From assembly GCA_943736015.1 (NCBI GenBank), contig OX031059.1, forward strand, positions 55,749,159-55,813,158: a stretch of DNA of 64,000 bases. The letters are read 5' to 3'. Of the stretch, positions 1 to 64,000 are shown one piece after another. Position 1 is the first letter of the stretch. Each line of letters begins with the position of its first letter. Below the pieces are notes generated by a model. The model was not told the DNA's origin. It ran no database searches and worked only from the letters and a program-made list of their open reading frames with translations. The position numbers were made by a program, and so were the translations under genes. The DNA is from Tridacna crocea (Eukaryota > Mollusca > Bivalvia > Cardiida > Cardiidae).

Positions 1-221
1 TTTACTGCACAATCCCGACTTGTAAAGACCCTGAGAAAGAAGCCGTAAGAAAACATTGTTTGAAAAGGAGAAAATGCTGATAAACAACATTTTCTCCTTT
101 TAAAACAATGTTTTCCACCCTTTCCAGATTAATTTTCAATTTTTGAGTCACCCTAATTTTGTTGTCTGCAAATGTTTTCAATTTGGGCCAATAAATATTT
201 TGCTGTTTGGTAAAGAGTTAA
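1..221. mobile_element. TTAA hairpin MITE, cut by window edge
   Basis: Begins at TTTACTGCACAATCCC (left TTAA outside the window) and ends GGTAAAGAGTTAA; core diverged. Confidence 0.75.
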
Positions 222-263
222 GATGCTCTCTAAACTGTAGGTTACCTGGGCCAACCACACATC

Positions 264-338
264 GATAGGTGAGTGCAACACTATTCTAAGTGCCTGTACA
301 TTGTACAGGCACTTGGAATAGTGTTGCACTCACCTATC
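264..338. repeat. 75-bp foldback, family F1
   Basis: Nearly perfect palindrome with arms AGTGCAACACTATTCTAAGT and its complement, centred at TACATTGTA. A relative lies at 35470-35543 with the same arm pattern, so this is a small foldback repeat family. Confidence 0.75.
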
Positions 339-724
339 AACATTTTGTAAACAACATTTGTTTTACCACACAGTCTAGAGTTTTAATGAACCTGAGGTGG
401 ACACCTTTCGAAAAAATCGAGGAAAAAGGAGTATTTTCTCCTTTTTCCACAACATTTTCAGTCCTATCAAAGACAAGTTCCCTCTTTTGAGTCTCATCTA
501 AATGTCGTCTGCAGATGCGTTAAATTTGGATAAATCCATACTTTTGTCATTTGATAAAGAGTTGTTTAACGTAAGCTAAATACAACTAAACTAACTTTTA
601 TCTATTTCTCATTACTGCCTTGCAACCAAAGCAATACTTGTACCATGATGTCCTTACAGACTGACTCACTTGACCCACCCATCATGTGATTCAACTCAGA
701 ACCTCTTATGTCAGAGGCTAATGA

Positions 725-952
725 TTAACCCATAACCACACAATCCCTACTTTTGACGCCCCTGAGAAAGAAGCCTTTGGAAAACATTGTGGGAAAAGGA
801 GAAAATGCTGGTAACCAGCATTTTCTCCTTTTCCCAGAATGTTTTCTACCCTTCACAAACAAATTTCCAATTTTCAGTCACTTTTATTTTGTTGTCTGCA
901 AATGCTTTTAATTTGGACCAGTCTAAAATATTATTGTTTGGTAATGGGTTAA
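725..952. mobile_element. TTAA hairpin MITE, subfamily A
   Basis: Complete: TTAACCCATAACCACACAAT to GGTAATGGGTTAA, core GCTGGTAACCAGC, right half TTGTTGTCTGCAAATGC. Confidence 0.85.
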
Positions 953-1203
953 CACAAACACTATTGTCTTCCACTACAGATGTTAACTTCTCCAACCACA
1001 TCTGCAACAGATGGCATGACAATTTGACAAAGTAGCTAAAATAACATTCACCTCTTGTCAGAAACTGCTGAGTACTGTAGGTACTCATATTGATGGGTCT
1101 ACATTTGTAATTACAGACCATGAATGTATTACACATCAGAAAGCTGTCAAAAGCTCTGTTTGGCTGAAAGAAACAATATGCTACCTACTGCAGCTTACAG
1201 TAT

Positions 1204-1596
1204 TTAACCCATTACCACACAATCCCTACTTTTGACGACCCTGAGAAAGAAGCCTTTAGAAAACATTGTGGGAAAAGGAGAAAATGCTGGTAACCAGCAT
1301 TTTCTCCTTTTCCCACAATGTTTTCTATCCTTCACAAAACAAATTTCAAATTTTCAGTCACTCTTATTTTGTCGTCTGCAAATGCTTTCGATTTAGACAA
1401 GCCTAAAATATTGTCATTTGGTTTGGTGTTGCAGCAGGCTACTTTTGACATTGGTTACCAGCATTTTCTCCTTTTCCCACAATGTTTTCTATCCTTCACA
1501 AAACAAATTTCAAATTTTCAGTCACTCTTATTTTGTCTTCTGCAAATGCTTTCGATTTAGACAAGCCTAAAATATTGTTGTTTGGTAATGAGTTAA
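1204..1596. mobile_element. TTAA hairpin MITE with duplicated right half
   Basis: The right half from GGTAACCAGC to the GGT..GT end is followed by a second copy (about 1455-1596), joined by AGCAGGCTACTTTTGACAT. The same GGCTACTTTTGACATC words recur after the final TTAA, so a local tandem duplication of about 160 bp included flanking DNA. Confidence 0.75.
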
Positions 1597-1715
1597 GTCT
1601 TGCATCAGGCTACTTTTGACATCAGTACACAGCCAATAGGAATTTACTGGCAATGAGTAATTTCTAGAATATTTTGTTCAGGAGGGTGAATGACCACAAG
1701 TATTTTCTTTGTTGT

Positions 1716-2050
1716 TCAACCATCATCATCATCATCATCATCAGATGAATCAGAATATGGCAAATTCAATAAATTATCATTCTCTTTACAGTTCATGGAA
1801 GTCAATTTTTCACCATCTGACTTGTTTGATTTTCCAGTTATGATTTTCCCTCTGTTGTTAAATTCTAATGGTTGATTCTGATGACTGTCTGTAGACTCAT
1901 TTATGATTACAGGTATCCTGTTGTCTTGATATCCATATAAATGTTCATAGTAACCATCATTGTCCAACAGTGGGGTTGACAGGGGAGAAAACTCTAACTT
2001 ACTCTTCTTCGTAAGTTCTTGTTTATTCTCTGTACCAATAGTATCACAAC
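1716..2050 (-). CDS. Unnamed coiled-coil gene, last exon with acidic tail
   Basis: Acceptor TTGCAG joins the G left by exon 4. 111 further codons run to a TGA at 1716-1718. The tail is low complexity and finishes SDSSDDDDDDDG, coded by a run of GAT that appears on the plus strand as (ATC)n near 1721-1741. Slippage in this run could vary its length between individuals. Confidence 0.75.
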
Positions 2051-5000
2051 CTGCAATATGAAAATGGTAGAGTCTTTATGGAACGTCAGTCCCTATAGCC
2101 AAGAAAACTAGAATAGCAGCCTTTTGAAAACATTGTGGGAAAAGGAGAAAATGCTGGTAACCAGCATTTTCTCCTTTTCCCACAATGTTTTCTACCCTAT
2201 CATAGACAGAAATCATCTTTTCAGCAGGAGCTGAATTGTCGTCTGCAAATGCTTTTAATTTGGTCTAGTCCAAAAGTTCGTCGTTTGGAAAAGTAGGGAT
2301 TGTGTGGTAATGGGTTAAAGACAGTTTAGGTCAAAATCAAACTGCTGTTAATCTTGAAGCTGGCAAGCTTTTAGATATTGTAGCTAAAGGAAATATTTCT
2401 TACTAAAAGGTTAATACTGTTCCCATACAAGCATGACAACATAGTTATGACTTCTATTGATAGAATAAACATTAATTCATTTATTTCAATTGCACCAATT
2501 CTTTATTCACGCCAAAAACAAAATTACATTCATCAAAATTGAATACACTTGGAGATGAAAAAACTAGAATTTTTATCATTAAAAGTGATAAATACCCCTG
2601 GCTTATTTCATGTCACAGGGGTAATAACTCATTAATTCTTCATAGAATTTTCACGAAAGTTGCGTCTTGCACATCTACAACTCCTAATGAACACTTCTGC
2701 CAAGTTTAAAGTGAATCAGACAGAAACCGTAGGAGTTGTCCAGACAAGCATTTTTAAGTCAAATCAGGGGCAATAACTCAGTAATTCTTGATGGAATTTT
2801 CACAAAATTGGCATCTTGCACATGTACAACTCCAAATGGACACTTCTGCCAAGTATAAAGTGAATCAGACTGAAATTCTAGGAGGAGTTGTCCGGACAAG
2901 CATTTTAAATGTGAATCTGGGGCAATAATTCGTTAATTCTTCATAGAATTTTTAACGAAAATTGTGTCTTGCACATCTACAACTCCTAATGAACACTTCT
3001 GCCAAGTTTAAAGTGAATCAGACAGAAACTGTGGGAGGAGTTGTCCGGACAAGCATTTTCAAGTCAAATCAGGGGTAATAACTCAGTAATTCTTGATGGA
3101 ATTTTCACAAAATTTGCGTCTTGCACATCTACAGCTCCTAATGAACACTTCTGCCAAGTATCAAGTGAGTTGGACTGAAACTGTAGGAGGAGTTGTCCAG
3201 ACAAGATTTTGCAGACCGACCGACCGCCCGTCCGACCCACAGGCTGATTCCAGTATACCCCCCACAAACTTTGTTTGTGGGGGTATAAAAAATGTTTTAA
3301 ACCACATTGTAAATGAAAGAGTACAAAACGTATGAAAAGCAGACCATTTTGTCCAAAAGCTTTTTTTTTCCCCTTTTCCCATTATGTTTAAAAGAGCCAT
3401 TGTCTCCAAAGCCATAAAGAACAGTGGAATACCCAGTATATACTTAACTCTTTACCACACAATCCCGACTTTTAATGACCCAGAGAAAGAAAGCTTTTGA
3501 AAACATTGTGGGAAAAGGAGAAAATGCTGGTAACCAGCATTTTCTCCTTTTCCCACAATGTTTTCTACCCTTTCCAAATCATCTTTCAATTTTTGATACA
3601 CATTTATTTTGTCATCTGCAAATGCTTTCAATTTAGACAAGTCCAAAATTTTGTCGTCTGGTAAATAGTTAACTGTCCATAAAAAAAATAGCAAGTAAAG
3701 TAAAAGATAAGGCTAATAATGTAACATTCTATCAAGACCTACCTTTGCCATTATCTAGGTTCAGCTTGTGTTTTCTACTGTACCCTCTCTCTGTCCATGG
3801 GATTTCTTCCATCTTGGGCTCAAGTTCCCTTAATTTTCTGATATAGGCCTTGTACTCCTTTGTGAGATTCTCTATTTTAGAGGAGAATTCTTTGATCTGA
3901 CGGTCTGGGTAACACGTTACTTGGGATTGCTGTCAAAAGAACGTATTACTAGTTTTCAGTTCAAAGTTCACCTACAACTCTACCAAACCTTCGGACCTAA
4001 CAAACAATTTTTTTTATTTTTTTTTCATATCCTGTGTCAGTAATCACTAACCATTCTTAACCCTTTACAAAACAACCCCTGCTTTTTACTACCCTGAGAT
4101 GGAAGCCTTTTGAAAACATGGTGGGAAAAGAAGAAATTGCTGATAACCAGCATTTTTTCCTTTTCCCACAATGTTTTCTACCCTGTTGGAAACAACATTT
4201 AGTTTGAAGTTATACATTTATTTTGTTATCTGCAAGTGCTTTCAATTTGGACCAGTCTAAAATTTTGTTGTTTGGTAAAGAGTTAAAGGCTTTACCACAC
4301 AACAAATTTTTGGACTTGTTCAGATTCAAAGCATTTTGAAAATGACTGTTTAACTCTTTATCAAACGACATAATTTTAGACAAGTCCAAATTGGAAGCAT
4401 CTGCAGATGATGAAATTAATGGTGTCTAAAGAATTTGAATTTGTTTTAGGAAGGGAAGAAAACATTGTGTGAAAAAGAGAAAATGCTGGTTACCATAATG
4501 GTAATGGGTTAATGCATCTCTGTGATCCATGTTACCAAGAATGTTGTCATATAATTATGGATCCTAAATGACCACTTCTTTTGATAACTGACTTATCATG
4601 TGAAAAACTAGTCCTTGGAAGGTAAAATTGACCAATAGTGAAAAGATTTGGCCTAGGTCAGCCTGTGCAAACTGCGCAGGTTGACCTGGGTTGTTATTTC
4701 TCACAGATGAATTAAGTTCCCTTTTCACAGAACATGGTTAATATATGATTTGTTTGACTATTACATCAATATAGACCTCTTCAACTGAATACTTACTTTC
4801 AGGTAAAAATCAATATCTTTCTTTATACTTGGGATCCATTTCCTAATCTCAGATGCCGAGTTCAGGGATCCCTGAAATCAGAAGCAGACAGCCAGTCAAT
4901 CAGCTGATAAAAATTTCAAATTCAGACCATCTATCACTGTCAAAACAATAAGCAAATATGAACTGGAAAGAACACACTATTCTTTTCTTGGGGGTGGGGG

Positions 5001-7005
5001 TGGGGGAATTGTTGCACCCAAGAAACATATTTACAAAAGGGTAGTTTAAACATATTTATTTTACAATGATTGAGAAATAATTTCTGACAACTTATACTAA
5101 TCTCTCTCGATTCTGCTTCCTGGGAACTACACCAGTACTTGCACCGAATGTTAAAATGAGGAAATGGCTTCTTATTGACAGTAGTACCCCCTCCTCAGTG
5201 AAAAAAAGTAGTGACTGACTGCATATGGAGACTCAAAGCTTGTTCAATATCTTGTATGGTGACTGCGTTTCTTTTTCGTCCTAGTATATAACATCATAAC
5301 ATGTTGTAAGCCGTTTTGTGAACAGTTTTCATTGGCTACTTAGTTCATTATATCAGCAGTACCAACTATTGTGTTGTTTGTGAGCTTTGAAATGTCAATG
5401 TGAAAAGTCCAGATTACCATTTTAACAACCAATCTAAAGAACATAATTAGTCCTATTTCAAAAAGTTACTGGTAAATTAGAAAGTACCGGTATTAACATA
5501 AATTCTGATTGGCTAGACGAAATGCTTTTGGAAAACGTGTTAATTTCAAAGTAAGAAAATTCTTGGGAATAAGACTATTAATATTCTTTGAAGAATGGTT
5601 GATGACATACCGGTACATCTACGTTATTATGGTTATTAATATCAATAATGATAATAAGAACTCATATTAAGTCATAGTAGCTTTCTCACTCCTGTAACCT
5701 GTATCTACTGTTGATGGTAGAAAGTAGACCTTGAATGAAATGTCTGTATAAACACAATATCATAAATACTAACCAATCCTGGACGTGGTGGATTTTTCTG
5801 AGCTTTTTCTGAAAGACAAATAGATACATTTCACAAATACATAAAATTTAGTTAAATAAATATGAAAAGACTAACTTGGTCCTTTATGGTACGGCAGTAC
5901 ATAATTTCGCCAAATATTTAAAACAAGACAGAGAAGTCAGGTGTATCAATTTCCAACACTGTGATAAACTGTTGCATGTCAAGTCACAATAAATGTTGCT
6001 ATCAAATCTAAAGTCATGTATTTCAGAAAAAAATATCTAGGTCAAGCTGCCATGTTGACTGAGGGTATGCCGATGGTAGTCCACTATAGTACCGTGGTAC
6101 TATCAAAAATCAACTCCTGTAATTTGGAAAATTGTCAAAAATGAATTACCCGTTTTATGTAGAGTAGAGCCCTAGGGGGTAAAAATTTTCAAACAATGGA
6201 GGAAAACTGTCCTTTATTATTGCAATTTGTGAATATTGAATGTAACCTATCATTAACGAAGATACATGTACATCTGTTATTTATAACCGATGTGATTCAA
6301 AAGCACTTCTCTTTTGATTTGACAGTGGTTAGGTGACGATATGTACGCAAATTAGGTATTTTTCTGATTACTGTGGTATCATAGATGATGCAATACCAGC
6401 GATGACGACTATAACTTATAGTCGTCCTAGCTGGTATTGTGTCATCTTACCTTCAGTCTGAAGGTGTCTGCTCTGATGCTATTTTTGTGACTGGTCTTCG
6501 CATTCGAATGCGTCATCTTTGATACTGCGGTAATCCGAAAAATACCTTATTGCATGCATGTTACCACCTAACATTCTGAACAGTTTTTGATTATTGTATT
6601 TATTTCAGCAGTTGATTAACCATTGAAATTAATTTAATTTCAATGGTTAATCAACTGCTGAAACAAATAAATACAATAATCAAAAACTGTCCAGAATTTC
6701 GATTGTGTGTGTGGGTGGGGGGGGGGGGGGTGGGCGGGGCTCGGGGGGGATAAGAACAAAAATGAGGGGGGGAACGTCTTGGGGGGGGGGGAAACGTCTT
6801 GGGGGCGAGAGGATAAGGGGAGGAATTGGCCACTTTCACCACTTGGGGTCGAAACGACCCTGAACCTGTGGCACAATACTCATGTAAGATCGAAATGGAT
6901 ACAACAGCTAGATTTTGAAAGATTTAGATATTTCTCACCTTCATCTAGTTGCTGAAGCCACAATCTATTCAATCTTCCAGCATGTTTTTCTTCATTTCTT
7001 GCCAT
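1716..7005 (-). CDS. Conserved coiled-coil protein, 232 aa, five exons (not named)
   Basis: Complete gene model, coding exons 7005-6939, 5808-5774, 4871-4797, 3929-3743 and 2050-1716 (minus strand); every junction is GT/AG and the reading frame is kept throughout. The product starts MARNEEKHAGRLNRLW. Next comes a short proline/lysine linker (KNPPRPG), a segment with RKWIPSIKKDIDFYL, and a charged helical stretch (QIKEFSSKIENL...RELEPK) of coiled-coil character ending near PWTERGYSRKHK. A low-complexity C-terminal third ends in SSDDDDDDDG. The MARNxEK start recalls the ISY1 splicing factor, but the rest does not match what I remember of ISY1, so I do not assign it. There is no signal peptide or membrane segment, so a cytosolic or nuclear location is inferred. 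It is transcribed divergently from GTF2F1, and hairpin MITEs lie in its last intron. Confident as a gene; function unknown. Confidence 0.82.
2113..2318. mobile_element. TTAA hairpin MITE, chimeric right end
   Basis: Left end missing. After GTCGTTTGG it runs into AAAAGTAGGGATTGTGTGGT, an end normally found on the other arm, suggesting recombination between copies. Confidence 0.65.
2560..3290. repeat. Tandem array, about 150-bp unit, with terminal hairpin
   Basis: AACACTTCTGCCAAG (or GGACACTTCTGCCAAG) recurs at about 2690, 2838, 2990 and 3143 with shared GGGCAATAACTC and TTGCACATCTACAA words: about four units. It ends in GACCGACCG.. and a CCCCACAAACTTTGTTTGTGGGG hairpin at 3257-3284. This matches a repeat type common in bivalves. 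Confidence 0.75.
3444..3672. mobile_element. TTAA hairpin MITE, subfamily A
   Basis: Complete, perfect central hairpin; ends 70 bp from the unnamed gene's exon 4. Confidence 0.85.
3743..3929 (-). CDS. Unnamed coiled-coil gene, exon 4 (coiled coil)
   Basis: Acceptor TGACAG, donor GTAGGT, 62 codons plus one base. Encodes the charged helical part (QIKEFSSKIENLTKEYKAY...) and the PWTERGYSRKHK motif. Confidence 0.8.
4057..4286. mobile_element. TTAA hairpin MITE, subfamily A
   Basis: Complete with TTAACCCTTTAC / GGTAAAGAGTTAA ends; arms of the hairpin have several mismatches. Confidence 0.8.
4350..4512. mobile_element. TTAA hairpin MITE with internal deletion
   Basis: Deleted from the hairpin centre to the last dozen bases: GCTGGTTACCATAATGGTAATGGGTTAA. 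Deletions starting at the palindrome tip recur in this family. Confidence 0.75.
4637..4735. repeat. Inverted-repeat fragment (CAGCCTG..CAGGTTGA type)
   Basis: GGTCAGCCTGTGCAAACTGCGCAGGTTGACC hairpin flanked by weaker complementary arms; related hairpins at 12885-12955, 20240-20300, 33195-33250 and 51055-51125. Confidence 0.5.
4797..4871 (-). CDS. Unnamed coiled-coil gene, exon 3
   Basis: 25 codons, phase 0 at both ends, acceptor TTTCAG and donor GTAAGT. Encodes GSLNSASEIRKWIPSIKKD and on to DFYLK. Confidence 0.78.
5055..5150 (-). mobile_element. SINE family 1, 3' fragment
   Basis: Complement of the family 1 body: TAATCTCTCTCGATTCTGCT, TACACCAGTACTTGC. Lacks the tRNA head. Confidence 0.72.
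5455..5610. repeat. Old TATTCACC-type MITE remnant
   Basis: CTGATTGGCTAGACGAAATG and TTCTTGGGAATAAGACTATT words in the order of the intact copies; ends eroded. Confidence 0.5.
5774..5808 (-). CDS. Unnamed coiled-coil gene, exon 2 (35 bp)
   Basis: Micro-exon between acceptor TTTCAG and donor GTTAGT. It encodes KAQKNPPRPGL and its length (2 + 33) corrects the phase between exons 1 and 3, which is the main argument that it is real. Confidence 0.72.
6329..6573. repeat. MITE-like inverted repeat, about 245 bp
   Basis: Outer arms GTTAGGTGACGATATG / CATGCATGTTACCACCTAAC, then AGGTATTTTTC / GAAAAATACCT, and an inner hairpin around GACGACTATAACTTATAGTC. The arms pair imperfectly over most of the length. 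Single copy in this window. Confidence 0.6.
6574..6696. repeat. Near-perfect foldback, about 120 bp
   Basis: Arms CAGTTTTTGATTATTGTATT and complement; palindromic across AATTAATTTAATT at the centre. It abuts the inverted repeat at 6329-6573 and precedes the G-rich tract. Confidence 0.75.
6713..6800. repeat. G-rich simple sequence
   Basis: GTGTGTG then several runs of 6-12 G on the plus strand, the longest G-rich stretch of the window and G-quadruplex capable. It lies in the transcribed or promoter side of the unnamed gene (its intron 1). Confidence 0.7.
6939..7005 (-). CDS. Unnamed coiled-coil gene, exon 1
   Basis: The first Met of the open frame encodes MARNEEKHAGRLNRLW and ends LDE plus one base before the donor GTGAGA. 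The 67-bp exon (22 codons + 1) joins exon 2 in frame. Confidence 0.8.
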
Positions 7006-9148
7006 TATCCGGATGGCTTTTATCCGGATCACACTGCCTGTTTACTATCAGTAAGCCGCCAATGCGAATTCTTTGTATATGAGTTTTTAGTACCATCTAT
7101 ACGATATCTAGAGTATGCTTACACAAATATAACGGAAACTAAAACGGAGGATTTTTTTTAAAAGAATGTGAAAGTTTATATATGAGGCTTCCTGATTATG
7201 AGCTGCATTTGTGAATGTAAGGCTAACACTTATTTCCTTATGGAATAAACAAAACACTGGAACGAGTTTGAAATAACCGCACAAAACCGATAAACATGGC
7301 CGAATTTATCAAATAACCAAATTTTGCAGTTTTCTTTAATAATAAGGGTTCATATGACCGCTACAGATTTGCACAGCATCAGCTGACAAAAAATGGGTCG
7401 TCTTTATTTCCTCTGCTAAGCTTATCCAGGCTTGACACCTGTGCGGAACTTTCAACTGATTTTGTCTTGATTGTTTCTGTACCCAGTGGCGACCAGTCAA
7501 AAAGTAACATAGCCTATGGGGACAGTTATCTGTATTACAGGAGAAAAAGAACAGCTATTCTCACTGACAAATACTTTAGGGGTAGATGGTAGTCTCTCTT
7601 TGTTTTTGTAACATTTGTGAACCGCTAAAATTCAAAAACCGTGGAATTACGTTTAGTCAACAATGGTATTGCCTACTTCATTTAATCTGATCCTGGTTAT
7701 ATGCCGAATATGTAAAGATGTAGGCACATATCATCCTCGGATACCCCGGGGTCTCCCTATTTGCTACGCTACATCGACGTAGCGTAGCAAATAGGGAGAC
7801 CCCGGGGTATCCGAGGATGGGCACATATTAAACAGAACTCCAACTATCATTCGGGGATATATATGTATAGGCCTACTGTATTCACGGGAATGCACTATGC
7901 ACAAAGGTAAACAATTTAATTCGCGCGTACTCAGTACAGTACGAAATATCTTCGTGACCATTCAGGGCATCTGCCAAAGGCCTGGGTAATGCAGAGGGCA
8001 GGAAAAAAGAAGAGAATTTAAAGTTAAATTTAGATAATGACATGGGTCTGGATGGGTGAATAATACATCAGTCTTTCCGCGAAAAAGTTCACTGGCTGAA
8101 AAAAATAAATGAGACAAAAATAATGCATGCTAGTTCGTCCTTACAGTTAAACTAGAATTTTTATTTAACAACAATGGTCTTTTTTTTTTTTTCTTTTGCG
8201 AAAACATGGATGGAACCAACATAACCTTGGAGTGGATGACAGTGAGGGAGTTATTGGCGTTATGGTTTTTGTTTCCCTTCGATCAGGAATCATTGATCCG
8301 GGCCTCACATCTCACATTTGCTCGTTTTGAAAGATTATTAATTAAGATACTAAATGTGAGTTTGATTTGCTCAAAAGGGTTTGCATCCCAATGAAAATTA
8401 ACTTTGGCCGTTGGACATCGCTCTTTATTCTTGGGTGTGTGTGTGGGGCGGGGGGAGGGGGAAATCACTCTTTTACAATTTCAACTTTCAAGAAATATGA
8501 GTTTTTTCCCTTTGACCATAAAAATTCCCCCCCCCCACCACCGTAACAAAATTTTGGAGTCGTCTAAAATGAAGGCATGTGCTGACGACAGCTCAGATGA
8601 TGGAATTTGTCTTTGCAAGAGTAGAAAACACTGTGAGAAAAGGATACCAGTATTTTTTTTTTTAACCACAGCGTTTTCAAAAACCCTTCCTCAGGGTAGT
8701 TAAAAGTCGTATTAGGTGTGTGTTAAGAAATTATAGAAAGAATCCAGATGATTAGATTTGAAAAACATAGATTAAGGTCTTAAAATAAATTTGGGTTTAA
8801 GGTTGTTTGGTTTTGAAATAAAATTAACCCATTTAATAATTTCTGCGACACAAATTAGATCTACATCTAATCGGAGAATATATAGGGTACTGATATTTAG
8901 CTGTCGATTTCAGCTTTTCTTACACACAGTGGAATCTGCCAAGTGGATCTAACCGAATCTTTGCAATATTATTCTCAATGATTATACGTTCCGTCCTTTT
9001 TTTTAAAAGGCCAGGTGTTTCACAAGGGTAGATTATTCCGGTAATTTTATGTAGCCCGGTGTTTCGCATGTTTGGTGACAGACTTAGTTGAGAAAGACTC
9101 CACTCTTTATTTCTCGAAAACATGCTCAAAAATCAAATAAAACAAAAC
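7006..9148. other. Divergent intergenic region, unnamed gene / GTF2F1
   Basis: Between the two start codons. It contains the 88-bp foldback at 7732-7819, a GT/GGGG-rich tract near 8435-8460 and a degenerate hairpin MITE at about 8545-8710. It should hold both promoters; no TATA box or CpG-rich core could be assigned. Confidence 0.4.
7732..7819. mobile_element. 88-bp foldback with 9-bp target duplication
   Basis: Arms CATCCTCGGATACCCCGGGG and complement, essentially perfect. Flanked by the direct repeat GGCACATAT at 7723-7731 and 7820-7828. A 9-bp duplication is that of Mutator-like insertions, so this is probably a minimal foldback member. Confidence 0.72.
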
Positions 9149-9163
9149 ATGTCATCAGCACAG
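9149..9163 (+). CDS. GTF2F1: Candidate GTF2F1 start exon (MSSAQ)
   Basis: ATG TCA TCA GCA CAG followed by the donor GTAATA. The first firm exon (11600) opens at phase 0 with TTG and no ATG, so a separate start exon ending at phase 0 is required. This one fits and gives MSSAQ before LSSGSSAQ, much like the short serine-rich start of other RAP74 proteins. Such a short match could be chance. Confidence 0.45.
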
Positions 9164-12100
9164 GTAATAAAATGGGATGGTTTTGGCCCTTGATAACTTT
9201 GAATATTTTTTCTTTGCGCGCAAGAATCCAAATATTATCACCGTCACTGGCGATTGTGTCATCGGCCCCGTTAATTATCGTACTCATACTAGTAGAGATA
9301 TTTTTCACACTTATCTGATATCATATTACTCTAGTCTAGTATGTTCATTTGACTTCGAAGTAGGCAAACTCACATGTTCAAGGTTGAGAAAGTTTTCTGT
9401 CATGATATTAGAGGTCAAAAAAGGTTTTTTGTGTTAGGGTGGAAAAAGATATTTTGTAGGAATATGAAATATTTGTCGAAAGGCTCTTTCAACTAAATAG
9501 TAAAATATAACTTCTTGTTTCACCAAATTTTGTCAGATTAAGTAGCAAGACATTTATTTTGCTCTTTGGAGCATCTGTTCAGACAATGATGACTTTATCT
9601 ACAGTGGATTATTGGGATAGTAACTGGCTTTTTTGTCCCTGGGCTTGTTTGTCTGGGCTCAGTCATCAGGGCTTGTTCGTCCCTACTGATTTCTCATTGA
9701 TCCGGGCATATTCATCCCAACTTATGTATTTACCAACCAGAGGTGTTCATAGAGGTTCTTCATTGATTATGAATTTGAAAAGGTTTAAAACCACATTATC
9801 GCCTAACATTTTTTCTCAACTGAACATTAAATAACTGTTTAAAAAAGATCCGTATCACGTTTATAGAAGAAACCAAAGTAAAAGAAAAAATATCAATGGT
9901 GTAATTTCTATCGTTACGTTTAGAGAAGAAACTAAAGTAAATGAAAAATGTTAATGAAGTTATCCCCATCCTGGCACTTAGGAAAAAAATTTAATGAAAA
10001 ATTATACATAAATAGATGTACATATGGATTTTCTATTAATATTGTGTTGTAAAGCCGCTAGCTAGGCAAGAGGCTGTGCGGAGACACATTTTGTGTTCCC
10101 ATCTTGAATCATTGATAAAGTTTCTTTTTTGTTTAAAATATGACTTCGAGAGAGGCAAAAACAAAGCATAAAAAGTTTTATTCCAAGTACTTTTATGTGT
10201 AAAATGACAATTCATTTTAGAGAGCACAAAGCGATTACGTTTCAATAAGATCGAAAAGGTGGTGGGACAAACAAGCCTGGACGAATAAGCCCAGGGACGA
10301 ACAAGCCCAAGGACAAACTCGTTTTGGGACGAACAAGCCCGGAACCATTGGGATATGATCAGATCAGATTCAAAAATAGAATGAGAATAAGGCACAAACC
10401 ACAAAGTTTTCATATCTTTAACAGAAAGATATTTCTAACAGTTAAATAATCATCTTCAAACTTCAAATAAACCATCTTCAAATTATTTAATGTCTTGTCA
10501 TAACAAAGTCTTTGGCAATTTGACCTAATGATTAATCATTTTGACAGTGTTTAATTTATTACCACACAATCCTGACTTTTAACAACCCTGAGAAAGAAGC
10601 CTTTTGAAAACATTGAGGAAAAAGGAGAAAATGCTGGTAACCAGCATTTTCTCCTTTTCCCATAATGTTTTCTACCCTTCCCAAAACAAAATTTCAATTT
10701 TTCAGTCACATTTATTTTGTCGTTTGAAAATGCTTTCAATTTGGACCAGTCTTTAAATTTGATGTTTGGTAAAAAGTTGGTTGAATTTCAGGAAACAAAT
10801 CTTAATAAGCGCCTCTAACCCTTTACCAAACGACATAATTTTAGACTGGTTCAAATTGAAAGCACTCGCAGACAACAAAATAAACGTAACTCAAAAATTA
10901 AAATTTGTTTCTAGCAGGGTAGAAAACATTGTGGGAAAAAGAGAAAATGCTGGTTACCAGCATTTTCTCCTTTTCCCGCGATGTTTTCAAGAAGTTTCTA
11001 TCTCAGGGTTGTAAAAACCAGGGATTGTTTAGTAAAGGGTTAAATGAGCCTATTGAGATTTATAGCTCTGAATTAAGATTCCATGTGAAATGCTGATTGA
11101 TAAAACTTAATAGCTTGCGACACTCGAAAAGGGGCATTCGGACATTCGCATTGAGTGTTGTATCGTATCAGCCTGCCCTGACTGCACAGGCTAATCCTAG
11201 ACAGCACTTTTTGTATGATGCTCTGTTTTATGCAAGTCCACTGTATCACAGAATCTAATGTAATGGTAAAGGTACTGTCTCAGATTAGCTGGTGTGGACT
11301 GCGCAGGCTGATCCAAGATGACATTTTACCCAAATGTCCCAATTCCTCTTTTAGCATGTAGCCAAATGTGTTTTTCTTTACAAATGTGAAGGAACCAGAC
11401 ATTTGCATTCAATAAAAAGGTATAAATTTGTCATCTACAGGTATTAAATAGCAGGATAGTCCTCTTGTAGTTGAGAATTTTCTCCTTTTCCAACAATGTT
11501 ATCAAAAGCCTCAGGGCTGCTAAAAACACCGGATTGTTTGACAGTGGGTTCGTTTTTTAATGTCACTTGTAACATGGTTGTAAGTTTTAAATATTACAGT
11601 TGTCATCAGGGTCCAGTGCCCAGTCCAACCAGAGTACAGCCAACCAATCCTCAACAACTACAGAATACACAGTTAGAGTTCCCAATGATAGAAGAAAAAA
11701 ATTCAGCATGATGAAATTTTCTACTGGAACTAATTTGGATTTTCTAAAGCTTACCAGTGTAAGTATTGATGAAGCTTTTCTTATTAGGAGCTTAAGCTTG
11801 TTTTTGGAAAATGATAGGTAGGCATGTGTTTGTATGGTGTTTAAACCTTTACCTGATATGCAAAGAGGCTCTTCCATTTCAGCAGCAAATAAAGATATGA
11901 TGTCAAAAATATGGGCAAATGAGGATGAAAATATCTGATTGAATGGAAAACATTGTTGGAAAAGGAGAAATTGCTCATTACGAGCAATTTCTCCTTTTCC
12001 CACAATGTTTTCAAAAGCTGTCTGCCATTGATATGTCAAAATGAGTGTATATGGAGTAAAGGGTTAACTCTTTATCAAACAATCCCTGGTTTTAACAATC

Positions 12101-15100
12101 CTGAGATAAAAGCCTTTTGAAAACATTGCGAGAAAAAATGAGAAAATGCTGGTAACCAGCATTTTCTCCTTTTCCCACAACATTTTCTACTCTGCTGGAA
12201 ACAAATTTCAATTTTTGAGTTATAAATTTATTTTGTCTTTTGCAATTACTTTCAGTGTGGACAAATCTAAAATTTTGTTTTTTGGTAAGGAGCTAATGTT
12301 GCTTTCAACATTTTTCATTTATCTATGAGCAGCCAGGTTGACTATCTATGCTTTTCTAGAGTGCTTCACACAAGCCACTGACTGCTTTCCCACATAACCA
12401 CTTAGAATAATGGTCAGCACTGACAAAGAAATTAATCCTGTTGAAATGGCTATTATCAATCTCAGCAGGAAATTCATACACATACATGTATGTGACCAGT
12501 AACACAAAAAGGGACCATCTGGGAACTCCATACATTAATTAGATGAAAACAGACCAATGATAGTCCAGGTCAATTAAAGTTGTTAGATCAAAATTAATTA
12601 TATAGCAAGGTAGAATGTCCACTTTTCATGCAGGAAATATAAAAGTGAAAAGTGTCGACCCTGGTCAGACTGTGCAATTGACACTTTTCGTAGTTCACAG
12701 ATGGTCCCTTTTTACTTGACAGGTCACATGATATATACGAGCCATGCTCTGGCAAAAGAGCTTTATGCGTCTCTGTGATTCAGGACACCAAGCTTGTCAT
12801 CACATGATTATGGATGCATAAAATCCATTGACCTTAAAACAGACTGAACCATTAGGTACTCTGGTCCTTTGACATGCAGAAAACTTACCAAAAGTAAAAA
12901 AGTATCAGCTTAGGGCAGGAGTGCGCAGGCTCACCTGGGTTGATACTTTTTTGCAGATGTTTTGACCCTTTACCATGCAATAAACCCTGAGGAAGAAGCC
13001 TTTTGAAAAGATTGTGGGAAAAGGAGAAAATGCTGGTACCCAGCATTTTCTCCTTTTCCCACAATGTTTTCTACCCTATCAAGTATCAAAGCAAAATTCC
13101 ACCATTTGAGCCACTTTGAAATTGTCGTCTGCAAATGTTTTCAGGATAGGTCTAAAATTTTGTCATATGGTAAAAGGTTAACTCACTACCAAATGGCAAT
13201 ATTTTAGACTTGTCCAAATTGAAAGTATTTGCAGATGACAAAATAAAAGTGACTGAAAATTTGAAATTGGTTTTGTGAAGGGTAGAAAACAATGTGGGTA
13301 AAGGAGAAAATGCTGGTTACCAGCATTTTCTCCTTTTCCCACAATGTTTTCTAATGGCTCCATTTTCAAAGAGCATAGCTCACATGTATTACGAACAGTA
13401 CTCGTTTTATTCATCTGTCGCTGCAAGGCTTATAAAAATGATGTTCTCTTACAGACTTCGGTCAGAATGGAGAGAGAGAATAACCTAAAAGAGTACAAAT
13501 CAGTGTATAACATAGATGCTATGCCCAAATATGGTGCTGGGAGTGAATATGGTCGGCAGCAGAAAGAAGAAGCGAGACGGAAAAAATTTGGAATACATGT
13601 GAAAGAATATAACCCTGATGATCAGCCGTGGCAGATGAAGGTTGGAAAAGGCAAAGATGCTAAAAGGTATGACTGAAATTGATTTTTCTGATTGACTCAA
13701 TCGATGTAAAATAAATGTGTTTAAACTTATATTACCAATTGATTGACAACATTTCAGTGGTAAGCGATCAAACCATAAGGTGTGTGCTGCTTTACAGCAC
13801 AATCACAAGTTTTGATGCCGCTGTGGAATAAGCCTGTGGAAAAAATTGTGGGAATAGGACAAAATACTTCTGGAAGAAGGTTTTTAAAAACATTGATAGA
13901 AAAGCAGAAAGTACTGGTAACCAGCATTCCTTCTTTTCCCAGAATGTTTTTCAGCATATCAAAGATCATCTCCAAGTGTCCAATTAACTCACCAGCTCCC
14001 AAATCAAAGTTGCACCAAGTGATTTAGAAAACTTTGAAAAAGTAGGAAAATCGGTGTGTAAATTTAAGTTACACATGACTTTTTTGGTCAAGATTTAAAA
14101 AGACTGAGAGAGTTACTCCAGCAGTTTCTTCTGATGGCATATTTAGACTTCCAAATTGAAAGCATGCTCCTTTGACAAATTAAATGTGACTCAAAGAGTC
14201 GACTTTGTCTGTGAAAAGGAGGAAAAAATTGTGGGCAAAGGAGATGATGCTGGTTGCCAACATTTTTTCCTTGTCCCACAGTGTTTTCAAAAGCCTGCTT
14301 CCTCATGTTTGTAAAAACTATAAACAGTTTGATAAAGGTTTAAACCATGACCAGACAATCCTACTTCATTATAATGCTTAGGAAGATGGCACCGCAAAAA
14401 GCTGAAATAGCAGAAAATAGTGACCAGCATTATATTCTACCCTTTCAATCTTAACTCTTTCCCAAACGACAAATTTTAGATTCTTCCAAACTGAAAGAGT
14501 TTACAGATGACAATTTTAACTTTTTATATCAGTGGCAGAAAATTATCCGAACTGGTAGAAAACACTGTGGGAAAAGGAGAAATTGCTCGTTACGAGCAAT
14601 TTCTCCTTTTCCCATAGTGTTTTCAAAAGACTTGTACTGCAGACACGTAAAAACAAGGGCTTGTTTGGGAAAGGGTTAACTACAGTCATTTGAGCCAATC
14701 TTACTTGCAGACTTGTAAGAGTTTAGAATCTATTTGTCAGGTAAAGAGTTAAAGACTACTCCCCCTTACATTTGGATGTAAAGAATGTTTTTGCCAATCT
14801 AGTCTGGAAATTTGAACTTATAACTTAATTTGGCTTGGGTACTGATTATAGAACAGTTACTGATTACAAACTCAATATTTCTTATAGGTTTAAAGGAGTG
14901 CGGGAGGGCACAATCACAGAGAATACATCATATTACATCTTCATGCAATGTGCAGATGGTGCTTTTGAAGCTTTCCCTGTGGAAGAATGGTACAACTTTC
15001 AACCTGTCGTCCAGTATAAATATCTTAACTCTGAAGAAGCTGAGGAAGAGTTTAGCAAGTAAGTAAACTTGGTTTTTTATCAAGTCTTTCCCAAACGACA

Positions 15101-18100
15101 AAAATTTAGACTGGTCCAAATTGAAAGGATTTGGAGATGACAGATTAAGTGTATCTGGATTGATGACTTTTGTGTTTGATTGGGTAGAAAACATTAATGG
15201 TAATGGGTTAATTCAATGACTGAATGATGTACAGGATTTAAGGACACACAAAAAAACTATAACAGAGAAGTGACAGATATGTAAAATAAGGGAAGATATT
15301 GTTCGAAGACAGTACGGAAACGATTATGGACATAAAGGAATTCCTGCTGCTCCATTGCCTACAATGTTTTCCAAATTTGCAGTGGATTTGTACTCGCCCC
15401 TAGTGAATCAGATGAGCCTTTGATAGCTTTTGTAAACTGTGTGGATCAAGATGAGACAGCAAAATTGTATCACCTGATTTTGAATCTATGCTATTTAACT
15501 CTTTACCACACAATCCAGACTTTTAATGACCCTGAGAAAGAAAGCTTTTGAAAGTTTTGCAGGAAAGGGAGAAAATGCTGGTAACCAGCTTTTTCTCCTT
15601 TTCCAACAATGTTTTCTACTCTTCCCAAATCAAATTTCAGTTTTTGAGTCACATTTATTTGATCATCTGCAAATGCTTTCAATTTGGACTAGTCTTAAGA
15701 TTTGTCGTTTGGTAAAGCGTCAATTATCAGAATGGTGAGTTGTGATGTACGTCATGGCAATCATTTATTTGAGTGTCTGATACGCATGTACTAGGCTACA
15801 TAGCTCTGCCCATTGGACAAGATGTAAACTCTCAGATATATACATGTAGTACAAGGATATAGCTCTGCCCATGGACAAAATATATACACTCTCAGATATA
15901 GATAGGAGTGGCACTTTGGGAAAAAGGGGGGTTTAACTCTTAACCATACGAGCAAATAATAGACTTGTCCAAACTGAAAGTATCTGTAGACATTTTAAAC
16001 ATACCCGGTAGCTCAAAAGATGGGTTTTGACTCTAATAGAGTAGAAAACAAAAGACAAAAATTTAGCCTTGTCCAAATTGAAAGCATATGCAGACGACAA
16101 AATAAAAGTGACTGAAAATTTGAAACTTGTTTTGGAAAAGGAAGAAAACAATATGGAAAAAGGAGAAAATACTGGTTACCAGCATTTTCTCCTTTTCCAA
16201 CAGTGTTTTCGAACACCTTCTGTCTCAGGGTTGTTAAAAGTAGGGATTATATGGTAATGAGTTAATGATCTTGGTAACAAGCTTTACCAAGCAAGTCATC
16301 CGATAGCGATGGAGCCTTAATATTCATGATTTTATTTTTTTTGTTCTTTATCTAGGAGAGATAAAACTATGAATTTCTTCTCTATTATGGTTCGAAAGAG
16401 AATCAAGAATGATCCTGAAGGTCAAGAGGAGGCAGTGACGGAGAAGGAGGAGAAAAAGGCGAAAGAAAAGAAGGACAAAAGTCTTGTAAGGTTCTTACTG
16501 ATAAAAATCCATTACCATAGAAATAGAACTTTTCACATCCCAGCTGTCCACAGGGTTTGAAAACATTGTGAGTTACATCACCTTTGTAACAAAAAGAGTT
16601 TTATTATTCTGTCATATAGTTTTATTCTGTCAAAAAAATGACATCATTAATGTTATTAATGTACCCATATGTTTTGTTCCTCTCAATAGCAGAAACTATT
16701 AAGGCGAAATAAGCGACTTACCTACAGAACTAACATTTTACGCACTGGAAAAAAAATTGGCTTGTTCAAATTGAAAGCATTTCTAGACCACAAATTAAAT
16801 GTTGCTCAGGTGATGGAATTCATCTTTGAAAGAGTAGGAAACATTGTTTATAAAGGAGAAAATGCTGGTTTGATTCCATGATTTTGATATTTTTTTTAGA
16901 TTCTGACAGATATGGATGATTGGATGGCTAGTTCAGATGAAGAAGAGGATGGAATGGATGGTGAGGAGGAAAAAGGTAAGTGAATTACCTGGTTGTTTTG
17001 GTCATGTGACATCAATCTCTACCCTTTACCACACAATCAAAAGGTGTAACACTCTTGAAAGAAAAGCCTTTCGAAAACATTGTGTAAAAAAAAAAGAAAA
17101 ATGCTAGTAACCAGCATTTTCTCCTTTTTTCCCACAATGTTTTCTACCATTAAAATTTAAAAAAAAAAAATATGCCATTTAAAGGTGGGTATTTAGAATT
17201 TTCACATCACACCAAATTAGAAAAAAATATATATCATTGAAATTTATATGAAAAAACAAAACAAATCATCAATAATTAAGAATCATAATATTACAAAAAA
17301 AAAATTTTTTTTTGATGGTATTCCCTTAAAAGGCTACGTAGCCTCTTAAGCTATTTTTAGATTTTGCACAAAAAATCAGTAAAGCATTGTGGGAATGTCA
17401 AGTGACTGGCATGTGACTAATAACGCTGAAATTCCATTACATAACAAACATGTAATAATTATTTTCCATAATGTCTTCTTCAGACGGATGTTTGAAACTT
17501 TGTCTGTGATTTCCTGTATTTAAATGAGATAATTGATAATCTAAAAATAAAACGTGTCTCCCGTTGGTGTCAACTTGGTCCGTAATAAATATCAAATTTC
17601 TTGTGTTATTGGATGGTTTTCGACTACTGGGGTTTAATGAACGCAAATTAAAAAACTATGGGAGTATAAGGATGATTTTTTTTGCATTTTCGTCCCAAAA
17701 TCTGAAAGGGCCACCTTTAAGCAATATTTAATTTGTCATCCATAAAATATATTATTTGAAAAGAAGAAAAATACTGATTACTAGTTATTTTTTTGTTTTC
17801 CACAATGTATACATATACATATTTTCCCAGAACACAGAATTGCTTGATAAAACATTCAATTTCCAGTTCTGGGTCTGGGTGATTTGAGAAATTTTGCAGG
17901 GCAGGGCAAAAATGCAGATGTCATACTTTTATAAGAGATGGTAGACCAGGAGTTTTGTTCTCTTGATTAATGTTGCAGGGTATGTTCTTGTCAAATAGGA
18001 GATTTAACCCATTACCAAACGACAATATTTTAGACTGGTCCAAATTGAAAGCATTTGCAGATGACAAAATAAAAGTGACTGAAAGTTTGATATTTGTTTT

Positions 18101-21100
18101 GTGAAGGGTAGAAAACATTGTGGGAAAAGGAGAAAATGCTGGTAACCAGCATTTTCTCCTTTTCCCACAATGTTTTCTAAAGGCTTCTTTTTCAGGGGCG
18201 TCAAAAGTAGGGATTGTGTGGTAATGGGTTAAGCAGATGTGTTTGCTATATCATTTTGCTATATCATTTCAAATGGTAGTCAATGGAGCATGTCTTAGTC
18301 TATGATTAATTTGTGACATTCAGTAATTATAGTAAACTCTTCATATTTTCAGAAAGTAAACCAAAGAAGGATAAGAAAAAGGATAAAAAATCAAAGAGGA
18401 GAAAGAATGCCAAGATAAACGATAATGACGAGGCTGTAGAAGAGAGTGATGAAGGAGACTTTGATGATAGAGAGTTAGACTATATATCAGACTCTGGCAG
18501 GTTAGTGGACTAGTTGAGCTTGTGGGATGCAAGGGGATGGGGGGGGTGTTTAACCCTTTCCCGAACGAGTCTTTGTTTTTACGCGTCTGCTGTACAAGTC
18601 TTTTGAAAACACTGGGAGAAAAGGAGAAATTGCTCATAACGAGCAATTTCTTCTTTTCCCATAGTGTTTTCTGGGGGGGGGGGGGGGGGGGGGGGTGTTT
18701 AACCCTTTCCCGAACGAGTCGTCTTTGTTTTTACGCGTCTGCAGTACAAGTCTTTTGAAAACACTGGGAGAAAAGGAGAAATTGCTCATAACGAGCAATT
18801 TCTTCTTTTCCCATAGTGTTTTCTGCCTGTTCGGATCATTTTCTGCCATTGTCATGAAAGTTAAAATTGTCGTCTGCAAACTCTTTCAGTTTGGAAGAGT
18901 CTAAAATTTGTTGTTTGGGAAAGGGTTAATCATTCACTAGACATCCTTTAGTTGTTTGAACAACCATCAGGAGTAAGGCTTTTGAAAACATGGCGGGGAA
19001 AAGGAGAAAGTGTTTTTGTCAAAGCATGGCGGGGGTATTAAGTCACATTCAGTGACAGCTCTAGTGTAGAGAAAGAGTGAGGAAAACTCTGCTAAAACCT
19101 GAAAGTATGTAGAATGGCTTAGCTGTGTAAAGGTAGATAAATTACCAATATATTGACATGGGTAGGTACACTGAAAGTCAAGGGAATTGTCTTGGTTTAA
19201 CCCTTTACCACACAACAAAATTTTAGCCTTGTCAAAATTGAAAGCATTTGCAGACTAATATTTTAGTGCTGGGCAGTTGGTGTAATTGTTCTTTGATAAG
19301 GTAGAAAACATAGTGGGAAAAGGAGAAAATGCTGGTCCCATGCATTTTCTCCTTTTCCCACTATGTTTTTAAAAGGCTTCTTTCTCAGGGGTGTTGTCAT
19401 CGTGTGGTAAAGAGTTAAGACCGGAAACAACAGCGATTTCTTTGAATGCCCTAAACCATGAAATCAATCTTCTATCGATCATAATCTCTGCAACCTTCAC
19501 CCAACAAAGGCAGCACATCACCTGTAGATACACGAATGATCATAGTTTCATAAAATGAAGATGACATTGGTTAAAAACTTGTCTAAAACTGGCTAAAAAT
19601 GAGTGAAGATCTACATGTATCTGGAAGTTTAAAACTATTTATTTTACTTCAAACATAACTCTAAAAGTTCTAAAAGTGGTATAAACTATTTGGCTGCTAA
19701 GTGTGACTTAGTGACCTTTCTACAGACAGTGTAGATCAAGATCAGACTGCACAGAACGTACAATCTGATCTTGGATCTACAATGACTGAAAAGGAGATTT
19801 TTTTTTTTTTTCAACCCTTTCCCAAACGACAAACTTTTCGACTAGAATATATGAAAGCATTTGCAGACATGACAATTCAACTCTTGCTGAAAAGATGATT
19901 TCTGTCTATGATAGGGTAGAAAACATTGTGGGAAAATGAGAAAATGCTGGTTCCCAGCATTTTCTCCTTTTCCCACAATGTTTTCCAAAGGCTACTATTG
20001 CAGACCCGTAAAAACCAGGGATTGTTTGGGAAAGGGTTAAATGAAGTTGAAAGATCAGAGCTTTGGTTTTTGGTACCAACTTGAAATTTTGATTTCATAA
20101 TTATATATAACAGGTTAAGGATTAAAGCAAACTTCCTGGAAATTTTCACCAGTACTCGCACTATGATGAGGATAATTTAAAAATGTTGAGTCTGTTGAAT
20201 ATATGTGACCTGTCACGCAAAAAGGGACCTTCTGGGAACAGCAAAAAGTATCAACCCTGGTCACACTGCACATTTGTGCAGCCTGACCAGGGTAGACACT
20301 TTTTGCTTTTATGATATTTTCTGTATGAAAGGTGGATATTGAACCTTGTCATACAATCATTTTTGAGCTATCAGCTTGAATCCACATTCACTATCGTTGA
20401 TCTGTTTTCATCTATTTAACCCTTTCCCGAACAAGCCCTTGTTTTTACGTGTCTGCAGTACAAGTCTTCTGAAAACACTGTGGGAAAAGGAGAAATTGCT
20501 CGTAACGAGCAATTTCTCCTTTTCCCACAGTGTTTTCTACTCATTTGGAGAACTTTCTGCCATTTTTATCAAATTTGAAATTGTCGTCTGCAAACTCTTT
20601 GAGTTTGGAATAGTCTAAAATTTGTCGTTTGGGAAAGGATTAATGTGCGGAATTACCAGAGAGTCTCTTTTTTGTGTGACAGGTCACATACATGTATAAC
20701 TAGAGCAATTTAAAGAATTGTTTGTGGATACTGCACCTGATATTCTCTACCAAGAGATAAGGCAAAGATCAGCATGTAAAAAGAAATGGAATCTCATAGT
20801 AGGCAATTCTCCTTTTACCAGACAGTAAATGCAATATTGATTCTTAGGGATATGAATCAACAGTTTCAAAGTTTATAATTATGGATTTGTCCGTTTTTGT
20901 TTTGCAGTGAATCTGAATTGGATGAAAAAGGTAAGGAAGACAAGTATGATGATCAGGGCGTTGACCAGGAAAAAGGTCTGAAAAAACTGATTGACTCAGA
21001 TGAAAGTAGTGAAGAAGAGGTGGAGGAAGAGAAAAAAGATGAAGAAGATAAGGAAGATGAAGAATTAGATGAAAAGAAATCAAAGAAGAAAAATAAGGAA

Positions 21101-24100
21101 AATAAAGATGGTAACTTTTGTTCTTTTTCTATTTACTAAGATTCTTTGGCAAGCCCAAGATGAGTAGTATCGTGAAATGATAGTGGATGGTCTTAACTCT
21201 TTACCAGACAACAAAATTTTAGACTGATCCAAATTTAAAGCACATGCAGATGATAAAATGAACGTAACTCAAAAATTGAACTTTGTTTCCAGCAGGGTTG
21301 AAAACATTGTGGAAAGCACTTGCAGACGACAAAATTAATATTACTCAAAAAGCAAAATTTGTTTCCAGCAGGCAAGAAAACATCGTGGGAAAAGGAGAAA
21401 ATGCTGGTTACCAGGTCAAGTAGTTCATAGTCTGGGTACTATGATTATTATCTACTGTGCAACTTTTGACTTTCCTGATCATGTGTGTGAGTATTAATGT
21501 AACACTTAATCTCTCAACAAGATTTTAGACCTATCTGAATTGAAAGCAATTGCTGATGACAGTTTCAGTGTGGCTCATATGAAATGATTTTTCTTTGATA
21601 TGGTACAAAACATTGTGGGAAAAGGAGAAAATGCTGGTAACCAGCATTTTCTCCTTTTTCCACAATGTTTTCTAAAGCTTTCTCTTTCAAGGATGTTAAG
21701 TCGTCATTATGTGGTAGGGGTTAAGTAAAGTAATTAGTAATTTGATGTGTGCCTTTTCTCTGTTTTCTCAGTTTATAGCTTTGGATTAGAATCCTTCTAA
21801 TTTTCACTATGAATTTTGTATATTTGTATATTTTGATATTTCAGATGATGACAGTGACAGTAGCAGCTCATCTTCAGACAGTGATGACTCTGATATAGAT
21901 AAGAATGAAGACAAATTTAGTTCTGTATTATTTATGCAGGTAATCAGTTAGTTTAATCTGTAAGGAATCTTTGTTTTTGTTCTCAGTTTATAAAATCAGT
22001 ATTTACAGGAAGCGCATGTGGAAATGAGCTCTGCATGATGCAGTTGATGTCCGTGCAAAAGTTGCAAGCTGAGAGACGGAAGCTTCGTACATGTACTTCA
22101 TCATACTTTACATTTCACATATGCATATCTCCTTCATCTTTTCATCATTTGATCAGAAAACAACCACTGTGTCAAGGTGGCATGGATTTCTCCATTTATC
22201 TCTATACCAAAGGATAAAGAGTTAGATCTGTCCATTTGAAAACCCTTGAAAATGACCAGTAAGGTTTTTTTTCTTTAAAAGCTTCAAAAATTGATAAGAG
22301 TTGTCTTTGACAGCATTGAAAACATTTTTATAAAAGAAAAGAAAAAGCAATGACTGTTCCCAGCATAAGCTTCTTATCTTACAGTGGTTTCAAAAGCCTT
22401 CTGAACAGTCTTAAAAATACAGAGTTATGTGATATAGGGTTACTTGTTAATTTGTGACAATGATTGGGACAGGTCTAGATTATCCTCTTCATAATCATTT
22501 TACTCTTCTAGAAAAACATTCAATCAAATCATAGTGAGCTAGCATTTCTCTTAACTCTTTCCCAAACGACAATGTTTTAGATTGGTCCAAATTGAAAGCA
22601 TTTGCAGACGACAAAATAAAAGTGACTGAAAATTTGAATTTTTTTTTGTGAAGGGTAGAAAAAATTGTGGGAAAAGGAGAAAATGCTGGTTACCAGCATT
22701 TTCTCCTTTTCCCAAAATCTTTTCTAAAGGCTACTTTCTCAGGGCCGTCAAAAGTAGGGATTGTGTGGTAATGGGTTAAGGTACCTTTCACATTGTATGA
22801 CTCATGTTTTATTTGTTTTTGTGTACCGTACACAGGAAACAATTTTTATGTGATTTTTATTACAGAGGAAGAAAGGAGGCTCAAGGCCAAATACACCAAC
22901 ACTAGAAACAAAAACAGAGCCAAAACCAGAAGGTTACAATCATTTTTGTTATTTCCTGTACTTTATTTTGTGTTAATTTTTAACAACTTTACATTACTTT
23001 CAGGTTTTCTACATTATAATTAAGAGGGGTGAATTAAATAAGATACAATTAATCTTTTTTCAAATTATGAAACAGACCTAAATATTTTTGTTACAGGGTT
23101 GGAAGGACTCGGATATAATATAGAAAATAATGGACATTATAAATCAAAGATCAGATTTAAAAATGTTGTCTCCTTATCTTGATCAGTACTCCCAAGAAAT
23201 GCACCTCATGTAACAGTCAGTCAACTCAATGTCAACTAACGTAGATTGTGGCCTGAACATCAATGTATATTTGTAATGCTCAATGAATAGTGACATACTT
23301 AATTTTGGGTGGCTCATTTATAAAACTTAGCCACAATGATTTCTGCCCTTTCAGGATTTATAAAATTTCTAGCTCATATAATTTAGGATGTATATAACCT
23401 CCATGAGTTTAGTATGCCCTGTTGTTGCATTTACAGCTATAGTTTACCTGTCAAATTAACACACTACAGTAAAGGTTTGTAGATCATTCTAAAGATGTCC
23501 TTAATAAAATACGGATGAACAGCATGAGTGAAATGTAATCCTATACCACGCAAGTCCAACTTCAAATGAACCTGACAGAAAAGACTTTTGAAAACATTGT
23601 GGTAAAAGGAGAAAATGCTTGTAACCAACATTTTCTCCTTTTCCAAGAATAATTTCTCTTATTTAACTGAGAAATCATCTTTTTAGGTACAATTAATTTG
23701 CTCAAATGCTTTTAATTTGGACAAGCCTGATTTTGTTGTTTGGTAAAAGGTTTACCAAACCACAAAATTTTACTGAAATAATGATTTTTGTTTTGGATAG
23801 CAAAGAAAACATTGTGGGAAAAGGAGAAAATGCTGGTAACCAGCATTGTCTCCTTTTCCCACATTGTTTTCAAAAGCTTTCCCCTACAGGGTCATTAAAA
23901 CTCGTGATTGTGTGTTAAAGGGTTAATACATGCATATGAATACAATAGGAAGCTTCTCCCTTTGCTAGAATGCTAGAATTATTTTTTTCAAAGCAGTTAG
24001 GAGATAAATGGAAGAAAGAAAAAATAAGTTACCGGTATATACTAGTGATGATTGATTCAATATCATATCTTACAGCTGGTACTAAGAGGAAGATGGATTC

Positions 24101-26161
24101 AGACGAGGTAGCAGACCCCCAAAAGAAAATGAGGACAGAATCTCCTGCTCCTGGCTCCTCATTACAACAAAGGTATGAGTTGAACTCTGAAAAAAGAAAA
24201 CACAATTTTAGACTATTCCAAATAGAAAGCATTAGCAGACATCAAATTTGATATGGCTTTAGTGATAAGACTTGTCTCTAAAATGGAAGAGACATTGTGG
24301 AGAAAACAGAAATGTAGGCCACAAACCTCTTTCTCAGGGTTAATAGAAGTCAAGTTTTGTTTGGTGAAGATTTGGTGAAGTTGAGTTTTGAACAAAAAAC
24401 TTAGTGCTTTTAAACTATGAAGAAAACTATGAAAAACATCGAGTAAAAAGGGGAAAATCCAATTGACCAGCATTTTCCTCCATTCCCCACAGCTTGAAAC
24501 ACTTAATCCTATTGTGCTGATCAAAATATATACTGTACAATAAGTATGTCATTTTTTATTAGCATAACAGGTTTCCTTTATTTATTAACACAAGATCTTT
24601 ATATATAAAGTATGTGTAATTAGTACATGTAAGATATTTTAGAGCAATTCTAAATGGATGAGAAGGCTGCTCATGGTCACATTGTGTTTCAGCCTTTTAA
24701 GGTTGGCTTTTCCTGCTTGACTAACTACATATACACACAATACATGCAAGGTCTTTTACGACTCTTTCAATTCTTTCCCATACAAAAAAATACTAGACTT
24801 GTCCATATTGAATGCAGTTGCAGACCAAAAATTGAATATGTCTCCTATGCTGAGATTTGTCTTGGAAAGTGTAGAAAACATTGTGGGAAAAAAAGAGAAA
24901 ATGCTGGTTACCAGTCTTTTCCTCTCTGTTTTAAGTCTTTATCACACAATCCCGACTTTTAACGACCCTAAAAAAGAAGCCTTTTGAAAACATCGTGGAT
25001 AAAGGAGAAAATGCTGGTAACCAGCATTTTCTCCTTTTCCCACAATGTTTTCTACCCTTCCCAAATCAAATTTCATTTTTGATTCACATTTATTTTGTCG
25101 TCTGCAAATGCTTTTAATTTAGACTAGTCTACAAATTTTGTCATTTGGTAAAGAGTTGAAGATTTCCTTAGAGTCATTGAAACACTAGATGTTGTTGTTA
25201 AAGATTATGTCTTCACCAAACAAGAAACTTTTACCCTGATCCAAATTGAAAACATTTGCAGATGTAAAAAAAAAAAGTGACCAAACATTTGAAATTTGTA
25301 ACGAAGAGGAGAGAAATCATTGTGGAAAAAAAGAGAAAATGCCGGCTACTAGCATTTTCTCTTTTTCCCACAATATTTTCAAAATTATTCTTTCTCAGGG
25401 TCGGCAAAAGTTGGCATTGTGTGGTTAGGTGTTAACACTGACCCTCTGGCAAATAACTTTGTTTGTGCAGTAGTGGATTACTTTTGTGTCAGTGTTTTCA
25501 CTTCAGTGCATTAAATTTTGATTCATGTTGGATTTTGATATCAAATAAGAAAGTTTTCGAAGTTCTTGGCTGCTTTTTTTTTCGTGGGTTAACTCATTAC
25601 CAAACGACAATATTTTAGGTTTGTCAAAATCGAAAGATTTCCAGACAACAAAATAAAAGTGACTGAAAATTTGAAATTATTTTTGTAAAGGGTAGAAAAC
25701 ATAATGGGAAAAGGGGAAAATGCTGGTTACAAGCATTTTCTCCTTTTCCCACAATCCTTTCTTAAGGCTTCTTTCTCAGGGTTGTCAAAAGTAGGGATAG
25801 TGTGATAATGGGTTAAAGAAGTTAAAGCACAACTGATTGTGTACAGTACCACTCTCTATTATTGTCTGAAAGATTTCTTGCAACTAACTTTTGTCTAGGG
25901 ATTTGAAAACATTGAATTTACATATTGTCTGTGTTTTCTTTTTTCAGTGGTGAAATCACAGAGGAGGCCATAAGAAGGTACCTTCTACGGAGGCCAATGA
26001 CTGCCAAAGAAATAGTGCAGAAATTCAGGGGCAAGAAACCGCAGTTATCAAAAGACCAGATGACACAGAAAATAGGACAGTTGTTAAAGAAGATAAACCC
26101 AGAGAAAAAAGTTGTTAATGGGACATTGTTATTGTTTCTTTCTGAAAAGAAAAAAGATTGA
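9149..26161 (+). CDS. GTF2F1: General transcription factor IIF subunit 1 (TFIIF alpha / RAP74)
   Basis: Large subunit of TFIIF, which binds RNA polymerase II with RAP30, stabilises the preinitiation complex and supports start-site selection and elongation in the nucleus. Exons: candidate start 9149-9163, then 11600-11758, 13455-13666, 14888-15058, 16356-16485, 16900-16975, 18353-18500, 20908-21110, 21845-21939, 22866-22932, 24076-24172, 25948-26161; all phases agree. About 528 residues, against 517 in human. The N-terminal third holds the RAP30-dimerisation fold (EYTVRVPND; GAGSEYGRQQKEEARRKKFG; GAFEAFP.EEWYNF). The middle is the usual acidic/lysine-rich region with DDREL.DYISD and SSVLFMQ. 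Residues about 458-528 form the winged helix (ITEEAIRRYLLRRPMT..., KINPEKKVVNG) known to contact FCP1/TFIIB. Introns are packed with hairpin MITEs. The family is certain; only the start exon is uncertain. Confidence 0.96.
9620..10346. mobile_element. Mutator-like element, GGGCTTGTTCGTCC terminal arrays, copy 1
   Basis: 727 bp between 9-bp duplications ATTGGGATA (9611-9619 and 10347-10355). Left end has repeated CTGGGCTTGTTTGTC-type units, right end the complement GGGACGAACAAGCCC. The interior matches the second copy at 35697-36660. No transposase. Confidence 0.82.
10551..10780. mobile_element. TTAA hairpin MITE, subfamily A
   Basis: TTAATTTATTACCACACAAT start; right TTAA mutated. In the first GTF2F1 intron. 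Confidence 0.75.
10814..11043. mobile_element. TTAA hairpin MITE, opposite orientation
   Basis: Body reads TAGACTGGTTCAAATTGAAA first, so it is reversed relative to 10551-10780; ends AGTAAAGGGTTAA. Confidence 0.8.
11118..11225. repeat. Bivalve-type CAGCCTG..CAGGCTAAT foldback (old copy)
   Basis: AAAAGGGGCATTCGGACATT, then AGCCTGCCCTGACTGCACAGGCT. Diverged relative of the repeat at 55690-55945. Confidence 0.5.
11600..11758 (+). CDS. GTF2F1: GTF2F1 exon 2 (start of dimerisation domain)
   Basis: 53 codons between ATTACAG and GTAAGT. A Ser/Gln/Thr-rich lead is followed by TEYTVRVPND, equivalent to TEYVVRVPKN in the human protein. Confidence 0.9.
11841..12067. mobile_element. TTAA hairpin MITE, subfamily B-like core
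   Basis: Core GCTCATTACGAGC; shares its right TTAA with the next copy. Confidence 0.75.
12064..12296. mobile_element. TTAA hairpin MITE, subfamily A, adjoining
   Basis: Starts in the TTAA that closes the previous copy; core GCTGGTAACCAGC. Confidence 0.78.
12318..12450 (-). mobile_element. SINE family 2 fragment
   Basis: CTATCTATGCTTTTCTAGAG and CACTGACTGCTTTCCCACAT match the family 2 body; the tRNA head is missing. Confidence 0.65.
12488..12735. mobile_element. MITE, TATGTGACC terminal inverted repeats
   Basis: Left TATGTGACCAGTAACACAAA, right complement TGTGACCTGTCAAGTAAA, followed inward on both sides by AGGGACCATCTG/CAGATGGTCCCT. Inside is a hairpin at CGACCCTGGTCAGAC. Same family as 20204-20692. 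Confidence 0.7.
12962..13181. mobile_element. TTAA hairpin MITE, subfamily A
   Basis: Left TTAA mutated; core GCTGGTACCCAGC. Shares the TTAA at 13178-13181 with the next copy. Confidence 0.75.
13178..13358. mobile_element. TTAA hairpin MITE, right-truncated before GTF2F1 exon 3
   Basis: Ends just after the hairpin at TGTTTTCTAATGG; reversed orientation relative to its neighbour. Confidence 0.75.
13455..13666 (+). CDS. GTF2F1: GTF2F1 exon 3
   Basis: Acceptor TTACAG, donor GTATGA. Encodes MPKYGAGSEYGRQQKEEARR and DDQPWQMKVGKG, among the best-conserved RAP74 blocks. A right-truncated hairpin MITE ends about 100 bp upstream. Confidence 0.95.
14451..14678. mobile_element. TTAA hairpin MITE, subfamily B
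   Basis: Complete type B: AAAACACTGTGGG outer stem and GCTCGTTACGAGC core, ends GGGAAAGGGTTAA. Confidence 0.85.
14888..15058 (+). CDS. GTF2F1: GTF2F1 exon 4
   Basis: Acceptor TTATAG, donor GTAAGT. Encodes the ITENTSYYIF.QC.DGAFEAFP block, then WYNFQP and EEAEEEF, nearly colinear with vertebrate RAP74. Confidence 0.96.
15495..15723. mobile_element. TTAA hairpin MITE, subfamily A
   Basis: TTAACTCTTTACCACACAAT start; core GCTGGTAACCAGC; right TTAA altered to TCAATT. Confidence 0.78.
15933..16265. mobile_element. Composite of a left-half and a full hairpin MITE
   Basis: A left half stops at GAGTAGAAAAC and is followed directly by another copy from AAAGACAAAAATTTAGCC to AATGAGTTAA. Confidence 0.7.
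16356..16485 (+). CDS. GTF2F1: GTF2F1 exon 5
   Basis: Acceptor ATCTAG, donor GTAAGG. Encodes MNFFSIMVRKRIKND (human NHFSIMQQRRLKDQ) and starts the lysine/glutamate-rich linker. Confidence 0.93.
16900..16975 (+). CDS. GTF2F1: GTF2F1 exon 6
   Basis: Acceptor TTTTAG, donor GTAAGT. Encodes ILTDMDDWMASSDEEEDG, matching the human IHDLEDDLEMSSD segment. Confidence 0.88.
17179..17720. mobile_element. TTAA-flanked element, AGGTGG termini, about 540 bp
   Basis: TTAA-AGGTGG at the left and CCACCT-TTAA at the right; the interior is shared with 59425-59864 (AGGCTACGTAGCCTCTTA, GTCTTCTTC.GACG, GACGGTTTTCGACTACTGGG-like words). Lies in GTF2F1 intron 6. TTAA duplication suits piggyBac or Kolobok superfamilies. 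Confidence 0.7.
18004..18232. mobile_element. TTAA hairpin MITE, subfamily A, well preserved
   Basis: TTAACCCATTACCAAACGAC to GTGTGGTAATGGGTTAA with an uninterrupted hairpin; a good reference copy. Confidence 0.9.
18353..18500 (+). CDS. GTF2F1: GTF2F1 exon 7
   Basis: Acceptor TTTCAG, donor GTTAGT. A lysine-rich run leads into EESDEGDFDDRELDYISDSG, equivalent to human EDSDDGDFEGQEVDYMSDGS. Confidence 0.93.
18550..18673. mobile_element. Subfamily B hairpin MITE, left part
   Basis: Breaks off after TAGTGTTTTCT into the poly-G run. Confidence 0.72.
18672..18697. repeat. Poly-G tract
   Basis: Run of about 24 G joining two subfamily B hairpin MITE copies in GTF2F1 intron 7. Confidence 0.7.
18699..18929. 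mobile_element. Subfamily B hairpin MITE, complete
   Basis: Nearly identical to 18550-18673 over their overlap, including the unusual CTCATAACGAG core and ACACTGGGAG stem, so one probably arose by duplication of the other. Confidence 0.82.
19197..19418. mobile_element. TTAA hairpin MITE, variant core
   Basis: Core GCTGGTCCCATGC and stem AAAACATAGTGGG/CCCACTATGTTTT, a paired stem change seen nowhere else here. Confidence 0.78.
19680..19795. repeat. GTAGATCAAGATCAGACTGCAC inverted repeat
   Basis: TGTAGATCAAGATCAGACTG pairs with CAATCTGATCTTGGATCTACA. Similar units at 29505-29575 and (half) 47415-47465, so a small dispersed foldback family. Confidence 0.55.
19812..20040. mobile_element. TTAA hairpin MITE, mixed A/B ends
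   Basis: Type B-like outer ends (CCCTTTCCCAAACGAC / TTTGGGAAAGGGTTAA) with a type A core GCTGGTTCCCAGC. Same architecture as 32405-32633. Confidence 0.8.
20204..20692. mobile_element. TATGTGACC MITE split by a hairpin MITE
   Basis: TATGTGACCTGTCACGCAAA at the left and TGTGTGACAGGTCACATA at the right. The interval contains a complete subfamily B hairpin MITE (20416-20643), which is therefore the younger insertion. In GTF2F1 intron 7. Confidence 0.72.
20416..20643. mobile_element. TTAA hairpin MITE, subfamily B, perfect hairpin
   Basis: AAAACACTGTGGG...CCCACAGTGTTTT around GCTCGTAACGAGC with no mismatch seen; inserted in the TATGTGACC MITE. Confidence 0.88.
20908..21110 (+). CDS. GTF2F1: GTF2F1 exon 8 (acidic/lysine-rich)
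   Basis: Acceptor TTGCAG, donor GTAACT. Contains KGLKKLIDSDESSEEEVEEE and alternating Glu/Lys runs, the known low-complexity middle of RAP74. Confidence 0.92.
21193..21420. mobile_element. Composite hairpin MITE
   Basis: Two left halves in tandem (TTAACTCTTTACCAGACAAC and GGAAAGCACTTGCAGACGAC), the second ending at GCTGGTTACCAGG. Confidence 0.65.
21506..21724. mobile_element. TTAA hairpin MITE, subfamily A
   Basis: Body with CAGTGTGGCTCATATG variant shared with 33347-33575 and 47520-47749; ends about 120 bp before GTF2F1 exon 9. Confidence 0.78.
21845..21939 (+). CDS. GTF2F1: GTF2F1 exon 9
   Basis: Acceptor TTTCAG, donor GTAATC. Serine/aspartate repeats then SSVLFMQ, the counterpart of human SSALFMA. 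Confidence 0.92.
22551..22779. mobile_element. TTAA hairpin MITE, subfamily A
   Basis: Complete, TTAACTCTTTCCCAAACGAC to GGTAATGGGTTAA; ends 86 bp before GTF2F1 exon 10. Confidence 0.85.
22866..22932 (+). CDS. GTF2F1: GTF2F1 exon 10
   Basis: Acceptor TTACAG. In frame it reads RKKGGSRPNTPTLETKTEPK, like the human GNSRPGTPSAEG region. The donor GTTACA is poor, so this exon may be alternatively or inefficiently spliced. Confidence 0.78.
23538..23926. mobile_element. Two adjoining hairpin MITEs
   Basis: First ends GGTAAAAGGTTTACC, overlapping the start of the second, which ends AAAGGGTTAA; both type A. Confidence 0.68.
24076..24172 (+). CDS. GTF2F1: GTF2F1 exon 11
   Basis: Acceptor TTACAG, donor GTATGA. 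Encodes AGTKRKMDSDEV...KKMRTESPAPGS, matching the basic AAKRLRLDTGPQS stretch before the winged helix. Confidence 0.86.
24931..25158. mobile_element. TTAA hairpin MITE, subfamily A
   Basis: TTAAGTCTTTATCACACAAT start; preceded directly by a left-half copy at about 24770-24930. Confidence 0.78.
25589..25816. mobile_element. TTAA hairpin MITE, subfamily A
   Basis: TTAACTCATTACCAAACGAC to GATAATGGGTTAA; several hairpin mismatches, so older. GTF2F1 intron 11. Confidence 0.82.
25948..26161 (+). CDS. GTF2F1: GTF2F1 exon 12, winged helix and stop
   Basis: Acceptor TTTCAG, TGA at 26159-26161. Encodes ITEEAIRRYLLRRPMTAKEI through INPEKKVVNG..LLLFLSEKKKD, the whole C-terminal winged-helix domain. Confidence 0.95.
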
Positions 26162-26543
26162 AGGTAGGGGTGAAGGCCATTGTTAGTGCTATTACTATCA
26201 GTGTTGGGCTGCACCTGCCTAAAGCTACCATTCACGATTGAGTAAATGGGGCTTTAAATATCATGACTTTTCTTCAGAATGTCTAATATATTTATTTTGA
26301 GCTTGAAGCTTTACTAGGCAGCAATAGCTCAAATGGAAGGATTTTGACTTTGAAAGGTTTGGAAAAGGGGAAAAGGCTTGTTAATTACATTTTCTACCTT
26401 TTCCCCCAATGTTTTCAAAAGCCTATTTCTATAGGGTAGTAAAAAAATTGATTATGAGGTAGGAAGGAATTCTTGTGAGATAACAATATTGGTGGTAGAA
26501 TAATCTGTTTGTATCTGCTATTTCATGATTCTCCAAATACCAG

Positions 26544-26738
26544 GGCCATTATTCACTATCCGATCTTAAGAATATTCTTAGTCTTATTCTATAGAATTTT
26601 CTGCATTTAAAAGTCCTACAACTTTTAATTGGTTAACGCATTTGGTTCAGCCAATCAAACATTATGCTGCTTTCAAATTTAGAAATCTTACGGAATAAGA
26701 CCAAGAATGTTCTCAATAATGGTTGGTGAATGCTGGCA
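26544..26738. mobile_element. TATTCACC MITE, uninterrupted old copy
   Basis: GGGCCATTATTCACTATCCG to GGTTGGTGAATGCTGGC. Its left arm reads GATCTTAAGAATATTC, the pre-insertion state of the site used at 46465. Confidence 0.72.
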
Positions 26739-26828
26739 CATGTCATTTATCTTAATGATTTGAAACTGATGTTTGTTCTGGGCACCAGTTGCATGAAAAG
26801 TAATTTATAAATTTTTTATGCAGGGTCT

Positions 26829-27006
26829 TTAACCCATTACTATACAATCCCTACTTTTGACACCCCTGAGAAAGAAGTCTTTAGAAAACATTGTGGGAAA
26901 AGGAGAAAATGCTGGTTATCTACCCTTCACAAAACAAATTTCAAATTTTCAGTGACTTTAGTTTTGTTGCCTGCAAATACTTTCGATTTGGACAAACCTA
27001 AAATTT
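26829..27006. mobile_element. Hairpin MITE with deleted right hairpin arm
   Basis: AAATGCTGGTTATCTACCC joins the palindrome tip directly to the right body. Confidence 0.7.
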
Positions 27007-27329
27007 GTGAAATCAAGATATTAATAGGTACTCTAAAGTGATTGACAATTTTATCCTGCATGTTCCGCAAGGAAAGAGCATAATCAGTCGTCACTTTGAA
27101 AACGTCATTAATCATGAATGTGACGCTATTGCCCAAAAAAAGCACCTTTGGATTATAATGTGTATAAAAATGCAAAATGTAATGAAAATTGGATTGAATT
27201 ATCACAAAAAAAACTTACATTTACATGTATATATATTTTTTATCTCATTATTCTATATTTTAAGCCAAAATATATAGATGTACGAAAGTGTTACCTTACT
27301 TTCCGGACACCCTGTACAACAAAGATGCA

Positions 27330-27648
27330 TTAACCCATTACCACTACTTTTGAGGACCAAGAGAAAGAAGCCTCGAGTAAACATTGTAGGAAAAGGGGAA
27401 AATGCTTTTAAAAAATTTTGGACTAGTCCAAATTCAAAGCATTTGCAAACGACAATACAAATGAGAATCAAAAATTGAAATTTGATTTGGAAAGGATAGA
27501 AAACATTGTGGGAAAAGGAGAAAATGCTGGTTACCAGCATTTTTTTCAAAATGCTGGTTACCAGCATTTTTTTCCTTTTTGCACAATCTTTTCTAAAGGC
27601 TTCTTTCTCAGGGTCGTCAAAAGTAGGGACTGTGTGGTAATTGGTTAA
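27330..27648. mobile_element. Rearranged hairpin MITE
   Basis: A left half with a truncated stem is followed by a reversed copy whose core is duplicated (AAATGCTGGTTACCAGCATT twice). Confidence 0.65.
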
Positions 27649-27872
27649 ACCTTTACCCATTTTGTGAGCTTCTATACCAAAGCAGTCCTTGTAAAAAATT
27701 TGAAAAGGATTGAAAATTAAATTTCATAAAAACCAGCAAGATCTCCTTTTCCCACAAGGTTTTCTGTACTCTCATAAAACAATCACCATCATTTCGGCTA
27801 CAACTGAAGTGTTGTCTGCAAATACTTTCAATTTTGATAAGTGCAAAATATCGTTGTTTGATAAAGGGTTAA
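27645..27872. mobile_element. Hairpin MITE, degenerate
   Basis: Shares TTAA with the previous copy; hairpin left arm eroded; ends ATAAAGGGTTAA. Confidence 0.62.
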
Positions 27873-28280
27873 CAAGGATTTTGCACGCAAAAAGATCTTT
27901 TTATCATAGTACTTGGTATATAATAAAAAATGGACTGAGCTACAGCATAAATCCAGTATCAGACTTCACTCGTGCTATAAACCTGATATCAGACTACATC
28001 TGTGCAGTTTACAAAGCATACTAGTTTCCTATGGTGTTTTTGGGAGTTTGAGAAAAGGTATGTTTAAACTAGGAAATGCTAATCTATGACCTTTCAGCAA
28101 CTCTGCAGATATGAAATGAAATCAAAACAACAAAATAAACCCATTCAGAGATATTTTTTGTAACAGTTTTATTTAATACCCAAAACAATGTATACATAAA
28201 ATTTACATATGTTGCAGTCCCTCAGCTGTTTTATTTGCAATATTTGAATGATTTTGTTTTGATTTTGAAGACATTTTGAA

Positions 28281-28511
28281 TTTAGTCATTACCAATGGAC
28301 AAAATATTTTTTTGGCTTGTCCAAATTGAAAGCATTTGCAGATGACATAATAAAAGTGAATGAAAATTTGAAAATTGTTTTGTGAAGGGTAGAAAACATC
28401 GTGGGAAAAGGAGAAAATGCTGGTTACCAGCATTTTCTCCTTTTCCCACAATGTTTTCTAAAGGCGTCTTTCTCGGTCTTCAACAGTAGGGTTTGTGTGG
28501 TAATGGGTTAA
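28281..28511. mobile_element. Hairpin MITE, subfamily A
   Basis: Left TTAA mutated to TTAG; otherwise complete, ends GGTAATGGGTTAA. Confidence 0.8.
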
Positions 28512-29195
28512 ATTGTTGTTAACTACCAGGTTGTTCAAAATTAAACTCTTTACGGCACAATAAGGGGGTTCAATTACTTTGGCGAAGAAGACGTTTGAAA
28601 ACATGGTGGAAATAATTAGAAAATGTTTTTGACTTTTTCCACAATGTTCTCTACCCTCTCAAGGACAGGTTGCACGATTTGGGCCAAATTTTGTTGGCTG
28701 CAAATGCTTTGGACTGGGCAAGACATTACTGTGCTATTTTGTAAAAGGCCAAGTTGAATTGATATACCCTCTCATCCCAATTTGAGCATAACTTCTTGTG
28801 CTTTAGTAGGCAGTGAAGATCAGCAAGCACAGAATAATCTACACTTATGCTAATTTGAGAGGTAATTTTGCCAAAACAAAATTGAGAATGCCATATATGG
28901 TACATACCTCGCCCTGCAGGGTGGCTCAGTGTGTAACATATCTGACTCATGAGCTGTTGGTTGCAAGTTTTATATATGAGGTTGAAGCCAATTTTCTTTC
29001 TGCAATTTTTTATCTGTCATTTCCAATGCATGTGAGAAAAGTAGACAATGACTTGGAAAGAAAACTGTGTCAGTACTGGTGTGAGAAAGCCAGAAAACAC
29101 AATTTGTAGGGCCATTGTTGATACGACTGAAGCTTTTAATGGCTTTTTGCTCCAATACAAACAAAATATATAGATATCTCAGTCTTTTTCTGAAT

Positions 29196-29422
29196 TTAAC
29201 CCTTTACCACCCAATGATGCCTTTTAATACCCCTGAAAGAGATGGTTTTTGAAAACATTGTGGGAAAAGGAGAAAATGCTGGTATCAGCATTTTCTCCTT
29301 TTCCCACAATGTTTTCTACCCTATCAAAGAAAACTAATTTCATATGTGCCACATTGAAACTGTAATCAGTAAATGCTTTCAATTCGGACAGGTCTAAAAT
29401 CTTGTTGTGTGGTAATGGTTAA
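29196..29422. mobile_element. TTAA hairpin MITE, subfamily A
   Basis: TTAACCCTTTACCACCCAAT to GGTAATGGTTAA; tip shortened to GCTGGTATCAGC. Confidence 0.82.
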
Positions 29423-29504
29423 CTGTTCACTTATTCAGTACCACGGGGTTTTGATGTCAAATATATTTTGATCTGCACAGTACCCATCACAGTATCAGTT
29501 GCTT

Positions 29505-29575
29505 CTGCCAAGATTGTAGATCAAGATTAGACTGCACAGGATGTGGGCTGTGATCTTGGATCTACACTTTTGAAT
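29505..29575. repeat. GTAGATCAAGATTAGACTGCAC inverted repeat
   Basis: TTGTAGATCAAGATTAGACT with TGTGATCTTGGATCTACA. Just downstream of the FBXO4 polyadenylation signal. Confidence 0.55.
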
Positions 29576-29624
29576 ATTTTGAGTGAAAAACTGACTTCGA
29601 CAGCATGGTGATAAGTTTGTTCAA

Positions 29625-29630
29625 TTTATT
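29625..29630 (-). terminator. FBXO4 polyadenylation signal AATAAA
   Basis: TTTATT on the plus strand, 96 bp past the FBXO4 stop codon in the direction of transcription. Confidence 0.6.
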
Positions 29631-29725
29631 CTGCACAATGTTGGTTAAAATCCTTCTACAGAAATGTACTCCAACTATAGTATTTTTGTGACTGTCCGAC
29701 TAGCATCATGTCAACACTGCTTTTT

Positions 29726-29806
29726 TCATCTCCTTTGAGACTGCTCTGCCAGCCAAGTAAAGCCTTCCACAACTCCATGTAAGGATTCAATCTCACAGTT
29801 CCGGAC
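29726..29806 (-). CDS. FBXO4: FBXO4 last exon
   Basis: Acceptor TAACAG, 26 codons and TGA. VRNCEIESLHGVVEGFTWLA aligns with DTEAETLTGFLNGIEWILEE. This frame differs from the long minus-strand open frame here, which is not the coding one. Confidence 0.9.
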   Translation of the reverse strand, partial: VRNCEIESLHGVVEGFTWLAEQSQRR

Positions 29807-32800
29807 CTGTTAAACAGATATAAAAAAAAGTTTAAAAATAATGGCATCATTCGAGCCTCACTTGATATATTGTTTGCCTGACTGTATGACACATCTCAAA
29901 TTTTGAGATCTGGTAAATGTTAAATTGAGCTAAGTTTCATTTTTTCACCATGTATTCATGACTTTCTTAGCTTCTTCAGTTTAATTCATTACCAAAGGAC
30001 AAAATTTTGGACTGGCCCAAATTGAAAGCATTTGCGGATGACAAAATAAATGTGAATGAAAAATTGAAGTTTTATTTGGAAAGGGTAGAAAACATTGTGG
30101 GAAAAGGAGAACATGCACAATGTTTTTAAAAGGCTTCTTTCTCAGGGTTGTTAAAAGTAGGGATTGCATGGTATGGTAAAGAGTTAAAAGTAAAATTATT
30201 AGCAATGACAAAATTCAAGTATGAAAAACGACAAAGGGCAATAACTCAAAATTTAAGCAAGCAAGAGTTATGATTCCTGTGCACTGCACTCCCCCTCGAT
30301 GAGATCTATCCACCCATGAAATTTCATAACCCTAGCTAGTATAATTTTGGACATATGCTCTGGACAACATTCAAGTATGAAAAAACAACAAAGGGCAATA
30401 ACTCAAAAATTAAGCAAGCAAGAGTTATGACTCCTGTGCACTGCACTCCCCCTTGGTGAGATCTATCCACCCATGAATTTTGTCCTGTGCATGCCCCAGC
30501 TTTACAACTTGGGGTAAGACAGGCGTATCTTGCGACAATTTGCCGCTCTTGTTCCAAAATGTTTTCAAAAGCCTTTCTTCCTTGGAGTTGTTAATACTAG
30601 GAATTGTTTGGTAAAGGGTTTGCATTGATACTGAGGAGATGGTTTTAGTCTATTTACCTGCCATGGTCTATTTAAAGAAGCTAATTGTAGACGTCTGACT
30701 ACGTCATGACATGATATACGAGGAACATCACCGTTACAGACAGTAGACAGCACCAGTACTGGGACATGTGTGGCGGACCATCTTTCACTAACCATTGCCG
30801 TCAATTCAGTTAATCCATTCTCAACTGTCAAAAAAAAAAAAAAAAAAGGTCATTGATGGAAGTTTGTTTTTATGTTGATAAATAGTTTTGTACTACTATA
30901 TTTCAATTTACATAATGAAGCATGAAAATAATTCAAAATGTTGCTTTTCATATAATGCCTCTAAAACCCATTACCACACAGTCCCTACTTTTGACGCCCC
31001 TGAGAAAGACGCCTTTTGAAAACACTGTAGGAAAAGGAGAAAATGCTGGTAACCAGCATTTTCTCCTTTTCCCCCAGTGTTTTCTACCCTTCCAAGAACA
31101 AATTTCATTTTTTAGTCATCTTTATTTTGTCGTTTGCAAATGCTTTCAATTTGAACCAGTCTAAAAATATTGGCGTGTGAAAAAGAGTTATTACAAGTAT
31201 AGTCCTTGTTCTAAAACTCTTCGGTTATAGAAAATATTTTCAAATATGCAAAATTACTGTTGTTTTACCAATGCAAATTGCCATTCTTAGACTTTTTGGC
31301 ATTCCAAACAGTTGTATAAAACTATTAGAATTGCCAGCACAGCACAAAAATAAGGCAATGATTGCCAGTTAAAAGCAAAAAGCAATTGTTCCTTTTTCCA
31401 CAATGCAGTCCAAATCTGTCAACCGCATGGGTGTGCAGGCTTGTGTTTACAGCATAGGATGAAAGGTGAAAAAAAATAGTATTTAGATATGAAGATGAAA
31501 TTACCTGCTGGTTGATCCTGAGACGCATTCACAACATATACAAATCCATCCAACACTTGACAAAAGTCTTGAACTGCAGGTACCAAATCATACTTCACTT
31601 CTGAGTTTTCTGGCTCCCTGCTCTCTCTTATTAGTCTATTCTGTTTGGTTCTGTCACGATTCGCATTTTCTCTATCTTTTTTTGTACCTGAGTACAGCAC
31701 TGAGAGGTGGAACTGGACATCTTGATGTTTTAATGTAAAACCTCCTCCGACACCTGAAATAAAAGCATTTTTAACTCTACCACACGACACAATTTTAGAC
31801 TGGTTCAAATTGAAAGCATTTGCAGACGACATAATAAAGGTGACTGAAAGATTGAAACTTGTTCTTGGAAGGGTAGAAAACACTGTGGGAAAAGGAGAAA
31901 ATGCTGGTTACCAGCATTTTCTCCTTTTCCTACAGTGTTTTCAAAAGGCTTCTTTCTCAGGGGTGTCAAAAGTAGGAATAGTGTGGTAATGGGTTAACTA
32001 GATTTTTCCTTTCCCCACAATTTTCTTACAATTCATTAAAATATCCAGTCATTTTATCACCAATGAATTTGCCATCTGCAATTTCTTTCAATTTAGATGA
32101 GATTAAAATTTTGCCATTTGGAGATAGGTCAAATGGACTAGACAACAAAACTTCCATTCGTCCAAACTGAAAGCATTTGCAGACAACAAATAAGTTGGGT
32201 CACAAAAGATAGGTTTTGTTTTTGGAAAAGTTGAGAAAATAATTTGGAAAAATGAAGAAAATTCAGAATACAGGCATTCCCTTTATTTCCCACCATATTT
32301 TTTAAGGCCTTTTTCATGATTGTTTGGAAAAGGATTAAAAACTCATAAAAATCCTCACTTCTCCAATTTTGCAATCTGTTTACAAATTGAAAATTAAACA
32401 TTTATTAACCCTTTCCCAAACAACAAACTTTTGGACTAGACCAAATTGAAAGCATTTGCAGACGACAAATCAACTCTTGCTGAAAAGATGATTTCTGTCT
32501 ATGATAGGGTAGAAAACATTTTGGGAAAAGGAGAAAATGCTGGTTACCAGCATTTTCTCCTTTTCCCACAATGTTTTCAAAAGGCTACTGTTCCAGACCC
32601 GTAAAAACCAGGGATTGTTTGGGAAAGGGTTAAACATTGATGCTATTCCTTTGATGCAGGGAAGGTGCCAAAAGCTAAAAAAAATTAACCTCTGGCCTAT
32701 TCTTAGCTTGAAAAACCATTTGTCTCTGGGTAAGTTTAACTCTGTACCAAAAAAGCCCTGGTTTTAAGGACCTTTGGAAAGAAGCGTCTTGAAAACACTG

Positions 32801-35800
32801 TTGGAAAAGGAGAAAATGCTGGTAACCAGCATTTTGTCCTTTTCCAACAATGTTTTCTACTCTATCAAGGACAAATTCTGCCAATTGAACAACTTTTGAT
32901 GTGTGGTCTACATAATTATGTTTTCAGTTTGAGTAAGTCTAAAATTTTGTAAAGAGTTTACCAAACGACAATTGTTAGGTTAATCCAAATCGAAAAACAT
33001 TTGCAGATGACAAAAAAAAAGTGCAGACTAAAAGTTTGAAATTTGTTTTGTAAAGGTAACCAGCGTTTTTTCCTTTTCCGGCAATGTTTTCCAAAAGCTT
33101 CTTTGTCAGGGTGGTGAAATGTAGGGATTGTGTGGTAATTGGTTAATATCAGTCATGCTCTACAAAAAGAGGGTTTTATACATTCTGCAAAAAGTATCAA
33201 CCATTGTCAGCCTTTGCAGCCAGCTTAGTCTCATGTGGGTCAAAACTTTCTGCTATTTGTAAATTCTACTCACGTCCAAGGATATTCTACCTCCAAATCT
33301 AGACATTTTTTCTGACAAAATGGATTTTATGAAACTTAATCTGTAATTAACCTGTTAGCACACAGCAAAATTTTAGACCTATCTATATTGAAAGCAATTG
33401 CAGATGGCAATTTCACAGTGGCTCACATGGTGCAATTTTGTTTTGATAAGGTAGAAAACTTTGTGATAAAAGGAGAAAATGCTGGTAACCACCATTTTCT
33501 CTTTTTCCGACAATGTTTTCAAAAGACATCTTCGTCTAGGGCGTTAAAAGTCGTGGATGTGTGGTAAAGGGTTAAGTAATGACTTTATCACAAAGATGCA
33601 TTAAAACTTTTTTGTTTATGTATGGTGTTTGGTTGTGAGGTGGAGGGTTGGTCTCGTAACCAAAGGTCCCAAGTTCAATACCGGGGAACAGGTGTCAACT
33701 TTGGGATTTCTCACTGGTCCACACATTCGATGTGAGTACTGGTGTAGCTCTCAGGAAGCAGAATCGAGAGAGATTAGTATAAGTTGTAATAACTTGTTTC
33801 TCAATTGATGTAATTTGCCTGAGCACCACTTGCTATATTTTTGGTTGCCAAGAAGTTAAAAAGTTTTTTTTCTTTTTAAGTGCTGTTCACCCATTTACAG
33901 AACCTGTCAAATTTGCAGGAAATAAACAGAATCAAGCATACCATCAAACTTTCCTGGGAAAATTCCAACTGTCTGAAAATTTGGCCCATTCATAATACGT
34001 CTGACTATTGTACTGGTGTTGGACTCTAAACCTGGGCCAAACATGGCAAACATGGAAACCTTTCTAGGAATGAAATAACGTAGGACACTTGATATGTTAC
34101 TGAACATTGTGTTTTGTTGATGCATCAGTCTGTTAATTTCTGGAGAACATCTGAGGTAGCTGAAATGAAATACACATACAACAATGATCTTATCAGATGA
34201 TATAGAATATGTCAACACTATGCCTATGAATACGCAGATAAGCGAAGTATTACTGAAAAAGGAAAAATACATAGAGTGGATCTCACCTATCTATGCTTTC
34301 CTGGGGCAGTATTCACCAACCATTCTTGAGAATATTCTTACTCTTATTCTCCAGAATTTTCTATATTTGAAATTTCTATTTTTGAAATTACACAACTTCT
34401 GATTGGCTAAACCAAATGGTTTAGCCAATCAGAAGTTGTGTTACTTACAAATAGAGAAAATCTTGGAGAATAAGACTATGAATATTCTCAAGATTGGTTG
34501 GTGAATCCAGGCCCTGGAGTTTCTTTTAGCAGTGCTCTGCACAATATTGTTTACAAGTCACATTGTTACAAGTTGCTCGTCTACATAACCATAGTTGAAA
34601 GGGTCAGCAGTAAGAGAGGAATGAATCCTGTCACAATGACTATCATCAATCCTCAGAAAGAGCTTGGCCAAGCCAGAGATCGAACCAGTGACCAGCTCTC
34701 AAGTCTTGTACACTACCGACTGGGCCTAAAGTCTGGAGGAACCAAGTGAAATATAGAATGGAAAGTTAATCCAAGGTTTGCCATCAGCAATAATGATTAA
34801 ATGTCTTGGGGGAGAAGAATTAAGTCTTTATGAAATGCAATCATATCAACCATAAATTTTACATACATAGCTTTGTTGGGCCAATCTGACTCTACCTCCT
34901 TGTAAAGATCTGGGTTTGTATTGTGTCCAATCACATTCCAATGCTTCACATCCCTGTCCAGTAGCCCTTGCCACAGAAGGTTGTCCTCTGTTATATCATA
35001 CCAACTTCTACAAACTCGGGAAGCTCGACACAAATCTTTGGCTGATAGGTAGGAAAATATGTGAAGTCTCACATCAACCTTTGTGGGAGTGAAAAATGAA
35101 AAAGAACATTAAAGCCATACTCTGTTTAAAGGGAGCTAATTATGCATCTCAATAAACAAGGGGTAAGTTGATTGATTTATGGTGTTTAACGCCATTTTCA
35201 ACATTATTTCATTTTTATGGCAGCAACCAGTGCACCTATCTATGCTTTCCTGGAGTTTCTGTTACCAGTACTTGTTCTCTTTCCAAGCCACTGGCTGCTT
35301 TCCCACATAACCATTGTTGAAACAATGATTAGCAGTGAGAGAGGTATGAAACCTGTCACAATGACTATCATCAATCCTCGGAAAGAAATTGGCCAAGCCA
35401 GGGATCGAACTCGTGACCTCCTGTTCTCAAGTCCTGTACGTTACTGATTGAGCTGCGAGAGCTAGGCATAAGGGGTAAGTGCAAGACTATTGTAAGTGCA
35501 TATACAATGTATATGCACTTACAATAGTCTTGCACTTACTCCTCGATAAGGTGCAGTCCACACTGGCTGATCTTAGTCAAACTGATTAGCTACATGTATT
35601 AGTTGATTTTCTGCATGTCAAGGACCACTAAATTCATGAATCATTTGGTTTTAACTCTTGACGAAACAACAAACTTTTAGATTGGTCCAAATTGAAGGTA
35701 ACGGGCTTGTTCGTCCCTGGGCTTGTTCGCCCGGGCTTGTTCGTCCGGGCTCATTCGTCCGGGCTTGTTCGTCCCAACTGATTTATCCTTGATCCGGGCT

Positions 35801-37247
35801 TGTTCGTCCCAACTTATGTACATGTATCTGCCAACCAAAGTGTTCATAGTGAATTCTTCACTTATTTTGATTTTGAGAAGGTTTTAACTGCGCATTACTG
35901 CCTTCCATTTTACTCAACCAAAGTTATAACTGTACAAAAAAGATCCCCATCACGTTTATAGAAGAAACCAAAAGTAAAAGAAATGTGGTGGCCGTGACGT
36001 AGAGTGTCGGCCTCGTAACCAAAAGGTCCCGAGTTCGATTCTCGGGAGCGGGTGTCAACTTCAGGATTTATCATTGGCCTACACATTCGGCGCAAGTACT
36101 GGTGTAGTTCCCAGGAAGCAGAATCGAGAGAGATTAGTATAAGTTGTAAGAACTTGTTTCTCTATCTTGGTAAAATAAATATTTTTAAGCTAAACTGTTC
36201 CCATCGTTACGTTTAAAGAAGAAACTAAAGTAAATGAAAAATGCCAATGACGTCATCCCGTCATGCATCATGTTATTTAGGAAAGAAATTAAATTACAAT
36301 TCATATATACGTACATGTACATATGGATTTTCAATAAATATTGTAATGTAAGGCTGTTAGTCTAGGCAAGAGGCGATGCAGAGACATTGTGTGTCAAAGT
36401 CTTGAATAATTATTTCAGTTTCTGTTCTGTTTCAAAATACGACTTCAAGAGAGGCAAAAACAAAGCATAAGTAAGTTTTGTTCAAAATACTTGCATGTTA
36501 AAATAACAGTTTACTTGGAGGGCACATAGCGATTATATTCCAATAAGATCGAAACGGTGATATGGGACGAACAAGCCCGGACGAACGAGCCCGGGTGAAT
36601 AAGCCCAGGGACGAACAAGCCCAGGGACGAACTGGTTTTGGGACGAACAAGCCCGGAACCCAAATTGAAAGTATTTGCAGACGACAAAATAAATGTGACT
36701 AAAGAATTGAAATTTGTTTTAGGAAGGGAAGAAAACATTGTGGGAAAAGTAGAAAATGCTAGTTACCAGCATGTTCTCCTTTTCCCACAATGTTTTCAAA
36801 AGGTTTCTTTCATTGAGGTCTTAAAAGTCGGGTTTGTGTGGTGAAGGATTAATACAAAATGGATTTATATGGATTTATAAGTTTGACAACTTGCTTGGCA
36901 TTACCCATTACGAAGATGCATTTAACTAAAAGAATACAAAAAAAAAAAAGACTTACAGGTAAAGATTCAAACTTCGACTGTGCCTGGCAATTTTCTTCCC
37001 TTTCTTTTCTCTTCTCCATCTGTCTGTTTAAATACTGCTGTAATCCACCAGAACATACCTTCAAGTCATCGTCCATATCTCCCATGTACTTCTTATATTT
37101 TCGAATTAGATTTTTGAAATGAAGCACTGTCTTTTGATCAATCACACACGTTTCATTTTCAGAATATAAAGTTTCAGAAGACGCTGGTTGAACTGTCAAG
37201 GCAGTGTCTTGTAACATGCTAAATGACATCTGTTGGATGTCCATCAT
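29726..37247 (-). CDS. FBXO4: F-box only protein 4 (SCF ubiquitin ligase substrate receptor)
   Basis: Six coding exons on the minus strand: 37247-36957, 35078-34867, 34159-33942, 31753-31505, 30824-30658, 29806-29726; all junctions GT/AG and in phase, 405 residues (human 387). The F-box starts at LPVDVRLHIFSYLSAKDLC (about residue 95) and would bind SKP1. The C-terminal half matches the FBXO4 domain that in vertebrates adopts a small-GTPase-like fold and binds the telomere protein TRF1: KVSMFAMFGPGLE, HLSVLYSGTKKDRE, DFCQVLDGFVYVVNAS, VLVLSTVCNGDVPRI, SLNRPWQ, then EGFTWLAEQSQRR at the end. The N-terminal 94 residues resemble no domain I know. MITE copies fill the introns; one lies 18 bp upstream of exon 4. 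Assignment rests on colinear motif matches over the whole length. Confidence 0.94.
29981..30187. mobile_element. Hairpin MITE with tip deletion
   Basis: GGAGAACATGCACAATG: the inner stem and loop are lost. FBXO4 last intron. Confidence 0.75.
30212..30500. repeat. Two-unit tandem repeat, 156-bp spacing
   Basis: TTCAAGTATGAAAAA, AAAGGGCAATAACTCAAAA and CACTGCACTCCCCCT each occur twice at a spacing of 156 bp. Lies in the last intron of FBXO4. AGGGCAATAACTC links it to the array at 2560-3290. Confidence 0.75.
30658..30824 (-). CDS. FBXO4: FBXO4 exon 5
   Basis: Acceptor TGACAG after a long A-run on the plus strand, donor GTAAAT. Encodes VPVLVLSTVCNGDVPRISCH and LNRPWQ, equal to PLLVLSCISQGDVKRMPC and LNHPWL. 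Confidence 0.93.
30962..31190. mobile_element. Hairpin MITE, subfamily A
   Basis: CCCATTACCACACAGTCC start; FBXO4 intron 4. Confidence 0.75.
31505..31753 (-). CDS. FBXO4: FBXO4 exon 4
   Basis: Acceptor TTTCAG, donor GTAATT. Contains FHLSVLYSGTKKDRENANRD and QDFCQVLDGFVYVVNAS, matching ILILYSTTRKERDRARE and KVCEVVDGFIYVANAE. Confidence 0.94.
31771..31997. mobile_element. TTAA hairpin MITE beside FBXO4 exon 4
   Basis: Complete copy 17 bp upstream (in transcript sense) of exon 4, so only the TTTCAG acceptor and a few bases separate them. Stem type AAAACACTGTGGG with A core. Confidence 0.85.
32405..32633. mobile_element. TTAA hairpin MITE, mixed A/B type
   Basis: Closely similar to 19812-20040, including AGATGATTTCTGTCTATGAT; complete with both TTAA. 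Confidence 0.85.
32736..32961. mobile_element. TTAA hairpin MITE, subfamily A
   Basis: TTAACTCTGTACCAAAAAAG start, stem with GTTGGAAAAGG; followed head-on by a copy at 32958-33145. Confidence 0.75.
33347..33575. mobile_element. TTAA hairpin MITE, subfamily A
   Basis: TTAACCTGTTAGCACACAGC to GTGGTAAAGGGTTAA; body variant CACAGTGGCTCACATG. Confidence 0.82.
33640..33800 (+). mobile_element. tRNA-derived SINE, family 1, diverged copy
   Basis: GGTCTCGTAACCAAAGGTCC, AAGTTCAATACC (box B) and AGCAGAATCGAGAGAGATTA match 35975-36185. In FBXO4 intron 3. Confidence 0.78.
33942..34159 (-). CDS. FBXO4: FBXO4 exon 3
   Basis: Acceptor TTTCAG, donor GTATGC. Contains KVSMFAMFGPGLESNTS, aligned with RFAMFGPGLEELNTS of human FBXO4, and ends at KFDG. 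Confidence 0.93.
34265..34745 (-). mobile_element. SINE family 2 copy interrupted by a TATTCACC MITE
   Basis: CACCTATCTATGCTTTCCTGG resumes after the MITE as CCTGGAGTTTCTTTTAGCAG and continues to AGATCGAACCAGTGACC. In FBXO4 intron 2, between exons 2 and 3. Confidence 0.75.
34305..34512. mobile_element. MITE, TATTCACCAACC termini, intact copy
   Basis: 208-bp nearly perfect inverted repeat, centre CTAAACCAAATGGTTTAG, with CCTGG duplicated at 34300-34304 and 34513-34517. It interrupts a SINE2 copy. Other copies: 26544-26738, 46443-46837, 53881-54306, and an old one at 5455-5610. Confidence 0.8.
34867..35078 (-). CDS. FBXO4: FBXO4 exon 2 (F-box)
   Basis: Acceptor ACAAAG. VDVRLHIFSYLSAKDLCRAS then LWQGLLDRDVKHW, typical of FBXO4 (LWRYFLLRDLPSW in human). 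The donor GTATGT sits inside a longer open frame. Using it gives AIYLRCSP across the junction, matching human AVYKMCCP, so the open frame running on to 34797 is intron read-through. Confidence 0.9.
35165..35462 (-). mobile_element. tRNA-derived SINE, family 2, minus strand
   Basis: Complement of the family 2 order: TGGTGTTTAACGCC at the left, CTGGCTGCTTTCCCACATAA, then GGATCGAACTCGTGACCTCC (box B complement) and GAGCTGCGAG. Confidence 0.82.
35470..35543. repeat. 74-bp foldback, family F1
   Basis: Arms AAGTGCAAGACTATTGTAAG and complement, centre ATACAATGTAT. Shares arm sequence with 264-338 but with paired substitutions. Confidence 0.75.
35697..36660. mobile_element. Mutator-like element, GGGCTTGTTCGTCC arrays, copy 2
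   Basis: 964 bp inserted in a hairpin MITE (35651-36852), with the MITE bases CAAATTGAA duplicated at 35688-35696 and 36661-36669. Termini GGTAACGGGC and GCCCGGAACC. It carries an inserted SINE (35975-36185) that explains its extra length over copy 1. Confidence 0.85.
35975..36185 (+). mobile_element. tRNA-derived SINE, family 1
   Basis: Starts GTGGTGGCCGTGACGTAGAG (box A-like), box B GAGTTCGATTCTC, then a conserved body (ACTGGTGTAGTTCCCAGGAA, GAATCGAGAGAGATTAGTAT). Inserted in Mutator-like copy 2. Confidence 0.82.
36957..37247 (-). CDS. FBXO4: FBXO4 exon 1
   Basis: Starts MMDIQQMSFSML (first of two Met codons chosen), ends KFESLP before GTAAGT, phase 0. The F-box begins across this junction (LP|VDVRLHIF). 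Confidence 0.88.
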
Positions 37248-37416
37248 TGTCTCGTCTTACTCTGTATAAAATACTTCCACAAACGACTGTACAATTGAAT
37301 CTCAACATGGTCATATATATGTTACAATGAACTATGCTATATTTATCTACGCAATCTCTCGCCCTGTGTTTTCTTCCAACGTGTCCGGATATCCTATGTT
37401 TGGGAGTGAGACACTT

Positions 37417-38833
37417 CACAGTATATAAACGATTTGTACCCCAACCGGATATTGCGAGTAAATTTCAGTGATGTCCACTTTGCATTAGAGACAGCCGAGA
37501 TAAAAATTGTTGCGTCTTTTATACTGCTGAATGTAAACTATTTGAATCTTTATGTATAGTTTATGCCACACCTGTATTGTTACTACATAAACTGCTACAT
37601 AATCATTCTTAGCTTTAAAACATTGAAATTCTCAATACTCACCGCAGGCTACAGCGTCATTTGCAGTAGACCCGATCTTAAATCGGCTTTTATCATGTTA
37701 AGGCTGGCTGAAACACGTTTTCTGAGTTCGAACCGGTGCAATTAATTAATTAGAAAAGACATTTGCGGCATTGGGCATTTTAAAGTTCGATTTTGAACAT
37801 AAAAAATAAGAATTAATGCCTCTATGTAAAGTAGGTCAACTGTACGTTTCTTGCTGGTGATTCGTACCCTTACTTGCGAGTTTACGAAATCTATCTGTAC
37901 GATGTCTTGGGAGTTTTTTCAAATATTCTGTACGGTTCTTGGGATAACAAATCTGATGCCTGATGGTACATGTATAAATCTGTACATTTTCATCTATAAA
38001 ATGGAGTAATTCAGATGCCGTTGCAGCAAACTGTCAAACAAACACAAGCTTTGGTGATATAATAAATCATAATTTGGAAATCTATAACGGAAAAACCTCA
38101 AGATCAAAATGTCAGAATTTGCAAAGTGTTGTGGCAAAGGGTGAAATTGCTTGTAACGAGGAGTTCCACCTTTTGCCACAAAAATTTCAAAGATTCTTCA
38201 GTACAACTGCATCGAAATGACAATGTAAGGAATAAATTGCCGGAAACAAAGTTTGTATTGATCACTCTAGTAACATGCGTAATGGATGCATCGCTCTTGT
38301 ATAGGTATAAAGCAATGGAAATTCCAGTGTGGTACTCGCAAGAATTCGTTCAGCCAACTCGCAAGTAATGTACAGATCATTTACTTGATATTTGCAAGAA
38401 GGGTACAGTATCAAACCGTTCGCCATGCAGAATTTCCATACATTTTTAGGTAATTTTAACAAATTTTGTCGGCATATATTGGCTGTTTTGTGAAGAGCAT
38501 ACATTTAGAAACAAAACTTTACAAATGGGTATCGGATGAAAAAAAGGAATTGTACATAAATTGCCTTGTGAAAACAGCATGTATAGTAGTGAGCAAAAGA
38601 AGTGAAGACGAGTATTGCACTTGATCAGCAATTACACGGCCAAAAATGGTAAATGATGTGTTTATTTGAAAGGTACATTATTTCATTCAATGATGCAAAT
38701 GTTTACAAGTTGCGTGAAAGTCACAACAACCTGTCGATCTCAATTATTCAAAGGCACCCATCTGTTTTCATCAATCGAATCATGGAATTTACTCGCAATA
38801 TCCGGTTTGGGTACAGTTCGTTTATATACTGTG
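37417..38833. mobile_element. 1.4-kb element with CACAGTATATAAACG termini, 4-bp duplication
   Basis: Inverted ends of about 50 bp (CACAGTATATAAACG..., AACCGGATATTGCGAGTAAA) flanked by ACTT at 37413-37416 and 38834-38837. It sits in the left terminal array of the 37402-42282 element. CAC...GTG ends with a 4-bp duplication suit Chapaev-like elements; that is inference. Interior has a degenerate hairpin-MITE core at 38118-38200. Confidence 0.72.
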
Positions 38834-39314
38834 ACTTAGACCCCTGACCATTTAGACCCCTTAAAATATTGATTTTTGGGTGACAGCTAGACCCCTTTGA
38901 GACACTTAGACCCCTTAACATTGGAGACACTTAGACCCCTATTTTTATTTTTGGGACATAGATCGTTTTTAGTCTTTTTTTTAATTGTTGTTGTTTAATT
39001 TACCTCTATTTAAAAAAAAAGAATGTTTTTCAATCACAACTTTATGAAATTTATGTGTATTGCTATTTTTTTTTTATAGTTCTTTCATTTACCTGTTTTT
39101 TTTTTATTAATTTACCTGTATTTTTCAATTCACAATTTTATGAAATATTGTTGTATTTTTTTATTGTTGTTTAATTTACTTGTATTTTTCCCATTCACAC
39201 CTTTATGAAAAAGATGATATAAAAATAACAAATTGGATTTGGGAAAGTTAGACAGTACTGTGGGAAGAGGAGAAGATCCTGTTTACCAGCATTTTCTCCT
39301 ATACTAACTATGAT

Positions 39315-39475
39315 TTAACCCTTTACCGCACAATCCCTACTTTAGACGACCCTGAGAAAGAAGCCTTTGCAAAACATTGTGGGAAAAGGAGAAAATGCTG
39401 ATAACCAGCATTTTCTCCTTTTCCCACAATGTCTTCTACCCTTCACAAAATTTCAACTTACAAATCTAAAATTTG
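39315..39475. mobile_element. Hairpin MITE, right-truncated
   Basis: Left end and hairpin intact; breaks off after CCCTTCACAAAATTTC. Confidence 0.75.
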
Positions 39476-39536
39476 AAAGCTGTTGTACAGTATTAAAATC
39501 TTTTTTATTTGTTTCATAACTGAAAAGTATTCCTTG

Positions 39537-39761
39537 TACCCTTTTATTACATAATCCTGACTCCAAAAGATCCTGAGGGCGAGGGCTTTTTAAAACATTA
39601 GAAAAGGAGAAAATGCTTGCAGCCAGCATTGTCTCCTTTTCCCACAATGTTTTCAACCCTTTTAGGGGCATATTGTATAATTTTAACCACATTTAACTTA
39701 TTGTCTGCAAATGCGTTCAGTATGGACAATTCCAAAACTTTATGGTGCTATAAAGGATTAA
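39537..39761. mobile_element. Hairpin MITE, old copy
   Basis: CCTTTTATTACATAATCC to CTATAAAGGATTAA; tip GCTTGCAGCCAGC. Confidence 0.68.
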
Positions 39762-40465
39762 TGTAAATTGATGGATTTATTAATGTGACTGAAGGATTGA
39801 AAAGAGATATAGATAGAAAGAAAGAAGGGTGGATAAATGAATACTAGGGGCATAAATTCAAATGATGAAAAAAGGGATATCCCTGTATATCAATTTATTG
39901 TCCTTATCTTATCTATCCCCAGTCAAAGGTGTTAATTGGATCATGAAACATCCTTTCAGAAATCCCTTAACTCTTTGCCAGATACTAAAACTTTTGACTT
40001 TGTTAAATCCAAAGAATTAGCACACAATAAATAAAGTATGGCTTACATTTGTTGGTTCTGTCTTTTGAAGACTGAAAACACAGTGGGAAAGGAGGAATTT
40101 TATTGATTTATGGTGGTCACTGGTCATGTTGAACAGTTTGAGTCTGTCAATTATTACTTGAAGCTTTCTAAAATTTCTCATACCCCCTTGCAATGAAACT
40201 GCATATTGTAAATTTTGTTTATATCCATTTTTGACCACTTTCTGCCTCAATCTTTACTATTAAAGCCTATTTACTCTTTGTTAAACGACAAAATTTTAGA
40301 CTGGTCCAAATATATTGAGGCCGAGGCTATCCGCACGACGGTCGTGCCGATAACCATTCTTATTCGCACGACAGTCGTGCTGCTAAGCACCACTATCCGC
40401 ACGACAGAAAATTAGTTACTGACAGTACTTTAACTATTGCGTTTGGGAAAAAAATATTCACTTTT

Positions 40466-40694
40466 TTAACCCTTTACCAAACAATCCCTGGTTTTAACGA
40501 CGCTGAGACAGAAGCCTTTGGAAAACATTGTGGGAAAAGGAGACAATGCTGGTAAATAGCGTTGTCTCCTTTTCCCACAATGTTTTCTGCCCCGCTGGAA
40601 ACAAATTTCAATTTTTCATTTGCATTTATTTTGCTGCCTACAAGTTCTTTCAACTTGGACCAGACTTAAATTTTGTTGTATGGAAAAGGGTTAA
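40466..40694. mobile_element. TTAA hairpin MITE nested in the GCACGAC-array element
   Basis: Complete with both TTAA; core GCTGGTAAATAGC and stem GGAGACAATGC/GCGTTGTCTCC. Confidence 0.82.
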
Positions 40695-41065
40695 AGGGGG
40701 AATAGGGTTTAGGTACCGGAAATTTTGTTTGCCATTTATCAAAGCCGTCTTTTTTTTTTTTCATTTTCGGCGGCCCTTCGATCCAATTACTTTTATTCTC
40801 AAAATTCTAAAGATATCACCGATTGTGCGGATAGTTGTGGCCATTGAGGGTAGGTGATCAGGCTAATTTTTCCCCTTCTTTGACTGGGGATCGGGATCTT
40901 TTTTTTTTTCCAAGTTCCTCCTCCTCCTTCTCTCCAATGAAACTCAAATGTTTCTTCCTTTACTGGATTTGTTCCACAACACTCCTGTACATATCGCTCC
41001 ACTGGCTGATAGGCCTACGTAAGATCCTTTCACACTAAACATTATGTACAATACTTGGGAATGGT

Positions 41066-41289
41066 TTAAATCTTAATCCAAACGACAATATTTTGGATAG
41101 GTCCAAAGCATTTGCAGACGACAAAATAAATGTGACTCAAAAACTGAAATTTGACTTTAGAGGAGTAGAAAACATTGTGGGAAAAGGAGAAAATGCTATT
41201 TACCAGCATTTTGTCATTTTCCCACAATGTTTTCTCAAGGCTTCTTTCTCAGGGTCGTCAAAAGTAGGGATTGTGTGGTAATGGGTTAA
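41066..41289. mobile_element. TTAA hairpin MITE nested in the GCACGAC-array element
   Basis: Ends GTGTGGTAATGGGTTAA; core GCTATTTACCAGC. Confidence 0.8.
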
Positions 41290-41817
41290 AACATAAGACC
41301 CCCTTAGGCCTAAGATAAGGCTAAAATGAATAGTAACAAGAAGATTTCACTATATAAACCCTTGGCAATAATTTCGACCCTAGGGCTATGATTTACACGC
41401 TCTTGATGAAGGCCAACGACCGTCGTGCGAATACCGGACCTTATCGGCACGACTGTCGTGCGAATAAGGGACCTTATCGGCACGACCGTCGTGCCGATAG
41501 ACACTTCCATATATTGAAAGCATTTGCAGAGGTCAAAATAAAAGTGAAAATTCAAAATTTGTATGGAAGAGGAGGGAAAACATCGTTGAAAAGGGAGAAA
41601 ATGCTGATTACCAGCATTTTCTCCTTTTCCCACAATGTTTTCAAAAGGCTTCTTTCTCAGGGTCGTCAAAAGTCGGTACTGAGTGGTAAAGGGTTCATAC
41701 AAATTTATAAAGGTAATTAATCTAAAGTCATACATTTACTTTAACTTACCAGACAAAAGTTTGTTACTCATATTCTACTAAAAATACCAAACATGTGGAA
41801 TTTTGAAAAAGCAATTA

Positions 41818-41990
41818 GCATACAAATACAAATACAAATTCAATACTTTATTGGTGACTTAGGCCTCCGGCCCATTACACATGAAAATAACAGCATAATA
41901 CGTATACAACACCAGGAATAAACATACAAATACAAAGATAAATTTTACATATAATACAATACAATTACGATGGAAAAGAACTAAAAATAG
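41818..41990 (-). repeat. Possible LINE 3' end
   Basis: Read on the minus strand: ATGGGCCGGAGGCCTAAGTC, CACCAATAAAGTATTGAA, then (ATTTGT)n. An AATAAA followed by a short tandem tail resembles mollusc non-LTR element 3' ends. Confidence 0.4.
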
Positions 41991-42396
41991 AGATGGCTGT
42001 TTAAATTTTCTGTTGACTTTTGGTAATTAAAAATCATTTCATGAGCTACTGTATTTCTGTATCAATATATGGTATCAAAAGTCAAAATACTTATTTTATG
42101 TTTCAAGACAAGATTTACAAGTAATACAATCCATAAACATAGTCAACTGATATGTGAATTCTCTTTTTGAAAATAGGGGTCTAAGTGTCTCACTAAAATA
42201 GGGGTCTATGTGTCTCAGGGGTCTAATTGTCATCCAAATTTTAAGGGGTCTAAATGGTCAGGGGTCTAAGTGTCTGACATCCCCTATGTTTTTGTTTACA
42301 TTCACAACCATGCGTCATCGCCTTTTCTCGATAAATCTCGCTTAGCCCGAAGATTACCGAGCGGTGATGTTTTATTTTCGTTTTGAAACGAGGCAA

Positions 42397-42425
42397 CTTC
42401 CTTTCGCCATCTTTCTGGCCTAGAC
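42397..42425 (+). promoter_or_regulatory. RPL37 5' leader with TOP-like pyrimidine tract
   Basis: CTTCCTTTCGCCATCTTTC ends a few bases before the ATG. A pyrimidine tract beginning with C at the cap site (5'-TOP) is the translational control signal of animal ribosomal-protein mRNAs. The exact start site is inferred. Confidence 0.65.
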
Positions 42426-42428
42426 ATG
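42426..42428 (+). CDS. RPL37: RPL37 exon 1 (ATG only)
   Basis: ATG followed at once by GTAAAC. Exon 2 opens at phase 0 with ACC AAA GGT (TKG), so the initiator alone lies here. Confidence 0.85.
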
Positions 42429-45400
42429 GTAAACTGAACTTACTATCGTGTCTAAATCTACTTACATCACACTATCCAAACTATTTGATGAAATAAAATT
42501 ATCGATTCCATTGCGTATATTCGACTCCACATCGATTCTAACCAATTTGCTTCTCATATGAAGAGAGGAAATGCACATAAGGAGAAATTGAATTTCACAT
42601 ACAATATTTTAAGTTTTCAACCGCAGTTTATACATGTTACTAGTATTTTTTTCATTTTTAGATATATTTGTGGACATCACATGATACGTAAGATTTTTTC
42701 CAGAAGTAACTAACAAAAGTATTTGACCGTATTTTATTTTTTTTTTCAAGTAAAGATATTTGACTCTAAAACTGTGTCGTTTGGAAAGAGTTGGAATTGT
42801 GGTCTTAACCATTTCTCAAACGACAAATTTTAGATTCTTCAAAACTGAAAGAGTAGACGACAATTTTAACTTTCATAAGAATGGCAGAAAATTACCCGAA
42901 TGGGCAGAAAACACTGGGAAAAGGAGAAATTGCTTGTTACGAGCAATTTCTCCTTTTCCCACAGTGTTTTCAACAGACTTGTACTGCAGACACGTTAAAA
43001 CAAGAGTTTGTTTTGGAAACGGTTAAAGGCTTACACTGATTTTACTTTCAGACCAAAGGTACATCCAGTTTCGGAAAGAGGCATAACAAGACCCACACAC
43101 CGTGTAGACGTTGTGGGCGCCGTGGGTTTCACATACAGAAGAAAAGATGTGCTGGTTGTAGTTATCCTAGTGCAAAAATGAGATCATGTGAGTTTTCAGA
43201 AACACTAAAATCTTAATTGATCGAGTTGTATTGTTTGTATTCAGCTTTGAGATATGAACATTTAATCACAGCAGCAGTTAATCTTTACATGTGTATCCAG
43301 GCAGGTTTTGCAGAAACCAAGCTAGATCTTGTAGGTGCCCTTCTTTGGATTGATTTGGGTTCTCTAGGTAACAAAATCATAAAATGGGCCTACCTCATTA
43401 TCTCCTGCTAGATGGCATTCTATAAATACTCGTCTATCTAATTTGGGCATCCTGGGTACAGAAACGAACCACTTGCCTACGCGACAACCGTTACTTTGAA
43501 TTTCAAACTACAGTTAAACGTTTACTCAATAAAACGCTACTTAGTGCAATTCACTCGGCTATGATCAGCGGTATAGAGAAATCTGGAGCTAAAGCAGTTC
43601 TCGTTTCTCCTCAAACCTATTGATAAAAGCTATTTTCTACATTCAGGGTTCTCCTTTGACCCGGGACTCCGGGTTTTGACGCTTGGAAATCCAAAATTAC
43701 CTGTTTCTGACGCTCAAAATAATCTGCCTAAGCGTCAATCTGACGCACGAGATTTCCAGTCAAAGGGTCATATAAATTATGTTGCATACGTCTGGCAGGA
43801 ATGTAGACTATAATAAACATGATCAGTACCAACTGTGTAAAGACGCAGCTCTGTTTATCACACGTAATCAAGCTGTCGAGTGGCGAGTCATTTATGAAAA
43901 CATGATAAAGGTGCTAATCCAATTATCTAGTTTAAAATGACAGGTTTTCAAGTTAACTGCTTATCTAATTAACAAATTTATGTCAAAACATGCACTAGTG
44001 CTTGTAAAAGAATTAACAGATTTGGAAAAAAAGATCGCTAGAGAAAGCGTGAAAACCCATGACACAACAGAGATCAGTTTGACATCGTCCAATCAGAGGC
44101 ACTTCAAACTATCTTTTCATCTTTACTAACAGATTTAAACAGTGAATTTATACTTATTTTTTCACGAAACAATAAGTGAAGGCTAAAATCTCTGTTTATA
44201 AATTAGGATTTTTTTTTTTTTTTTTTCTGGGGGGGGTGGGGGGAGATGGACGTTAGACGTTAGGTCTTCTTGTCTTAAATCATTAGTGCTGAAAGAATAG
44301 TGAAAGATAAAGAATTTAGACAAGAAAAGAAAACTTAAACCTTTAGAAATAACACTTTAACAGGCCTTTACATTCTCCCTTTTCCCACAATGTTCTAGGC
44401 CAAGAAAGACAAATTCAGTCATCCCAGCCACATTTGAATTGTCGTCTGCAAATGTCTAAAATAATTATGATGTAGATAGTCAATTTTTTTTGTTGTTTGG
44501 TAAACTGTTCAAAAATGTTATTTGTGTCCATTTATTTATCAAGATGAATTGCATACTAGGGCTGGGGTCCGACGAATCACCGAAATACCGAAATACCACC
44601 GAAACACCGAAATACCCCATTTTTTTTTTTTTAACAATTAAGTCAAATAACTGATATAAGTGCGAAAATTTTGTCGTTTTTTTTTTGTGTGTGTGTGTTT
44701 TTTGACACAAGCTAATGTTTATATTGATGAAAGGTAGTTAATTTAAAACAAAAGGACAAAATAACAACATACCATTGACGTCCGCTGTAATGGATGTTCT
44801 CCGAAATACGAGGCCGTTGTCCACCGTAATACCCACACGACGTAGTAAAATGCAACTATTCAGGAAGTTTATGTTGCTACTACAGTAGCTGTTTTACAAG
44901 GTTGATGTGTCAGATCTATATTCATAAATATGCTCGGAAAAATTGGTTTTCTTTTGTGATATTTGGAGAATGAAATTAAAAATTAACGGATCTAGAAAGA
45001 CATCTGGCCGCCATTTTGAATCGGGTACACATGTTACCCGGTCTTAATTTGTAGACCTGTCTGTCTAAATTCCACGTCTACTGACGATAATCCATATATC
45101 GATTACGATCTAAATAAAATAGATTTAATTCCAGTTCACCCCATAGGTCCGTAAATATAGTGGAAAAAGCAGAAAATATTGTCAAATGCGACACGCGCGT
45201 GACGATGGATACATCACGCTATGCTAATTTAGGTGCATTTACTTCGTTCGCAAATGGAACGCACTTGCATACTTTGTGTTTATGCTTTAAAGAAATGAAA
45301 TATAGGTGATAATTCCATCTGATGACTCCCAAGTTTGTATTTTGTGTAATAAAGGTCATGTATTTCCGTGTGTCAGGACTTGACAAGCGAGTATTTCGGT

Positions 45401-48400
45401 GATTGTTCTTCACGTGAATCAATGATCAATGTATACTAACGACATTTTTCTGCAATCTTCTACATTAATCTTCTCTATAGTGATCATTACTTTAACTAAT
45501 CGTGTTTTATGTGAAAAAGAGCCAAATCTTGCGGAGGTTGAATCCCTAGATCAGCAAATATTTACAACGTCGATCGGGTATTTCGGTGGACATACGTCTG
45601 TCTCGGTGCATTGTTTACGTCGGGTCCCAATGATACGTTGTTATTTTTTCATTATGATTTAAACTAACAGCCCTTCATCTCTATTGCCATTGTTTGGGTC
45701 AAATTCCACAAAAAAAAGATAAATCTGTTGAATTTCAATAGTAATCATAACACAGTAATAAAAAATTAGGGGTATTTCGGTGTTTCGGTGGTATTTCGGT
45801 ATTTCGGTGATTCGTCGGACCGCTAGGGCTGCAATTTAAAGTTCTTCTGTCCACTGCATTCTAAGGGTATTTTCTTATCTAATTTCCTTCCCATAAACAA
45901 AGAATATAAATAGAAAGTTTTCAGTATTTCACTCTTATTTCTCCATGATAATTTTGACCCTTGGACATCACTATTTGACTCTTGGAAATATCATTTTGAC
46001 TCTTGAAAATTTGGGCTCAAGAGTCAATGACTCTTGGGATTCTGGACCTAGGGAGAACCCTGTACATTGCTACTTTATAGAGCGTAATATTACAGTCGGC
46101 CTGCTTTCGGGGCTAGTGATGCGTCATACAAGACTGTCAAATCCTCGAAGAATACGACATGCGCAGACAACGCGGCCTACCCGTGTCCATCATGTGACCA
46201 TGTGTGTGCCCTTGTTTGTGTGTGTTTACTTCAATTTCAAACATAAACTCTGAAACTGCCATGCCAATTTTAACCAAACTTCATGGAAATGATCCTGCCA
46301 TGGTCTTCTTCAGAATTTCATTAACCTGAATTTGCCATAGAAAGAGCATATTGAGTAAATGTATTGGTCATTTCAAGTACCTAGCACAGATAACTCTGCC
46401 CGAGTATGATTTAGTGTTGATAGGTTGCATCTGGGTACACAGGGGCCGTATTCACCAACAATTCTTAACTCTCTACCACACAAAATTTTAAACTGGTCCA
46501 AACTGAAAGCATTTGCAGATGACAAAGGTGACTAGAAAATAGAAATTTGTTCTGGGAAGGGTAGAAAACACTGTGGAAAAAGGAGAAAATGCTGGTTTCC
46601 CACATTGTTTTCAAAAGGCTTCTTTCTCATGGGCGTCAAAAGAAGTGATTGTGTGGTAATGGGTTAAGAATGTTATTGGTCACAGTCTCCAGAATTTTCT
46701 AAATTTGAAAATAACGCAACATCTGATTCACTTAACCATTTGGTTTAGCCAGTCAGAAGTTGTGTTACTTTCAAATTTAGAAAATCTTGGAGAATAAGAT
46801 TAGGAATATTCTTAGGAATAGTTGGTGAATACGGTCCCAGGTGTACCTCATTATTCACTTACTTGTTCAACAAGATCCTTTTTTATGGATCCATTATTAA
46901 TTTATGTGATGGGCGACTTGCTTGCTGTAATGAATCATGGAGATTTATTAACTCTATACCAAAAGACAAAATTGTGGACCAGACCAGACTGAAAGCATTT
47001 GCAGATGACAAAATAAAAAGGACTGAAAACTCGAATTTTTTTTGTGAAGGGTAGAAAACATTGTGTGGAGAGGAGAAAATGTTGGTTACCAGAATTTTCT
47101 CCTTTTCCCCCCGTGTTTTCTGAAGGGTTCGAGTCCCATGATGAGGAAGGTCTAGCTACCTTTGCAAGAACTGTTTAACGCTTCACCCATTACCACACAA
47201 TCCCTACTTTTGACGCCCCTGAGAAAGAAGCCTTTTGAAAACACTGTAACCAGCATTTTCTCCTTTTCCCACAGTATTTTCTACCCTTCCCAGAACAAAT
47301 TTCAATTTTCATTCACCTATATTTTGTCATCTGCAAATGCTTTCAATTTGAACCAGTCTAAAATTTTGTTGTGTAGTAATGAGTTAAAGCCCCTTTCATG
47401 GCTTTAGTGATCTTTGCAGCCATTGTAGTTTAAAAACGTGCAGCCTGATCTTTGATCTACACCCTCTGGTTTGCAGGAACGTAGCAGCCATAAGCAACCA
47501 TGAAAATTTTACTTCTCCTTTAACGCTTTACCAGATGACAAAATTTTAGCCCTGTCCAAATTGAAAGCATTTGCAGATGACAATTTCATTTTGGCTCAAA
47601 TGGTGAAATTTTTCTTTGATAGGGTAGAAAACATTGTGGGAAAAGGAGAAAATGCTGGTTACCAGCATTTTCTTCTTTTCCAACAATGTTTTCAAAAGGG
47701 CTTCTTTTCCAAGTGGGCCAAAAGTCAGGATGGTGTGGTAAAGGGTTAATGAAGGGCTATGTTGCTTCATGACAAAGCTTGTCTCTTGCAGATAATTGGA
47801 GTGTGAAGGCCAAACGCAGGAAGACCACTGGGACTGGACGTATGCGCTACCTTAAGATTGTACACAGAAGATTCAGGTATAAAACTACCGTAATTTGCGT
47901 ATATTTTGGGACACCCAAAGAATTGGGACACCATCAAAAATCACGAAAATAATTATTTTTCATGACCCAAAGATTTGGGACATACTAAAAATTGCAAAGC
48001 AAGATAGGTAATTTTTTGTTCCAAAGAATTGGGACAGTGAATATCTTATTTAATTTTCTTTTTTCAATCCATTGATAGGCCTACCCTTTGCAAATATTTA
48101 GATCTATTTCTCTTAGTTTTATTTTTACGCTCATAACGTCGTAAGCATGCTTCCCAACTCTCCCCATTTCAATGGGACGAGACGAAAAACCCGATCACCT
48201 GATTGTCTAATGTAAACCCCAATTCAAAAAGAAATCCGACGTAACTGTAAAAAGGGTGTGATAAACTTCTATCCAAGATCCATAACATGTATAACGTGTG
48301 TGTACATCAGGTTAACAGAGTTGACACGCGTGTATTTTACGGTCAATCGAGTTTGTTGTTTATAAATAGAAATCTAGGTACACAGTTTTACCCAAGGTTT

Positions 48401-50095
48401 ATCGATCAAAGATCGACAAACCAATCAAATTTGAGAACGGTCCGAGCAGGTACTTGTCAAGAGTGCAGTTAACGTTGCTTACCTCGCGTACATGTAAGCA
48501 GGTAAAATATGTTGTGAATTTTTTCTACAAACGCAAAATAACATCTTTATTGATATCCCAAGATGCAAACAAAAATGAGAGAAAAGTTCGTAATCAAAGA
48601 AAATCACGAGCTCTTAGTGCTCAAACTGATCGGTGGAATTCCAATCAGTCTAAAAATAGACCAACCTGCAAACCTGACATCAATCACGTTGCAATATTTC
48701 AACGTCGGCAATATTCGACGTGTTAGCGGCGAGTGACTTTCACTTTGACAGACCGTCTTGTTTGACCATAAGTTTGACCATAAGTTTTGGGACAGCTGAC
48801 AGAATAATTATTTTTTGTAGACCAGAGTATTGGGACACGAAAAAAATTAATTATTTTTTGCTGTCCCAAAATTTAAGCAAATTACGGTAATTCTTTCTAC
48901 AAAACAGTAACTGTTGCTTTTGTTGGCTCTATATATTCTAAGCACCTTACCTGATTTTGAAACTATTTCACAGATTCATACACATGTAGATAACCAAAAT
49001 GATTTATTAACTCATTACCACATGACAAAATTTTAGGCTTGTCCAAATCGAAAACAGTTGCAGACGACAAAATAAAAGTGAAAATTTGAAATTTGTTTTT
49101 GGAAGGGTAGAAAACACTGTGGGAAAAGGAAAAAATGCTGGTTACCAGCATTTTCTCCTTTTCCTACAGTGTTTTCAAAAGGCTTTTTTCTCAGGGGCGT
49201 CAAAAGTAGGGATTGTGTGGTAATGGGTTAAGCCTTTTACCACACAATGACGCCTTTTAATGACCGTGAGAAAGAAGCCTTTTGGAAGAATTGTGGGAAA
49301 AGGAGAAAATGCTGGTAACCATCATTCTCTCCTTTTCCCACAATGTTTTCCACCCTATTTAAGAAGAATGCTTCATTTGAGTCACATTGAAAGTGTCGTT
49401 TGCAACTGCTTTCAATCTAGACAAAGTAATTCTGTCATCTGGTAATGGGTTAAACAACATTTAACCCTTTACCACAGGATCCCGACTTTTAACGACCCTG
49501 AAATGAAAGCCTTTGAAAACATTGTGGGAAAAGGAGAAAATGCTGATAACCAGCATTTTCTCTTTTTCCCACATTGTTTTCTCCCTTTCCATATAAAATT
49601 TCAATTTTTGATTCACATTTATTTTGTTGTCTGCAAATGCTTTCAATTTGGACTTGTCCAAAATTTTGTCGTTTGGTAAAGGGTTAGCACCATAAATCAG
49701 TCGATCAATCAAAGTTAGATACGAAAAGATTGAATCAATTTTATAGTTATCTCTTTACCACATGATAAAATTAAAGACTGGTCCAAATTCAAAGCATTTG
49801 CAGAGAAAAGCACAAACCGTGGTTAAAGGAATGAAATTTGTTTCGGACATGGTAGAAAACAATTTTGGTAAAGAAGAAAATGCTGGTTGGAAGCATTTTC
49901 TTCTTTTCCCACAATGTTTTCGGAAGATTTTTTCTTCATTGTTGTTAAAACTGGGGATTGTGTGATAAAGAGGATCAGTAAAATTACATGGATTTGGTTT
50001 ACTCTCTCTTCAGAAATGGTTTCCGAGAAGGCACAGTCCCTAAACCACGTAAATCAAGAGCAGCAGCCCCTTCCACAGCTGTAGCAACAAAATAG
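42426..50095 (+). CDS. RPL37: 60S ribosomal protein L37 (eL37)
   Basis: Four exons: 42426-42428 (ATG only), 43052-43187, 47792-47876 and 50014-50095; 101 residues, close to the usual 97. The product begins [17 protein letters not shown], has a C4 zinc ribbon (C19-x2-C22...C34-x2-C37; [18 protein letters not shown]), the block [23 protein letters not shown], and [18 protein letters not shown] at the end. eL37 binds rRNA in the large subunit. The ATG-only first exon is the same layout as in vertebrate RPL37. The introns total about 7.4 kb and are largely repeats, which is long for such a highly expressed gene. It is divergent from FBXO4. Confidence 0.97.
42805..43026. mobile_element. TTAA hairpin MITE, subfamily B, beside RPL37 exon 2
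   Basis: TTAACCATTTCTCAAACGAC to TTGGAAACGGTTAA, core GCTTGTTACGAGC; ends 25 bp before exon 2, so the polypyrimidine tract lies just outside it. Confidence 0.82.
43052..43187 (+). CDS. RPL37: RPL37 exon 2 (zinc ribbon)
   Basis: Acceptor TTTCAG, donor GTGAGT. Encodes [18 protein letters not shown] through [13 protein letters not shown] with all four zinc cysteines. Confidence 0.97.
43644..46062. mobile_element. CAGGGTTCTCC-ended element (hAT-like), 2.4 kb
   Basis: Ends CAGGGTTCTCC and GGAGAACCCTG; TACATT duplicated at 43638-43643 and 46063-46068. The copy at 62 kb reads straight through (TTTTCTACATTGCTACTT), giving an empty site. CAGGG termini suggest hAT, but 6 bp is shorter than the usual 8-bp duplication. 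Confidence 0.75.
44565..45822. mobile_element. Mutator-like element, CACCGAAATAC terminal arrays
   Basis: 1258 bp with 9-bp duplication CTAGGGCTG (44556-44564 and 45823-45831). Ends GGGTCCGACGAATCACCGAA and complement; each terminus iterates CCGAAATAC/CCGAAACAC. Lies inside the 43644-46062 element, making a three-deep nest. Open frames inside are not recognisable. Confidence 0.8.
46443..46837. mobile_element. TATTCACC MITE split by a TTAA hairpin MITE
   Basis: GGGGCCGTATTCACCAAC ... GTTGGTGAATACGGTCCC. The 46465-46667 hairpin MITE is inserted at the TTAA of TTCTTAAGAATG. Confidence 0.8.
46465..46667. mobile_element. TTAA hairpin MITE nested in a TATTCACC MITE
   Basis: TTAACTCTCTACCACACAAA to GGTAATGGGTTAA with a deletion at the hairpin tip (AAATGCTGGTTTCCCACA). 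Removing it with one TTAA restores TTCTTAAGAATG as at 26570. Confidence 0.88.
47182..47387. mobile_element. Hairpin MITE with left stem deletion
   Basis: AAAACACTGTAACCAGCATT: the left inner stem is lost. RPL37 intron 2. Confidence 0.75.
47520..47749. mobile_element. TTAA hairpin MITE beside RPL37 exon 3
   Basis: Complete; ends 42 bp before exon 3. Body variant AATTTCATTTTGGCTCAAAT. Confidence 0.83.
47792..47876 (+). CDS. RPL37: RPL37 exon 3
   Basis: Acceptor TTGCAG, donor GTATAA. Encodes [20 protein letters not shown] and LKIVHRRF. Confidence 0.97.
47885..48896. mobile_element. 1.0-kb element, CCGTAATTTGC termini, TA duplication
   Basis: Left TA-CCGTAATTTGCGTAT, right GCAAATTACGG-TA, with subterminal TTGGGACA/TGTCCCAA repeats at both ends. 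A TA duplication suits Tc1/mariner-pogo class MITEs; inferred. In RPL37 intron 3, starting about 10 bp after exon 3. A related left end (CCGTAATTCCCCC..GGACGG) lies at 57687-57790. Confidence 0.65.
49007..49231. mobile_element. TTAA hairpin MITE, subfamily A
   Basis: TTAACTCATTACCACATGAC to GGTAATGGGTTAA; shares the terminal TTAA with 49228-49453. Confidence 0.83.
49228..49453. mobile_element. TTAA hairpin MITE, subfamily A, adjoining
   Basis: Second of three head-to-tail copies, followed after 7 bp by 49461-49686. Confidence 0.8.
49461..49686. mobile_element. TTAA hairpin MITE, subfamily A
   Basis: TTAACCCTTTACCACAGGAT to GGTAAAGGGTTAG. Confidence 0.8.
49747..49972. mobile_element. Hairpin MITE beside RPL37 exon 4
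   Basis: Old copy (both TTAA mutated) ending about 40 bp before exon 4. Confidence 0.7.
50014..50095 (+). CDS. RPL37: RPL37 exon 4 and stop
   Basis: Acceptor CTTCAG. Encodes [20 protein letters not shown]...ATK and TAG at 50093-50095. Confidence 0.96.
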
Positions 50096-50117
50096 TTTTT
50101 TCTGTATGTAAAAGCAC

Positions 50118-50123
50118 AATAAA
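50118..50123 (+). terminator. RPL37 polyadenylation signal AATAAA
   Basis: AATAAA 23 bp past the RPL37 stop codon, a short 3' UTR as usual for ribosomal-protein genes. Confidence 0.75.
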
Positions 50124-50169
50124 TAGAAAAAATGTATTATATGGTTTTCTTTATGAATGTTTCCTTCAA

Positions 50170-50390
50170 TTAACTCATTAACGATAAAATTTTAGGTTTG
50201 TCAAAAATCAAAAGCGTTTGCAGAGGACAAAAGTGACTGAAAATTTGAAATCTGTTTTGTGAAGATTAGAAAACTTAGTGGGAAAAGGAGAAAATGCTGG
50301 TTACCTGCATTTTCTCCTTTTCATACAATTGTTTCTAAGAGCTTCTTTATCAGAGTCGTCAAAAGAAAGGATTGTTTTTAATTGGATTAA
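50170..50390. mobile_element. TTAA hairpin MITE downstream of RPL37
   Basis: TTAACTCATTAACGATAAAA to GGATTAA; 47 bp past the AATAAA. Confidence 0.75.
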
Positions 50391-50506
50391 TTTGTTTCGT
50401 ATGCGACTTCTATCAAATCAGCTAAAATCTATTTATAAATGCTGCGCTAAATACTCTCGAAAAGGTGGAAAAATGCATCTCCCTGATCCAGTATACCAGT
50501 CATCAC

Positions 50507-50741
50507 TTAACCCTTTCCTAAACAACAAATTTTGGACCCTTCCAAACCGAAAGAGTTTGCAGACGACTATTTTAGATTTGGAGAAAATTGCAGAAAGTTC
50601 TAAAAAAGGGTAGAAAACACTGTGGGAAAAGGAGAAATTGCTTGTTACGAGCAATTTCTCCTTTTTCCACAGTGTTTTCAAAGACTTTAAAAGTTTTACT
50701 GCAGACACATAAAAACCAGGGCTTGTTTGGGAAAGGGTTAA
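50507..50741. mobile_element. TTAA hairpin MITE, subfamily B
   Basis: Core GCTTGTTACGAGC; ends GGGAAAGGGTTAA, the TTAA being shared with the following type A copy (50738-50985). Confidence 0.83.
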
Positions 50742-50985
50742 CTGACCCTTTACCACACAAGAAAATTTTAGACTGGTTCAAACTGGTTCAAATTTTAGAC
50801 TGGTTCAAATTGCATTTGCAGATGACAAAGGTGACTGAAAAATTAAAGGTTGGTCTGGGAAGGGTAGGAAACACTATGGGAAAAGGAGAAAATGCTGGTT
50901 ACCAGCATTTTCTCTATTTCCCATAGTGTTTTCAAGAGACTTCTTTCTTTGGGGCCTTATAAGTGGTGATTGTGTGGTAAATACT
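50738..50985. mobile_element. Hairpin MITE with short internal duplication
   Basis: TTTTAGACTGGTTCAAA occurs twice in tandem near 50767-50809; stem AAACACTATGGG/CCCATAGTGTTTT. Confidence 0.75.
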
Positions 50986-51127
50986 TCATTGTGGGTCCAT
51001 TATATCCCTTTTCCAAAATAACAAACTTAATTATTAGGTAGAATGGCCCTTTACCATTCAGAAAACTTACTAAAAGCAATAAGTCGGCTTGCATGGACTA
51101 TGCAGGCTGACTTAGTTTGCGAATGCA

Positions 51128-51357
51128 TCAACTCTTTTTCACATAATCCTGACTTTTGACGACCCTGAGAAAGAAAAACTTTGAAAACATTGTGGGAAAA
51201 AGGAGAAAATGCTGGTAACCAGCATTTTCTCCTTTTCCCACCATGTTTTCTACCCTTTTCAGATAAATTTTCAACATTCGATTCACATTTATTTTCTCGT
51301 CTGCAAATGCTTTTAATTTGGACCAGTCTAAAATACTGTCGTTTGGTAATGAGTTAA
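51128..51357. mobile_element. Hairpin MITE, subfamily A
   Basis: AACTCTTTTTCACATAATCC to GGTAATGAGTTAA. Confidence 0.8.
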
Positions 51358-51522
51358 ACATCCTTATCATAGTGCATGGTTCAAATATTTGGCACCAGAC
51401 CCTCTACACTAAAAAAAACACCATGATGATATTACCCTCAGAATGAAGGATAAAAGCTTTTGAAATCATGATGGGAGAAAGACAATTCATCACAGTTCTA
51501 CACCTTCATGGACAGATTGCCA

Positions 51523-51840
51523 AGTCCCGGTAGCTCAGTCGATAGTGGACAGTCCCTGGGGACAGGGGTTTTGGAGTTTGGTCCCTGGCTCGGCCAACTT
51601 TTTTCTTAGGATTTATGGTAGTCAATTGCAACGGGATTCATTCCTCACCCACTGCTGACCATTGTCTCCATGATGTTTATGTGGGAAAGCAGCCATTGGC
51701 TTTGAAAGAATATAGTGCAGAGTACTAGTAAAAAGAGGCTCCAAGAAAGCATGGATAGGTGCACTGGCAGCTGCAATATAACTGAAATAATGTTGAAAAC
51801 GGCGTTAAACACCATACAATCGATCAATACATAGACATAT
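51523..51840 (+). mobile_element. tRNA-derived SINE, family 2
   Basis: CCCGGTAGCTCAGTCGATAG (box A) and GGAGTTTGGTCCCTGG (box B), then GTGGGAAAGCAGCCATTGGC and a 3' end GGCGTTAAACACCATACAAT. About 310 bp. Confidence 0.8.
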
Positions 51841-52011
51841 CCCACCATCCAACTATATATTGACCCGGAATAAAACTTTCTTGTAATTTACTTACGGTGA
51901 AAAAGCAGAATTTTGAAAACATTGTTGGAAAAGAAGAAAATGCTCAGGAGCATTTTCTCCTTGCCCACATTTTGTACCCTTGGGAAAAAATATTCCACAA
52001 CTTGAGTCCCC

Positions 52012-52393
52012 TTAACTCTTTACCAAACGACAAAATATTGGACTTGTCCAAATTGAAAACATTTTTAGACGACAAAATTAACATGAATCAAACAAAGACA
52101 TCGGATTTGGAAAGGGTAGAAAATTGTGGGAAAAGGAGAAACTGCTGGTTATCAGGATTTTCTCTTTTTCCCACAATATTTTCAAAGGCTCTCTTTCTCA
52201 GGGTCGTTAAAAGTCGGGATTGTGTAGTCCAAATTGTAAGCATTTGCAGACGACAAAATAAACATGAATCAAACATTGAAATTGGATTTGGAAAGGATAG
52301 AAAACATTGTGGGAAAAGAGAAAATGCTGGTTACCAGCATTTTCTTCTTCGCACAGAATATTTTCAAAGGCTCTCTTTCTTAAGTGTTGTTAA
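52012..52393. mobile_element. Two reversed hairpin MITEs in tandem
   Basis: First copy ends GGGATTGTGTAG and runs into TCCAAATTGTAAGCATTTGC of the second; both share the AACATGAATCAAAC variant, so likely one duplication. Confidence 0.72.
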
Positions 52394-52615
52394 CTCATTA
52401 CCACACAATTCCTACTTTTGACACCCCTGAAATAGAAGGCTTTTGAAAACATTGTGGGAAAAGGAGAAAATGCTGGTTGCCAGCAGTTTCTCCTTTTCCC
52501 ACGTTTTCTACCCTATCAAAGAAAAATCATTTCACATGAGCGACATTGAAACCTCTATCAGCAAATGGTTTTAATCCCGACAGGTCTGAAATCTGATCAT
52601 GTGGTAAAGGCTTAA
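52390..52615. mobile_element. TTAA hairpin MITE, subfamily A
   Basis: TTAACTCATTACCACACAAT to GTGGTAAAGGCTTAA; core GCTGGTTGCCAGC. Confidence 0.8.
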
Positions 52616-52742
52616 AAGTCAGATTGTTTGGGATAGAGTTAACTTGTTGTCTGCAAGAGCATTCAGTTTCCTTGAATCTAGCATTTTTGCCACTTGATAA
52701 AGAGAAAACTGTCTGCATACTGTTTCCAAAACAGTCGAGTCT

Positions 52743-52950
52743 TAACCCATTACCACACAATCCCTGCTTTTGACGCCCCTGAGAAAGAAGCCTTTAGAAA
52801 ACATTGTGGTAACCAGCATTTTCTCCTTTTTCCACAATGTTTTCTACCCTTCACAAAACAAAATAAAAATTTTCGGTCACTTTTATTTTGTCGTCTGCAA
52901 ATGCTTTCAATTTGGACCAGTCTAAAATATTGTCGTTTGGTAATGTTTAA
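52743..52950. mobile_element. Hairpin MITE with left stem deletion
   Basis: AAAACATTGTGGTAACCAGC joins outer stem to tip; ends GGTAATGTTTAA. Confidence 0.8.
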
Positions 52951-53278
52951 TGGTTGCCATCTAGAAAGAGTTACCTGGGTGCAGATCCGAATGTCCTTGA
53001 ACATTGCCATGAAATACAAAGACCACTGTGACTTACGAAAAAAACATGTCTATACCAGTAAATAGTGAACCCTTGCCCCTACAATCCCTAGTTTTAACAA
53101 CCTTGAGGTAAAGGGCTTTAGAAAACATTTTTGGAAATGGGAGACAATGCTGGTACCCAGCATTTTTTTCCATTTTCACACTGTTTTCTACCCTTTCCAC
53201 TATAAACGAAAATTTGGGGTCATGTTTATTTAGTTTTCTGAAAATGCTCTGAATTTGGGCTAGTCTAAAATTTTGTCA

Positions 53279-53515
53279 TTAACCCTTTACTTCATAGATA
53301 ATCATTTCTACGCATTGCTTGTAGGACTAAGGAGCCTTTGGAAAACATCGTGGCAAAAGGTGAAATTGCTCGTGACGAGCAATTTCACCTTTTGTCACAA
53401 TGTTTTCTATGCTATCAAAAGGTGTCATATGCACAGAAGAAACTGCTTCATCCTTGCTCTTATTTAAGGGTCAATTAGAGATACCATAGAAATGCCTTAT
53501 GGGGTAAAGGGTTAA
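53279..53515. mobile_element. TTAA hairpin MITE, subfamily C
   Basis: Hairpin of different composition: GTGGCAAAAGGTGAAATTGC / GCAATTTCACCTTTTGTCAC around TCGTGACGA, both arms changed together. Related core without TTAA ends at 38118-38200. Confidence 0.82.
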
Positions 53516-53880
53516 GAAAGTCTGTGTGAGGAGAAACTGCGGATTATTTCTTGTCTGTTCAGCTTCAGTCTACTGACCATTCAATTTTGAGTCGACCATG
53601 TCTGGGTCGATATCACAAGGAGGTCTTGTAATTGAATGAGAGAATATGGTAAGGCCCAAGCATTAACATCAAGTCATCAGTCACATGGCATTCTGGATGA
53701 GATTTTTTCATGCCATTATTTTCATTAGTCAGGACTTTTGTAGATCACTTGTGAACTGTTTGGCAGGGAGAAAGAGTTTTTGAAGAAGTGATCCATTTGT
53801 GTATCATGGTTGCCAATTCTAAACAATGTCGACCCATTCCCAAAAGACAAATTTATACTTCTCTTCAAAATGGCAGAATC

Positions 53881-54306
53881 TGGGCCAGTATTCACAAACT
53901 ATTTTCAAGACTGTTTGTAGTCTTACTCTCCAAACTTTTCTGGATTTGGATCTAACGTATCTTTGATTGGCTACACCATATAGGTTTAGCCAATCAAAAG
54001 TTGGTTTACTTTCAAATTTTAAAAATCTTGAAGAATAGGATTAACTCATTACCAAATGACAATATTTTAGGCTTGTCCAAATCTAAAGCATTAGCAGACA
54101 ACAAAATAAGAGTGACTGAAAATTGGGAACTTGTGAAGGATAGAAAACGTGGGAAAAGGAGAAAATGCTGGTTACCAGCATTTTCCAACATTTTCTCCTT
54201 TAGCTACGATATTTTCTAAAGGCTTCTTTCTCAGGGTCATCAAAAGTAGGGATTGTGTGGTAATGGGTTTAAAACATTCAAAAGAATGGTTGACGAATAT
54301 GGGCCC
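53881..54306. mobile_element. TATTCACC MITE split by a TTAA hairpin MITE
   Basis: CTGGGCCAGTATTCACAAAC ... GACGAATATGGGCCCAG with a hairpin MITE (54041-54272) inserted in the right arm. Confidence 0.75.
54041..54272. mobile_element. TTAA hairpin MITE nested in a TATTCACC MITE
   Basis: TTAACTCATTACCAAATGAC to GGTAATGGGTTTAA; tip duplicated as CATTTTCCAACATTTTC. Confidence 0.8.
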
Positions 54307-54529
54307 AGGTTTCGCAGAACAAAAATGTGGAATTTTTAAATGATATGAAGTTTTCTGAAAGGGTGCAAAAGAGGTCGGGAATGGAGAATGTTGCATAAAA
54401 TTAATGGCATTTTCTTTCCCCACAAGGTTTTCAAAAGCCCTCTTATCCTTGTAAAAACAAAGGACGGTGCAATGATGGGTAAGGACTTGGAAGACAAAAA
54501 AGATTGAAATAACAGATTTTGACAATTTT

Positions 54530-55590
54530 TACTTCATGATAATGATAACAATGATAACTCTTTAGAGAGGACTGTATGATTACTTCCTCTGAATATTTAC
54601 ATATCACACTGTTTGGCCACTATCTATTGTCTACAACACAAAATTATACTGCTCGAAATTTTCTAAGGACCACCATGATTTTCCCCAAACATTAGAAAAA
54701 CTTTTTGACTCGTGACTCGTTCAATAAAATGTACAACGGTCATTTGATATTTCAGTTTGCCACACAGACACATTGATAAAATCAGCTACCTGTTTCATGA
54801 TAGGGTTTCACTGCAAAACCAAGCTGATATAAAATACATGTATACTGTGTTCTCCTTTATCCGTTCACCTAAGTGTAAATAAGCTAACAAAATTCACATT
54901 TTTGGTCAAGGAATCAAAATTTTTGAGTAATGATCAAATATAAAATCTGAATCAAACTTTTCACAGAAAAAAGTCACTACAACTTGCATCAAAAGGTTCG
55001 ATCCAAGGATTTTTTCAAACCTACCTCGCCAATCTGGGTAGTAAGTATGGCCACTTTCTAATTTTTCCATTCATTTGATTGAATGTCAAGGCCGGTCGCG
55101 CAAGACTGATGAATATTCTATATCCTAGTTCAGACGGACTAGCTTATTCACAGTAAAGGATAAACATAACCCTTTAGGCGTATTTAATGATGAAAAACAT
55201 TGAAAATTTGCTTTTTATGGTAACTAATGAAATATTTTCTTTCAAACTGTGAAAATTACTCTCTTTTGTTGCATTTTTGCATCTTATTCCATAGAAAAAT
55301 ACTTTCGATGCAGGGTAGGATGTTATGCATAATATCTTATAGAGTAGAATAGAACCAGGTTGGAACTAAACGTCATGAGCGCTTATTCCTTCCACTTTAG
55401 TACATGAACAGAGAAGCGAGAATGAACGGAGAAATGAGGAAAGGCTATACATCAAATATCCAAATAATCCCAACCAAATTTCGAGTAGTACACATGTATA
55501 AATGTGGTAAATGAATGTGATCATTCAAAAGTTTCTGATAATAAGCAATAAACATGATTGTATTTTCACAATTAATATGACAATTATTTC
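54530..55590. other. Intergenic stretch without assignable content
   Basis: AT-rich, no convincing open frame, no copy of the repeat families above and no strong hairpin. I see nothing I can name. Confidence 0.4.
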
Positions 55591-55689
55591 TCAACTAAGC
55601 AGGCTGGTCCCAGACAACACTATATGCAAATGTTAGAATGTTCTTTTTTGTGTGTTGCACATCATATTGCATGGATCCATTGTCAGACA

Positions 55690-55945
55690 ATATGGTGTGC
55701 AACACGCGAAAAGGGACATACGGACATCTGCGTAAAGTGTCGACTCGGATCAGCCTGCGAAGTCTGCGCATGCTAATCAGAGACGGCACTTTACAACTAC
55801 ATTAGATTTTGTGCTACAGTAGACATGCGCAAAACAGAAAATTGCACTAAAACGGAAAGTGCCGTCTCGGATTAGCCTGCGCAGACTGCGCAGGCTGATC
55901 CGAGACGACACTTTACGCATATGTCCGACTGTCCTTTTTCCCATG
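55690..55945. repeat. Bivalve-type double foldback
   Basis: Ends AAAAGGGACATACGGACAT and complement ATGTCCGACTGTCCTTTTTC. Two inner hairpins pair AAGTGTCG..CAGCCTGCG with CGCAGGCTGAT..CGACACTTT. This motif set is abundant in heterodont bivalves as I remember them, and is part of my reason for the organism call. Confidence 0.65.
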
Positions 55946-56114
55946 TTGCAAGCCATATAATATTGGACCTTTCAACATTCGAAGCATCAATTTTGAAGAC
56001 AACAATTTGAATGCTTTCCAAAAATGAGATATATCTTGAGAAAAGTTGTAAACATTGTAGGAAATGAAGTATTTTCCTGTCAAAAAATGTTAAAAACATC
56101 CTCTCTTTCGATCA

Positions 56115-56342
56115 TTAACTCTTTCCTAAACGACAAAGCTTTAGACTGGTCCAAATTGAAAACACTTGCAGATGACAAAATAGATGTAACTCAAATAATG
56201 AAATTTGTTTCCAGCAGGACAGAAAACATTGTGGGAAAAGGAAAAGTGCTGATTACCAGAATTTTCTCCTTTTCCCATAATGTTTTCAAAAGGCCTCTAT
56301 CTCAGATTCGTAAAAACCAGGGATTGTTTGGTAGAGGGTAAA
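56115..56342. mobile_element. TTAA hairpin MITE, subfamily A
   Basis: TTAACTCTTTCCTAAACGAC to TGGTAGAGGGTAAA; body CTCAAATAATGAAATTTGTT. Confidence 0.78.
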
Positions 56343-56493
56343 AATACAGGATTGTAACATCTAACACTAGAATACAGATGTATGAATCCTCTACCTTACA
56401 CTCCCAAGTATAAATAGTCCTAAGAGAGGATGAAAGCCTTTGAAAACAATGTTTGAAAAAAGAGAAACCCAGCATATTTTTTCCACCAAAATG

Positions 56494-56721
56494 TTAACTC
56501 TTTTCCACACAATCTCAACTTTCAACGACCCTGAGAAAGAAACCAACGGAACATATTGTGGGAAAAGGAGAAAATCCTGGTTAACAGCATTTTCTCCTTT
56601 TCCCAAAATTATTCTACCCTTTCAAAAAAAGAATAATAAAATTTTGAGTCATTTTTATTTTGTCATCAGCAAATGGTTTAATTTCTATCAGTCTAAAATT
56701 TTGTTGTTTGGGAAAGAGCAA
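56494..56721. mobile_element. Hairpin MITE, subfamily A
   Basis: TTAACTCTTTTCCACACAAT start; stem AAATCCTGGTTAACAGCATT has several mismatches. Confidence 0.75.
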
Positions 56722-56782
56722 TACCCAATTCATTCATCAGAATTCCAACCTAAGAATGGTTTAAAAAAAAATAAAATAGGTT

Positions 56783-56996
56783 TTAACCCTTTACCAAATA
56801 GTCCTGACCCTGAGAAAGAAGCCTTCTGAAAACATTGTGGGAAAAGGAGAAAATGCTGGTAACCAGCATTTTCTCCTTTCCTCACAAAGTTTTTTTGCCT
56901 TCCCAAAACAAATTTCAAATTTTCAGCCACTTATTTTCTCATCTGCAAGTGCTTTCAATTTGGACCTGTCAAAAAATTTGTCATTTAGCAAATAAG
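56783..56996. mobile_element. TTAA hairpin MITE, subfamily A
   Basis: TTAACCCTTTACCAAATAGT start; core GCTGGTAACCAGC; right TTAA lost. Confidence 0.78.
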
Positions 56997-57071
56997 ATAC
57001 ATGTAAATTGAAGTAGACAACCATTTCATATTCACTAACACTTCTTCTCTCCATAATGAAGACAATTTTGT

Positions 57072-57301
57072 TTAACCCATTACCACACAATCCCTAGTTT
57101 TAACAACCCTGAGAAAGAAGCCTTTCGAAAACACTGTGGGAAAAGGAGAAAATGCTGGTAGCCGACATTTTCTCTTTTTTTCCACAATGTTTTCTACCCT
57201 TCACATAATAAATTTCAAATTTTCAGTTTCTTTTAGTTTATCGTCTGCAAATGCTTTCTACATGGATAAACCTAAAATTTCATCATTTGGTAATGAATCA
57301 A
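57072..57301. mobile_element. TTAA hairpin MITE, subfamily A
   Basis: TTAACCCATTACCACACAAT to TGGTAATGAATCAA; core GCTGGTAGCCGAC. Confidence 0.8.
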
Positions 57302-57425
57302 CTAACATAACAATATTTCCTAAATTGATGGAATTCCCATGATGTTTTCAAAAACATTGTTCTCTAGGGTCGGTATATTGATTGGTAACAGATTATCTAT
57401 CACACACTTTTGGACTTGTTTACTT

Positions 57426-57654
57426 TTAACCCATTACCACACAATCCTGACTTTTAACGACCCTGAGAAAGAAGCCTTTAGAAAACATTGTGGGAAAAGG
57501 AGAAAATGCTGGTAACCAGCATTTTCTCCTTTTCCCACAATGTTTTCTACCCTTCACAAAACAAATTTCAAATTTGCAGTCACTTTTATTTTGTCGTCTG
57601 CAAATGCTTTCGATTTGGACAAGCCTAAAATATTATTGTTTGGTAATGAGTTAA
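57426..57654. mobile_element. TTAA hairpin MITE, subfamily A, well preserved
   Basis: TTAACCCATTACCACACAAT to TGGTAATGAGTTAA with a perfect central palindrome; another good reference copy. Confidence 0.88.
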
Positions 57655-57686
57655 AGGTTTTGCAGACAAACATGGATCAAATAATA

Positions 57687-57790
57687 CCGTAATTCCCCCA
57701 AGTATTCGGACGGAAAAAAATAATTATTTTTTTTGGTGTCCGAAAACTTATTCAATTATTTGTGTGACTGTCCGAAAATTTCGGGAAATC
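57687..57790. repeat. Left end related to the CCGTAATT element
   Basis: TACCGTAATTCCCCCAAGTA then AAAAATAATTATTTTTTT and repeated GTCCGAAAA units. Only one end found, so a truncated or divergent copy. Confidence 0.45.
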
Positions 57791-57858
57791 TCTTTCCAAC
57801 AACAACAACATATCCTTTAATAGACATCGTATGTACAATTTACAGTAAGGCATATACA

Positions 57859-60800
57859 CTGTGTTGTAAGCTGTACGGTACTAAATGTGTAGTCACTTCC
57901 AAGATGGCGGACTGTTTACATGAAGAAAGGTAGGTGTCACATTTTATCATCAATAACTTTTTTTCTTGAAACCTTCGAGTCATGATACTTATAATATATT
58001 GTTGGGGAATGATGTGGTAAGCCTCGGTGTTATATAGCAAAGAGCCAGTGCCATTATTCGATACGTTATATCGGCGTAAACATTGCCATTCGGTAAAATT
58101 TAAATTTGAAGTGAGGAACTTGCATCGTTTTTAGTTATAGAATGGAAAATCAGCCAATGCAGTGGATGAAGGCTGTTGTTTCTGTAGGTATTCAGCACGT
58201 GCATTCCAATGATAACGGTAATTTCTGTGAAATATGCCTAGAAAGACCCGAAAACATGTGTTTTGTATATCGCTAATGCAGCGGTGTAGTCCACATCAAC
58301 AATTTCACACACAGCGGTGTAGACACGATATTTTTTGAACGGTTTAGACACAATTTAAAGCACAATGTATGTACGGTTTAGACACAATTGGCTTGGTCTT
58401 GAAATGAATGTATTCTTTTCTGAATATAACGTAACTTGGTGTTAATTCAGAATCCGGACAATTGGCACCAATAGTTCGAAACAGTCTCCTTTATCACCGA
58501 CACCAAAGGAACCGTATGGAACCGACAAGGGATCATCGTGGAACGAAAGGAGATAGTTGGGAACAAAAGAGTGCATCAAGAGATTATTTACGATATTATT
58601 TATGTAATAATCAGTATTATATCACGAAAAAATAAATTATGAAATTATTAATGAATGTTTGTGCAATTATAAATCAATGCCAGCATGCTGGCAGCCATAA
58701 TTTCAAACATTTACTTAGTATGACTAACCATCCCGGACTTGCCAATCATTTTTATTTCGGAGTTGTTGGAAATACTTTCGCTGATTCATATCTTGGTATC
58801 TGTTTGTTTAATATATAGTTAAAGATGCCCGTCTACAGCCGGTGAGCAGAAACGCTGTTAAATTTCAATAAAAATAATAGCATGGTAAAGAAAATCGGTC
58901 TTTTGTGTACACAAGGATAAATTACTCATCAAAATGTATGGTGTAACTCAAAAAAAGAAACGCGGAGGTTTGTGTTTATCTGGTTTCTTTGGTATCTGAA
59001 CATTGGTTGGAAGAAAACTGGCTGACGATCGAAGCTGTAAACAATGGCGGTGCGTCACGGTAATTTATCGTTGCTTTCCGCCTAGAGTTGGATATGGTGT
59101 AACTTGTATATAGGCCGTTACCTCCGTCTGAAAATCAAGGCTGCAACAGAGAAGCCTACATTTTCTTTTGTTTTCCTCAGTATACGCAGGGCGAAGGTCA
59201 AATACAGTCACGAGACAGAATGCATGATCATTATACGAATCTACCCGAGTAAATAACGGATATCAAAAATCTTCTATTCAAAAAACGGAAACGACGAGTC
59301 TGTTTAGATGGAAGGTCGCAACTCAGCGAAATGCATTTTCTATCAATTGTAATCAACCATCAGGCGCAATATCTGGTATGAAGATATAAGAATGACTGTA
59401 TTATGATTAAATCAAAATGAGTTAAAATTGGCTTAATGAAAAAAATAATACAAATCATCAATAATTACGATTCATGTGTTCCCTTAAAAGGCTATGTAGC
59501 CTCTTACAGTATTTTTAGATTTCGCGCCCAATTTCAATATAGCATTTTGGGAATGTCAAGTGACTGGCACGTGACTCATAACGCTTAAATTCCATCACAT
59601 AACAAACAGGTAATAATTATTTCCATAATGTCTTCTTCGGACGCTATGTTTGAAACTTCGTCTGTGTATTCCTGTATGTAAATGAGCGAATTGATCATCT
59701 AAGAAATCGCTAAATGTAGTAAATCGCTAATTTCTCGTGTTGTCGGACGGTTTTCGACTACTGGGGTTTTATGAATGAAAATTAAAAGGCTTGAGGTATA
59801 TAAGGATGGTCCTTTTTGCATTTTTGTAAAATTTTCGTCCCAAAATCTGAAGGGCCACCTTTAAAATGAGTATAAAGGCCTCTTTAAAGTTTTTACTTTC
59901 TATGCCACTGTTCGATTAAAATATGACCGGTAGGTTAAAAGGGGATGGACTGGAGTAAAAATTACGTAATCGTTGTTTTTACCCTAAAAGGAAAAATCTC
60001 AAGAAGGAATTCCGTGTGATCGATATTCACAATTTTCATTTACCATTGTACAGTTTGATTTCATAATATAAGGGTCATGGATTTATATTGATAAAATCGA
60101 ATGTTACCCATTAAGACAAGTTATCTCGTAAATTTTATTTTTATTTATTCTTATCGTTTTTCGAATGTTTCTTTCGGCCTCGGACTACATCTGGTTGGTG
60201 AATAGGCAGGCCCGTTCGCGAAGTACCAAAGAAATTTGAATTTCCCATATTTTGATAGAAGGACAGTCGATGATTAGTGAAACACTTTCAAAACATGAAT
60301 AATTCCCATGGCATCTTATTTGATATAAGTTTGTTTTTTAGAATATACAGAAGAGCAATAATACTGTATATCCAAAAGCCCTGCTGCTATTTTTGTTCCA
60401 TGAAGTGTTGAACAACACTTTTGAAATCTCCTTCAAATGGGCATTGGCAGCACGCGAATGTCGTGCAACAGAACTATAAGATAGACAAAGTTTTTTTTTA
60501 AAGCAGGAAAGTCTTTCCAGTTCATGTCTAGACCACAGATGCTGTCAAAATTTTATGTCTAAACCGTACAGAATATAAAGCCTATGTCTGTGTCTAAACC
60601 GTTCAGAAAACAACGTGTCTACACCGCTGTGTGTGAAATTGTTGATGTGGACTACACCGCTGCATTAGCGATATACAAAACACATGTTTTCGGGTCTTTC
60701 TAGGCATATTTCACAGAAATTACCGTTATCATTGGAATGCACGTGCTGAATACCTACAGAAACAACAACCGTCGTCCACTGCATTGGCTGATTTTCCATT

Positions 60801-61084
60801 CTATAACTAAAAATGATGCAAGTTCCTCACTTCAAATTTAAATTTTACCGAATGGCAATGTTTACGCCGATATAACGTATCGAATAATGGCACTGGCTCT
60901 TTGCTATATAACACCGAGGCTTACCACATCATTCCCCTACAATATATTATAAGTATCATGACTCGAAGGTTTGAAGAAAAAAAGTTATTGATGATAAAAT
61001 GTGACACCCACCTTTCTCCATTTAAACAGTCCGCCATCTTGGAAGTGACTACACATTTAGTACCGTACAGCTTACAACACAGTG
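57859..61084. mobile_element. CACTG-ended element, 3.2 kb, TIRs about 530 bp
   Basis: CACTGTGTTGTAAGCTGTAC at the left and its complement at the right. The arms stay paired to about 58392 / 60555 with few mismatches and have subterminal CGGTTTAGACACA and CACCGCTG motifs. Flanking ATA on both sides is a 3-bp duplication. Ends, 3-bp duplication and subterminal repeats fit EnSpm/CACTA; no transposase, so non-autonomous. Confidence 0.78.
59425..59864. mobile_element. Second copy of the AGGTGG/TTAA element, left end lost
   Basis: About 430 bp aligned by eye with 17260-17720, ending GGGCCACCT before TTAA. It sits inside the CACTG-ended element 57859-61084. Confidence 0.65.
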
Positions 61085-61708
61085 ATATATTTCCAGAAAA
61101 GAACTGACATGAGACCGACCTCACTATGGACCAACGTACAGTGTCGCAAATCGGAAGCTGCTGCTACTGTACGCCCCAAATCAGTTAGCTGCAGTAAACA
61201 AGTTTAACAAAACAGGCTAGCACGCGTAATCTAGCAAACAGAAAATGATCGGGTATTTTGCATTTTAAAGGTAAGAAGTTTTTCTACAAATACATACTGC
61301 GATTGGGTTCATAAACCGAGCGAGTTTTGTATAGGAAAGCTGCATCACCAAATTTTGTCGTTGGCGGCTGCCATGATCGCTAAACATTTGCTTTCTACTC
61401 CTTCGGGAAGATCGGAAACCATTTTCTGATACTGCATACAGATAAAGAAATCATTCAGCTTTGCGTATACATGTCTATGGTAGTATTCAGTGCCATATCC
61501 ATTGAAATAATTCACTTTTTATCAAGGTACCATCAAAACGTTCACTGTACGGCTAGCTGCATCTGTACGCAACGATTAGCTGCATTTCACACTAAAAAAT
61601 GTGTACGCCTAGCTGCATTAATGCATCATAATACTGAACAAAAAGGTTCAGCCCATATGGTAAAACACGTTTTTTTTATCTCGAAATTACATGTATATAT
61701 GTCGTATG

Positions 61709-62510
61709 CCGGATCGGAATCTAGGCATATCCAGGGAATCTGCCTAGACCAAATTAGAATAATACTTTAGTGTAGACCAAAATAGATTTAGATTCTTTTC
61801 CAAATTTTTAATCATATTAATTCTTATGTGTTTACAATTGAGACGTATTTTTAATTGAAGCAATTTATTTGTTTTTCCCTCAATTGCTCCGTTTTCCTCG
61901 TTGCATTTTTTCCTCGAAAGTGCTAAACACTCAAAATTTAATCTTACTCAGAATTTCTGATTAAACTTCTTATATGTTGGAGTTTAAGTGACTAAGATGG
62001 TTAATATGTAGTCGCATTATATAAAACGAGAAAATATTCCGATTTGGTCTAGGCAGATTGTGGAGCTGCCTAGCCTAACTGCATTATGTCCCGCTAGATG
62101 GCATTCTATAAATACTCATCTATCTAATTTGGGCATCCTGGGTACAGAGCCGAACCACTTTCCTACGCGAGAACCGTTACTTTGAAGTTCAAACTGAAAT
62201 AAACGTTTACTCAATAAAACGCTACCTCGTACAATTCATTCAGCTATGATCAGCAGTCTAGAGAAATCTGGAGCTAAAACATGTCTCATTTCTCCTCTAA
62301 CTTACTGATAAAAGCTATTTTCTACATTGCTACTTTATAGAACGTAATATTATAGTCAGCTGGCTTTCGGGGCTAGTGATGCGTCATACAAGACAGTCGA
62401 ATCTTCGAAGAATATGACATGCGCAGACAACGAGCCTAACTGTTAAACTATTTTGGTATAGGCAAAATTCCAGTTTGGTCTAGATTTCGGATATGCCTAG
62501 ATTCCAGTTT
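61709..62510. mobile_element. Element with TCTAGGCATATCC terminal motifs, interrupted
   Basis: Left GGAATCTAGGCATATCC..TCTGCCTAGACCAAATTAG, right complement GGATATGCCTAGATTCC with further TTTGGTCTAG units. The 350-bp element at 62081-62432 is inserted in it. I could not find a clear target duplication. Confidence 0.55.
62081..62432. mobile_element. 350-bp element, uninterrupted copy 2
   Basis: Shares GCTAGATGGCATTCTATAAA, GGGCATCCTGGGTACAGA and TTTCGGGGCTAGTGATGCGT with the split copy. Flanked by the 9-bp direct repeat AGCCTAACT (62072-62080, 62433-62441). Class not determined; no clear terminal inverted repeats. Confidence 0.78.
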
Positions 62511-62529
62511 GGACAGCGACATACATAAA

Positions 62530-63880
62530 TATATAAATTCAAACAATAGCAGGTAGGGCTTCAGGCTTGTTTCTTCAAGGCATTTCATGAATTACACAAA
62601 TCCGGCTCCAGTGATAAATCCTTTTATTACATAGAAAACATCGCTGATATTATTTCTTGATTTAGGTCTAGTTCCTGTACAACAGATAGGTACAAAGTTT
62701 GCCATTTTTTGCAGCCCCTAATAATTGATTTTAATTCACTGATAAACATCAATGAATTATACAGTAATTTTTTTTGTAGCTTTTCAATGAAATAAAGAAT
62801 TCAGTTCGGGTTAAACGTAAAGTTTTCAGGTTTTCGTTCTTCACCTGAATTCACGATATTATCTCGCACATCCATCCTCAAGTCTTCAAGACGTTTATGA
62901 CAAATTCTTCCAACGGACAGATTTTTTTTAAACTTTGCACATACAAAGCTCATCATGTGTCTTGTAGATCACAATGAGAAAAAAGGGGGGTCCCCGTGCT
63001 CGTTTCTGAGAAATTCGCTTTTGAAAAAGGTATATACAGTTCCAAAATTCAGCATATACTAGATTTAACACACCTTCCTTTAATAGTCAATCAAACCAGA
63101 AAATTGCCAGAAGAATATACAAATATACATCACTTTAAAGTAAAATAATTCAGTTTTGCACAAAAAACATATGAAAGCCTGGTTCTGAGCATGGTAAATG
63201 TACCAATATGGATTTTATATAAAGACCATTGAGTTAAAAAGGGAGATAATTTGATCGGGTTAAGGGTTAATTTTCAATAAAAACATACTTTCTAACGGAC
63301 AGATTTTTTTTTTAAATTTCCACAATTATAGTACTTATAAATCTTGACAATAAGAAAAAATAAAAATGGCACCTACCCGTGCTTCTTTCCCCAGGAAACA
63401 GGGATGAAGGTCACGTTGGACGTTAATTTTTTCTAGAAGCTCAGCAGACATAGTGGGAAAGAAGAAATACTCATGCTCATTAAAAGCGATTTCTCCTTTT
63501 CCCACATTAATTTTGGATCCTATACTCCTTCAAAAAATGAACATAGCCTATATACCTCATATTCATATCAAACCCTTCATTATCTACATGTTTTTTTTTT
63601 TTTATATAAATTTGCATACATGATTACGGCTCATAGAAATGCAAAAAAAAAAAGAAATGTCTCTGGAAAAAATGGGATAAAAGCTCGGCAGACATGATGG
63701 AAAAAGGAAAAATTATTCAGTAGAAGAAATTTCTCCATTTCCCACAGTATTTTTCAAAGAGGAAATAGCCATACTTCCAAAAATATGTATACTTCAACAG
63801 CTTCAATTTTCTGCCTGTTTCATTGTTTGCTGTGTAACTGGACTTTTTTTCCAGTTAGTTCTTTACCAGTCATATCATCC
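62530..63880. other. Unassigned right-hand region
   Basis: No gene recognised. Two loosely similar segments start AACGGACAGATTTTTTTT near 62913 and 63294, and two degenerate hairpin-MITE cores lie at about 63450-63515 and 63695-63760. It may be the intron or flank of a gene beyond the window. Confidence 0.4.
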
Positions 63881-63884
63881 TTAC

Positions 63885-63958
63885 ACTGGCAGGCCAGTTT
63901 TGATGCTATCACCTTCATCCTGAAAGGATAGCATGACAATTGACCTGCCAGTGTCAGG
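63885..63958. repeat. Inverted repeat, 74 bp
   Basis: CACTGGCAGGCCAGTTTTGA with the complement TGACAATTGACCTGCCAGTG; GATGCTATC/GATAGCAT inside. Confidence 0.6.
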
Positions 63959-64000
63959 AAAACGTCAGAAGCTGTATCATTTTCAGCGTTGGATGGCTGA

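Follow-up and report, generated by a model that had tools for sequence, protein, structure and literature searches.

A nest of transposable elements inserted between the divergent FBXO4 and RPL37 genes of Tridacna crocea, formerly 288 bp apart

The analysed window is a stretch of 64,000 nucleotides from the genome of Tridacna crocea (contig OX031059.1, positions 55,749,159 to 55,813,158, forward strand). It contains two divergent genes, RPL37 on the forward and FBXO4 on the reverse strand, whose ATGs are now separated by 5,178 bp. Their parts are as follows.

30655 to 30822, reverse strand: FBXO4 conserved block near the C-terminus, not exon bounds (tblastn 3.7e-6)
31524 to 31760, reverse strand: FBXO4 conserved block, not exon bounds (tblastn 4.7e-12)
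33919 to 34158, reverse strand: FBXO4 conserved block with MFAMFGPGLE, not exon bounds (tblastn 7.1e-7)
34797 to 35078, reverse strand: FBXO4 F-box exon; the coordinates run to the open-frame stop, not to the donor; acceptor located
36957 to 37247, reverse strand: FBXO4 first coding exon, 97 codons, ATG at 37247, GTAAGT donor
42426 to 42428, forward strand: RPL37 exon 1, coding part (ATG only)
43052 to 43187, forward strand: RPL37 exon 2
47792 to 47876, forward strand: RPL37 exon 3
50014 to 50095, forward strand: RPL37 exon 4, including the stop

The four RPL37 exons, joined across GT-AG introns, encode an intact reading frame of 101 codons (101 aa), matching Pfam Ribosomal_L37e at 7.5e-27. 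The FBXO4 blocks were located by tblastn, using as a query the human FBXO4 sequence. An in-frame stop lies just 5' of the FBXO4 ATG; the translation of the first coding exon ends in FESLP and is continued in exon 2 by VDVRLHIFSYL, a junction resembling the human ...LTRLPIDVQLYILSFL. The F-box exon matches Pfam F-box-like at 5e-19, and the blocks at 33919-34158 and 31524-31760, once joined, match the PDB entries 3l82, 3l2o and 9jkb ("F-box only protein 4"), the best at 2.6e-19. The names given to both genes in a preliminary description of this DNA are confirmed by these matches.

The space between the two ATGs is composed of two stubs of original DNA and of an insertion, delimited by a target-site duplication.

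37248 to 37401, no strand: original DNA upstream of FBXO4 (left stub), 154 bp, ending in the target duplication
37393 to 37401, forward strand: left target-site duplication CCTATGTTT, 8 or 9 bp
37402 to 42282, no strand: outer element including all nested DNA, 4,881 bp (ending at 42283 with an 8-bp duplication)
37402 to 37416, forward strand: outer left terminal repeat, first 15 bp, severed by the inner element and resuming at 38838
37413 to 37416, forward strand: left 4-bp duplication ACTT of the inner element
37417 to 38833, no strand: inner element of 1,417 bp, with the ends CACAGTATATAAACG.../...CGTTTATATACTGTG and terminal repeats of about 56 bp at 91%
38834 to 38837, forward strand: right 4-bp duplication ACTT of the inner element
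38838 to 38945, forward strand: outer left terminal repeat, remainder, containing AGACACTTAGACCCC subrepeats
42170 to 42282, reverse strand: outer right terminal repeat
42283 to 42291, forward strand: right target-site duplication CCTATGTTT, a perfect copy
42292 to 42425, forward strand: original upstream DNA and 5' leader of RPL37 (right stub), 134 bp

Both copies of CCTATGTTT lie exactly where the preliminary description had placed them. The 8-mer CTATGTTT is not rare in the window, being found at four places on the forward strand and at three on the reverse strand, and identical 8-mers occur at the exact spacing of the duplication in 4 of 59,102 position pairs, two of which are the CCTATGTTT duplication itself. 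The insertion is settled by the position of the duplication, which borders a pair of matching inverted repeats. These are about 115 bp long, with arms of 123 and 113 bp, which, once the inner element is left out, align at a score of 137, whereas none of 300 single-base shuffles scored above 25; a chance repeat was rejected. Over 113 aligned positions, 38834-38945 and the inverted 42170-42271 share 82% identity. With no more than 2 mismatches allowed, the AGACACTTAGACCCC subrepeat occurs six times in the window, versus 0.10 expected. The length of the duplication is ambiguous, because one C/G fits either reading: a 9-bp duplication leaves equal-length repeats starting with GGGAGTG and GGATGTC, an 8-bp one repeats starting with GGGAGTG and GGGATGTC.

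The inserted segment at 37402-42291, corresponding to the insertion plus one copy of the target duplication, is 4,890 bp long, in agreement with the separation of about 4.9 kb originally proposed. Its removal leaves 288 bp between the two ATGs, of which 154 adjoin FBXO4 and 134 adjoin RPL37, so that the genes were less than 300 bp apart before the insertion; the earlier distances of about 150, 105 (to a TOP-like start) and 260 bp agree with these measurements. The inner element interrupts the outer left terminal repeat, and excision of 37417-38833 with one ACTT restores it, the right arm of the outer element serving as an internal empty-site control.

The outer element also contains a third element, N2, and eight copies or fragments of M1, a TTAA-flanked hairpin MITE of about 230 bp. 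M1 matches were found by nhmmer, by using a 16-copy model.

39222 to 39316, 39310 to 39459, 39537 to 39761 and 39960 to 40097, no strand: four M1 matches in the outer element (nhmmer)
40265 to 41700, reverse strand: M1 copy split by N2 (nhmmer matches 40265-40311 and 41501-41700)
40310 to 40318, forward strand: left 9-bp duplication ATATATTGA of N2
40319 to 41508, no strand: N2, 1,190 bp, GG termini
40461 to 40697, forward strand: M1 copy within N2 (213.8 bits)
41066 to 41294, reverse strand: M1 copy within N2 (216.9 bits)
41509 to 41517, forward strand: right 9-bp duplication ATATATTGA of N2

The M1 consensus has a central palindrome of 67 bases around one unpaired base. TTAA was present at both ends, within a tested stretch of 46 bp, in 37 of 61 near-full-length copies, versus 8.6% of 5,000 random pairs; the other 24 do not carry it at both ends. 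The halves of the split copy are 40265-40318 and 41518-41700, one copy of the duplication being left out; without N2 they align to consensus positions 3-229, with 199 of 221 bases identical (gaps uncounted). The inverted repeats of N2 are made of 33-bp units with the palindrome CACGACNGTCGTG; at its very ends, four of the eight outermost bases agree, and the good match begins at base 9. Five nested M1 copies differ from the consensus by 7-21% (gaps uncounted), values which give no insertion age, because the copies may have differed already at insertion. Of the term "nested transposon", applied to this DNA in the preliminary description, the nesting stands, while the insert is understated, since at least four families of elements occur in it.

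The coding content of the insert was evaluated on its 25 ORFs of at least 60 aa, defined from stop to stop and lying entirely within 37402-42282. In none of them was a transposase domain detected, and all Pfam matches were below the cut-off, the best being DUF3528 at 0.0045; with none of the 25 matching a transposase, a gene-bearing transposon was rejected. In viral_contigs, neither the outer-repeat pattern nor the M1 pattern had any match, and RPL37 protein scans matched 16 and 23 stretches, none encoding a relative.

The outer element resembles Merlin in its terminal 5'-GG (GGGAGTG / GG(G)ATGTC) and in its 8- or 9-bp duplication (CTATGTTT / CCTATGTTT), although duplications of about 9 bp are also produced by Mutator-like elements. 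Merlin elements are described as having 5'-GG, duplications of 8 or 9 bp and terminal repeats of 24-462 bp (PMC8101967), a range which includes the 123- and 113-bp arms. They are almost restricted to cephalopods in the repeat libraries of PMC10294476, and in the ORF-based survey of the same paper every superfamily is represented in bivalves by at least one element. Merlin elements, or autonomous partners with the same ends, carry a transposase of the DDE_Tnp_IS1595 type; no transposase domain was seen in the 25 ORFs of the insert, and no second copy of the outer element is found within the window, so that its membership is that of a candidate only: its sequence would fit a non-autonomous Merlin-like element, as would, possibly, that of N2.

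The inner element resembles Chapaev/CMC in its CAC...GTG termini (CACAGT...ACTGTG) and in its 4-bp duplication ACTT, 4 bp being the length of Chapaev duplications. It differs, by the same 4 bp, from the CMC MITEs with 2-bp duplications described in PMC6004678. No CMC transposase was seen in the ORFs scanned, so that this membership, too, is that of a candidate. M1, with TTAA ends, a length of about 230 bp, no coding capacity and many copies, is similar to MITEs of the piggyBac or Kolobok type, TTAA being the Kolobok target. The same tetranucleotide is the target of piggyBac (PMC2874221).

The CpG content of the locus was compared with that of the window, whose overall CpG o/e is 0.52. The joined 288 bp contain 16 CpG (o/e 1.48); among window stretches of equal length, 1.0% have at least as many CpG and 0.7% at least as high a ratio. 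The RPL37 stub holds 10 of them (o/e 1.60), and the 142 bp at 42284-42425 rank within the highest 1.2% of the window's stretches for CpG count and the highest 1.7% for ratio; no CpG is found in the 150 bp at 42150-42299, versus 11 in the next 150 bp. The FBXO4 stub contains 6 CpG (o/e 1.28), and the 142 bp at 37260-37401 are matched by 15.5% of window stretches by count and by 7.7% by ratio. Two observations count against a promoter reading of these values: taken by itself, the FBXO4 stub does not stand out by CpG, and CpG richness extends beyond the stubs, with o/e values of 1.10 in N2, 0.93 in the inner element and 1.12 in RPL37 intron 1. The body of the outer element, in contrast to the inner element and N2, is CpG-poor (o/e 0.14), which fits its being the oldest of them but may also reflect its original composition.

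With the insertion, its nesting, the original spacing and the intact RPL37 frame established, the history of the promoters may be considered. Before the insertion, the 288 bp were likely a compact divergent promoter. We consider it probable that this head-to-head pair was split by one transposon, which now holds others, and that each gene keeps its own proximal promoter. The ATGs of FBXO4 and RPL37 would have lain 288 bp apart, in head-to-head order, when a single non-autonomous GG-terminal DNA transposon landed at CCTATGTTT, which separates one core promoter from the other; the element with the 4-bp duplication would then have hit the left terminal repeat of the outer element, while M1 copies and N2 may have entered before or after the outer element landed. 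Each gene would have retained a proximal promoter, within the 154 and 134 bp up to the ATGs. What is retained probably suffices for a housekeeping ribosomal-protein promoter. The RPL37 stub contains the TOP-like motif CTTTCGCC and the YY1-like motif CGCCATCTT at 42401-42413. An upstream non-coding exon of FBXO4 could shift its start. From the letters of the DNA we infer one shared promoter before and two independent promoters now, with function continuing; we read the event as routine in mechanism and interesting for its location, namely an ordinary transposon insertion between two core promoters.

A serious contender, to which we give somewhat less than an even chance, is that the insertion is real and nothing was broken by it, the 288 bp having been two neighbouring core promoters and never one bidirectional unit. 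More than 130 bp are kept on each side, the TOP-like and YY1-like sequences lie entirely on the RPL37 side and so does most of the CpG signal, all of which suit two separate promoters; however, a spacing of less than 300 bp is far under the distance of about 1 kb at which divergent gene pairs are commonly called, and the CpG o/e of the FBXO4 stub is also above 1. We would find it improbable that the insert itself supplies regulation, with FBXO4, RPL37 or both starting from promoter-like sequence in the nest: the TATATAA at 37422, in the inner element end CACAGTATATAAACG and about 175 bp from the FBXO4 ATG, could serve such a start, but a TATA-like word is expected by chance in AT-rich DNA, and RPL37 has no need of one. 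That there is no insertion, the repeats being chance matches or an assembly artefact, has nothing positive in its favour beyond the poor match of the outermost bases of N2, and is hardly credible, as inverted-repeat sequences are bordered by duplications in three separate cases, and in two of these the join was verified on a copy of the sequence that has no interruption.

Divergent promoters of housekeeping genes abound in some invertebrates and were lost in some lineages: in amphioxus, 25% of neighbouring protein-coding genes are arranged in bidirectional promoters, enriched in housekeeping genes, and most of 372 putatively ancestral ones were lost in vertebrates (PMC6292497). In the titles and abstract openings on ribosomal-protein or divergent promoters or on this gene pair, among the matches listed, no FBXO4-RPL37 head-to-head pair is described. 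The two gene names co-occur in PMC7515907 and PMC12645816, where the string "fbxo4" also matches FBXO44-like names. In PMC6292497, promoter loss was inferred across genomes, whereas here a single locus is considered, in which the separating insertion is still readable. Base by base, the sequence still shows where the insertion fell, how the original 288 bp read and, in part, in which order the insertions came, and the locus therefore offers a direct test of the mutual dependence of core promoters lying a few hundred bases apart. It is possible, if doubtful, that a single working promoter unit was split here, its halves being now independent at a distance of 5 kb, or partly driven by the nest, and the co-regulation of FBXO4 and RPL37 being lost; should this be true, the locus would represent a promoter disentanglement by a transposon that can be read step by step.

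The divergent genes FBXO4, on the minus strand, and RPL37, on the plus strand, have their ATGs at 37247 and 42426. These are 5,178 bp apart at present, and 288 bp apart once the DNA between 37402 and 42282 and one copy of its flanking duplication are removed. The genes and the elements nested within this DNA, referred to as the outer element, are listed below.

Features of the FBXO4-RPL37 region
42426, 43052-43187, 47792-47876 and 50014-50095, plus strand: RPL37 coding exons; coding part of exon 1 is the ATG only; 101 aa with stop, GT-AG introns
36957-37247, minus strand: FBXO4 first coding exon; in-frame stop directly upstream; joins the F-box exon
37417-38833: inner element, 1,417 bp; inverted ends of about 56 bp at 91%, ACTT duplication
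40319-41508: third element (N2), 1,190 bp; GG ends, 9-bp duplication ATATATTGA

The RPL37 frame is intact and its product matches Pfam Ribosomal_L37e (7.5e-27). The FBXO4 frame was followed from the first coding exon into the F-box exon (Pfam F-box-like, 5e-19); later exons are blocks with approximate ends, so that intactness is claimed only for this part of the gene. Joined together, two downstream blocks hit FBXO4 in three sequences of solved structure, the best at 2.6e-19. Taken together, the intact RPL37 frame and the recognisable FBXO4 exons suggest that both genes still function. The intron between FBXO4 exons 1 and 2 holds short tandem repeats of unit CGGGCTTGTTCGTC in opposite orientations (35702-35774 and 36565-36656), possibly the ends of another element. 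FBXO4 converges with a plus-strand TFIIF alpha gene (GTF2F1, 13302-26161), for which Pfam TFIIF_alpha is hit by the peptides of two ORFs, at 13302-13676 (6e-21) and 25916-26161 (2.4e-18); the acidic peptide encoded at 20879-21139 gave no match.

The insertion between the two genes, proposed in the preliminary description, is confirmed by the target duplication CCTATGTTT on either side of 37402-42282 and by matching terminal inverted repeats (arms) of 123 and 113 bp. With the inner element removed, the arms align with a score of 137, against a maximum of 25 in 300 single-base shuffles. They are built around the word AGACACTTAGACCCC, found 6 times in the window at up to 2 mismatches (0.10 expected), always within the two arms. 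The duplication is 9 bp long if the repeats start with GGGAGTG/GGATGTC, and 8 bp with GGGAGTG/GGGATGTC. Its 8-mer occurs at 7 places in the window, on both strands, and is not rare by itself; it counts as evidence because of its placement at the repeat ends, not because of scarcity.

The nesting described earlier was also borne out. The left outer repeat is interrupted after 15 bp by the inner element, the uninterrupted right arm serving as template for its earlier state. N2 splits one copy of M1, a TTAA-flanked MITE of about 230 bp; without N2, this copy aligns to consensus positions 3-229, with identity at 199 of 221 aligned bases (gaps excluded). Only 4 of the 8 outermost bases of the N2 ends agree, the match being good from base 9 on, so its precise boundaries are taken from the duplication and the interrupted MITE. 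As N2 also holds two further MITE copies, the deepest nesting is therefore host, outer element, MITE, N2, MITE. The N2 terminal repeats (40327-40407 and 41416-41494) contain 33-bp units holding the palindrome CACGACNGTCGTG, which give the impression of a protein-binding array. CAAATACAAATTCAATACTTTATTGGTGACTTAGGCCTCCGGCCC, at 41810-41960, is reminiscent of a retroelement 3' end; no second copy of this segment was found in the window.

M1, whose consensus contains a palindrome of 67 bases with a single unpaired base at its centre, is spread over the whole window (e.g. 696-977, 3417-3695, 10788-11071, 57418-57663). At E<=1e-3 it matches 115 loci, counting fragments, which together cover 20,669 bp (32% of the window). 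Between 37402 and 42282, nhmmer gave 9 matches; with the two halves of the split copy counted once, there are 8 copies or fragments, including a weak match to the hairpin within the inner element (38117-38188, 24.6 bits). According to PMC10294476, DNA elements, MITEs included, outnumber LINEs in bivalve genomes, a comparison that applies here if the host is a bivalve.

If mobility requires an intact terminal repeat, the inner element would have arrived after the outer one had landed. The MITE copies and N2 could already have been aboard, so that the arriving insert, judged from element lengths, measured between about 1.3 kb (unique outer sequence) and 3.5 kb. The outer body has 4 CpG in 1,331 bp (observed/expected 0.14), against 0.93 for the inner element and 1.10 for N2, a depletion which fits, without proving, the outer element being the oldest.

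GG ends and duplications of 8 or 9 bp characterise Merlin elements (PMC8101967), and the outer element shares both features. Since none of its 25 ORFs of at least 60 aa encodes a transposase domain, and no further copy was found in the window, it is classed, from its sequence, only as Merlin-like; a Mutator-like origin is an alternative.

The upstream DNA kept by RPL37 (42292-42425) has 10 CpG in 134 bp (observed/expected 1.60); compared with overlapping stretches across the window, 42284-42425 (142 bp) ranks in the top 1.2% for CpG count and the top 1.7% for ratio. It carries CTTTCGCC and CGCCATCTT at 42401-42413, which are similar to a TOP start and to a YY1 site, respectively. The 8-mer GCCATCTT occurs 4 times in the window, on both strands. 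The DNA kept by FBXO4 has a ratio of 1.28; 37260-37401 is not distinctive (15.5% of stretches reach its CpG count and 7.7% its ratio). Rejoined, the 288 bp belong to the window's top 1.0% for CpG count and top 0.7% for ratio; the window also holds other CpG-rich DNA, such as RPL37 intron 1 (1.12) and N2. This composition fits a single CpG-rich divergent promoter, but a pair of adjoining promoters would give the same picture.

Most probably, the insert landed in between the core promoters of FBXO4 and RPL37 and left both genes with their proximal sequence; the RPL37 promoter would keep working if the start-adjacent region suffices for a ribosomal-protein promoter. In amphioxus, 25% of neighbouring genes are in bidirectional promoters, enriched for housekeeping functions, and many such promoters were lost in vertebrates (PMC6292497). 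In the light of these losses, the FBXO4-RPL37 locus may be viewed as a further case of a known type of change, one where the event that separated the genes is still readable.
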